A stretch of 64,000 nucleotides of DNA from Phoenix dactylifera (taxonomy: Eukaryota > Streptophyta > Magnoliopsida > Arecales > Arecaceae), in contig NC_052399.1 in assembly GCF_009389715.1 (NCBI RefSeq), forward strand, positions 28,901,146 through 28,965,145. The letters are read 5' to 3'. Of this stretch, positions 1 through 64,000 are shown in pieces. Below the pieces are notes generated by a model. It worked only from the letters and a program-made list of their open reading frames with translations. It had not been told where the DNA came from and did not search any database. Numbering within the stretch: position 1 is the stretch's first letter; each line of letters begins with the position of its first letter. The position numbers and the translations under genes are program-made.

Positions 1-940
1 TATCTTTTTTGGTACTTCATGTAGATTTTGGAAGCTAAGAATAGCTTGTGTAACTCCTCCATTTATGGTTTGTTTAATTGTTTCATGAAGTGAATCTCGA
101 GTGCTCGGTAGTGAAGTTATCGATCCTTTTTTTTTTTTTTACAAATGAACGATTTCTCTTTTTGTATGAACATAAATAAGAATTTAGTTGATCCTCGTTA
201 AATTTATCCTATCAATTTCATCTAGCTCTGTGGTTATATTCTATTCCCCTGTCAGAAGATATGAACTCTGCTATATAATGAAACTAGCATCTTCCCTGTG
301 CTATCAATGCATGGGAGACTTGTTAAACAATCCAACAACTACCATGGCTCTTTGTGGAGATACAAGATAACAAGGCCTGCTTAAATGGTGGTGCTCGCTT
401 GGAATCTTAAGACAAGATCAGAAGTTTGATTGGCCTGGCTCCCACTACCCAACTTAGTTAAAGAATAGTAAAAATACTCTGAAGTGGGCTATGATCCTTA
501 CATGGGCCGAGATGTCGTCGTCATTGCATGGTGTGGAGAGAGTTGTTATTACAGGTATCAACTTGTCAAAATGGTAATATTTTTGGCAGTTGAATCAAGT
601 GACTTAGGAATGAATCCCATTTTCATTAGTGTTTGGAGGGTTGGGGATATTTAGAAAAGCTATCCTTGTTATGTAGCTCATTGCCCACATGCCCTTATAT
701 ATCATAAGAGAGAGCATTGTTGCTTGTAACCTAGCGAGTAATGCCTGTGTTTTTTTTTGACATTTATTCATTTGGCAACCCAACTTGCATCCACTCAAAT
801 ATATTTTAAGGGTGCGACTGGCATCTTTCCTTGCTTCATAGTGCATATATGTGTGTTTCTCAATGTTACACATGGCTTGAGTTGCCGAGTTTTATCTTAG
901 GTGTTGCCCATATTTAACTTTAGGACCACAAAGAAGCTTA
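1..940. other. Intergenic, nothing recognised
   Basis: No open frame here has a recognisable domain or plausible exon structure. The DNA is moderately AT-rich single-copy-looking sequence up to the TTA (938-940) that flanks the MITE. Confidence 0.5.
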
Positions 941-1261
941 GACCCCGTTTGGATGATTGGGCTCAAAATTCTATAATATCTATGGGTTAGGCCAGTATAA
1001 CAAGAAAGATTATAGGATTACAGGCTAGGCTAGATCTATATCCATAAATATCTAGAAATAGTTTTGGAATGGATTTGCTTGAATTTGATAGGGCAGGTCT
1101 TGATTTCTCCCTATGGGACTTGAGCTGGCCTACTCTAAAGCTATTCATGAATATTTATGAAGATAAACCTAGCCCAACTTATAATTCGATGATTTTGCTA
1201 GTTATATTGGTCCAATCTATGAATCCTATAGAATTTTGAGTCCAATTATCCAAGCACACCC
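941..1261. mobile_element. Tourist-like MITE (PIF/Harbinger type)
   Basis: About 321 bp with imperfect terminal inverted repeats of roughly 35 bp. The left end reads CGTTTGGATGATTGGGCTC then AAAATTCTATA; the right end, reverse-complemented, reads TGCTTGGATAATTGGACTC then AAAATTCTATA. It is flanked by TTA on both sides (938-940 and 1262-1264), the 3-bp target duplication expected of Tourist/Harbinger elements. It has no coding capacity. The outermost 10 bp match less well than the inner part of the repeat, so the exact ends are uncertain. Confidence 0.7.
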
Positions 1262-1546
1262 TTAATATTCAAGGCCAGGTGCTTAGATCGAGGTTACCCT
1301 TGTTCTCGATTGGCCTAGATTCTAAACTGTATTTTCCAAACGTTAGAGATTCAGATGTGACATGCGCTGCAATACCATCCTTGTTCATGTTTACCCTTGG
1401 ACTTGGAGGTTTTGGGCTTAACGAAATGGCTCGTAATTTTTCTTCTCTTAGGTTAAATTTTAGGCAAATTTGCTTCTTTGTCCAAAACAATCCATCCTTA
1501 TGATTGTTTGTATGGACAGGTCTTGGTTTCAAGGTTTTATAAGGAT

Positions 1547-1594
<48 letters not shown>

Positions 1595-2249
1595 ATTATT
1601 TTCTATTTTTTTATTTTTAAGACAGTTCCATATTTAGTGGGCCGTGTTGGTTTTGCTAAACTTTAGGAGAACATAAATTCTATTTGGTAGATGTGACATG
1701 GCCTGTTGTAACCATGTTTGATACATAGATCTTTTGCTTGAAGAGTCGGCAAAAAGTCAAGTCGCGCGTTAGCTAAGTATGAGGAGTCGGCATGCGGCCT
1801 ACTTAGGCATCATTCTGTGAACACCTTTTACGTGTTTCGAGATTAGGCGAGGCAAATACCAGAATCGCATCATTGTCCTAACGTTGCCTCTCCTAACAGG
1901 TCTCATTCTTCCATGCGGTTTTGTGGCTCAAAGCTCCTGAATTGTTCCCTAGCAAAATGAAACTACAACTGAAGCAAACCTAGTGCATAGTTTTGAATTT
2001 TGTGCTTAAGATTTTATAAACACAAATCTAGTCTAAATATCTAATCCAAACCTAGAAAGCTAAAGGCTTTTTTTTTTCTTTTCTTTTACTCTTGTTGGAG
2101 TAGAAAGCTGAAGAGATTGTTGATGCAATATATAAGCTAACAAGTGAGTTAGCTAACATCGATTCCAAAGTAATAAATCTGAGGCAACTCAATTTAATGC
2201 AATCATTCTCAATGAGATCATGTGCCAGTTGTATATGTCTGCACCAAGA
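1262..2249. other. Intergenic with a microsatellite
   Basis: No gene recognised. It contains the (CT) microsatellite at 1551-1592 and otherwise unremarkable sequence; short open frames lack recognisable domains. Confidence 0.45.
1551..1592. repeat. (CT)21 microsatellite
   Basis: Uninterrupted CT dinucleotide run of about 42 bp, preceded by TT and followed by an AT-rich stretch. Likely length-polymorphic. Confidence 0.95.
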
Positions 2250-2410
2250 TTTACTTTTTCGGTATCGGATTATATAACGATGCCATTTTATTATAGTGTC
2301 GATACGCGGTATGGTACGAAACAGTAAAACGTACTGATTGTCGGTGGTACGAGACTGCATACTGGTACGTGGTACGTTCGGCATGATATAGTACCGATCG
2401 GTACAGTAAA
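2250..2410. repeat. Small foldback repeat (MITE-like)
   Basis: The ends are imperfect inverted repeats: TTTACT followed by a CGGTATCGG-like block at the left, and the reverse complement TTTACTGTACCGATCGGTAC at the right, both followed inward by TATAT and ATGCC. The interior is rich in GGTACG/CGGTAC motifs that fold on themselves. No clear target duplication was found, so the superfamily is not assigned. Confidence 0.45.
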
Positions 2411-5400
2411 CTTTGATTTCTAAGATTTTAAATTCTTCTGAGTTTATGTTACAGCAACACTCCACCGGTCATTTGTGTGTATGAGATTTCTCCATCATTT
2501 TCACATTAGTTCCTGGTCTCTGTCGTTCCATGTCACTCGCTAAGCAGAATTGGATGGATGAAATTAATATGAATGATTTTATTAGACAGGACAAGGGATA
2601 AAGAGAACTAGAATAATGTAGCAAGTGGATAACCATCCTTTGCTTAACCTATCGGCCATATCTAACACCAAAAGCGAAGGTCCAAATTAAAATTAAACAA
2701 AAAAAACAGAAGAAGAAAATAGAATTATTAAATGACACAAAGATATCGCTCGTTTCTCTCTCTTATTTCTCGGTGTCCCCCACAAGAAGCCTAAGATGTC
2801 TCCCTCGACTCCACCCTTTACCTCATTTCCCTCTCTCATCTCCAATGTCCAAAGGATTAATGATTGCATGCATGGTCTCTCGTCTCTCGTCTCTCTCTCT
2901 CTCAGAAAATCCTTATGGACAAGAAAGATAAGATCAGGAGATTTGATGCCCCTCACGAGGGGCTTCGACAAAGCAACCACGAGACACTGCATGTGCTTCT
3001 CGTAGCCCCACAACAACCACGAAACCATGTGCTCTCTCTCTCTACTCTTCTCGGATAGCCAGGACTTCTAGGCTGGCCTCCGCTTGAAGCCAACTTTGCC
3101 AACCCAGAACTGAACCTTGGTACTATGAAGGCCAAATGAGGTGCTACGTGAATCACGAAGCACGACAGGATGGCATATATACATGCAGCCTTGCATGGAA
3201 ACCTTGAGTACAGTCGTGCACATGTCTGGTCTGCCAAACACTGTACTGTCATCTCACGGCAACAATCCAGGCTGTAACTATATCTTTTCTTTTCCCCATA
3301 TTTCATGAAACTTGGATGCAATGGAAGGCTCTCCTCCAATGTCTAATAAATCACTCCAACCATAGAAGCCATCAAGGAAACATTAATTAGCAGCAAGCTA
3401 ACTAATACCTTCAGCTATAGTTACTAATTATCATCAATCCTAATGCGGACTTAATAGTTTCTTTCGGTCATATGATCGCTAATACGAGCTAAGCTCACGA
3501 CAAGCAACCACCGTCAATGTTAGTTTACTCCTAACACTAGAATAATCGCCGTGCATGTGACATTGTAGAAGGTGGAGATGTAGCACAAACATATCTAAGT
3601 TGCATGCATGTTGCATGCACCAAACAAATTAAGCTTAGAGACATTATTGTTGTTGATCACTAGGACATTATTAGAGCATCCCTAAGTGAAGCCCACAGGT
3701 ACCTAATGATTTAATGGTGTCGTTTAGCAGTAGGTAGAGGAAGAGAATTTCTAACATCTACTATAGAAAGCTATAGTATTATTTTGTCTCCGATTAATTT
3801 TCCTTTTATAATGTTTTCAATTCATGTGGTTAGCATTGTAGAGACAAAGATTTATCAGAGAATTGAAGTCCGGCTTCTCTGCTCGGCGCACATGGACGAT
3901 CATCACACAATAGGGTGATGGTATGGTTCAACTAATCTCACCTCAATGTCTCATACAAAATGATCTTAAAAACCTTTGTTTTGTTTCGCCATATTTAGCT
4001 TGTAGACAAGATGGATGCATGGTAATGTCATTTTGTTTGTAAGTTCAAACTCTAGAAATGCCATATTTTTCATCTCAAGAACTATTATTGAGGACAAGTG
4101 ATGGCAGCACAGAAAAATGCTAGAATAGGATATAATTTGTTTTCCAGATGAAAAATGTTGGACAACCGATCAGCTAGCTAAACACTAAATGATACTAAGG
4201 ATATATCTATAAGTTAGTCCACAACTTTATGTGAAGATAGGGCTCTCTTTTCTCAACATTATGAAACCAATATCATGTTCCTATTTGAACAATAGTGAAC
4301 ATTTTAGATAAATTAACAAAAATCATTATTTTGTCTTTTCATGTCTTTTTGCTAGAGATTTCGCAGCCAACTTAAATTGTTCGCTACAAGTTATTTCTTG
4401 AAATAATTAATCATATATAAAACTTTGGATTTTCATTGAAAAGGCAACCGGATATATTGCCTTGTTAATTAGCTGAGGGATATATCCTAAATATCCAAGG
4501 GAGAGACATTTACTTGCATTTGGAACCCAAATAGAGTCACTACAGTGATCTTAGATCACTGCCGATCCTTATCCATGGGTAATATGATCTCTAATGATCT
4601 AAGATCTTTGCATTTCATATGCTACATTTCGGCAATTAAAGATTTCCAACCATACATGATTAATATGTTTGGTATGCAGTTAGAATCTAATATCACTGGT
4701 CATGTAATACCAAAAGTTTCCCTAATATATCCCATATATTTTTGCAACCACTTAATAGATTTCTCAAATAAATCATAAAAAAACACACATGAATATAAAT
4801 CAAATTATCAAAATCTATCATTCCATACCAAAATTAATTAAAGCCTATCAAAGTAACTCCAGCAGATTATTAAACCCTTCTAACTAGAAGAAATTATTCT
4901 TATGGGATTATCAAAGCTTTCCTAGCTAAGAGAACTTTTTTTTTTTTCCCCAGGATCGATCGGCTACCTCCTATAAAAATACAAGGAAAAAATCCATTAT
5001 GACATCACTAAAGACTCTAGCAGTTATATCTCCCATGTAAGAGAGTATATAACAACCGATTTAGTGTTTAGGTTATTCCCAATTAGAAGAATTTATATTG
5101 CCTTCACCAATCCAAAAGGGTTTAAAAAGTACAAGATATGTGAGTTAGGATTTAATTGAGGCTGAAGGGAAGTGGCAAGATATGTGGGCTTAAAGAATTA
5201 CATTGTCCCAAATTTTAGCCCAGCATCATTGTCTTGGGATAATTTTGAAAACCTATTCTCAGGGATCGTTTAGCATCACCAGGTTGGATGGTGATTTTAG
5301 AAGTGTGGGTGATTTGGGATTACTGAGATGAAGATCACTAGAAGCAACCAAATATGATGTTCTCGTTGCCTCCACTCACATACTAAACACCACCTTAGGA

Positions 5401-6815
5401 TGGTACATTCTCCAAAGCAAGACTATAGCGTATGACCAGTAATTATACTCTCCAGCCATATTCATATTTGGGACACTGTATAATTCTTTTAAAAGCTGAT
5501 AATAGCATCCTAGAAATCTTGGAATTTTGAGATCAACAATCTCTGTAGTCCTTACTTGTTCTTTTCCCTAGCTTTAGAAGCTGAACAAAAAGCTTTTTTG
5601 TTATATTACTTGCCTATATAAATAATATCTTATGGATATCCTTCTCTCAATTTCCACCCTTCATCCTGGTTGTAGAAGACCCAAAACCAGCTACATTCAT
5701 CTCAGAGAGACCGGATGATATTAGATACTGTTTCATTTTTTTATGGACAATATTAAACTACATTCCTACCTTCTAACCAAAACCCATTAGTCAAACTTAC
5801 ATAAAGTATTTTATCCATCAAATTTTCAAGATACTTTCTGATGATTGCTTTATTAAAATTAACCATAACTAACACGCCAGGTAGTGAATTTGTGGCTAGA
5901 GCAACATTAGGCTAAAGAAGAAGTGGCAACAAAACTTGAAAAAATAAACATGCAGGAAACAAGGGAAACTTTATGTTATGAGCAATGAGATTAAGTTTGA
6001 TAGCTGCAAAACACCTGCCAAAAATTATCTTGGATTGACATGAAGCTCAAAGTGCACCTACAAAACAACATTCTTCTCCAAGGCAAAAATGATAGCCCAA
6101 AAAAAAGAAGAAAAAAAAAAGACGAAACCTACATCATATGTGATATGTCAATGTCATTGGTGTGACATGCAAATCTGCGATCCTATCCAAATTATAGTTC
6201 ATGACTTAAACTTTTCCATTTAGGTAAGTGGCATACAACATACATTCAATCAAACAACCAGGACATAACTTTCTCACCAAGAGCCATTAGTTAGGTAGGG
6301 CGTCCATAATTAGTGAATGTTGCTACCTTGACGAGGATGGCAAGTCGGCTCGACCATGACGATCCCAAGATGCTTAGGTTACATGTAATGCACATCCATC
6401 TTCATTGGCCACATTTGTTCATCTGCTCACAATGAAGCGATCAAACCCTTTCACTCATGTAATCAAACAAAAATAAGTGTAACACCAAAATCTAACCATC
6501 CATTAAAGAAGATAACAAATATAACACAAGTGTTTAAATTACACTTTACAGAATTATTTCATGAAATATTCAAAAAAAAAGAAGATCACATCAACAGCAC
6601 AAAATATTTCACAAAATATCATAAAAACAGATCATCATGAAATCAATGCCCAATCATGTCCTTCGAGTTTGTGACAGGTTAGCGAATCCTCCCTTTATTC
6701 TTCCTTCAACTCCTCCCCATGCAAATTTCACATCACCTACCCCTACATCAAAATAAACTAAATAAAGGTCATTCATCCACGTATGAATTAGGGAGTCCGG
6801 TGCTCCGCCGCCTCT
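2411..6815. other. Intergenic, 3' side of the SAUR gene
   Basis: No gene recognised over 4.4 kb. A possible very short inverted-repeat element lies near 5261-5400 (TCGTTTAGCATCACC at the left against GGTGGTGTTTAGTATG on the other strand at the right), too weak to call. A perfect 15-bp palindrome occurs at about 4546-4560. The last few hundred bases should include the SAUR 3' UTR. Confidence 0.4.
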
Positions 6816-7229
6816 TCAGGCATAGAACTCGACGAGCTCGTCCAGCGAATCGGGCTGGGGATCGGCGTTCTCCAGCATCCAGAGGAGGTGCTCGAAGAGC
6901 ACCACCTCGCAGCCGACCACCGTGGCAGCGGCATCGCCGCCGCCGGACTTCTCGACGAGGACCCGGAAGAGGGGGTGGTCGACGAGGTCGGAGCTGACGA
7001 GGTACCGCCGGCGGGACTTGCCTACGTACACCGGGTGGAGCCCCGACGGGATCTCGTCGCCGTGGAACGACGCCGACTGCCACGCCTCCTCGTCCTGCGA
7101 CCTCGACGACGCCGAGCCCCCGCCTCCTCCGCTCCCCACAGCCGCCGAGCGCGCGATCCTGCTCGACGAGTTCCACCGCTTTATCATGCATTTGAGCTTG
7201 CTCAGCTTCCCGTTTCCGCCCTTCGCCAT
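6816..7229 (-). CDS. SAUR-family auxin-responsive protein (SAUR76/77/78-like)
   Basis: Single-exon gene for 137 aa, typical of SAURs, which are small auxin-induced proteins; several family members promote cell expansion by inhibiting PP2C.D phosphatases and so activating plasma-membrane H+-ATPases. The N-terminus MAKGGNGKLSKLKCMIKRW is basic and matches what I recall of SAUR76/77/78. A Ser/Gly-rich linker follows (about residues 20-50), then the SAUR core (about 58-135) with GLHPVYVGKSRRRYLVSSDL, HPLFRVLVEKSGG and VVLFEHLLWMLENADPQPDS, ending in DELVEFYA. The ATG at 7229 is the first in frame with this conserved N-terminus. The coding region is much more GC-rich than its flanks, common for intronless grass- and palm-type SAURs. 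No canonical TGTCTC auxin element was seen just upstream. The exact orthologue within the family is not settled. Confidence 0.93.
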   Translation of the reverse strand: MAKGGNGKLSKLKCMIKRWNSSSRIARSAAVGSGGGGGSASSRSQDEEAWQSASFHGDEIPSGLHPVYVGKSRRRYLVSSDLVDHPLFRVLVEKSGGGDAAATVVGCEVVLFEHLLWMLENADPQPDSLDELVEFYA

Positions 7230-7254
7230 TTCCGCTCACACGAGAGATACACAG

Positions 7255-7274
7255 AAAGAGAGAGAGAGAGAGAG
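7255..7274. repeat. (GA)n tract in SAUR 5' leader
   Basis: Short GA run followed by a G-run, located between the putative TATA box and the SAUR start, so it reads as a CT-rich 5' UTR on the minus strand. CT-rich leaders are common in plants. Confidence 0.8.
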
Positions 7275-7309
7275 GGGGGGGCGGGGGAAGGATGGAAAGC
7301 AGCCTCGAG

Positions 7310-7317
7310 TATATAAA
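7310..7317 (-). promoter_or_regulatory. Putative TATA box of the SAUR gene
   Basis: TTTATATA on the minus strand about 80 bp upstream of the SAUR ATG, inside an otherwise GC-rich stretch. Position and isolation fit a TATA element; there are no transcript data. Confidence 0.5.
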
Positions 7318-7329
7318 GGGCCGTGGGGG

Positions 7330-10300
7330 AGTCGGGTGGGCCGGGCCCACAAGAATAGGACGACAGCGGGGAGGCAAAGCAGTCCCGTGTACCGTGGCTA
7401 ATTAATTACAAGGATGCCACTCTGGGCTCTTCTGAGCTGGCACCTTGGCGATGAAGCATGCATACAAATTATGTTACAGTCTGGATTTTGGCAAATGAAT
7501 TATAACAATTCATCATTAGATTGTTATAATTTAATCCCATCGTGCAACATCTTCAATTTTGTCATAATTTTATACATTTACCGAAAGCATCAATATGTTA
7601 AATAATATTTGCTATAATTATGAATTGTAAAACTTTTGGTTAGGTCAGTGACTCCAATAATTGCATGATGGATCATCAAGTCAAATTTTGAGGTTGATCT
7701 TTTTGAAATAATATCCTACGAACTAAAAAATAAAAGGAGAGATCTTGCTGTAATGTCGCATGATACAAGGGGTTCTACCTTTGTCACTATTATATACCAA
7801 CCGCAGGGACCAAAACACTATTATTCCTCTTTTTTTTTGTCTGCCTCATAAAACGAATCTAGAAGGGAGCTTGGTGAAAGTGATAGACATGTGCATGGAA
7901 GTCAGAAGGTCCTAAACCTACCAATTCTTATTTTAAATAATATTATGTGCTCCTCCCTTATAGGCAACCAATGTAGAGTACCAAGAAATCTAGCAAAAAA
8001 AACCACAAATAAGTAGGAATTAAGTAATTTACTCCGCAAAAAATTTGTGCTCTTGAGCATAATTCAATGAGTGAATAAGATATATAGAATGGTTTAATTC
8101 TGAAAATTAACCCCTAACATATTATAAAGCTACAATAGCCCCTCGCTAGTGGACCGTTTCGATATGAATGATCTCGTCAATTTATAAGATAGAAATTGTT
8201 TTCCTATAAGTCGATGACAAAGGTTTCATTCCAAAAAGAAGGAAAAATGAAAGAATTAGCTCTGTCGGTGGACAATTACTTGTTAGTTAGGGTGAGGTCT
8301 AATTGTTTTTGGGAGAGAGTTTGAGCTCTAATTTAAAATAGACAACTTTCTTTCTTTCTTTCTTTTGTGAAATAGACAACTTTCTTTAGTATTTGGTATG
8401 CTTGGGAGAGAGAAGTGTTTGACACGTATGATACAAACCAAATCTAAGGGACCCAATCTGTCAGATGGACGGTATCTGCTGTTTTAATATGAAAACTATG
8501 TTTCGTTATTTTTTTTGTCTGATATCTGGCATTTTCCTCTCGAGCAATCACTTGCAAGAATCAAGGGAGCCCCACTTACAAGAATGGCTAAACAAATAAA
8601 AAGGTAAGTAGCTCCTTTCAAAGTTGGGCTCATTAAACTATTTCTTAACATGGGAAAGCCAGTTTGAGTCCTTAAGATTCTTATCAAACTCCCAATCCAA
8701 CATTTATCTTGGAACAGACACATTAATTTATTGGGAAAGGGAGGTTGAAGCTGAGTTTGTCAAAATCAGACAGATGTTCTTCTGTCTGGTAGTGGGTTTT
8801 GATTCCCTTGGAGACATCCATCAACATAGCCAAGCATAGAAGAATATCAAGTGCTTAATTAAACATGATGATAAAGGACAGATAATCTTAACATATGACC
8901 AATTTCGTTGCAATTTGAGAAAAAAATATAAGGGTTTAGGTTGCAGGACAACAGTATCTAATGCAGAAGGTATTTGGATTTGGTGGCTAATGAAGCAGTT
9001 TTAAAGAATTCAGAACTTATGTTAAGTTAATAGAATATCACTAGAAAGGACAAAGACTTTTGCGGTAGTTAGCATATATTCAAGAACAAATGTAAGAGAC
9101 ATTAGTTTAATTGGTGCCTTGGGTTCTAAGAAAGAGCTCTTTATTGAGAACAACAGCATATGATATGGCAAACACTGATGATGAGAAAGTCCAATGCTGA
9201 AGGACATGATATCCATTGGATCTACTCAATTTAAAGGCTCAAGCCGTTAGATTTTTGGCTTAATTATTTATGTCAATCATTCTCTTACAATTTTGTTTAA
9301 TAGTCTAAGGAACTAAATCTCAAACATGCTCCTCGAAATCATTTTTATCCATACAATATTTCAATAATAGCCTATTTATTTTGTATGAAAGAAGTAATAG
9401 GCTAGAAATGTCCAAATGATAGAAGGCAATGTTGGATTAGAAGATTTAGAAGGAAAATGAAAAGCAACATGATGTAGTTTTAGTTGAAGTGAAGGGGCAA
9501 CAACTCATTCAGTAGATTGTTTGAAATGCTTCAAGATATCATACATCCTCCTCCTCTAACTCCTCAAAAAAAAGAAAAAAAAAGAAAAAGAGAGAGAGTA
9601 ATGTATATTTTAAATTTCTTGCATGCCCTAGATGAAGTAGATATGATAAATGTATCCATACTTATTTAGTAGAAAGAAATATGGATGCAGATATATTAAA
9701 CTGATATTGGAATTTGTATTCATATTTGTTCTAAATAAATAGGGATATCGGATAGTAATGATATCCATATTTCTTTTAAATAGATAATAATATAACTTAG
9801 ATATTACTTCAGATACAAATTGGATTTGTGAGCCAAATTTAATAAAAGTAGCATTTTCAAAAAAAAGATAAACGATAGTATACTACATTATATAATTTAA
9901 TAATACAAATTATTTAAAGAAGTAGAAAAATAATAAGTAGCTTCCACGAAGAATTTATATAATTAATAACTCTTCTCGAGTATTAAAAATTGTACCATCA
10001 TCTTTGTCAACGCCGAGCAACCCTATATATAATATTTTTACCCAAATGATATGTATTTGGTGGGAGAATCTAAGTGAATAATAATTTTTTCATCCAAATC
10101 TCAACGGATAGCGGTTTGTTATTTGAATCCAATCCGAATTGATCTGAAATATTACTATCATATTTTATCCAACTTACTTTCAGCCCTACCAAGCTTAGCC
10201 CAGAGACAGTGATTGATGCACCATCATATAGTCAGCCATGCAAGCAGCAAACTCTCTCTCCCTCGCATGCATGCTTAGGTGCACAAACATCATCATTCTT

Positions 10301-11998
10301 TCAACCGAGAAACCGAGAACGAGAACCATCACCTTGTGAAATGCGTAAGTTAACTAATAAATATATCTGACTTATAACTGTACTTTTCTCTAGGAGAGAT
10401 CCAAAATAATTTTTTTTTTGTAGCACATCACTGGTAGCCGTTGCTGAAGGTTTTCGAAACTTGGAGCATGGCCAAGAAGTTCTCAGTCCACACGACATCA
10501 ACCTTAGTTTAGGAGCACTACGCCGTGTACGAGGGTGCACGTACGAGTTTTTAGCGAGAGCTTCCTTGTGGCTGGGTTACAGTTGTAAAGGTTGGGGGCG
10601 GCCCAATGGACTGTCTAATTCCAAGCTTTCGTTGGGTTGTCTTCCTCGAGTCTCCTGATGGAATACAGCAGGGATCTCGGCTGTGGTGCTTTCGAAAAGC
10701 GGTGTAAAACCGTGGGCCGAAAGATTCCACCGAATTCTGAGCCACGAACGAGCGACAAAGTTCCGGGCTCTTCCTTCCATACTCTGTTTTTATATGAATT
10801 ATTTTTTCTTGATAGCCATAGGAATGGAAACCAATTTTGTGTTTATTTAATCCGATCAGAAAAAAAAAAATCTTCAACATGCTCTTAGCCTTACAGTATT
10901 TTCTAAATTATCGAAAGTTCAACAATCATTTTTTATAAATTTTTCGATAGTTTAGTCATTTAAAGAATTTGCACTAATTCACTAAATCGGAATACCATGT
11001 TTCCTATGAATAAAAAGAATTAGACTATATCTTAATATGCAATTCATATATTATTAACTAGATATGCTATTTACAATGGTTGCATGGATTGAATATTGGA
11101 TTTACCTAACCTTACTGAGTCTCTAAAAGATACGTAGTCCTCATCTCATCCTTAAACTCCTGAGTAGCCTCCCTCTCATTGTGATTGCTCTATTGAATTT
11201 TAGTAAAAAAAGTAAAGTCAGATTTTTACCGAAATTGTTTCTTGTCAAGTGAAAATGGAGATTAAAAAATGGTGTCTCATACACTATGGAGATGGTGAGA
11301 AGAGAACTAGATTGTGCTGTTTCTTCTGGTATAATAGAGAACCTCATTATGGTAATCCAATTATTCTAAAATATTGCTAGTTCATATTAGCAAAACTACA
11401 CATTTGAAGCCAGGATTAATTAATTTGTTAATGCCATAGTTTAAAAATTCCTAATTTTTAAAATTAAACATGATTAGTTCTCTAACTTGAGCTGATATAT
11501 TACCATAGTAGTCACCCTTTTATGTGTGTGTGTGTATGGAGCCAACGAAAAGAAAAGGACTCATGCATGAACATTGGCATATGGGCATGTGGTTGTTCCA
11601 TTTCATCATCCTTGATTGACAATTCAATGCCTCATCTAATTCAATGCTCTATTAGGAGACTAATTAATATTCTTACATTGGCATATGCATGATATGAGAA
11701 AATGATGTTCCCTTAAGCTATTTGTCTTGGAGGAGTTCCCATGCATTTCTGATAGTTTTCTTTGCATCAGCTTTCAGAAGAATTTAATGAACGATAATGA
11801 TACTAGTCATTTGCAATCAAGGAGATGTACTAGAAGGGACCGAAATGCAGGCATGCACTATGCCATTTTGGGTTTCTTTTAGGGCATAAGACTATACGTA
11901 ATTGAAAAATCTACAGACTGATTGAGATGGATATTGAATTTGATAGACAAATAATCTGCAAAGGTCTTGGATACGAAGCATGATACATATGCATATAT

Positions 11999-12036
<38 letters not shown>

Positions 12037-15000
12037 TATCTATCTATGTATTTATATATATTGTTTGATTTTTTTGAGAAAAATGCATATGGTTGGGTTA
12101 ACCAATCGATTTAATAGAGCATAGCATGATTGTTGGGATTCATAATGATGGTGGCAGTAAAGATTATCGACTAACAATCTAAAAATAGATGTGATTTATG
12201 AATCATATTTTTGGATTCAATTAAAGTAAGCTAAATTAGGTAGACCTTTTGTAGTTGGTATATTGGATCCAGGATTTAGACATTTTCTACTTTATTAAAC
12301 TAGACATGGATCTGGTTACATGCATATATTTGACTATGCTAGCTTAAAATTAGACTTACAGGAATAGAGCTAGATCTATGCTTGGATCTAGATATAAATC
12401 TATTGGAAGATTCAAGAACTCATGTAAATATGGATCTTGATTGTATTAACTACACTGAATCTCTCTTCGAATTCAAATGGTGTAAGTAGTCTACAAATTT
12501 GACCATGGTTATAAGATCAGTGAGTCAATAACACGGCTACCATTGGCAAAAAAAATTCATATGACATGGTTACTTCCAAAAAAAAAAAAAGTGACCAAAT
12601 TTGACATAATTCAGGTTACATGGTGAGTCAAAAAAAATATATTTGAGTCAACTCTCTTTTTCTGTCAAATGATTATTCTCACATAATTAATTTAGGGCCA
12701 ATCTTTCTTTGACTTAAAACATGATGAGTTATAAATTTCTAAATCAAGAATGCAAGCTTTTCGCTTATGCATATCTTTTTAATTTTTGGATAATATTTTT
12801 TCCTAAAACTCCAGTCACTTTACATTATTAATTGGACATGATAACGACTTGCTTATCTATACATTGTCATAATTTGCATAATTAGATGAATATTATATTT
12901 CTTATTATCTAGAAATTTAAAGTTTATATGTAATAGAGGATGCAAAACCAACCATTTGATCCATTAGATTAAAAAATAATGTAGTGTATTTTCTCATCAA
13001 TTTTCTTATAGGGTATGGCTATGCTTCCAATATACATACAAAATTGTATATTTTCTTGTTTTGTATTGTACAAAAATATAGAAAAATGATTCGATTATAA
13101 AGATTTATATTAACCCAAAAGTATTTTAATTAGTAGGTTAATTGTAGAGAAGTTTTATGTCTTGATTCGATGGCTATTCATTGAAATCAGCATAAGTTAT
13201 TATTTATATGTAACATTTTAAGAGTTAGTTTTTAAAAATTGTTACACATTTTATTATATATCTTACAACTTTTTTTAAAAAAATTTGTATTAATTTGTAA
13301 TATTTATTTTTCTTATTTGATATGCATGACTCACCCGATTCATATAATTATGAGCAAATTAGTCATGTCCCAACATTTCCAACTTAACTCTAATCATTTC
13401 TACCTTTTTAATGAATAAATTAGAAATTTATCATCAAAAGTTAATCAGTTCATTTCTACACAAACATCACACGTAGTCTTCATTCAAAGGATATGCTTAC
13501 ATTAAACTCTCATCGAAATGATTTGCAAATAGTTAGGCATTAGCATAAGCTTTATATACATTTATTAGTTTTGACCCATTTATTTTAAGATAATCTACTT
13601 TTACTCTTTCTGTCCTAGATAGTTATCTACTATATTTAACAATTATAAGTTTTCCATTTTATATTGGCTTTATTTATATGCGTGTTAATCTAGCTAGTTA
13701 TTGTAATGTACTAAAAAAAAGGTTATCAAATAAGTTATCACTATGGACTTAGATATTTAGTTATTTCTTGTATCATGATCCTTATATTACCGTGCTAAAT
13801 AAAATTATATATTCTATAAGTATTGATATTTAATAATTAAATTTTATTATTTGTGTTATATTATTGAATGAAATAGGTATATTTCATATTAGATTTCATC
13901 TATCAAATTATCTGATAAGGATACCTTTGTTTATCTCTTCATAAATATTTGTAAAAAAATATAATTAATACATTGATCTTTCATCTATAGTATCTCTCCT
14001 ATACGTCATAAACTAGTCGGACTTTATTTTTAAAAAATCATTACCTATCTCTCATCCACATCCCAACCTATTGGATCTTTTTTTTAAAAAAATAAATGAA
14101 AATAAAAATATTGATGCTCTTTCTCTAATTTTTATGTTTTGTCTTTCTTATCTTTCAATTTCCAAGCTTTTATTGTTAATTCATTTTTGAAATACATTGC
14201 ATGTTACCAGTTGCTACTAATCTCTAATTAATATTTACACAAAGTTGTTGTTATTCAGTCTAAGTAATGGAATTTCCATGATTATATATGAGAAAATGAT
14301 ATTCAACGATTTTCAACAACCAACATACATTTTTATTAGACGTTTCAAACTAATTATTGATCTCTTGCTGGATTTAGATGCCTATGCAATACATATAGCA
14401 TTCCATAGTATTCAAATGATTAGTCCTTTTAAAAAATGATCTCAAACCTAAAGTAGTAATATATAGGTATCATTTGTATCTGTTACAGTTAATCCTTAAT
14501 AAAAATGTTATCCCATATATACTTCTTGTTATGCATTAATTGTTGATAAGTATTTTTTTATACCTAAAGTTTTGGATATTACATTATTATTAACTAGTGA
14601 ATATCAATTGGCTACTCATAATTGTCTTTCTTCTTCTTTTTTCTCCAAGATAATATAGATACTCTTTACAATCTATCCTTGAAAAATATTTTTTTTATTG
14701 TATATGAATTGTGTTTCTAGATTTATTATACTTTCAATTGGTGATTGTCTCCTCAACGTACAAATCATACCTATATTATAGTCACCTATTATTCCCGCAC
14801 TAAATGTTTTCTTATAAATCATATTTTGCTGATTTAAAATTAAAAAAATAGAATTTTTCTTTCTATTTTTTTTGTATCTATTGGTATCCATAAAATAACA
14901 CCTTTCAAACTATTATTATAAACATATTGATGTCTTGTAATTCAAAAAGGTTTATTATAAGCTTATTTTATTGCATAAACAAGATTCAATCAAATTATTC

Positions 15001-15339
15001 TAACATATGAGTTGGTAATTAAGTTAGTTAAGTTATATATTTACATAATTGATTTTTTTACATAATCATTGTATTATAGTTGTTATCTTAGTATATCAAC
15101 CATTATTTATCACTCTTATTAACTAAAAAAATATTTAATTATTTAATGGTGATAACAAAATTTTTTTGTTAATTTATAAATATTAATTATCAAAATAGTG
15201 TAAATCAATATTTTTTAGGAGTGTAGAGAGGAACTTTCTTTTCTTCCTACAAAACAAAATAATAACTACAAGAAAAGAAAATTATTATATTTTTACATCT
15301 AAGAAATCTTCATTTTCTATTCTTCTATCTATTTTTCGT
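7330..15339. other. Long AT-rich intergenic region
   Basis: About 8 kb without a recognisable gene. Contents noted: a TA/AC microsatellite at about 11990-12035; a locally GC-richer segment at about 10440-10790 without a domain-bearing open frame; and very AT-rich DNA from about 12.5 kb on. Short open frames here look random. Confidence 0.5.
11990..12035. repeat. (TA)n(AC)n compound microsatellite
   Basis: A run of TA dinucleotides leads directly into about twelve AC repeats (12012-12035). Confidence 0.9.
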
Positions 15340-16265
15340 AGAGGTAAACTGCAATCAAAATTTGGGTTGATTAAATTTTTATATATCACTATATAGCAAC
15401 AAATTGCTAAAAATTGGTAACAATTATAATTCAATTCTTACAAAACCTAGCTTCTAACTAAATTGAAAAAATAACACTATTTATATATATTTGTTTTAAA
15501 AATAAATAATATTTTGGATTATATATTTTTTTAAAAAAATTTGTGTCACAATTTTTTTGAATACCCTATACAAATATAAAAATTTTGAAAATGATATTCT
15601 TATTCGTTGAATTGATGTGGATGATTTTTTAACTTACATAACTCATTATGCACAATTTTTTTTGTAAAAAGTATTCAATTCGTTGAAGCATAAAAATCCT
15701 CTCAATTGGAATTGTATTTATAAATATACATCATGTTAAATATAAAGAAACAAAATTTATGTTGCTTATATCCTAAATATTTTTCTTTTTAGATTTTAAG
15801 TATGAACATGATTGAATATTAATTAATTGTAATTGACTATAACTATAGACAATATGCAAGATCACTAGATGAAGAATTCTTATATGACCTACGCATGTAT
15901 CAAAGGTCCAAATTGATTCCATTTATCATAACAAAACTAATCAAACTAAATAATACATTTGGCTACTCTAGTAGTGCAACATAATATTATATGATAATTA
16001 TATAATCCTATTTAAAACAATAGTGATGCTCAAAATTTTATAACACATCTATTTATCTTGTATGATAGAAATGAATAAAAAGATATGCATTATCAATATT
16101 AAACTTACAAAAAAAATTATGAAATTTTATCTTGATTAAATGATCGACAATTATTTATTCTTTTGTTCTCCATTCTATATGCTCCAAATATTGAAATAAT
16201 TGGAGATATTAAAGCCAAATAACAAAAAATATTTTTTATTATGTCCATTCATTCTCTAATCTCTT
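15340..16265. repeat. Zinc-finger locus unit A: upstream copy without a gene
   Basis: This segment aligns by eye, in the same order, with the upstream regions of the two zinc-finger genes. Shared landmarks: a GGTAACAATT / GTAACAATTGC block followed by TTCTTACAAAACC / TTCTAACAAAACT (15409-15450 against about 16361-16400); the TTTATGTTGCTTATATCCTAAATATTTTT block (about 15745-15785) against its match at about 16710-16735; and a CGACAATTATTTATT plus CTCCAAATATTGAAATAATT block (about 16145-16200) matched at about 17024-17080 and partly at 25650-25690. No zinc-finger coding sequence follows; the next unit begins at once. It is an old partial tandem duplicate. Boundaries are approximate. Confidence 0.65.
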
Positions 16266-16274
16266 TTATTTGAA

Positions 16275-19200
16275 AGTAATTATCTTTATCAAGAGATAAA
16301 ATACAAAATAAATCTGGATTTTATCTAAATCTTACATATAATTACATGATAACAAGCTAGTAACAATTGCTAACATCTATTATTTAATTCTAACAAAACT
16401 CTGAATTAAAATTTATAAATATTAATATTATTCTAATTTTGGAAAGAAATAATGCTATTGTATTGTATGATTTTTTAAATATCAATGTAATGAAAATTAT
16501 TCTTTATAAAATTTAAAAATAATAAAAATAATAATTTATTTTATATATTGACTAGATGGTGATCATTTTTTATTCACATAAACTTATCATACATTTTAGT
16601 ATAAGAATATAGCTCAACTAGTGAGTCACTTAAAATCTTAAAATCATCAAAATTAATTCCATACGTACGTACTATTATATATTACATTTAATTAAAGAAG
16701 ATCCAGATTTATATTGCCTATATTCTTAAATATTTTTATACATGTAATTTTAACTATAAAAAGTATCAAATACTAAATAAATTATTAATGGTTATATGCT
16801 ATTAACGTAATACAATTAGTCAAACAAAATTATGCATTTATTTTGGCTCCATGTGATAACAATATAATCCTACAAGATAAGCATACAATTTTATCTAAAA
16901 GTTAGTATTGATATTAAAATTCTATGGCATGTCTGCTAATCAAGAACAATAATAACGAATAAAAGTTATACATTACTGATTAAAGCTATATTGCCATAGA
17001 TTTTTTGCTTTGATATGATAATCGACAACTATTTATTATGTCATTCTATATAGTATATGCTTCAAATATTCAAATAATTTGAAGAAATAAATATTGAGTG
17101 CATCAACTTCTTATGCCAAATTATTAGTTTCTTGTATACATATTATCTAGTTCGATGTCTTATATGAGAGATTAGGAAGAAATTAATAACACATCTATTT
17201 AAGAAGAGTACAAGGGTGAAGAATCAACAACGTAAGGAAAGAAAAGTTGTCAAAGATTAATCCTATAATTTTCCAAGATTTATTTTGTCGCATTGCAAAA
17301 TCTTCTTTTAAAACTTATACATCTTTTTAAGATTGATGTGCATGTAATTAAGAGAAGAGGCCATTCATTTGAAATCTAAGATTTGCGGTTTCCAAATATA
17401 GATCATCACCATCTACAAAAGGGGATTATTCTCACGCATAACAAATCTAACTTCGAGGTCATTGTTCTTCATTCCTCTTCCATTCTCTATCCCTCTCATA
17501 GTAAGTTTTCTATCTTCTTTTATCTATCATTCTATATTATTTTTCTAATAGTTTGTATTTATCTATATCTCTTAATAAATCTGTTTCATTCTTTTTATTT
17601 GCTGCTATTTTTAAATGTTGTTTCATTCTCTGTCACTCTTATATCTCTTTTGAAAATATTCTTTTTTCATAATAATCCCATCAGATTTTCTTTTTTGCTA
17701 TTCCAGTTTTATATTTGTAGTTTTTACAAGATCGTACTATATAGGATTATTTTGAAATATCTTGACATGATTTTTTTTTGCTGTCCTAGTTTAATTTGTT
17801 TTCACCAAAATGGCCAACAAGGAATTGAAAGGCATATCAATAGAACAACTGGAGAAGAAAGAAGAAAAGGGACAGCTTTTCTCATGCCAATTCTGCGATA
17901 AAGCTTTTTCTAGCTCGCATGCTCTTGGCGGCCATCAGAATTGTCACAAAAAAGAAAGAGAGGCTGCCAAAAGAGCCAAACGAAAGGTTGATCTTTTCGG
18001 TATGCAGAGTGGAACATTTTCATATAACCCTCTTCAAAATAATATGCATCTACCATTATATTCACCATCTCACATTATGCCTGCATCTACGTGTCATCAC
18101 CCATACCATATGCCAAATTTCTTCTACAATTCCCATGGAGCGGTGCCGGATCCTGAGTACTCTTTCAAAAAATTTTACCATGGAGAGATGCCAACAGATG
18201 AAGGCCATATGAGGTTTCTGAACTGGCAAAAAAACTATCATCTTCAACATGGCACACCTTCAAGGATGGGAGCTAATGTAATACGAGAAGAAACCATGGC
18301 AGGGCCATCATCCTCCACAAATGTAAACCAAGGCTTTCAACAAAATGAAAATGGGATCAAAGATGACAAGAATGATAAGGAGAGTGAAATTGACCTCACA
18401 CTCCATCTATGATGGCAGAGTTGAAGACTAAAGTTCTAGGTCTTCTTGTTGTTCTTTATTTATTATCTTTTACGCCATTGTAGTGTCTTGTGTTGGTATG
18501 TGGCGCATGATGTCTTTTATCCTAGGAGTCGTTTTACGACTTTTGCTCTTTCTATGTTGTCCGGATTAATTGATTTCAATGCATTTTAAATGATGAAAAT
18601 CGTATTAGGTGTTAAACAAGTTTTTTCCTAACGTTTGGTAGATAACACTAATCTGTGTAAACTATTATAGCTATTGTATATCTGCTATTATTCAGCATGC
18701 TTTTCTTTTCCGTATGTGCATGTACATGCGTCCCCCATGCAATGGCAATTATGTAGTTTTATAAGAAAGTAAATTTCGTCAGGGTTTTTCTGTAAGCAAC
18801 TTATTTCTGAAGAGTTATATATCAATCATCAAGTGCATTGCATGTGTTAAAAACTACTATAGATACGAAGTTATTCGTTGAATAATTATATGGATTTATA
18901 CAGTCCTCTTCATACATTTCACGAACCATAATCTAAAAGAAATGTTATGCACCAAAATTAATACTGTCCAACTCACATTAACATTATGTTTTACTAATAC
19001 TTCATTTCCTATTTTAACGCTTCCCACATATTTATGGATATGCACCTCTGAGATTTCGAATCTTATAGTAATATAGACCTTAGATCTCTCTGTTCCTCTT
19101 CTAAATATTATTCTCCATGTTCAGAGCTCAATAAGATAAACAATATGGAAGATCTTGAATATTTGTATGTAATTTGTTTAAACGAAAAAACTTCCAAAAA

Positions 19201-19560
19201 GTGGTATTAGAAAATCTTGAATGGGATCGATGCATTGTTTGTTTAAAACCTTTCCAAAGTAATTACAAGCACCACTCAACTTTGTACTTTCTTTCTTTCT
19301 ACTAACAAATTGTACGAACATTTTCATTTTGGGCTACTCAAAATGCCATGCAAATGTAGTCTGAGTTTAAACTTACTTACAGTAATCAACATGGATGGAT
19401 ACATTTTGTTTCAGATGAATCTGTACCATGTCAGGCTTTTCAATATCTTATAGGTAGCTACTCCGTACGTAGACAACATAGTCTTCTCGTTAGATACACT
19501 GGGTTGCCTTCCAAAACTTCCACATTCCTCCATGTATTCAGGTTTAGGCTGGCCCAGCCT
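16275..19560. repeat. Zinc-finger locus unit B (tandem duplicate, insertion-free)
   Basis: Includes the upstream region, the gene at 17810-18412 and about 1.1 kb downstream. The same order recurs in unit C at 23930-34981. Downstream landmarks shared with C are CTCACATTAACATTATGTTTT with GGATATGCA (about 18971-19045 against 28206-28275), AACTTTGTACT (about 19280), GGCTTTTCAATATCTTATA (about 19435), GTAGACAACATAGTCTTCTC (about 19468) and GGGTTGCCTTC. This copy lacks the Copia, MITE and plastid insertions found in C, and so approximates the pre-insertion state. Confidence 0.7.
17810..18412 (+). CDS. Single C2H2 zinc-finger protein with C-terminal EAR motif (copy 1)
   Basis: Intronless coding region for 200 aa. 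It has one plant-type C2H2 finger at residues 26-46: Cys26, Cys29, His42 and His46 in C-x2-C-x12-H-x3-H spacing. A basic [13 protein letters not shown] stretch follows (possible nuclear signal), and the protein ends in DLTLHL, an LxLxL EAR repression motif, so a nuclear transcriptional repressor of the ZFP1/3/4/7-KNUCKLES group is likely (inference). The family signature QALGGH reads HALGGH here (His37 for Gln), unlike copy 2. A 5' UTR intron is likely at about 17501-17789 (GTAAGT donor, TCCTAG acceptor), mirrored in copy 2. The ATG at 17810 aligns with copy 2. Conserved middle blocks include LPLYSPSH and RFLNWQKNY. The frame is intact; expression is unknown. Confidence 0.88.
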
Positions 19561-21284
19561 TCTTGCACGATAGTGTTTAGAAGGCAAAACGACCATCAGC
19601 ATCGATATTCTGTGAAGTATAAGCTATATATGAGTGGGCACAGCTCCGCAAATGATCCATGCCCAGAAGATGACATGTTGCTCCGTATATTTCCCACTTT
19701 TATGTTTTCGTTGCATGAGTTCTGGTCGATCACAATGCGATCATTTTAGTGCATCAAAACAACCGATGGGGAGGGGACTTGCATTAATCTGTGCTATAAT
19801 TGTTCGAACTTCTCGATCTTGATTTTTTGTTTTTGGGTGGCATGAGTCCTTACTAATTGTTTGAGTCCTGTGTGGCACGCAAGAGTAGTTCAGCTTATTG
19901 GATTCGATCACTTGATTGGCTATACATGCAAGTGCAACACCTTAATGCTGCTCAGTTCTAAATCTGAAGAACTTCACCATCAGTTTGAGTAGGAAGTTAG
20001 CTGGTCGTTTCTCTTTCATGCCTCCAGGAGTCCAGTGGATAATGACCTTGTTTAGCAAGAGATAGCAAGATGTGACTTAAACGGATACTTGGTTGCAATC
20101 ACGTAAACTAAGCTTGCCTGCTTACGTGCTTAAAGTATTTTAAGCAAGATGTACGTATTTTGCACTATAAAGTATTGTACTTCTCGATAGCTGCTACCAA
20201 GAGACAGATGGCTATCAACAGCGAGTGTTGTGTATTCATATAGAGCTATCCAATTTGGTGGCCATCCGTCTTCGTGATCGGATGATATGGTAGCTATTAA
20301 GTGCTATATATTACTCTGCGGTGCAAATTATACACAGCAAAGAATCCAAATAGGATACAACTAGCTAGTCAGCAAAGGTCTTGGCTTTGGTGTTATGAAG
20401 AATATCTGTCGTCACATTTTAGTACATCTGAGTTGCTAATAAATAAGATTATATACTATTAGAAGGAATGGAACTCCATTTCCATGACCATTGGGTTGTT
20501 CTGAGAATTGAGGATAAAGTTTGGAACAGTTCCAAGTGAATGAAGAAATGAGGGATTTTACATATGTTAGCGTGCAGAGAATAAAGAAAGACGCACCATT
20601 GGCAACAGTTCGAAGTCCAAACCAACTAGCAACAAGATAAAAGTATGGGTGATTTTTTTTTAAATTGAATTATTGATCAAAACGTTTTTGTATATTTCTT
20701 TTTACACATCATTTAGTAACTATTCATAAGTCAGTCCCGTTTATATTATCGTTTCAATTGGTTTCAGCTTTATGTTATTGTTAGAAGTGCTAGAAAGATG
20801 AAACTAGATGACAAACAGTTTCTCATGGATTATCTATTTACGAGCTGAGGAGTTCTGATACAAGAAAGAGTTGACATATATACCTGTTGGAACCCAACTC
20901 AACCTAAAAGATTTCCTTCTTGCATGCGTGCTCCTCCAGAAGCACACATAATAATGACAGGTAAAGATCGATTAGTACCATACTCGATCAAACAGGTGAT
21001 TTTCTCGCCTACTACGGATCCCATAATAAGTTATTAGGATTTTAGTCCAATCATCTACACTGACCCTTCTATCTCGGTCTATGCAGGGACCGAACCTCTC
21101 ATGTGAACCTCAACAATCTCCAACCGAAGATACGATTATTCAGTATGAGACTAAACATAATCTACATGCAATACTCCACTCCAAGACCCATCCATTTGGC
21201 ACACCATGACCTCCATGATTGCACTTCAGCAAACCATGCACATGCTACCATTCTTTTACAATAGCCAATTATATATTCTAGTGC
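19561..21284. other. Intergenic, nothing recognised
   Basis: No gene recognised. Near 20885-20915 a stretch beginning TGTTGGAACCCAACTCAACC resembles the end of the LTR-type remnant at 21770, so a small piece of the same family may lie here. Confidence 0.4.
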
Positions 21285-21640
21285 TTTTCTCTTTTTTTTG
21301 GTAATATAAGAAAAAAGGTATATCTGCTGCACTCGTCCAGATGAACTCTCCGAAATGCCGCGCAACAAAGGAGGCAATCTAGTCTGCAACTCTGTTCGCT
21401 TTTCGATACACATGTACTGTCTAGAAGGAGCCCAATTTCCTGACTAGTTTGCGGGTCTCACGAAGCAATGGGTGGCTATCCTCATACCGATCCACTCGTC
21501 ATATCCAATCGATTACCGTAGAGGAGTCCCCCTCGAGGCATCCACTGTCTGCACCAAGTACACTCCTCGCATAAGAGATACTCTTTCAGGCTGCATGAAG
21601 CTCCACCCCATGGCTTAGGAATTGACCACATGCTACTACT
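21285..21640 (-). mobile_element. LINE 3' fragment (RNase H domain)
   Basis: Minus-strand translation gives the C-terminal RNase H-like domain of plant L1-type LINEs: SYARSVLGADSGCLEGDSS followed by TVIDWI, then HPLLRETRKLVRKLG and, after a shift, TVHVYRKANRVAD, a stop, then IASFVARHFGEFIWTS. LEGDS and HVYR-AN--AD are the diagnostic stretches. The frame contains several stops and shifts, and the reverse transcriptase is missing, so this is a dead 5'-truncated copy. The A-rich end on the minus strand near 21290 fits a LINE tail. Confidence 0.75.
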
Positions 21641-21769
21641 TTTTTTACAAGAGGCAATTATTCTAGTGCCTTGACAGCTCAGGAATTGGCCAAAGATTTT
21701 TAACCCTCAATTCAGGTACCACTGGTTGGAGGAGACAGGAATCCTAATATCAGAAGCACTTGACATGCA

Positions 21770-22560
21770 TGTTGCAACCCAACTCAACTTAAAAGCTTAA
21801 ATCATTAAATTTTGATCTCGAATATCTATATCATCCCTTCTCCCTTACACCATTTACTCTCTGTGGGATAATTCTGGACACGATCCTCAACACTATACTC
21901 TTTAATGATTTTTGTTTTTAATTTGTATATGAAGTTAAATTCTTGCTGAAGATCAAGTTTGAGGATTAGTCCCAAACGGAATAAATATGTTTTGATATAC
22001 ATGATTGGACTTCATCATCAAGGAATTTGGCGTTCGACTCCATCTCCCCTAACAAGTGGAATCAGAGCTAATGGCTAAACATTGTGGACAACTCTCTAGT
22101 ATTTAGCAAGGGGGGATTCTGATGAAGCAACATATTGGGTTGGAACACCGGTCCGAGCACCGTTTCTAGAAGAGCAAACTCTTGTAATAGTGAAACATGG
22201 CTCTTGGAGAGCTAAATGCTCCTTAGGTTGGAGTTGCAATGGTGAAACATGACTCTTAAAAGAGTAGGGCTGCTGTACCGGGGCAATGATCGATATATGG
22301 GGCGCTTGAAGAGTAACGGGCATGGTGCACTTGGAAGAGTTGCAAGGTTGGAATTTGATTATGAAGTAATGGACCAAACTTGAAGGAGTTGAATATAGGC
22401 TTAGACGTGAAGGAGGAACTTGTTGAAGATCACCTGTGAGGATCAGTTCCAAACATAATAAAATAATGTGATAAACAAGAATTGATATATATATATATAT
22501 GATCGGGCTCAAAATCTAATTGCTAAGTTTTTGGGTCATGTTGGGCTCCAACATGTATAT
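21770..22560. mobile_element. Degraded LTR-retrotransposon-type remnant
   Basis: The left part (21770-22055) begins TGTTG and ends CTAACA, followed two bases later by TGGAATCAGAGC (22058-22069), one base from the usual initiator-Met tRNA primer site, so it looks like a short LTR plus primer site. The right part (about 22430-22560) ends, on the minus strand, with TGTTGGAGCCCAACATGACC, resembling the left end in inverted orientation over about 60 bp. A block like CTTGNTGAAGATCA...GAGGAT occurs in both halves. No coding region was recognised. It is an old, rearranged, non-coding fossil; a miniature or chimeric element is possible. Confidence 0.5.
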
Positions 22561-23929
<1,369 letters not shown>

Positions 23930-24379
23930 AACTTGATAGAGATTATCTTTATCTAGAGAAAAACATAGTTAAATATGGAACCCATCTAGATCCCATGAAA
24001 AACTACAAGACAACAAATTAAATAATTATTCCCAACTATTGTTTAGTTCCAACAAAAATTTATCTTAGGATTGAATTAGATAAACGATAACCATTATTTC
24101 CATTTTAACTAGAACCAATGATTTCGGACGATCGTTATTTTTTAACGAGCAATATTTTTTTTATTATGGAAACTATCTTTTTAATATCTATGCAAACTAA
24201 GAGAATATATAAATTTTTAGCATTTTAAGTATGCGTAAAAGTATTTGTACCAAAGAATAATCCTAGAATCTTGTCCATTTTTTTAGATTTGGAAAAGTGT
24301 TAATTTTCAAGAATGCGAATCTGATTTTCAAGAATTCCGAACTAGAAGTTGATGACTATCCCCTTTTTCAGTGAGAAAT

Positions 24380-25003
<624 letters not shown>

Positions 25004-26467
25004 TGCTTGATCCTCTTTGCTCAACTCATAGAATATAGAAGAAGGAAACTAACTATGGCATTTTTTATGTGTTAATAGATAGCATCAATCTTTTAATTTA
25101 TATAACTCATGGTACAAGTTGGCACAAGAATACATACATACATATACATATATATATGAATCTCCTAAATTGTTGAAATCATCACAATTGATATCATATT
25201 TGTTAATATGTATTAGATTAAATAAAAAATGATCAAGATCGCATGTTTACCACGTCCTCAAACATTGTTTTGCCTTTAATTTCAACTGTCAAAAAGATGG
25301 AGTATTATATGAATTGTTGGTGAAAATATAACAATATGAAAAGGCTTAAACCTAGTAGATCATTGGATCAAGAGATTGACCATAAAATTTCACCATGTAT
25401 TAGAAAAAAACACATAAAATTCATTTAACATGAAATAATTAGCCAAATTAAAGAATGCACTTTTTAGCTCAATGAAAAAATAATATAATATTGTATAATA
25501 AGATCGGCCATCATGTCTAAAAATTTATCGTTTGTACTAGAAATTTTATAACTTGAAATTTTATAATACATGAATAACAAGTATACATTACCAAGGCTAA
25601 ACCTATTAATGTTATGCTCCCATAAATGTTTTACTTTATTAATAAACAACCATTTCTTCTATAATTTTCCATGTGTACATTCCAAATATTGAAATGACTG
25701 GAAAAGCAATTTCAGGCAAGTACTAGTTTTCATGAAGCAAATTTTTATAATGATCATCTTGTAAGCATTTCTACTTCTAATAGTAAGTTATTAATTTTTT
25801 ATAGATATATTTTTTTGGTTCAATGTATTTCCGAGTTCGGTGTCTCATATAAGAGATCAGAAAGAAGTTAATAGCATATTTGCTCAAGAAGAGTAAACGG
25901 GGGAGGAACCAAGAGCTTAAGGGAAGAAAAGTTGTCATAAACCCATAATTTCCAAAGATATACACCTTCAATTGCAAAATCTTTTCAAAATCAGTTGTCT
26001 TTTCAAGATTGATGTGCATGTAACAAAAGAGGTCACTTATTAGAAATTAAGAATTTATTATTTCCAAAGAAAGATCACCCCTATCTATAAAACAAGATCA
26101 TTCCTGTGCATAACAACATCTAACTTACGGCCATTATTCTTTACTCTTGTTCTGATCTCCCTCCTCTAGCGGTAAGTTTTCTATCTTCCTTCTCCTCTCT
26201 TTTTAGTGTTTCATTTTTTAAAATTTTAATATACCTTATTCTTCTTAAGAAATTTGTATCATGATCTTCTCTTTGCTAATATTTTTTCCATACTTCTTTA
26301 TTATCCCCTTGCTCTTTTGCTCTTCTAGTTATCTCAATGTTACTAGATCCTCTCTTCTAATATTCAAGTTCTTGTTTGCACTTTTACAAGGTTAAACCAC
26401 ATAACATAATTTTGGAAGAACATGACACTTTTTTCTGCTCGTGATTTAGGTTTAATTGTTTAGGAGA

Positions 26468-27103
26468 ATGGCCAATCAAGAAATGAAAGGCAAATCAACA
26501 GAATTAGTAGAAATGAAAGGAGCAAGAAGAAAACTTTTCATGTGCCAATACTGTGACAAAGCTTTCACAAGCTCACAAGCTCTTGGTGGCCATCAGAATG
26601 GCCATAGAAACGAGCGAGAGATTGCTAAAAAGACCAAACAGGAGATTGAAATTCATGGTATACAAAATCCATTTGTTTCAATGCCGACAACTTTGTTACA
26701 CAATACTCGTCAAGGAAACTTGTGCCTTCCATTATACTCGCCATATCACACTACGCCTGCACCTACAAATTATCATCCTTTTCATATCGCAAAATACCTC
26801 TACAGTACTCATGGAGCAACAAGTCATGGACAAAGGTTCTCTTCGGAGTATTCTTTTAATGGTTCTTCTAATGATAGAGCAATGCTAATAAATGAAGAGC
26901 ATTTGAAGTTTCTGAACTGGAAAAGAAACTATCGCCTTCAGCTTAATGCATGTTCAGAGATAAGGCCTAATACAATGCAAGCAAGCAAGGCAGAACCATC
27001 ATCCTCGACAAACATAAACCAAAACCTTCAACAAGATGGCAATAAGGTCAAAGATGGCAGAGATAACAAGGAAAGAAAGATTGACCTCACACTCCATCTT
27101 TAA
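26468..27103 (+). CDS. Single C2H2 zinc-finger protein with C-terminal EAR motif (copy 2)
   Basis: Intronless coding region for 211 aa, paralogue of 17810-18412. The finger occupies residues 26-46 with Cys26, Cys29, His42, His46 and the canonical QALGGH signature (Gln37). A basic stretch follows, then conserved blocks LPLYSPYHTTPAP and KFLNWKRNY, then DLTLHL at the C-terminus, an EAR-type repression motif. A nuclear repressor role is inferred from these motifs. The ATG at 26468 was chosen because it aligns exactly with copy 1 (MANQEMKG against MANKELKG); the short in-frame extension before it lacks an ATG. A 5' UTR intron is likely at about 26172-26449 (GTAAGT donor, TTTAG acceptor), conserved with copy 1. 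The frame is intact, with short insertions relative to copy 1 in the middle (GQRFSSEYSFNGSSN region). Confidence 0.9.
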   Translation: MANQEMKGKSTELVEMKGARRKLFMCQYCDKAFTSSQALGGHQNGHRNEREIAKKTKQEIEIHGIQNPFVSMPTTLLHNTRQGNLCLPLYSPYHTTPAPTNYHPFHIAKYLYSTHGATSHGQRFSSEYSFNGSSNDRAMLINEEHLKFLNWKRNYRLQLNACSEIRPNTMQASKAEPSSSTNINQNLQQDGNKVKDGRDNKERKIDLTLHL

Positions 27104-28478
27104 TGGTGGAAATGGAAACTCGAGTCCTTGTTTTGGTTGTTGTTCATTATTTTTTTCTGAGGAAATTTGTTGTTCGATTTATTGTCTTGTCATTTGTTGT
27201 TGGAATTATATATATTTTTTAGTGTCTTAACATGTTGATCATGATTTTCTCTCAAAAAAAGAAATGTTGGTTATCGTGGTAAGTAGGCCATATTTTGTGT
27301 TGTGGAGCACTGCTTGCTTGTTTCATCTAGATTAATCGATTTCCATGTATTGTTGACAATCAAAATGGTATAACTATAAATCATGTTTTCCCCATCTTTT
27401 CTTTTGATGGGCAATAATAAGCTTTGCGGAAATTATTATGGCTATCTCACATCTTCTATCATTTAGCACTATTTTATTTTATATATATTTGTGCACATGC
27501 TAACTTATATTAGTCTAGCTCATGCAATGCACATGCCAAACACTAATAAAAAATACTAAGCACTAAATTATTGTGCTAATCAAAATTTCCATAAGGTGCT
27601 ATTCAATTATAACAGAACCCCACCAAAATTGTTGTTGAATGTTATAATAGTTATGACAATTACTATTTGCCACAATGTATACTATTTCAAATTCTTTTGT
27701 ATTAAGGTAGTCATTGTGATAACAGTTGTTGTAATGGCATTATAATAGACAATAACGAACAAAAATGGAAACATAATAGTATTATTCTGTCAATGATTAT
27801 TCTCCTCATAAAAAAAATATTTTTCAGGCCACAATCTCTTTTGGATGGGAATTGATGCAAAAATTTGAGTTATATGCTTAGATAAAGATAGAAATGAAAA
27901 TAATGGCCATATATTACAACGATAAAAAAAATTATTTTTCAGGCCACACAATCTCTTCTGCAAAGGAATTGGTGCAAAAATTTCAATTTTGAAAAGAAAT
28001 AATACCATGCTTAGAGAAAGATAGAAATGAAAACAATGGCTATGTATTAATGACAATTATAATGCTTGGTAACTTGTAATAATGTCAATAATCTTTTCCC
28101 TTGTTATTATATATGTAATATAGCAGGGGCAACCTAAAACCATTATAATGGCTGTTATGAATTAATGATCATTCTTTTGAACTTGTACAAATGATCAAAG
28201 TGCAACCCACATTAACATTATGTTTTGGTACGTATCTTCAATTCTTAGTTTAAATCTTCGGCATATTTAAGGATATGCATCAATAGGATTTCCAATATTC
28301 AATTCCTCTTCCGTATGATTTCCCATGTTTGGAGCTCAGTATGATTAAGAAGCAATTGATCTTGGATGTTTGTCTGCGATTTGTTTAAATAATCCAGAAA
28401 TAGTGTTAGAAGATCTCGAACTATTTATGTGAGATTTATTTAAGAGAAAACCTTTGCAAAAGTGATGCTAGTACTTTG
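27104..28478. other. Downstream part of unit C
   Basis: No gene. It holds the presumed 3' UTR of copy 2 and then sequence shared with unit B. Inside are two similar direct segments near 27795-27880 and 27915-28000, each with TTTTTCAGGCCACA followed by AATCTCTTNTG and ATTGNTGCAAAAATTT, an approximately 120-bp local duplication. Confidence 0.5.
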
Positions 28479-29111
28479 TGTTATGTGGTTTGGGCCCTTT
28501 CTTTTGGTCCAAGCCTATGGAACCCCTTAAGTCATTTTAAGCCCAACTTTAAAGCCTGGGTGCTGTTTTTTCTGGGTATAAAAACAGAAACACGAAAATC
28601 AGAGCTCTTTGTGAGGGAAGACGGCTAGGGTTTGGGGAGAGCTTGTGTGTCCTACTCCTATGTCCATTGATACTCATTGAAGCTTGTGTTTTCAAGGGTG
28701 TAGTTTCTTCCAACAAGTTGTTTAGAAGATTTTATGTTGGAGTTGGCTTGTTCATGCTCATGAGGTAACCCTTGTCTTTCTCCTCTTTTTTGGATTGTGT
28801 TGGCTCAAGTGATATATTTTGATACTTGAGTAGAAATCACTGTAATTTGTTTATTATAGTGAAAGTTTGATCGGAGCATGACCCGTGGATGTAGGCTATA
28901 TGCCGAACCACATTAAATCTTGTGTCTCTTGTATATGCCTTCTATGTGTTTGATGTTTTGCCACTTAGAATCAGTCCATACATTTTGCTTGCCTAGCATT
29001 GGTAGTTGTGGTGACTAGCTTCCATAGACTTTGTATTCATAAACTTACACATAGTTGGCCATATTTGGTTGAGTTTGTGATCTCACAAAGTGAAGGAGTA
29101 TTTTTCCTACA
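28479..29111 (+). repeat. 5' LTR of the Copia element
   Basis: 633 bp, TG...CA ends. It carries a likely TATA box (TATAAAA, 28577-28583), so transcription would start in the following GA-rich stretch. Confidence 0.95.
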
Positions 29112-29163
29112 AGTGGTATCAGAGCTAAGTTGTGTGGCTTGTGGTTGACTTGTGTAGTTTGAG

Positions 29164-32100
29164 ATGGAAGGTTCTTCTAGTACCATGATTAAGCTTACAA
29201 ACACAAATTGGTTGAATTGGAAACCAAAAATGGAAGACATTCTTTATTGCAAAGATTTGTATGAGCCCATGGAGGATGAAACGGCTAGGCCTAAAGACTT
29301 GGATAATAAAGCTTGGCAAAAGTTGCATAGAAATGCTATTGGGACAATTAGGCAATGGTTGGATGATAGTGTTTTTCATCATGTGTCTAATGAAACCGAT
29401 ACTCATGAGTTATGGAAGAAGCTAGAGGCTAGATATGAGCAAAAGACCGCTGGGAACAAAGCCTTTTTAATCAGAAAGCTTGTGAATATGAAGTTTAAAG
29501 AGGGTTGCCCCGTTGCTGATCACTTGAATGAATTTCAAAGTGTTGTGAATCAATTGAGTACAATGAAAATGGTGCTTGAAGATGAGTTGCAAGCTTTGTT
29601 GCTTTTGAGTTCTTTTCCAGATAGTTGGGAGACCTTGGTTGTCACAATTAGTAACTCTGCTCTGGGTGGTGTATTGTCAATGAGTCAAGTGACTAGTAGC
29701 TTGTTCAATGAAGAAACAAGAAGAAAGTCAGCGGGTACAGATAATGCACAAGCTCTTGTCATGGAGAACAGGGGTAGAAGCAAGAGTAGAGAACACAAAG
29801 CTCACGGTAAATTTAAGAGAAGATCTCAGTCTAGAGGAAAGTTTGGTGAAAAAGGCAAATGTTATCATTGTGGTAAAGTGGGGCATATGAAAAGAAATTA
29901 CTATGCATGGAAAGCACAACAAAAAGAGAATAATACACAAAAGAAAGAAGATGACAAGAATACAACGGCTACTTGCTCAAGTAAAAAAGTAGTAGTTCTT
30001 TCTTATGAAGAGGATGAATATATGCATGTTGGTGAAGAAGTTGAGTGGGTTGTTGATACTGGAGCTTCCTACCATTCTACTCCTTATAAGGAGTTCTTTA
30101 CTTCATACAAGGAAGGAGACTTTGGAAATGTGAAGATGGGCAATGAGAATTATTCGAAGATTGTGGGAATTGGTGATGTTTGCATTCAAACCAATGCCGG
30201 GTGTACTTTGACCTTGAAGGATGTGCGCAATGTTTCCGATTTGCGCCTTAATCTTATTTTCGTGAATGTTTTGGATAGGCAAGGTTATGTGAATTGCTTT
30301 GGTGATGGAAGATGGAAGCTTACTAAAGGGTCACTTGTGGTAGCTAAAGCAAAGCGTTGTTGCACTCTTTACAAGATACATATGAAGGTTTGTAGAGATG
30401 ACTTGTATGTCACCGAAGATGAGTCGTCTCCAAGCTTGTGGCACAAGAGGTTGGCTCATATGAGTGAGAAGGGATTGCAAATTTTAGCAAAGATGTCTCT
30501 CATTCCCTTTGCCAAAGGTAAAACTCTAAACCCTTGTGATCATTGTCTTTTTGGTAAGCAACATAGAGTTTCTTTTGCTAGATCTTCTTCAAAGAAATCT
30601 AATCCTCTTGAGTTGGTTTACTCTGATGTTTGTGGACCCATTGAGGTAGAGTCTTTGGGTGGCAATAGGTATTTTGTCACATTTATTGATGATGCATCAA
30701 GGAAGGTGTGGGTGTATTTGTTGAAGACAAAAGATCAAGTGCTTCAATTATTTCAACAGTTTCATGTCATGGTCGAAAGAGAGATAGAAAAATCATTGAA
30801 GTGTCTCCGTAGTGATAACGGAGGAGAGTACACATCAAAAGAGTTCAGAAGTTACTGCTCTGGGCATGGTATTAGGCATGAAAAAACTATTCCAGGTACA
30901 CCGCAACATAATGAGGTGGCAGAGAGGATGAACCGCACCATTGTAGAGAGTCAGATGCATGCCAAAGATGGCTAAGTTACGTAAGGCATTTTGGGGTAAA
31001 GCCGTTCTCACTGCTTGTTACTTAATAAATAGATCCCCCTCAGTTCCTTTGGGCTTTGATATTCTAGAGAGAATATGGAGTGGAAAGGATGTCTCCTATT
31101 CGCATTTGAAGGTATTTGGGTGCAAAGCCTTTGCACATGTACCTAGGGAGCAAAGGTTGAAGCTTGATGATAAGACACTTCCTTGTATCTTTGTTGGTTA
31201 TGGCAATGAAGAGTTTGGATATAGATTATGGGATCCAGTGAAGAGGAAAATTATCAGAAGTAGAGATGTGGTCTTTCATGAAGGTCAAACCTTTGAAGAT
31301 GCTGAAATGGCCGAGAAATCTAAGGATGTGGTAAAAGATGCTATCGATTTTGTACTTATTCCGACACCTTTGCATCATACTGCAGATGGGGGAGAGGTAC
31401 AATATAAATCTAGCAGAGATGAGGTACCAGAAACTAGTGGCAATGATATGTCAAAAATGGGTATGGGTAATGATGAGATGCTTGAAGATGTGGTTAGTGA
31501 GCAGGGGGAGCAGTCTACTCAACAAGAAAGTGCAGAACCTCAGGTCAGAAGATCTGCTAGAGAGCATACACCATCATCAAGGTATCCTGCTTCAGAGTAC
31601 ATTATGTTTACTAGTGAGGGGGAGCCGCAGAGTTTTCAAGAAGCACAGTCTCATGAAGATAAGGTTAGTTGGATAAGAGCTATGCAAGAAGAGATGAACT
31701 CTTTGCTGAAAAATGACACTTATCAACTTGTGGAGCTTTCTAGAGGCAGAAAAGCATTGAAGAACAAATGGGTGTTCAAGTTGAAAAAAGATGGCAATGG
31801 AAAGCTAGTGAAACACAAAGCTCGGTTGGTTGTTAAAGGCTTTGGTCAGAAGAGAGGCATTGACTTTGATGAGATTTTTTCTTCGGTTGTGAAAATAAGT
31901 TCTATCAGAGTTGCCTTGGGCTTGACAGCTAGTTTGGACCTTGAGCTAGAGCAATTAGATGTTAAAACTGCATTTCTTCATGGTGATTTAAAGAAAGAGA
32001 TCTACATGGCTCAACCTGAGGGGTTTGAGGTGAAAGGTAAAGAGCACTTGGTTTGCAAGTTGAAGAAAAGTCTTTATGGGCTTAAGCAAGCACCAAGACA

Positions 32101-33181
32101 GTGGTACAAGAAGTTCGACTCATTCATGGTCGATCATAGGTACAAAAGAACAGATGTAGATCATTGTGTTTACTTCAAGAAGTTTAGTGGTGGGAACTTT
32201 ATTATTCTCTTGCTCTATGTAGATGATATGCTTATCTTGGGTCAGGATGCAAAAATGATTGTGAAGTTAAAAGAAGCTTTATTTAAGTCTTTTGATATGA
32301 AAGATTTAGGTGCAGCACAACAAATTTTGGGCATGCAAATTTATCGTGATAGGAAGGCAAAGAAATTGTGGTTGTCACAAGAGAAATATGTTGAACGAGT
32401 GCTTCAAAAATTCAACATGGCAAGTGCTAAGTCAGTTGGCACTCCTCTTGCTAGTCACTTTAAACTTTCTAAATGCTCATGTCCATCTACTGAAGATGAA
32501 AGGAAATCCATGGAGGCCATTCCATATTCATCAGCTGTGGGGAGTCTTATGTATGCTATGGTGTGCACACGACCAGATATTGCCCAAGCAGTTGGTATGG
32601 TTAGCAGGTTTCTTTCAAATCCGGGCAGAGATCATTGGGAAGGTGTGAAATGGATTTTCAGGTACTTAAGGGGTACTTCTGAGTTGTGCTTGAGGTTTGG
32701 TGGCTACAAACCAGTGTTAAAGGGTTTTACAGATTCTGATATGGCAGGAGATTTAGACCACAGGAAGTCCACTTTAGGATATCTGTTCACATTTGCTAGG
32801 GGAGCTGTTTTATGGCAGTCAAAGCTTCAAAAATGTGTTGCATTGTCCACTACAGAGGCAGAGTATATTGCCGCTACAGAAGCCACCAAGGAAATGCTAT
32901 GGATGAAGAGATTTCTTCTTGAGCTTGGGATATCGCAAGACAAGTTTGTGGTGTTTTGTGATAGTCAGAGTGCTATGGATTTGAGTAAAAATGCTACGTA
33001 TCACTCTCGTACGAAGCATATAGATGTGAGGTATCATTGGTTACGTGATGTAGTAGAGAAGCAACAAGTGCGGCTTGAGAAGATACACACAGATAAGAAT
33101 CTTTCTGACATGATGACCAAAGTGCTTCCTAAAGAAAAGTTTGAGCTTTGCGCCAAGTTGGCGGTTTTAGGCTCCCGGTGA
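29164..33181 (+). mobile_element. Copia gag-pol coding region (fossil)
   Basis: Gag carries the UBN2-type domain and a CYHCGKVGHMKRNC-like knuckle; the protease has VDTGAS; integrase shows the HH-CC type head (WHKRLAHMS, CDHCLFGK) and a D-D-E core; the reverse transcriptase contains KTAFLHGDL, SLYGLKQAPRQW and LYVDDMLI; RNase H carries DSDMAGD, STTEAEYIA and TKHIDVRYHWLRD. These are textbook Ty1/Copia signatures and closest in memory to tobacco TNT1 (Tork lineage). About one break interrupts the reading frame; otherwise well preserved, in keeping with a young insertion. It is a transposon fossil, not a host gene. Confidence 0.93.
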
Positions 33182-33227
33182 GGAGTCATTAGTTGGTTCT
33201 CCTCCCTCATGGGCTTGGAGGGGAGAT

Positions 33228-33858
33228 TGTTATGTGGTTTGGGCCCTTTCTTTTGGTCCAAGCCCATGGAACCTCTTAAATCATTTTGAGCCCAACTTTA
33301 AAGCCTGGGTGCTGTTTTTTCTGGGTATAAAAACAGAAGCACGAAAATCAGAGCTCTTTGTGAGGGAAGATGGCTAGGGTTTGGGGAGAGCTTGTGTGTC
33401 CTACTTTTATGTCCATTGATACTCATTGAAGCTTGTGTTTTCAAGGGTGTAGTTTCTTCCAACAAGTTGTTTGGAAGATTTTATGTTGGAGTTGGCTTGT
33501 TCATGCTCATGAGGTAACCCTTGTCTTTCTTCTCTTTTTTTGATTATGTTGGCTCAAGTGATATATGTTGATACTTGAGTAGAAATCACTGTAATTTGTT
33601 TATTATTGTGGAAGTTTGATCGGAGCATGACTCGTGGATGTAGGCTATATGCCGAACCACATTAAATCTTGTCTCTTATGGATGCCTTCTATGTGTTTGA
33701 TGTTTTACTACTTAGAATCAGTCCATATATTTTGCTTGCCTAGCATTGGTATTTGTGGTGACTAGTTTCCATAGACTTTGTATTCATAAACTTACACATA
33801 GTTGGCCATATTTGGTTGAGTTTGTGATCTCACAAAGTGAAGGAGTATTTTTTCTACA
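33228..33858 (+). repeat. 3' LTR of the Copia element
   Basis: 631 bp copy of the 5' LTR with about two dozen differences and small length changes. It is followed directly by the CTTTG target duplication. Confidence 0.95.
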
Positions 33859-34085
33859 CTTTGTACTCATCTTTTAACATCCTGTCTTTCCTTATGGGCA
33901 ACAAACTGAAGAAATATTTCCATTTGAATCAACTAAATGCAATGGATACAATCTGAACTAGACCTTACCTATTTACCATGTATAACTACACATGAACATA
34001 TGCATTTTATTGGCAATGAACAAGCACGAAAATGCATCAAGTATCTACTATATTTGGCTTTTCAATGCCTCATAATAACTATTAA

Positions 34086-34793
34086 GGCTCCGTTTGGTAG
34101 AGTTATTGACACTAGAGATTTCAAAAGTAGAGCTTTTTGAAGTAGAGTTTTTATGAAAAATTATTTGTTGTTTGGTACCTATATTTCTAAAGTACAGTAA
34201 GATTTTAATATGTTTGGTAAACAAACTAAGAAATTACTTTTGGTATGACAAAATGACCATAAAGGATATTGCATAGTATTATATAATAGAGCATAATAAA
34301 ATATAATATGTATTATTACATAAATATATAATATAGTATAATATTACTGTAATAGAATATAATATTATTATAATATAGTAATATAATACTGTATACTATA
34401 GCATAATAATATAATATAATTTGATATTATATAACATAATATATCAATGTGTTATGATATAATGTAGTATAATATTACATTTATAGTATAATACAATAAT
34501 ATATATATATATATGATATTATAATTATTATCATTATATATTAATATTATTGCTGTAATTATAATAGTTTATCATTGGTATTTTGGTCCAAAAAGAAAAA
34601 AATATAAATCAAAACAGCTTTCCGATGCATGCTAAAAGTGTTTTTCCGAAGAAGCTCCAAAATGGAGCTTCTCCCAAGGCAAAGCTAAAATAACTTTTCA
34701 ATTTTTTTATCAAATACCTCTATTTCATCCAAAATATTTTTGGAGAATCGGAAAGTGTTTTGTGGTCCACCAAAAGCTCTGTCAAATGGAGCC
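34086..34793. mobile_element. Tourist-like non-autonomous PIF/Harbinger element
   Basis: 708 bp with terminal inverted repeats of about 20 bp: GGCTCCGTTTGGTAGAGTT at the left and, reverse-complemented from the right, GGCTCCATTTGACAGAGCT. It is flanked by TAA on both sides (34083-34085 and 34794-34796), the 3-bp duplication of this superfamily. The interior is extremely AT-rich, largely degenerate TAATATAATA repeats, with no coding. It interrupts sequence that is continuous in unit B near 19450. Confidence 0.82.
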
Positions 34794-34981
34794 TAATTTA
34801 TACATTATGTAGACAACACTTTCTTCTCTTTAATCTACCCATGGGTTGCCTTCAAATATATCTAAATCGTTCCATGCATGCAAGATGGCGATGAGATGGC
34901 TTTGGCTGGGCCACCCTCATGCATGAGCCAAAATCAAGCCGAAGCCCAAAACCATATTTTGACTGGGTCCATATATATAGA

Positions 34982-35877
34982 TAGGGCTGTTAAAGAGCCG
35001 AGCCAAGCCGAGCCTGAGTCTCCGCGAGCTCAGCTCGACTCGTTTCATGAAATTCTAGGTTCGGGCTTGAGCTCGGGCTCGGTACCGAGCCCTATATTGG
35101 GCTCGAGCTTGGGCTCGCTTAGCACAGCCCGGCTCAGAATTGAGCTCGTAAAGCTCGTTTGCTCGAGCCTGAGCCCGAGCACGAGCCCGCCCCATCCCCA
35201 TCCCCATCTCCATTCCCGGTTTGTCGTCGCCTCGTCGGAGAGAAGAACGAAGGAAAGAAAGAAATGAAGAAAGAAAGAAAGAAAAGAAAAAGAAGAGAAG
35301 AAAGAAGGAAAGAAAGAAAGAAAGAAAAAAAGGGAGGCGCCGCCGGCCGGCCTCCACCCCTCCCCTAATTTGCCGGTGGAGAAGGGCTTCTCCTCCCCTC
35401 CTCTATCGCCCGGTGGAGGAGTCGGCAAAGAGCCAAAGAGAGGAAAAGAAAGGGGGAGAAAGGGAGAACCGGAGAAGAAAGGAGAAGAAAATAAAAAGAA
35501 AGAGGAGGAAGAGGGAATGGGTTAACGGGTTGGGTTCGGGTTAACGGGTTAAGTCCGAACCCGAACCAATCTAATCCAATGTAAAGAAATTAAATGAATT
35601 TGGGTTAGCTCGGGTTGGGTCTGATCTAAATCCAACTGGGTTCAATCAGATTGGGATTTTAAATTGATTAAGCCAAATAAAATTTAATTGGGTAGAATTC
35701 AAGTTTAATTAGGACCCAATTAAATTGTCAATTGGACTGAGCCCTACTCGAGCTCGGGCTCGAATTTAAACGGGCCTCATTTTGGGCTCGGGCTCGGGGT
35801 CGTTTGATTAACGAGCCGAGCTTGAGTCGGGCTTTTATCGAGCCGAGCCCGAGCAGCTAGGCCCGTTGACGGCCCTA
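34982..35877. mobile_element. Non-autonomous hAT-like element with GAGCTCGGGCTCG-type subterminal repeats
   Basis: 896 bp. Ends are TAGGGCTGTTAA at the left and, reverse-complemented from the right, TAGGGCCGTCAAC; these resemble the TAGGGNTGTNAA ends of plant hAT elements. It is flanked by an 8-bp target duplication with one mismatch, TATATAGA (34974-34981) and TATATAGG (35878-35885), as expected of hAT. Both subterminal regions are packed with GAGCC/CGAGC/GGGCTCGG motifs, probable transposase-binding arrays. The middle is a long purine-rich (GAAA/GGAA) tract at about 35231-35515. It encodes no transposase; the open frames in it are compositional. Confidence 0.85.
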
Positions 35878-36059
35878 TATATAGGGCTGCCGCACTGCAC
35901 GAAATACAAATCTTAGGGTCTGGGTATTCATGGTGAAGCCGGACCACGGAAATAGATGTTTCATGGGGGAAGGTTGACATGGGAGAACAGCAGCATTCTT
36001 AGTGCATGCACTCTATCTCAGATTTAAGCTTCCTGTGTTGATCATCTTCATCATTTTTG

Positions 36060-36430
36060 AGAACGATGATTGGTATAGATTTCCCGATGCGGCATGAAGT
36101 CCAGTTTTCCGGAAGGAAGTTACACAGGCGTAGCACTTTCATGGAGGAGTTAGCCTCGATTTTAAAAGCCCGGTTGTTCCTCTCCTTCCATAAGCACCAG
36201 CATGCATATAGTGGAGAGAAGACAGTCCCCTGGCCAGTCTTAAGCCGCTGTCTGGTGTCTGCGTGTGTGCTTTCTCAAGTCAGTTCACAATTCTTCTATG
36301 AAACTGGGAAGAGGAGGGGAAGATATATAACTTTTGGGTGACCTTCTACCAAATGGATTGTGTAGTTGCATGCTATGAAGAGATGATCTACGTACGGTTT
36401 CTTCCTCGAGGCCGCAGGGAAGGCAGAATG
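36060..36430 (-). mobile_element. LINE fragment (zf-RVT and tail)
   Basis: Minus-strand translation shows FCLPCGLEEETV, then after a frame shift VDHLFIACNYTI, and further on ACWCLWKERNNRAF. This is the zinc-binding zf-RVT region downstream of the reverse transcriptase in plant LINEs (C-x2-C ... H-x4-C) with its usual W-LWKERN-R-F tail. Reverse transcriptase and 5' parts are absent. It is a dead fragment of a different copy from the plus-strand LINE that follows, since orientation is opposite and the same domain occurs there. Confidence 0.7.
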
Positions 36431-36889
36431 ATGGGGCATTCCAATTCTGTTTTCTATATATTCATATTTCAATATTAACTTATACAATAGATATTAATTT
36501 ATAATAAAAATAGTCATACAACTACACATCTACATCGATAATAAAATGATATATAATGCACAAATTATCTATATATTAGTATTTTAAGCTAATTTAAGTT
36601 AATCTTGAGCAAGCTAATCCGGGTTTTGGCTTGTCTCGCTCTTAAACTCGCGGTTTTAGAGTCACGAAGAAAGATACGGAGGAAGGGGACGCATGGAGAG
36701 ATTGGGGAGGAGCGCGAAGAAATATTGCTGTCACGGAGGAAGATGAGCCAAGTGGTCATTAGTTACCGACTGGAATGGATGAACAGATGGAAGGAGGATT
36801 TTTTAAGAAACGTGGCACAGATACAAAGCGAGGACTCTTCAGTACATTTGGTGATTTGCATGCCGCACGTCTAGAATTATAGAAAAGAG
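36431..36889. other. Unassigned segment between LINE pieces
   Basis: No gene recognised. The open frame at 36605-36874 carries no domain I can name; it may be a rearranged part of the neighbouring LINE or unrelated intergenic DNA. Confidence 0.35.
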
Positions 36890-39260
36890 GCGAGCACCGG
36901 AGAGCTTTGGCTTCCACAGGATTTGAATAGATTGGGTGTTGGCGTGCCTTCGAGGGCCGAGCTTTTCTATCCTAGTTAACGACACGCCGTCATCCTTCTT
37001 TTGGTCCACCATGAAGCTTCGACAAGGATGTCCATTATCTTTGTACTTGTTTATTATTTATTTCGATATTCTATCTCGTGCATTGTGGGCCGCATGTGCG
37101 AATCGGGCGCTAGAGGCTTACATTCCAACCCTAGGGGCCCGACCTATTTCTCATTTATTTTTTGTTAATGATTGTTTTCTTTTAGCCAAGGCGAGGGCAA
37201 CGAATGCACAAATCCTCAAGGGAGTGCTGGCGGATTACTGCACAGCATCGGGGCAGAGAGTGAACATCCAGAAGTCAACCATCTCCTTCAGTCCAAGCAC
37301 GAAGCGCAAGGTCAAATGGAAGATCCGGAGGATACTGGAGATGCCAGAGCAGGAGGAGACCTGGAGTTACCTAGATGTACCCATCACAGGCAGGAGGTTG
37401 TCGGTGGCCGGGTGCTCCGGTCAGGTGCAGTGGGTCCAGAGCAGGCTGAAGGTTTGGAGGGCGTCGTTTCTCTCTATGATAGGCAGAATGACGCTGGTTA
37501 AATCAGCATTAGGCTCCATGCCCGTCTATGTCATGGCCAACACGGTGGTGCCAAAGACGGTACTGATGAAGATCAAGCGACTACTTCGGAGCTTCTTGTA
37601 GGGGTCGCATAGAGGAGGCCATGGGGTGCACTTGGTGGCTTGGGAGAGTGTCTGTCTGCCTTTTAGTAAGGGCGATCTTGGGGTGCTGCCTCTCCAAGAG
37701 AGGCGTGAGGCGCTTATTGCTCGACATGTGGTATGATTTATGCTGGAGACATAAGGGTTCTGGAGTCAGGTTATGGTAGCTAGATATGGCTGAGTGCGCT
37801 CTGAGGGGGTGGCTTGGAGTGGGCGCTGATGTTCTTTCATGTGGCGTGAGATTGGGCGGTATCTGCCAATTTCTTCGGCAAACACCAGATGGCTAATAGA
37901 TGATGGGCAGAGTATTGATATGGCAAGTGATCCATGGGTGAATGCCCTTCCCTTGAGGCGTTGGCCGACTATGATTAACGTCAAGGCAGCGAAGGGACCA
38001 TGGGTATGTGACCTCCTCGGCCCTAGAGGGGCGGAGTGGGACGATGCCAGACCGTGTCAGTTGTTTGGGGTGTATCTTGCAGAGCGGGTCTGGTCTCTCT
38101 CGGTCCTGGAGTGTGTGGGATCAGATATCCGAGTCTAGAGCTCTTTGCGCAGGACCAACATCAAGGTAGGGGATCTCTCCCGAGTCCTCCGGCGGGAGCA
38201 CGAGCCGAGGTCAGAGTGTGCTTGGATCTGGCAATTCGGATTTCACCCAAGGGTTGCACTATTTTTATGGAAGGTGGTTTGAGAACACCTTCCGACAAAA
38301 TCGGTACTCAGTAGACGTGGCTTGAGAATTTTCCCAGAGTGTGGGATGTGCAGTGTCGACGAGATAATGGACCATGCGCTATTCCAGTGCGCATAGGCGA
38401 GGGGGACTTGGCGGTTTATGGGGACTCTATAGGATGCTTGGAGTCAGAGGGATCAGCTCTTAAAGGCCATTCATCGGTGGTCGAGCAGCCCACGAACGCG
38501 CTGGAAGGCTGTTAGAACGACTTCCACAGCATACCAGATTTGACTGGCAAGAAACACTCGAACCTTTAGCGAGCACAGCATGTTTCTAAGGTTCGTGGTG
38601 GAGCGCGCCCAGGCGCAGGCGACGGAGATCAGTCGTGCTACCTTTTTAGACGGGCCTTTAACAGCTTGAGATATCTAGGGTTTCCATTCTGCTCATGTAG
38701 CACCACATATGGTATTTTTCACCTGTGAGCCCCACTCCCAAGCTTCCTTAAGGTCAACTTTGATGGGTCTATTTTGGATGGAGGCACGAGGAAAGGTGTG
38801 AGTTTTGTCATCAGGGACCCGAACTCCAGAGTGGTGGCAGCGGGCGGCTGTCAGTTATTTGATATTTTGGTCTCCGGTGTGAAGCTAAGGGCTGTCAGGC
38901 GGGCTTTCGACATGCGCAGCAAGTGCCAGAGGCTAGCTCAATCATCTTGGAAGGTGACTCAGCCACGGTGATCAGTTAGATCCAGGGGGTTCGAAGGGTA
39001 TTAATTTGGATCGCCTCTTATTACGAGATATCTGGGTTATGGTAAAGGATGGAGGAGTCTTATAGGCCAAGCATGTATTTAGAGAGGCTAACGGGGCTGG
39101 AGATTGGATGGATGCCTATGTGGCCAGCCATTTTGGAAGTACCATGTGGGCCGAGGAGGATGAGTTGCCTCGTGCACTCCACGATCTTTTGTTTTCTAAC
39201 TTTATTGGGTGTATTCGTAGCCGTAATGTAAAAAATACCTGTTTTAGCCACAAAAAAGAA
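36890..39260 (+). mobile_element. L1-type LINE, 5'-truncated and degenerate
   Basis: The second half of a plant LINE ORF2 can be read in order: the reverse transcriptase from CLRGPSFSILVND, LRQGCPLSLYLF and SHLFFVNDCFLLAKA (about 36936-37200); the thumb and connection (LRSFL, then HLVAWESVCLPFSKGDLG at about 37600-37700); WLIDDGQSIDMASDPWVNAL (about 37890); zf-RVT with FPECGMCSVDEIMDHALFQC (about 38330-38390); RNase H from KVNFDGSILDGG (about 38753); and a C-terminal REANGAGDWMDAYVASHFG (about 39080). The catalytic FADD box reads FVND, losing one essential Asp, and several stops and shifts separate the blocks. The 5' half (endonuclease) is missing. The 3' end is A-rich near 39250. Confidence 0.88.
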
Positions 39261-40176
39261 AAAGAGCAATAGAAGCCATTGGATATTGATCCAATAGCTC
39301 ATGCTTTAGAATTTAGATGAGAGATTTAAAAGCACACTCGGCAACCTTGGGTGGCTCACCTCCGTCTCCATCTTCCCTCCTCTCAAGCTCTCGTCTCTTA
39401 AATCATCCTCTCAATGAACGCTCCTCTCAAAGTCTTTGACTGACCTCGACACCGACCTTTTCAATCCTTTACTTTCCGTCTCTTTCAACCCTTCCTTCTC
39501 CATCTCTTCTTATCTTGTCATTGCCACCTCCATGGTGCTCCACTGCTTCATTGATCGCTAAGCCACTCCCTTTGCCACGTCCTTGTCTCTCCCTGTTTCT
39601 CCACTTCTCCACAGAGGCTCCAACCAACGGCCTATTGCATCTATAAGATATAAAAAAAGTTCAATTCCTACCAGTTGTAAATTAGAATTATTTTTTTTAA
39701 AAAAAAATATCATTAAGCTTTTAAATAAAATCAAAAAATCTTTTTCTTTATAAAAAAATATAATAAATATTTTAGATAATTTTTTTAAAAAATAAATATT
39801 CAACCAAATATGAATTATTCTAGAGTATACTAAATTTTTTTTATAGTCAACTATTTTTTCAGACATTATATGTCTAAATATCAGGGTTTTTTTTTTAATA
39901 GAAAAAAGATCACCAACCGAAGGAGCTTTGAAGCTCAACCACCGGCCAAATATACATCCGTGGATCAAATACAGATCAACGAAGTCAAACTTAGGTCAGG
40001 CCAGAGTAAAGAGCGACCCCGTACGGCCATTAAATTGGATATTATTAAATAACAATATATATAAATTTAAAAAAGAAAAGGAAAAAGAAAGTTTCTATTC
40101 GAGTACGCGTCAAGTGTGGGGGTAGAGGGAGGTAAGACGACCGGAGGCTGCGTCGAATCATGAGGGATCAGGATTG
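39261..40176. other. Intergenic, upstream of the sHSP gene
   Basis: No gene recognised. A pyrimidine-rich, less AT-biased stretch at about 39340-39620 translates into a leucine/serine-rich string without a known domain. Very AT-rich DNA follows at 39650-39900. Confidence 0.4.
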
Positions 40177-40189
40177 TTCTGGATCGTTC
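40177..40189 (+). promoter_or_regulatory. Candidate heat-shock element
   Basis: TTCtgGATcgTTC: three alternating 5-bp HSE units with one mismatch (GAT for GAA), about 200 bp upstream of the sHSP ATG. Confidence 0.45.
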
Positions 40190-40244
40190 ATTTAAGGGGA
40201 CAGCGCGACACCATCTCTCCCCTCTTCCCCTTTCTTATCGATCC

Positions 40245-40257
40245 CTCTGGAACCTTC
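40245..40257 (+). promoter_or_regulatory. Candidate heat-shock element
   Basis: CTCtgGAAccTTC: a perfect GAAnnTTC core with a third unit that has one mismatch, about 125 bp upstream of the sHSP ATG. It could lie in the promoter or the 5' UTR, since the transcription start is unknown. Confidence 0.45.
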
Positions 40258-40382
40258 CCCTCCGCCTTTTTATTAACTTCCCTCCGGCTTCCACCGCTTC
40301 CGTTAATCGGAAGAGACACTCCATAGAATTGAATCGAAGTCGACTTCCTACTGTTCTTATTCATAGATCGCGAAAGAGGAAG

Positions 40383-40996
40383 ATGAGTCCGGTGGCGGAT
40401 TCGGCGCTGTTCGACACGGCGTTGAACCAGCTGCTCCACTTGCCGGAGACGCTGGAGAAGCTCGTCTCCCCGTCGCCTCGGCCGCAGGCCGGCCACGGCG
40501 GAGCCCAGGGCCGCGAAGCCGGCGAGGAGAGGGGCTTCGGTGGGTTCCCCGTGGACATTCTGGAGACACCCAAGGAGTACACCTTCTTCCTCGACGTCCC
40601 CGGCCTCTCCAAGACCGACATGCAGGTACGTACGTCGCGAGAAGCTCGCATTCTTTTCGATAAAGCAAATCCAAAGGGGATAGTTTGGTTATAAAGTGAG
40701 AGAATATAAATTATATTAATTTGTGGGTATAGGTGGCACTGGAGGAGGATGACAGGATACTGGTGATAAAGAGCAACGGGAAGAGAAAGAGAGAGGAAGG
40801 AGAGGAGGAAGGGTGCAAGTACCTGCGCCTGGAGAGGAGGGCCTACCCCAAGTTCCTGAGGAAGTTCCACCTGCCAAACGACGCCAATACTGCCTCCATC
40901 ACTGCCAAGTGCGAGAATGGAGTGCTCACCGTCGTCGTTGAGAAGCTCCCCCCGCCGGAGCCCAAGACCAAGACTGTGGAGGTGGCCGTAGCGTGA
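40383..40996 (+). CDS. Class III small heat shock protein (HSP20)
   Basis: Two exons, 40383-40625 and 40733-40996, with a 107-bp GT-AG intron (GTACGT donor, TATAG acceptor) in phase 0; total 168 aa. ATP-independent chaperone that binds unfolding proteins in oligomers. The N-terminal arm [18 protein letters not shown] is followed by an alpha-crystallin domain from about residue 54 ([20 protein letters not shown]) to [15 protein letters not shown] near the C-terminus, with [20 protein letters not shown] in the loop that carries dimer contacts. The N-terminus and single intron in the domain fit class III (HSP17.4-CIII-like) rather than the intronless class I and II genes; class III members are reported as nuclear. 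The ATG at 40383 is chosen because the family sequence begins there; the short upstream in-frame extension is leader. Candidate heat-shock elements lie upstream. Confidence 0.92.
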
Positions 40997-41738
40997 AGGA
41001 TATATTTGAAGGTGTTTTTTTAAGGAATTCTGGATTAGTTCCAGATCCTGATCGAATTAGTTTCATAAGAAAACTAGTTGTAGTGTCTTCCTGTTTTCCC
41101 AGTAGAAAGTTAAAGACTCTCGTAGATTGAGTGAATGAAGTTTAGTTCTTGCAATGAAAAAGCTCTCTATGTTATTTATTGTATATAATATATCTCTCTG
41201 TCTCATTCTCTCGGCCAATTTACATTTCCGCATGGGAAAGTCCATGAAGTGGGGAAAGCTTGAATGAAATTGCTAGAAGTAACACAATGCTAATTCCTTG
41301 TGCTTGGAGCCTAAAATACAGGATAAGAAGAGGAATGAGAAGGGTGGAGAGAGACAGAGAGAGAGTATAGAAGTTTTGAGGCAAAATATGGAATTGCGTT
41401 TCACCAAGCAAAAACATAAGAATCTAATAAAGTATCCAACGATTACGTTAACTGACACGACAGACAACGGTAGATTTCATAACTGGACTTTTTCCTGTGT
41501 TATTAGCAATTGTAGTATGACAAGAATGTCGAAAGTACAGGTGTCAGCTATCATAGTACTTGAATTAGTTTTCAAGCAAGAAACAAATTATTAATACCAG
41601 TTATGTGGTTCCGAGTGCGTGGACAAGCATACCTCTCATCACAAGTGCATGATTCTTTTAAAACTGCTCTACTTTTATTTCTCTTTATGCACACAAACTT
41701 GTGAGTTTTCTGTATTAAAATTTTAATGTGATGAAGAT
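40997..41738. other. Convergent intergenic region
   Basis: Lies between the 3' ends of the sHSP gene (plus) and the DUF1350 hydrolase gene (minus). Both 3' UTRs must be here. No other gene recognised. Confidence 0.5.
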
Positions 41739-44700
41739 TCATCTGTCTTCTCCCTCCGGATTGAGGCGCTTGAGCCAATCCGCAACGGTTCTGGCAAGTA
41801 CTCTGGTGTCATTGAGGGATAAGGATTTTAAGCTCTGGGCTAGAGCATCTGCTGGAGTGTACTGATATCCCACTTGCCATTTGAAGTCCTGGAAGGGAAA
41901 GAAGGGAAAATTGGTCAGAAAGTGAATGTCTGTCATGGTAATTCTAACTAGTCCTTTAGCAAATACTCAAAATCCAGTAATATGATCATAGTAGAAATGG
42001 ATTGATAGAAGTTCATAAGGCAATGAGGTGATACAGATGTCACTTTGTTTGATGTTTATGCATCTCACTGATAACATTGCAGGAAATTGGTGGCAACTCG
42101 GTTGTATTTACCATTTCAGAAAAAAGCAGCAAGCAGGAAATAGTTAGAAATAATTTAAGAAGGACCATTCCTAGGTATTCAAATGCCAGGATACTATTGC
42201 TAGAAGTTCGTCGATGAATCTTTAACTATAAGCCCTGCAAATGAGAACCAAAGAAATGAAAAAGGCCTGGCGACATTGGTAGTTAAGTAGATTTTTCAGT
42301 GTCATCAAAGTATTGAACATGACATGACAATTGATGTTCGATGATATATGCGTGAAGAAGCATTAATCCATTCCTATCAGAAGCTAAGTCTCTCTTGCAT
42401 TTGCTCAGAGTATTTGTCAATAATTTATGGAAAAGCATGGGAAGAACAGAGACACTAGTTGGACACATCTAGATCTTGACAAGCAGCCTCATTCTATCAG
42501 ATTGGTGACATGACCAAACTAATGAAAATGAAAGATGACTGGAGCATCAATCTGTCCATCATGCCAATACCACTGATCTCGCTGCCTTATATCTATTTCT
42601 TTTAAGTGACATAACCTAACAATTGGAGGTCGACAAAAATCTTGTTATGCCAATATGCTTTTCACCATCACACAGGTTGACTTCACACGTATTTCATCAC
42701 TGCCAAACCCTTTATGACATGCATGCCTACATGAGGACGATGGCTAGATTGACTGCTATATATGGCACTTTTATTTTCTTCATGTATTTTTTCAATTATG
42801 TTATGCCTAATTACACCATTCAACATAAAATGAAAGACTAACAACAACAATTTGGGCGCCAAATTTATTTAGGGATGTCAATGGATCAACTTTGTATCAG
42901 GTTTGGTTTAAACCTGACTATATATATCAAATCCAGATCCACACCGAATTTATACCCTACAACCATATCCACTAGTTAAAAAAAAGTACCCCAGTGCATG
43001 AGGCTTCCACCACTGTAGGGAAGGATCAAAGTTATACAGCCTTACCCTCTGCCTGTAGAGAGGCCATTACTGTATTTCGAACTGTGACACCCAGGTCACA
43101 ATGAAGCAACCCTAACATTGCACCAAGGCTCACCCTCAACCATATCCACTAACAAACTTGAAAATAATCAAGAAATAGTCAGGTTTCTGATTGTTATCAG
43201 ATATGTGTTGGGCTAATTTGAGCTCTATCTTCACTGTGAGTGAGGTGAAGGGCAAAGTAAAGGGTAGGAGGATGGGTGAGGAAGAAAAGATCTCTAATTG
43301 TTGATGAGAAAAAGAATCACACCAACATTCATTGGTGTTCTTGTTGTTGGCTTGACAATAAAAAGGATGAATCTTGAGACGCCCTAGAAAGGAAAAGGGG
43401 GATGAGAATTGTTTCTGCATTGTCAGAGAAGCAAATGAAAGAGAAACAGTTAAAAGATTATTTATGAAAGACCCACATGTATTTTTAGCAAAGAAAAAAA
43501 GACCCACATGTATTATATGTGATCAAGTTGAGTTTCGTGTATGACTCAATCTACACTCGAATCTGACACAATAAGGATTCCATTTTGACTTTGAGACCCA
43601 ACTTCAGCCCAATAGTTATTGGACCTATTTTTCAGCCTAAACTCCATATTTTGGGCCGGTATCAGGTCAGGTTAGTGGGTTAGCAGCCCCTATTGCTGCT
43701 CCCTAGTTTTGATTTTATATATTTTTTTGATTTTACATTTTTTTCTTTTCATAGGAAAAAGGGCTATAGACTCTATATCAGCATTTATAAATGCACCGAC
43801 CCCTATCAGCCCTGACAAGCTCTATTAGCTTTATTAACTCTCTAGGAAATTACAGGTCCACAGTCAGCTGAGTAAAAGATACGGCATGATCTGCCGAACT
43901 GCATATAGGCATCACCATACAATCAGTCATTACAGATTTCAGTCTCCATATGCCAGTTAAGAAGACCACTCTAAAGTTATTCTACTAACCAAATCAAGGG
44001 TGGTGACTGATTCCCCTTCAATTCATACCTGCCACTCCTGGATGACAATTGATTAGAATGTTCAATTAGAATCCTTGCATGCTTTTAGCAAAAAAAAGAA
44101 AGAATCTTTGCATGCTCAGCAAAGTTGCAGGATTTTTTATGGAAACTTTCTTTCCATGTTCAATTACACATCATGATTTGACAGAAAAATTCAAAACAGC
44201 TAGAACAGTATGCAACTTAGTGCACCAGTCATATATATTTCTGTGCCAACACATGCAGAAGTGCCAGCACAGTTCAATGTGGTGTTGCAGGCATATGCTG
44301 GCACAAGCATAATACTCAATATTTCACTTCACTAGCACGACTAGGTTGTCAACTCACATTTTTTCCCACAAATCTACCATTCGAGTTAAATGTCAATCCA
44401 ACCAAATTGGCAGGGATCACTGTCAAGATGATTGCAGAATCCATGGAAGCCTATTGCAGTCTCAAGAACTCTAACTCCTTGACAAACATTCACACAAATC
44501 TCCAGTAGTCATCAATCTTGACCAACATTTTTCTTGCCTGTCTTTCAGCTATCAATAATGACAACTCTTTTAACTAGAAAATGTTTTAAGGTTGCTTACT
44601 TTTTTTCCTTGATATCAAGGAACCCAAACTCCAATTCACCAGGTACTTCTTAACCTTGATTCTCTCCAACATAGTTCGTGTTTCTCGATTAGGATGATGA

Positions 44701-47700
44701 AGATCTTGGTTGGTGGAGGGATGATTGAACATTAATAAAACAAGGTCGAAATATGGATGTAAGATGTTAGGAGGGCACTAGTATCAACTATGTGCAACAG
44801 TAAAATCCAGGTAAACTTAAGGAATTACAGGGTGTGAGTTCAATAACACCTCCACATGTTGAAAGGCCAGAGAAGTTGAACGCTATAAGTCAGTTGCATG
44901 ATAATTAAGAAGTGTGAGCTAATTCAAAAAACAGGAGGTAAGACAAAATATTTCTCTATATCAAGCGACAATTGTACATAAAATAAATGAAACTCTTTTG
45001 ATCAATATGTATGAATTAGAATTTAGATATCTCTATTTCAGCTCATCCAAGAAGTTGGATGGCATTGACAGATTGTTCTTTCTTTTTCTTGAGTGAAGAC
45101 AGACGCGCTCTCATTATAAATAAATTACAATTATGGGAAATCTAAGATGATGAATACACATCCGTACCTGTATACATGGGGTGAGATGATTTCCTGACAA
45201 AGTAACTTTTTCTAGTGTACCACCTATAGATTCCACACGAGGTCTCAAGATGTCTTCAAGGAGGTCAGTCTCATCAATGGCATCAATATTGAACTTCACC
45301 TTAAAAAAAGAAAATCCAAGCAAATTTACAATGGAACCAACACAAAGCTACTAAATGAAAAATCAAATGTACGTTAGTGGAAATACCAGCAATGTATGAG
45401 GAACACTGTATGATTTCTTGAAAAATTCACGGTTTTCAGAGGGTGTGGGCTTGAACTCTGATATACCTTGAGTGACCTGAAGGTAATACGTACAATAATT
45501 GGTTGATAAAATGATTAGAAGACCACGACTTGGAAACTCCATAGTGCTACAATATAGTGCCTGTAATTTTGCCAGCAGACCTGATTCATGACTGATGGTA
45601 ACTGATCAACAAATTTACTAAATGATACCATGGCTTCCTGATCTATATCCTGTATCAATGTGCCAGCAGTATCCAGCAGGGCTTTCCATGCATCTCCTAG
45701 GAAGTCAGATCAATATCATATGAGTATATGAGACACATAACTTTTATTCAGAACCCATAAAGCATGTAAGGAATCAAGTGAGCTTATTTAAGAGTTAGAA
45801 AAAGCAATTTAATCATAGCCAACAAGCACTATTGGCAACAAGAGCTCACATGTAATACAAAGCATGCAATCTCTAAAGCACAAGTAACAAATTATCTTGT
45901 TTATTGTGCAGTTTGTTCAATTCTGCCTCAAAAGTAATGATTAATTACTACTGGTTGTTCATGAGAAGAGCAGTTCAACCAAGCTAAGCTCAACTTATTT
46001 TAGCAATCTACCAAAATCGCGGACCTTGTTGACTGTTGGATCATCTTATTAACATTGGAGTAAACTTTACTATTTTTGATAGTTACGGAGGGTGAGATCC
46101 ATCCGAATATTTAGCTTGGATTAAATATAAACTATAAAAAAAAAAAAGCAGACTTGACTATTCCAATTTGAGCAGCTTGTTTACTTAAGTTATTTTCTTT
46201 TTTCTCTCAAAAAATTGCAGAACAGCCTGCTGTCAATCAAACCAGGCAACCCTAGGCCACTGGCCTAGCCTATAGACCAGAAGACTGTCTAGAGAACTTG
46301 CTGGACAGTAATTCGGTAGAGAAGTCAATCATCCTTTTATCCATATTCTTCATATATATTGGTAAAATTTTGTACCATATAACCTAATATTTTAGCATGC
46401 CTCAAGTAATATGCAGTGAACATATTGCATAGATACTTGCAAACAATAAAGTATGCTTCTCAATATATTGAAAATTCTAGACGAAACTCACAACCAGAGC
46501 ATAATGAAATAGGAACATACATTCTACTTGTTTTAAACGTAGAACTCAAGGTTTTAAATTTTGCACAGAACCAGACTTTTTTGGTCAAAACAAATCAGTT
46601 TCTACTAGTTCTGTCCAATTTCAATGCTTTTAGCCAATTTCAATCAAAATCAGCTGAAAATGGATATGGGTGCCTTTTATTGAAAGTTTTATTCCAGTGT
46701 TTACTAACAATATTGGGGTTCTTTCTTCTCTGTTCTTTTTTAAGTACATTGGCTGTATAGTTTCAATTTTTTTGTTGTTTTTCTTTTTCTTTTGTATTCT
46801 TGAGTTAAAAGGGCAATAGATGATAAGCATTAGCCTGATGGGTTAAAGCCACTGACAAGGCCCTTAATACAATCATATATAAAAATTAATGCAAACGACC
46901 AAATAAAATAAACTATCGTATACAGCAGATATCCTTTTAGATAACATAAATTCCACATTTTATAACTACATGAATATAATTAAATAGTCACTTAACCTTA
47001 CAAATATGAGAAAGAAGTGTGCCAATTCAATATAATTGTAAATTCTACTAAAAAATGACAAAGAAAAATGTTTGAATTGATTAGGGAGTGAAAAGCTTAA
47101 GAATTGATAAATATAATAAATCTGCAAACACTAAATTTCAAGAAGTAAATAATGTAGATTTTCACCATATAAAAATACTGCTATACTTTATAAATTTTAC
47201 TTAAATAAATGATTAACTTCAGCCTAAAAGTACAGAAACTACACAAGTAAAGAACCTATAAATCACAAAATACCTTAATATTGTGTATATTTTTTCATGG
47301 CTTCTTATACCTTTCTTCTATTTTTCATTCTTTTTGATTTTTTGCTTCTTATAAGCAAAATTCAGAAACTACCAAAATTGCTAAAAACAAATCTCAACAA
47401 GCCTAATGGAAACCGAAAACAAGTTTTCAAGCCATGGAAGAGATTGCATAGCTTCTTTTGTTCTCAAACTTTTCACATAAAGAAGGAAACAACACATATA
47501 GTATTCCTGATATATTTTACCTTATGCCTAGTAGCTTTTCCAACTTCCTTGAAAAGTGGTGCTCAGGAATTCATCAAGTAGAAAGGAAATTTAGATTAAA
47601 ATAAGAAAAAGTTATGCTTTATTCGCTTTATCAGAAGATGAAAAGCTATTAGGTCCACAAAAATGAAATACATCATTACTTAGCATAAAAGATATAGATA

Positions 47701-50700
47701 GCTTATCTAACTTAAATAAATATGAGTTAGCAATGGCCTATATGATCCAAATTAACATACCATGTTTACATCTTAATTGATAATAGCATCCTATCTGACT
47801 GGCATCTTCCAGACATGCATGGATGTATAGCAACCAAGAGCATGATAAAGTCTAGATAATAAGACATGTCATCACAAACTATTAACACTAAAAAGAAGCA
47901 AATTTAGATACTGATTGAATACCTGATGCATTCCTAGCCATGGAGTACATAGGTGATGCTTCCATTAGAGGCATAACTTGGCTAACGATGGGGCCAAACT
48001 GCACCAGAGCTTTCCAAGATACTTAGCATATAGGATTTACTAAAAAAAGAGATGTGTAGAGGAACTAGTGACATGGCCACACTCAAGCATAAAATCAGAT
48101 CTTAGCTAAAATACAATTATGTGTGGAAGGTAGATATATGGTGAATATCAGACATTTAAGCACCTTATAAAAACACATACTTTAGGCAGAATAAAATATA
48201 AAATGTACTAAAATGATATAAGGAACAAGAGACTTCATTCACCATAATATGCTTTGAATAAAAACAAGGGCATGAACTTACTTTAGGACAGATTAGACAT
48301 GCCCTAGAAAAAAAGTAAAGCTTCTTTCGAAAAATCAAAATTATGTTTTACTAAAATTACACTTGAGCTTGCATGGCTTCAATCAATCATGAATCTGCAT
48401 AGTTCTCTTTTTTCATGCAATGAGAACTCCAATATGCAGAATACATTACACCACAAGAACGAAAAGACAAAAAACATAAAGGGTGCCCACAGATGCACAT
48501 ATACATACATGACTATACTCCTGTAAAGTAGTCAAAAGGTAGTGCCAAAGCAATAGAAGGTCTATAGTTCGCAGGCAGAGTCAGAAATTTTGTAACTGAA
48601 TTAGTTTTATAGGTTCTGTAGAGGCACTACTTGTTCATTGATTTTTCTGTCTTTTTTCCTAGATTCTCATCAGTCAATTGCTCAAGAATTAATTACGATA
48701 TAAAAAATCCAAAAGTTTTATTATTGTTCTATGCATCCATGCAATGATGCTGCAAAAAGGATAAAGCTCAGTACTTCCCACATTGATATGTTCTAGAAGT
48801 ATAGTGCATTATTTGATATCTAAAGTGATCGCTGCAAATTCATGTCATGTGATTCCTTTGCAGATGATACATCGTGCAAATTATTGTATCATTCAAAGGA
48901 ACCCTAGTCCAAGGAAGTTTAAGAACATAGGACCTGGTTAGCTAAAGACAGTTGTTAAAATCACATGATTAATGATCTGGATCTTTCGATTCGGAACAAA
49001 GTGGCCCTAAACAATCCGGATCTCATCTTTGGATCAGGATTAGATCAGGATTGGTTAGCAAAATAAGGATCTAGTTCCATATTATGAAATATAGTCCCTC
49101 TGGTCATAAGATATGACTTGATTATGTTATTTGGATATTAAACCATATGTTATTCCATTTTCTATAATTCATTTGACTGAATGGCTTTTAAATTACTTGT
49201 TAGTAGTAGGTCTTGAGTAGTATATTTAGCAAGCTCGTTATTGGAGTTCATTGAGTTAAAAATAAAAGGCAAATTTTCAAATGTTTACTCATATGATTCT
49301 AGAGTAAATTACAAAAATTCCCTTGAGGTTTACGTTTATTATACTTACACCCAATAGCTTGTAAAACCCCACACTTACACCTAGTTAAATTAGCGGCGTT
49401 AGTGAATTCGTTTACCTCATATAAAAAGTCAAAATTGTCCCTGAGTAATGAGTAAATTACAAAACAAACTTTGAAATTAGAGATAAAATATACTTACATC
49501 CAGTAGTTTGAAAAACTTACGCTTATCTCCCTGAAGTTTATTTTTATCCAACACTTTAACCTATAATTTAACAAAATGTTAGCCAAATTGTTAACTTAAA
49601 TATCAAACAACCACTTGGGGCTAGGACTTTGACAAAAGCTTGGATTTGCATAATCTGACCTGCCCAGAAGCAGCTAGATTGTGGTTGCTGACATGGTTGA
49701 ATTGCATTTGCCAATGCAAGCTAAGAATTTATAAATTTCACCAGACATCGATGAGTTAAGACCAGTTAATTAGGAGTATGACAAATTTACTATTTTAGAT
49801 GTATGCTATGATCCTCTAAATAGTCTAGAAGCTAGTTATCTTAAAGGCTTGAAGCCTTGAACAATCTTCTAGAAGGAATTGGACAAATAAATGCACTAAC
49901 ACTTGCTTTTGTGTCAAGAAAGAGATACATCTTCCAAGGTATCGCCATAGAGCTTAATGACCTGATTGATTTTGAATAATTCATTAACAATCATAGTACA
50001 ACAAAAAGATCATGATAAATTAGACAGGTTTCCCTGAAGTGCATAAGTCCTTTGAAGTACTCGAAATAACCTACTTGTTTTTGTGACATAAGGTGGACTA
50101 CCACCTTGTCTTATTTTATAAACTGCAAAGAGACAACTGAGCTTTGGAAGCAAACCTCAAGCCAACAGAAAGCATTAGATGAATAAAGCTGCTTCGTGAC
50201 AGAAACTGAATAGTTAATTTTTGTAAAAATATATAGAAAGAGAAACGTACCTGCTCAAAATATGGAACAGCCTCTGCAGCTGGCCTGTTGTTGAACGAGA
50301 TAATAGCATTGGCCTTCCACAACAAAGAGATAAAGCCTTTGTCACACTCTGCCATTGCCCAGCTCAAATTAATATAAAGAATGCATTGCACAATCCCCTT
50401 CCATTTTCAGCCGTAACTTTCCTTCTTACTCTACACCTTTAAATCATTGTTTAATACTCTCAAATTATAAAAATTAAAGCAAACACAAAACCAGACCTTT
50501 GGAATCTTCTCTGAGAAATAGCTGCCGATGAGCATCTGAAGCAGAGCGCCATTGCTGCAATGCAAATAAGCAAGCTCTCATCGTAACACAAAATCTATAA
50601 GGAGATAGATTTAATCATTTTATCATACAATTAGAAAGCTAAACCACCAAATTTTCGTGATGAATCCATCTGAAATGGCCCAATTTGATCTGGCGAGCAA

Positions 50701-51352
50701 GCTTTGTCAGACTCACCTATGACCCACAGAGTAGAGTGGAAGGCATGAAATATCCGAAGGCGTTATACCAGCATCAGGAATCCCAGAGGCTAAGAGCATA
50801 TCCATGCAAGCATGGAACCTCTCATAGACCGTCCTGGCTGCTCTCTCATGTTCAAAGGTCACATGGTAAGGTACCGACACCACAAGAAACCCTTCCTTCG
50901 CAAGCAACTCCATCAAATGGCTGCAATCACAGCAAAAAATTTGTTTTCCCCCCTCTAAATATCAACCATCCGAATCCGGTCGCAAGAAGTACAAAAGAAC
51001 AATTTTGTTAGTAAAGGAGTAAGGGACTAGCGTGCCTGTACGTGGCCTCCGGAACGGCCCCGATGAAGGCGCCGCCCAAGAACTTGACGACGGCGTGGGG
51101 CTTCCGGCCGGCGGGCGGGGGAATGACGAGGCACGGGTCCATCCTTTTATAGGGCCTCCGGGAGGATATAGAGGCGCGCCCTCCAGCGTATCCGTTGGCG
51201 ATCATCGCCGGAGCGGATCTCCTCGGCGAGAAGGGCCTCCGCCGCCGGCGATCGCCGGCAATTGAGGTGAGGACGGGCGGGAAGAGAAGAGAAGGGAGAA
51301 AGGAGGAGCCTTTGAGAGCGAGGGGTGGAGGAAGAGGGAGGAAGAGGGCCAT
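41739..51352 (-). CDS. DUF1350 alpha/beta hydrolase, probably plastid-targeted (nine exons)
   Basis: Exons on the minus strand, 5' to 3': 51352-51036, 50920-50717, 50554-50497, 50313-50251, 47998-47923, 45696-45581, 45476-45387, 45299-45168, 41888-41739. The join keeps frame throughout and gives 401 aa. The first in-frame ATG is at 51352; the open frame extends 34 codons further but has no ATG. Residues 1-50 are Ser/Arg/Pro-rich, like a chloroplast transit peptide. The core reads AVVKFLGGAFIGAVPEATYS, HLMELLAKEGFLVVSVPYH, YSVGHSNGALLQMLIGSYF, ANAIISFNNRPAAEAVPYFE and ends in LARTVADWLKRLNPEGEDR. GHSNG (Ser174) is the nucleophile elbow. The family is shared with cyanobacteria; its substrate is unknown. 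Intron 1 looks GC-AG, and the Ser174 codon is split by intron 2. Introns 4, 5 and 8 exceed 2 kb. Confidence 0.9.
42870..43692. mobile_element. Probable non-autonomous hAT-like element in intron 8
   Basis: Left end TAGGGATGTCAATGG; right end, reverse-complemented, TAGGGGCTGCTAACCCAC. Both resemble hAT termini, and inside each end lie GGTTTGGTTTAAACC / GGTCAGGTTAG-type subterminal motifs. No matching 8-bp target duplication was found, so the borders or the call may be off. It encloses the SINE at 42975-43136 and lies in the last intron of the DUF1350 gene. Confidence 0.45.
42975..43136 (-). mobile_element. tRNA-derived SINE (Au-like)
   Basis: Read on the minus strand it starts GAGGGTGAGCCTTGGTGCAA (A-box-like), has a B-box-like CAGTTCGAAAT, then GGTAAGGCTG and the tail ...GCATGCACTGGGG-type end followed by a T-run. 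This matches the Au SINE layout known from many flowering plants. It is flanked by a perfect 15-bp target duplication CAACCATATCCACTA (42960-42974 and 43137-43151), proof of target-primed insertion. It is about 162 bp long. Confidence 0.88.
49303..49585. repeat. Two tandem diverged monomers starting AGTAAATTACAAAA (intron 4)
   Basis: GAGTAAATTACAAAA occurs at 49302 and 49450, each followed by about 140 bp with TATACTTACA(C/T)CCA(A/G)TAG at corresponding positions. It resembles a common dispersed plant repeat; superfamily not assigned. Confidence 0.5.
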
Positions 51353-51855
51353 CGAGATAGGTTTGAGATGGGAGCCGAAGAGTGGAGAGAGGCGGAAGTA
51401 TTGGGAGCGAGCGGAGTAGGAGGGGGGAAGAACATAAGCTGATGCTTCCGCCACGATTCGCGGTTCGTATTTTTGTTTATTTTATTTTGTCGGGGAGTTA
51501 AAAAAAAAAAAGAATGGCATTACTCTCTCTCTCTCTCTAGTTTTTTTTTTCCAATCAATTTACCTTTTCCGGCGCAGACCAAGATCGAAACGTACGAACG
51601 TTGGTTAAATATTAGAGACCGGATATTTCCGTCTGGACATGCTCGGTGCGCACGCTATCTGATCCAGCTGATACTGAAATAGCGTTGGAATGACGTACTT
51701 ATACGTGGGGTGACCCATAGGTCGAAAGGGAGATGAGTAAAATTTCTATCCGTATCGAATATTCTCTGGTAGAAGGAAGGCCCAGTGGGGGCTGCTACGT
51801 GGGTGAAGTTTCCTCTACTCTCTCCTAATTTTTAGCAAAAAAAAATCAATTTGCC

Positions 51856-51919
<64 letters not shown>

Positions 51920-52554
51920 TTAAAAATAATGAGGAGCCCTTCAAAATAATTATTAGTTTTTTTATATAATTTTTTTTATTGGTCTTTGTTATAAAATAAT
52001 TTATCTTATTAATTTGTATCATAAATTATTATTCTTTTATGGCACGTAGGGCTATGGAACTTACAGCAATCTACCTCAATAAGCATATTATTATTTTTTT
52101 CATCTAATACTTCTAAGGCGTAGCTTTTTATTTCTTTAGTCTCGCATCCCGTAGTAAATAAGTAATAATCATTGATGTTGGTTTATGTTTCCCTATAATT
52201 CCTTTTTTTTTTCCCCAATCATATTAGATGAAGTAGCGTGGGAAATTACATCTTACTTTTTGGAATTAAAAAAGTCATTGATAATCTGCTGCTTTGAACC
52301 TTCCACCGGCTATAAATTTATTAAATATAAAGAAGTATTTTAAGTTGCAGATGTAGGCCAGCCCACTTGGATACTTGCAAGTTAGGATGTACAAGTTACT
52401 CATTAGGCTACAATTAGATACATCTTGTAGTAGATCAACTCACAAACAAAATGGCCAAAGAACGAGTTGTAGTTGCTTCAATAAGTATCGTAATTTTTTT
52501 TAAAAAAAAGAAATTTCCTTTCCTCTTTCATTCGCTCCATCTTTTTCTCAGCTA
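51353..52554. other. 5' flank of the DUF1350 gene and AT-rich intergenic
   Basis: The promoter and 5' UTR of the minus-strand hydrolase gene should lie in 51353-51700; CT-rich runs are present at about 51520. A TA microsatellite is at 51860-51917. No gene recognised. Confidence 0.45.
51860..51917. repeat. (TA)n microsatellite
   Basis: About 58 bp of uninterrupted AT dinucleotides. Confidence 0.95.
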
Positions 52555-52830
52555 TTGTCGCCTATCTCCTCTATATCGTCATACATAGCCTCTAGCCCCC
52601 TATCCCACTACTCTCCTCCAACTTCTCCGCCCTTCTTAGGGTCTGCACACTCACTGCCCACTCCCTCCACATATAGATATCCAAGCTCAAGCCCTTGCCA
52701 TCAATGGCTTTGACGCAGACCTTTGCATCCATAATATCCTTATCTTCATGTATATCGAATACTCTGACCTGGCATTTGCTTGCAAGACATTCAATGAAAT
52801 ATCTATCAAAAATATCAATTTTCTTCTAAA
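52555..52830 (+). pseudogene. PPR protein gene fragment
   Basis: Plus-strand translation gives FSALLRVCTLTAHSLHI and, after a one-base frame change, QAQALAINGFDADLCIHNIL then IFMYIEYSDLAFACKTFNEI. This follows the plant PPR pattern (F-SLLR-C ... HAQALK-GFDSDLF--N-LI-MY---GDL--A-K-F-EM). Roughly two repeats survive; no start and no further repeats are visible, and an upstream stop interrupts the first part. It is a decayed host gene piece; intact members act in organellar RNA processing. Confidence 0.72.
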
Positions 52831-53879
52831 TACAAGAAGTCAGGTTTCATGTAAGTCAAATATTACAACTTAAGTTGCAATGCACTTGAGTTGCAATACA
52901 CTTTAACTACAAGGCTCTACTCAAATTCAGTTAGGTCATAATTAGAGAATAGGGGTCCAACATCGATGATCCAAACTATTAGATATAATCTATTCCTTCT
53001 AAATTGCTTGCACACTAAAATATTATGTAATTTGGAGACCTCTAGCCTATCCATCAGATGGTAACAAAATATGTATTGTTTTATATTTATTTATACTATT
53101 TATTTTTTGATCACTCGATGCATAAATTATGAAACTCCAAATCATACAATTTTTGATATTTAAGTAGTTTAAATGTAGTAGATCATATCCTCTAATTATG
53201 ACCTAACCGATTATGAGGAGAGATCCTTCCGACCGGATCCTAGTTAATATCGGATGTGCGTGCATACATGCATATCTTTTACTATCGGATTGCTATACTT
53301 TTGATACCGGCCTCCTTGGGAAAAAATTCCGGTTCTGCCCCTGGATCCAATAGGCTGATGATTATACACAAATTGATATTGGATATTTAATCAAATTATC
53401 CTAAGTCTATGACTCTCCCCTACTGATATGACCCTCATGCAACCCCTTAACATAGACCATTAAATTATCTGAAGAATCCTCTCCTTTAACCCTTTTTCCA
53501 CACATCCTTATCACCAGTGCCGTTACGCTGCTGCATTGCCTACATTTCCTTTAGAATAAGTTTTTAACAAGAAATATATATCACCACCCTGCTTTTTTTA
53601 AGATACTAAACTGAAAACCCTGTATTATAAACACATAAAATATTATCCAAAAGAGAACAAACACTGGCAACTGTGATGCTCTTTCCTTGCTAAAAGACAT
53701 TTGGATAAATCCACAACCATTCATGGGAGTCTCCCCAGAGGAACAGTCCAAACAAGATAAGATACATACGCTCCTTGGTAGAAACCGCCAGGTGAAACTA
53801 AAGCACCTTGAAGAGCTAACGAGTATACAGCATCAAGGCCTTCACTTGGAGATAGAAGAATTAGCTTGTTGGATCCTCC
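52831..53879. other. Upstream region of the GDSL gene
   Basis: No other gene recognised. The GDSL promoter should be in the proximal few hundred bases, but I see no unambiguous TATA box. Confidence 0.4.
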
Positions 53880-56153
53880 ATGGCTAGACCATCCTCCTCT
53901 TCTTCTCCCTTCTCAATCATCTTTCTAATCCTTCTCCTATCAATCAACTCCATTAGCTCATCCAGCGGCTCCCCGGAGGACTTGGCGGCGGCGGCGGCGG
54001 CGGCGTTGTTCATCTTTGGCGACTCCACTATTGATCCAGGCAACAACAACTACATCGAGACCACCTCGGATATGAAGGCGAACCACCAACCGTATGGGCA
54101 GAATGGGTTCTTTGACAAGCCCACCGGACGCTTCACTGATGGCCGGGTGATTGTAGATTTTATTGGTAAGAAACTTGAAAGAGATGCATATATATCTCAA
54201 GATTTATTCACATCAAGGACTTGCTTGACCCGATCCCAACTCGATCAGCAAGCAAACAAGTCTTGATCTCCTATTTCCACCTGAGCTATTTGAGATAAAG
54301 CCAGTTGAGATTGATTGAACTAACCTAGTAGTGTTTCCACCTACCGGAGTCATATATATTTGTCGGTCGGTCCGATCATGTTAAGAGTTGAATCCGATGG
54401 TTCATGTGGGTCTAAATTTCAGGACTACATCTTGAATACTGGATTTTAGGTCATGCTTGTTTAGGATTCAAGCCAAATTTATATATGGTTCAGTTTGTGC
54501 TATTCTCCTAGGAAGTATCTTATTACTTTAATGCAGCTGAATTTGCAAAGCTTCCAATCATTCCTCCATTCTTGCAACCTTCTGCTTCGTTCGTTAATGG
54601 TGCTAATTTCGGATCTGGTGGAGCTGGGGTCCTGCCTGAAACCAATCAAGGCCTGGTAAGAACCATTTTAGCACTTGCACAATCTCATTATGCTACTCTT
54701 TATTGTAACAAGTAATGAATAAATATTCTCATCCCATATTTTGAATATTGTTTGGCCTGATCTCATTAGGCCTTCAATCAAATAACTATAATATTTCAAT
54801 CCATTATTTATGCTTCATTCTATAATCATAGTCCAAAACTTTTCTTGCGCTTTGTTGATGGCAGAGATTGTGGAGAGAATAAATGAAATAACAATGGAGT
54901 ATGCCCATATATGCATGATTGGCCTTCTAGATAAGTTACTTAGTAGTGAGATAACCCAATTGTCTTAATTTTTTGTTTTAATCCATTGCTATAGGTAATT
55001 GACCTTCAAACACAACTCAAGCAATTCGATGAGGTTCGGAGCAACTTAATAGAAGGGTTGGGTGATAAGAAAGCAAGAGAGCTTATCTCACAAGCTGTTT
55101 ATTTTATTAGTATAGGCAGCAATGACTACATCGCAGGATACGTACTCAACCCTAAAATAAGTGAGGCATACCGTCCCGAGGAGTTTGTTAGTATGGTGAT
55201 TGGCAACTTATCACAATCAATCCAAGTGGGTAATCTCAAATTCGTTGATTTTCTTATAATTTGATGACAATAACAATATATCTTTTGGCAATTAAGTGAG
55301 GTTATATGTATTTAATATTGCTAATGATTGTTATTTGGTAACTTTGAGCAGGCATTGTATGATAAAGGAGCAAGAAAGTTTTGTTTTCTGAGCTTATGCC
55401 CCTTGGGCTGCTTACCTATCCTTAGAGCAGCAAACCCTAAGGCAGATGGAGGATGTTTTGAGGATATCTCTGCACTCGCATCAGCTCATAACAATGCATT
55501 GGCAGCTGTGCTCACCAGCCTGGCACATATTCTTAAAGGGTTTAAGTATGCTAATTCTGATTTCTACAGTTGGCTCGATTATAGAATCCAACATCCATCC
55601 AAATACGGTAAATTCGTGTTTTACTCTTTTTTAACTATCGTATATTTCATCATCATCATCGAAACCACCACCACCACCACCACCACCACCATCACCATCG
55701 TTATAATTTGTTTTAAGTAATAGTATTATCGCTACTATTGCTAGGAACCAGGAAACAAAATATTCAATGTCCTCAAATTTAACTCCATAATTTTGCTCAA
55801 CTCGAGTTTTTTTTTTGGCTTGACTCGATCTATTTCTTTTGGTTAAAGGTTTCAAGGATGGAGTGAGTGCTTGCTGCGGGTCAGGGCCATATGGAGGAGT
55901 CTACAGTTGTGGGAGGACCAAAGAAGCGAGTGGCTACCAAGTATGCGAGAACCCGGAGGACTTCGTTTGGTGGGATTCCTTCCATGCATCCGAGAGGATC
56001 CATGAGCAAATCGCAAAGACACTATGGAGTGATCCACCCTCCTCAGTGGGGCCATACAATCTAGAGAAGCTATTCTTGGGTGAGGAGGAGCTCAGAATTG
56101 CTGATGTGGTCGACGTGGAAGATGGCTGGGGGGATTTTGGCACCACAGCATAA
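53880..56153 (+). CDS. GDSL esterase/lipase, secreted (five exons)
   Basis: Exons 53880-54165, 54537-54655, 54995-55225, 55352-55607 and 55849-56153 join in frame to 398 aa, the usual length for plant GDSL lipases. The four introns are GT-AG (intron 3 with a weak GTGGGT donor). Residues 1-27 form a signal peptide (hydrophobic [12 protein letters not shown]), so the enzyme is probably apoplastic or secretory. Blocks seen: block [18 protein letters not shown] with nucleophile Ser49; block [12 protein letters not shown] (117-126); block III IGSNDY (Asn178); block V DSFH (Asp340, His343). All catalytic positions are present. It hydrolyses ester bonds of lipids or acylated small molecules; the true substrate cannot be read from sequence. 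Similarity in memory is to the GLIP1/GLIP5 group. A seven-Ala run (residues 36-42, GCG repeats) precedes block I. It appears intact. Confidence 0.94.
55648..55700. repeat. (ATC)n(ACC)n microsatellite in GDSL intron 4
   Basis: Four ATC units followed by about nine ACC units, inside the intron between exons 4 and 5. Confidence 0.9.
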
Positions 56154-57954
56154 TGGTGTGCCGTGTTTCTCTCTATATTATCAACTACTAGTAAAGGTGT
56201 TTTAGCACCTCATAAAGATGTAGAAACTCCTATTTAACTTCCAACGTGCTTTGATTTGATCATAGCATAGGGTTCTTATCAAAGAAATATGGTTGGAGTT
56301 TCCTATCTAGACCTTTACATTTTAAAAAGCTCAAAGTTTGAACAGTCAAAAATTTCAAGACAAGGAACTATCGTTGAGATTTTTGGTTCAGATCTCTATA
56401 TTTTTCTTCTTCTATTTTCTTTTCATTATGTAAGATTTTTGGTTCGGATCTTGCACTGCTTGGGCTCGACAACATTGGAAATATATATAATCACTCACCA
56501 CCATGGCAATATATTTTGCTGCATAGCTCCATTGAACCCATGGACATCTAGGTGCAATCTGAGATGAATCATTTTTAAAATCTAGAACCGATTAAACTGA
56601 AAGAAAATAAAATCAAATAGATCAACCGATCCTTGAACCGCAGCCATGATACAAATTTGGGTGCAGCTCATGTGTGACATAGCATGGTTCGGACACAAGT
56701 TGATATAATCATTTGGCTAGTTGAGACAGCATTTGTAGACATGAAATGTTAATATTGATAATAACATGAAAGGTCTATAGGTCATTGTCTAAAATGCATT
56801 CATTGATATAATTGAGACCGGTACCTAATCTATTTGACTACTGCTACACTAGAGGGTTGTTTGATAACACTAGTTTATAGAGTACATAAAACTTTCTTTT
56901 TGTTTAGGCTTGTGAATCATACATCAAATGTCAGTTTCTTGAAAAACAGGGCTCTCCCAATTTTTCACAAAATCCTTTTTGCAGGAAAAATATTGTGTTA
57001 TAATTACTTGCCTCAAAAGAACTCACAGGCAGCCAAAGATCCCCTTAACCTACTCCGAAATCAATCACCTTATACCAACCCCAAGACCAATCAAAGTTTA
57101 GTCATGTGATGATTAAGCTTTTGGGTTACTCTGTAATTAACTTGTAGGCAAAATATCAATAGGTCCATTGGCCCAACTTGCAATGTCCAGGTCAAGGTGT
57201 AATGGTGCATTTATGTTATGGTTCCTATCAATTTTCAAGGAAACTTATGGCCTACCCACTGCAAAGACTAATGTGAACAAGCTTGTGCAGTGATTCAATT
57301 ACTGGAGCTAAGAAACAGCTAGTGCTGAGTGCGAAGAGTGAAGACTGATGTCGGCAGCACTAGGAAAGTCACCATGTTTCAATATCCTACAGAGATCTCA
57401 TCAAAAGTTAGGTACAGTATCCTACTGAGAAGTTGCTCCACTGAGGATCTGTTTGAATATTTCTGTAGAATTAGGCTAAAAATTCTACAGAAATTCGGCA
57501 TGGCCCATCCAAAATATATCTTCTAAACAATGTGTGCAGATTACGTCTAATGTCACCGAATATGAAGCCTAGCCCAGCCCATGTCAATTACACCTCTTCC
57601 ACTCTGTTTCTGAATGGTGTTAAAAAAAAGATCCAGAGAGATTTTTTTTTCTTCCCTATAGGATTCGGACCATCCTACTCTGAAAAGTTTACGTCAATAC
57701 TAAACAATAAGCCTTGCTTGGTCTGTATTTATGTGAATCATGTTGGATTGCACAGGATTATCCAAACAAACCTTTAGTTTCTATGGCTCATTAATGTTGG
57801 TTTGGGATATGTGCAAAGTCTCCCTCTTGGGTCAAGATGAGTACTTTTCGATAGGGTTGATTAGTAACGAGAGAGATTTATTGGTCTCCCTTAGATAGAT
57901 TAGCTAGCAGAATAACTCTTAGCATGATATCTTACGTGCCCCATTTTTAAATTA
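56154..57954. other. Intergenic, 3' of the GDSL gene
   Basis: GDSL 3' UTR, then no recognised gene. A weak inverted-repeat element may span about 57437-57775: GGATCTGTTTGAATATTTC at the left against AGGTTTGTTTGGATAATCC on the other strand at the right. It resembles the MITE at 941-1261 but is too diverged to call firmly. Confidence 0.4.
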
Positions 57955-58260
57955 GATTTTTTGCATGTATACCCTCTAAAATATACAAAATTATATGAAT
58001 ACTCTCGTAAAATTGCTATTCGCATGTATACCCTCATAAATGCTTATTTTGCATGTATATTCTTTATTTTTTTTTTTATGTGTACTCATACCATCTAATG
58101 TTGTTAAAAAATAAATGATTTACATTTGAAATGATTGAAATATTCTTGCAGGTAGGCACACAAAAAGAAAACTTTATAAGGATACACATATAAATAACAA
58201 CTTTGCAATGGTATTCACGCAATTACACATATTTAGGAGGGCATACACTAAAAAAAATTA
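57955..58260. mobile_element. Palindromic MITE, copy 1
   Basis: Long imperfect terminal inverted repeats: left TTTTTTGCATGTATACCCTC with ATACAAAATTATATGAATAC; right, reverse-complemented, TTTTTTTAGTGTATGCCCTC with ATGTGTAATTGCGTGAATACC. The centre is AT-rich with GTTAAAAAATAAATG and ATGATTGAAATAT. No coding. Termini run into A/T tracts, so target duplication and superfamily are unclear. Confidence 0.7.
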
Positions 58261-58731
58261 ATAAAAATGATCAAAATTCAGTAAAGATAATTCACTTGTT
58301 TTTAATTAAGAAAAGGTGGCAAAAAAAATTAATATCATCACATCACATGATCTCATAATGTCAACTTTTATAGAATAAATTATGTTGACTTTATGAAATT
58401 CTTGCTTCAAAAACAAACAACAGCTCAATATTACAAATCACTAAAAAATATTTTACTAATCTAAGCATATATAATTAATTTAAATTCGATATGCTTTAAT
58501 GTTTTAAAAATAATGAAGAATATATAGATGTCATAGATTTAATAATGATAATTATATCAAAATCTAATAGAGAATATCATTACCAAAACGATCACCTAAT
58601 ATTCCAACTTGACCGAGACTTTAAAAAAGAAAATTGACAATGTGGCTCGATCTTTTTTTCACTTATCGATCCAACTAAATTATAAAAGACTTAGCAAGGT
58701 TCCAGCTGAATTTTGATCCTTTTCTTAACAA

Positions 58732-59010
58732 ATTTTTTGAATGTATACCTTTCTAAATATGAGAAATTACATGAATACCCTCGTAAAGTTGTTATTTGCT
58801 TGTATACTCTTTTTCTTTTTTTTTTTTGGCATATCTACCCATTAGGATATTTCAACCATTTTAGTTTTAAGCCATTTATTTTTTAACGATGTTAGATGGT
58901 ACAGGTACATATGTTAAAAAACAAGAAAAATATACATGTAAATAATAATTTTACGAGAGTATTCATGCAATTTTATATATTGATGAGGGTATATATGCAA
59001 AAAAAAATTT
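58732..59010. mobile_element. Palindromic MITE, copy 2 (inverted)
   Basis: Same family as 57955-58260: left TTTTTTGAATGTATACC, right (reverse-complemented) TTTTTTTGCATATATACCCTC with GCATGAATACTCTCGTAAAA. Its central block matches copy 1 only on the opposite strand (CATCTAACATCGTTAAAAAA reverse-complemented), so the two copies are in opposite orientation about 470 bp apart. Confidence 0.7.
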
Positions 59011-62000
59011 AATTAAGCTCATCAGGACTTGAAAGCTGAGAAAATATTATATGATTTGTTGGGTTTGAATACCTAAACGAACCGCAAAAAGTGACTTTGT
59101 GATGCATAGGAAAGCTGATAAGTAGGATGGATTTGATTATAGAAATATTTGTTTGTAAAGTCTAGAAAATTTCGTACGTAATTAGAAGAAAACATATTCA
59201 GTACATATTCTCTCGGTAGAAAGAGTGACAATGGTTGCCTACAGACATAACTACATACACCCAGTCTTTTGGGTTTTTTTCTATTCTATTCTATTCTATT
59301 AGAAATGGTCATATAAATCTTGACTTTATGAGAAAATGTGATAGCAAGATCCTAGGGTAAAAATCTCACCACCATTATGAGGTTTTAAAATTTAAAAAAT
59401 TTAGACATAGATGCTTCGATCATGAGTGGCATAGCCATCAAATATTACCAATATATTTGGGATAAAATATAAGAATAAATTTTCTTGGTAGTATATATGG
59501 TTGGATTGGCTGATAGGGTCTCCTTGTCGTAATAGTCTAAAATCTGGTTTAGGTTGTTGAATTTGGATAAGTTTAGATCTTTAGAGAGCTCTAAGGGTTA
59601 CAAGAAGATTTTTATGGGAATTTTTGTTATTATACTGTATAAAATTATTGAATATGCATGGTGGATCTCACATATCTTCCTTTTTCTTGGGGCTTTTTCT
59701 TCTTTGAAATACTTATTCTGAAGAGCTTTTCATGCTTATTCTATGTTTGATCAATCATAGAGGATATCAGTTGTTGTACCTCGAACCTCACCTTTGTGTG
59801 AGAAGCACACACACCTACCTAATTCTGTAAACAATTGTAGAACTTTGGCGACTGCTACATTGTAATTTTTTTTATAAATATTATTTCCCTTCCAATTGCA
59901 AAAGAACACAATTAATTAAGCAACATATAGGCAACTTTTACTGTGTCTTATGTGGGCTCCACTCTAAACAAATAAAAAATAAAATGGCATAAAAAAGTTA
60001 TGTGGATTTAAGTCAGCCTATTAGCACTGAGTTTAGTCATATCTCATATTTCATTGACAACTATTGTCTTACAAGGCTACTTGATGAATAAGGTCTTCCT
60101 TTCTCAAAAACAAAAAAATAAAAATAAAAATGGAAACTTGATGAATGAGCTAAAGTACAAAACTTTTGTTCACCTAGAGCTAATTAGGTAGTTAAAAAGA
60201 AACATAAAGTGAATAACTAGAGAAGGGAAGACAATCTGATAGAAAGGGCCTTGGCTGTCTTCTAATTCCAGATACCGATCGACCAAAGGAAGGTTTTAAG
60301 CCAGAGCAAACTGGTGGTTGAAACGCATTCCATTCAGCATCTAGTGTTTTGTCTCCATGGCTGCTGCTTGGCCAACATGCTTGCAGATTGGTGGCAATGG
60401 GAAAACAAAAGGTCCATCTGGTTAAATCTCTTGGCTCTTTAGCTTCTAAAACTTTCATAACAAAGTCCTTTTCTCTTCCTTCTTCCTCTTATTGCATTAC
60501 AGAATTCCAGAGTGCCGAGATATCGATTCGGGAGACTTGGACTAAGATGTTGTGATCAACCATTTATTAAAACACATAAATTAGCAACCAAAGAAGTTGT
60601 ACCAAACTAGTGGCATGAATGCATCAGTGTTGGATTGCAACTCCTCCATCATTTGGAGCTAGTCCAGCTGGAGGGCTTAGAGACAATGTTATTCAGAATC
60701 CTTACAGCAGACAAAAGCCTAGCCATGAAACTCCTAGACATTTTAAGGGACAATGATTCTTGCATATAAGCCCATGGGCAACTTGAACTTACCATGTATG
60801 GGTGAAATTTTCCTTTCAACTCCAAGTTAGATGATCAATAACTACAAAATAATTACATTTACCTTTCCCCTAGAGCTGTCTGTTATATATTAATTTCAAG
60901 TTGCTAATATTGTTATAGTCAACTCAAGTATGATTACCCATTCACAAGTGCATGTAAATTGACTTTAAGGGAGTTGTTTGAAAATATTGACAAGTTGTAT
61001 CATTCTAGTTCACATTTTTATAGCAAGTATGATGTGTAAAAACAGCAAGTTAAATGTAAAAGGTGCAGCTTATTTTTTATTTGAAAAATGCGAATTACAC
61101 AAAAGTTTAATGGACAAGGTGATGGAGATAGCTTGAATTTTATCTATTATACAACAGATTGCTTAATCAGCATATTCTATCCTTGGAGAGAGGAATCGAT
61201 GATCAAATAGTATTACCACTACATCAATTGTGAAGATGAATTTTCTCATTTTTATCATGTCTGGTTCCAAACATAAATCTCCATTAGTTGGAAAGTTTTC
61301 TCTAACAATGGATGGTTACAGAAGCTTGTGTATCACCAAACAAATTGTTATTTGGGCTCTTGTGCACTAACCTAAAGGGATCAATAACCAGATCTTGTCT
61401 CTATATTTTAAATAAACAACCACCCCTTCTCTCAAAAAATAAATAAATATCAACCATCCCATGGACCACATCTTACTACATAATGGCCTGATGAAACATC
61501 AATTTTGTAGGTAGTAGATGTCCCTTTGTTCAACAACAAATTTTTAATTCATGGTCTGATCAATTAGGGCTATGAGTTTGAGTTTGCATGGGAACTTAGC
61601 CAAATATTTATTGGTTGCAGAAGATTTAAGTGAATAAAAATTGCAGATAATGAGATCTCTATTGGCAAAAAGTAACTTCTACTTGTCCTAACTCTCTCAC
61701 CACTATTTCCAAACCAGCCCAAACCTTTGCCTTCTCTTCCCTTCATGCAGAGACTTCCACACAACTTTTACCAAAAACGCTACGTTAATTAGCTCCAAGT
61801 ATCTGAGCCTCAGGCCTCCTTCCAACTAAGGCTCACATACCGGCTCCCACGAAATCAGATAGATGCCTTTGGATTCGATATTCCACTCCAAAAGAATCTC
61901 CTCTAGATCTTCTCATACTAATATTAGCTTTCCTATGGTGTAATGCCGACTTAACAAGCTTCAGGTATTACTTGCTTGTAAGATTAGCCAAAGCATCATA

Positions 62001-63573
62001 TTTTGAGGACCATAAAGGCTATTCTCTCATAAAACATTATTATCCTTTTCATTATGCTACAATTCAAATAAAATTTAAACCAATGTGGTAAGTGGGGACT
62101 TAGTCTTCACACAAGAATATCATGGTGATCCTTAATAATGAAAAAGAAAAAAAAAAGAAGAAGGGAATCTCTAGCATCAGCCTTTTTTCTAGTAGTGGGA
62201 CAATTCTTGGATCGGGACAGACATGAGTAGTGGTTACCAATAGTTGGTGCATTAATGAAACCTAGAACCGACCGATGATGCCCTAGTTTGGCAAGTTCCC
62301 ACTTCATATTTCAGACCATTAATTATTTTGGCTTCTTTGGTTGGATTAAATATGCCAAATGGTGGCCACAGGTTATGATTGGGGTCTAGGCAAGTCTACC
62401 AAGCTAGCTGTTCCAAGCTGTAAAATTTCTCTTAAGATATGACGCATGTTTAACTCATGCAAGTTCTTACAATTTATATCTTCAAGCCTCTCTCTTCATC
62501 AAGTTCAAAGTTCTCCATCTTCAATTTTATAAGACAAGTTAAGTGGACTAAAAATTAGTATAATTGCCATGTAATCATGCAAGGGACAAACTTCTCTCTT
62601 ATCCTCATTCCATTTATCTTTTCATTTTAAGTGAAAATTTTTCTAAACTTGCTAAGATTTTTTTTCTCTGCCTTTGGAATTCTGACCGGTCCATTCCAAA
62701 ACTATTTTTGAGTACTTATGAAGATTTTGCTAGTTGTACTGTTCAAATCCACGATCTAATAGAATTTTCAGTCCATTCATGCAAACAAGCTTTAAAAGCT
62801 ATTGATAGCCTCATGATGGGGATATAAAATGGTAGTACATATTATCACATGAACCCATCAAGCAAGTTACTACTATGTGTGCATAGAAATTATATCCATA
62901 TGAGATATCATGAGAAAAAAAATACATACGTAACATGGGGAAAAAATAAACTACTGGAACCAATAAACCCTTAAGCCTCAATCGGTGATGAAGCTTATAT
63001 AACACAGACAAACATATACTACTTAGTTAAGAATAGATATGTATGTAAACTAAGAATGTCACAATAAATTATTCTTCCACCAAAGGATGTAAAATTAATC
63101 TAAAATAGCACTCGTATTAACATTTTAAAGAAAAAGAAGATACTAAACTTACATCAAGCATCTCGGTTTGATAATTTACGCATAGACCTATTGATAAAAT
63201 TTTAAATTAATTGTGTAAGCATATAATTTTCTCTTGGTTGGTAACCTGATATTAATTAACAGGTGTGACATTATTTGCAACTTTTGTAACCACAATTGGG
63301 ACAGATCACCAACCAAACAAACGCAAGACCATTTTCATCATGATACCCCTAAAATCTCCATAAATTTTATTTTTCTATTTACTGAAAACCCCCTTCTAGA
63401 AGTGCCCAGGAATTGAGTAAATTACCTCTATGTCCTACCACTCTAATTTGTTAGAAGGTAAGAAGCTTATCAGGAGAAGAAGAAAGATATGAGAAGAAGA
63501 TAAAAGGGCAAAATTATAATTATATAAAAATTATATACATTTCGCAAATTCCCTCCAAATTCCCGTTATACCC
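59011..63573. other. Long AT-rich intergenic region
   Basis: About 4.5 kb with no gene I can support. Small (CTATT)n at about 59281-59300. Short open frames (for example near 60192-60555 and 62564-62827) have no recognisable domain and no exon logic. Confidence 0.45.
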
Positions 63574-64000
63574 CTACAGTCCCATCGGCGACCTCCTCCG
63601 TGACGTCGCCGTCCAAACACTGTCGCCGTCCCACAACCGGACGACGCTGCCGTTAAGGGCCGTCAGGTCCTGGTAACGGTACCACCCAAGGTCCCCCCGC
63701 CTCCTAACCATCAAACCCTCCCACCCAAATCCCTCCAACGGCGCTATCGGCGCCGTCAAACGAGCCCGAACGAGACTAGCGCCGTCATTCTTCCGTCCGT
63801 TATCGACCTCCGCTTGCTCGTCACCGTCATCCTCCACGTCGAACCGGTCGCAGGAGCCGTAGTACGCCGTGAACCGGGCCTTGGGAGTGCCGGCGTCCTC
63901 CACGTGGCAGTGCAGGGCCCGTGCGGTCGGCTCGGGAGACCTCGGCACCGGCGCCGGCGCCGGAGCCGGGGCTTGGGCCGGCTCGGGCTTGGGAGGAGTG
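63574..64000 (-). CDS. 3' end of an unrecognised GC-rich gene, cut by the window edge
   Basis: The minus-strand frame is open from the window edge down to the stop at 63574, about 141 codons; no ATG lies in the visible part, so the gene starts beyond 64000 or in a further exon. The visible N-terminal part is a Pro/Ala-rich linker (alternating PAPAPAPAP-like). Then comes a compact, Trp-containing region with FTAYYGSCDRFDVEDDGDE, LEGFGWEGLMVRRRGDLGWY and ALNGSVVRLWDGDSVW, ending in SPMGL. GC content is far above the flanks, with strong third-position GC, typical of real monocot exons. I do not recognise the family, and name no function. Confidence 0.6.
   Translation of the reverse strand, partial: TPPKPEPAQAPAPAPAPVPRSPEPTARALHCHVEDAGTPKARFTAYYGSCDRFDVEDDGDEQAEVDNGRKNDGASLVRARLTAPIAPLEGFGWEGLMVRRRGDLGWYRYQDLTALNGSVVRLWDGDSVWTATSRRRSPMGL

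Follow-up and report, generated by a model that had tools for sequence, protein, structure and literature searches.

The zinc-finger locus described here very probably goes back to an old duplication into two paralogous units, B and C, after which selection would have acted on the gene or genes and C would have received later inserts. The locus was compared inside the window, i.e. the whole 64-kb stretch of DNA that was analysed, in which the paralogy and colinearity of the units, the lack of inserts in B, the target duplications and the relative divergence are directly observed. Each component (genes, elements, inserts) is of a known kind and the record is ordinary but readable; it offers a compact case in which a duplication, the insertion of elements and the insertion of organelle-like DNA can be ordered within one stretch. 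The initial annotation had described a triplicated zinc-finger locus, which in that form does not hold: there are two genes and a gene-less copy of the 5′ flank (unit A), laid out as follows.

15340–16269, + strand: unit A, distal 5′ flank repeated without a gene, left edge ± ~80 bp
16231–19570, + strand: unit B, paralogous 5′ flank, gene and 3′ flank, without large insertions
17141–17500, + strand: proximal promoter and leader of B, conserved with C to about the degree of the coding part
17501–17789, + strand: predicted 5′ UTR intron of B, GTAAG...CCTAG, 289 bp, found by eye
17810–18412, + strand: B gene, 200 aa, single C2H2 finger, HALGGH, C-terminal DLTLHL
23899–34926, + strand: unit C with its insertions
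24110–25060, + strand: stretch found only in C with organelle-like DNA, right edge within ~33 bp
24772–24999, + strand: decayed fragment of the 3′ end of rpoB (RpoB domain 7), one in-frame stop
26172–26449, + strand: predicted 5′ UTR intron of C, GTAAG...TTTAG, 278 bp, found by eye
26468–27103, + strand: C gene, 211 aa, single C2H2 finger, canonical QALGGH, C-terminal DLTLHL
27808–28049, + strand: tandemly duplicated segment of the C 3′ flank, period 115–133 bp, 76.6%, absent from B
28479–33858, + strand: Copia LTR retrotransposon, LTRs 28479–29111 and 33228–33858, target site duplication (TSD) CTTTG
34086–34793, no strand assigned: PIF/Harbinger (Tourist)-like MITE, 708 bp, TSD TAA
34982–35877, no strand assigned: hAT-like non-autonomous element, TAGGGCTGTTAA...TTGACGGCCCTA, TSD TATATAGA/TATATAGG

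Significant B/C alignments lie on both sides of each insert in C. An ancestral unit of ~3.3 kb (5′ flank, C2H2/EAR gene with a 5′ UTR intron, 3′ flank) would have been duplicated to give B and C, and C would then have gained the organelle-like fragment upstream and the Copia element and the MITE downstream, each of these inserts leaving over 1.3 kb between itself and the coding sequence. The low G+C of unit A and of the 5′ flank of B (20–21%), together with the many spurious self-matches that the 12–17.5 kb stretch yields at low stringency, might suggest that A+T-rich composition alone produces the similarity, but the alignment results already speak against this and we consider it vanishingly improbable.

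Unit A, ~930 bp long, directly adjoins unit B, matches B at 16292–17165 and is the counterpart of its distal 5′ flank. This third copy of the flank could stem from a local tandem duplication or from deletion of a third gene. In a first three-way alignment 496/808 columns are identical between A and B, 448/808 between A and C and 518/808 between B and C; a second one gave 554/878, 521/878 and 590/878, respectively. The similarity of A to B does not exceed that of B to C, which is what an A dating from around the time of the B/C split would show, and a full third unit that lost its gene might have left such a remnant. Nevertheless, a gene-less A may simply evolve faster, a search revealed no remains of a third gene, and three sequences without an outgroup form an unrootable comparison; we give the remnant somewhat less than even chances against the alternative that the 5′ flank was duplicated locally. 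Singletons in the 5′ flank number 85 in B, 133 in C and 155 in A over the 808 columns, and 92, 125 and 161 over the 878 columns of the second alignment.

That B and C each carry an intact C2H2-EAR gene, as originally proposed, was borne out, both frames being intact. Aligned over their full length, the two proteins share the same residue at 98 of 212 positions. Ka/Ks over 199 codons is 0.40 (bootstrap 0.26–0.62; Ka 0.313, Ks 0.779), a two-sequence estimate in which the B and C lineages are not separated; at least one of them is therefore under purifying selection. Such selection would have kept at least one gene, probably both, as well as the proximal promoter. In the alignment starting at 17141 the first 400 bp hold 39–47 identical columns per block of 60, and the coding part 28–47. 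By eye, the presumed TATA box reads TACAAA in B and TATAAA in C. A 5′ UTR intron is likely in both genes because each has, at matching places, a GTAAG donor followed by a pyrimidine-rich AG acceptor; K2P between B and C is 0.367 over most of the B intron.

The finger pattern C-x2-C-x12-H-x3-H is present in both proteins, and PF13912 (zf-C2H2_6) scores 25.8 bits in C (residues 24–47), above the cutoff of 25, and 20.9 bits in B (residues 24–49), below it. QALGGH in C corresponds to HALGGH in B, and both proteins terminate in IDLTLHL (LxLxL), which we take to be an EAR-like motif. When the C protein, and not B, was searched against the PDB, the best match was the SUPERMAN finger 1njq (E 4e-5). 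B and C resemble the SUPERMAN/ZFP-type single-finger repressors in having one C2H2 finger near the N terminus and a C-terminal LxLxL; C also shares the QALGGH of the Q-type repressors, whereas B differs in its HALGGH. A review (PMC7044346) describes C-terminal EAR motifs in plant C2H2 repressors and a great reduction of DNA binding when the Q of QALGGH is changed, and PMC10607507 reports for grapevine that Q-type genes have been duplicated in tandem and that there are groups having a single QALGGH together with a single EAR motif. A literature search did not find the string HALGGH alongside QALGGH. Judging from sequence, both proteins are probably DNA-binding transcriptional repressors, in which the finger would bind DNA and the C-terminal LxLxL would repress transcription, and DNA binding is probably weaker in B than in C because HALGGH takes the place of QALGGH.

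These differences bear on which copy still works. HALGGH and TACAAA might reduce DNA binding and transcription of B to the point that it is losing function, as its lower Pfam score (20.9 vs 25.8 bits) and the strong effect of the Q change cited above would also suggest. However, B has the shortest 5′ flank branch by singletons, its frame is intact and its EAR-like end conserved, and the two-sequence Ka/Ks does not tell the two lineages apart; we regard a failing B as possible though rather doubtful. Clearly less likely still would be an inversion of roles, with C, which has the canonical finger and TATA box although its flanks bear all the insertions, as the working repressor, the clean-flanked B, with its HALGGH finger and the EAR-like end common to both, as a weak-binding modulator or competitor, and A as a second distal control region for B.

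The opposite proposal is that C is decaying, its gene no longer needed and its flanks turned into an insertion sink. Besides three insertions, C indeed holds a tandemly duplicated segment and further extra sequence, the longest stretch exclusive to B in the B/C alignments being 47 bp; extra DNA lies at 27156–28199, and the 3′ flank of C is ~540 bp longer than that of B, partly through the tandem duplication. Yet with a fair coin and two units an imbalance of 3 vs 0 has p = 0.25 (4 vs 0, p = 0.125; 5 vs 0, p = 0.0625), and C retains QALGGH, TATAAA, an intact frame and the higher finger profile score (25.8 vs 20.9 bits), making its decay quite improbable. The insertion sink advanced in the initial annotation is unsupported, because p is 0.25 and because it is B rather than C whose finger and core promoter deviate. 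Flank insertions are a poor guide to which gene copy still works.

A paralogue without an element can delimit its insertion, the empty-site principle. As in the paralogous empty-site method, the element-free B delimits the insertions of C, with the difference that here the paralogue is only ~60–77% identical, for which reason the borders are approximate; at this identity a paralogue places insertion borders to ~6–20 bp at best. Of the earlier picture of colinear paralogues with later insertions in C, the observation stands in part and the order in outline. Likewise, the B/C alignments, which were to show gaps at the insertion borders, do show homology flanking each insert, the borders themselves being only approximate, and a single unmasked B/C alignment does not by itself recover them. 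A sequence in which duplication came first is supported for the later Copia element and MITE, and likewise for the organelle-like insert because it is absent from A and B. The mutual order of the inserts is unreadable, since none is nested in another.

The Copia element shows the features of Ty1/Copia (TG...CA LTRs, a 5-bp target duplication, gag, and integrase before reverse transcriptase) and differs in that its reading frame is interrupted between the integrase core and the SH3-like domain. Its LTRs differ at 25 of 631 positions (K2P 0.041). Set against the B/C flanks, a comparison already suggested in the initial annotation, they are 6.6–10 times less diverged than the non-coding sequence (K2P 0.27–0.41), a figure that comes from alignable stretches only and for this reason understates the age of the duplication. 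Assuming comparable clocks, the contrast of the LTR value with that non-coding range and with a Ks of 0.78 makes the duplication older than the Copia insertion by a factor of several to nearly twenty. The target duplication, the empty B homologue and the low LTR divergence uphold a later insertion; the base-exact equivalence of CTTTG does not hold, being ~8 bases off, and one of three scorings misplaces the left border by 58 bp. The occurrence of CTTTGTACT in B at 19280, considered as the counterpart of the Copia site, is probably fortuitous: under one scoring scheme the score drops by 16 units, from 65 to 49, when the alignment is made to follow that register.

The ends of the MITE are GGCTCCGTTTG/GGCTCCATTTG, TAA flanks it on both sides, and its interior contains no open reading frame of at least 90 aa. 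Inverted ends and the 3-bp TAA duplication are common to this element and Tourist-like MITEs of PIF/Harbinger, a superfamily for which excerpts of PMC2213677 give a 3-bp duplication; it differs in its 708-bp length with a long AT-repeat core. Here too the target duplication and the empty B homologue favour a later insertion, and the exact adjacency claimed for B is lost to 16 bases between the two strings; two of three scorings miss the left border.

Within the organelle-like insert, PF04560 matches 24790–24882 (43.3 bits, E 5e-11) and 24883–25038 (20.8 bits, E 5e-4, below the cutoff of 32.1), blastn gives 74–80% to bacterial rpoB within query positions 663–765, and by eye the rpoB fragment may extend over 24751–25011. 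What had been called plastid rpoB DNA keeps its later place in the order through its absence from A and B; the RpoB matches span only ~230 of its 950 bp, the other ~720 bp being without assignment, and its left border, which fails in all three scorings, is not located more closely than between ~24057 and ~24232.

The hAT-like element, which the initial annotation does not mention, begins 55 bp past the end of detectable B/C homology and has the short inverted ends (12 bp, alike at 10/12 positions) and the 8-bp target duplication (alike at 7/8) of hAT elements; it is rich in GAGCCGAGCC-like runs. On account of its content (SAUR, GDSL lipase, Copia, LINE-type), the window (G+C 36%) is regarded as nuclear DNA of a plant; this content includes an auxin-responsive SAUR gene (PF02519, 68.5 bits in Pfam) and GDSL lipase exons that stay slightly below the cutoff of 23.6, at 22.1 and 20.9 bits. 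A degraded LINE-type reverse transcriptase fragment lies at 36927–37598 (PF00078, 27.5 bits, slightly below the cutoff of 29.6). An A+T-rich tract extends over 12000–17300, with G+C of 20–21% in unit A and in the 5′ flank of B, the portions measured. The long imperfect inverted repeat at 57947–59012 (arms 57947–58281 and 58706–59012, 70%) is possibly a foldback element. Finally, an imperfect palindrome of ~305 bp (949–1253, 69%), with a related piece at 62720–62787, carries near its left end CCCCGTTTGGATGATTGG, resembling some MITE ends.
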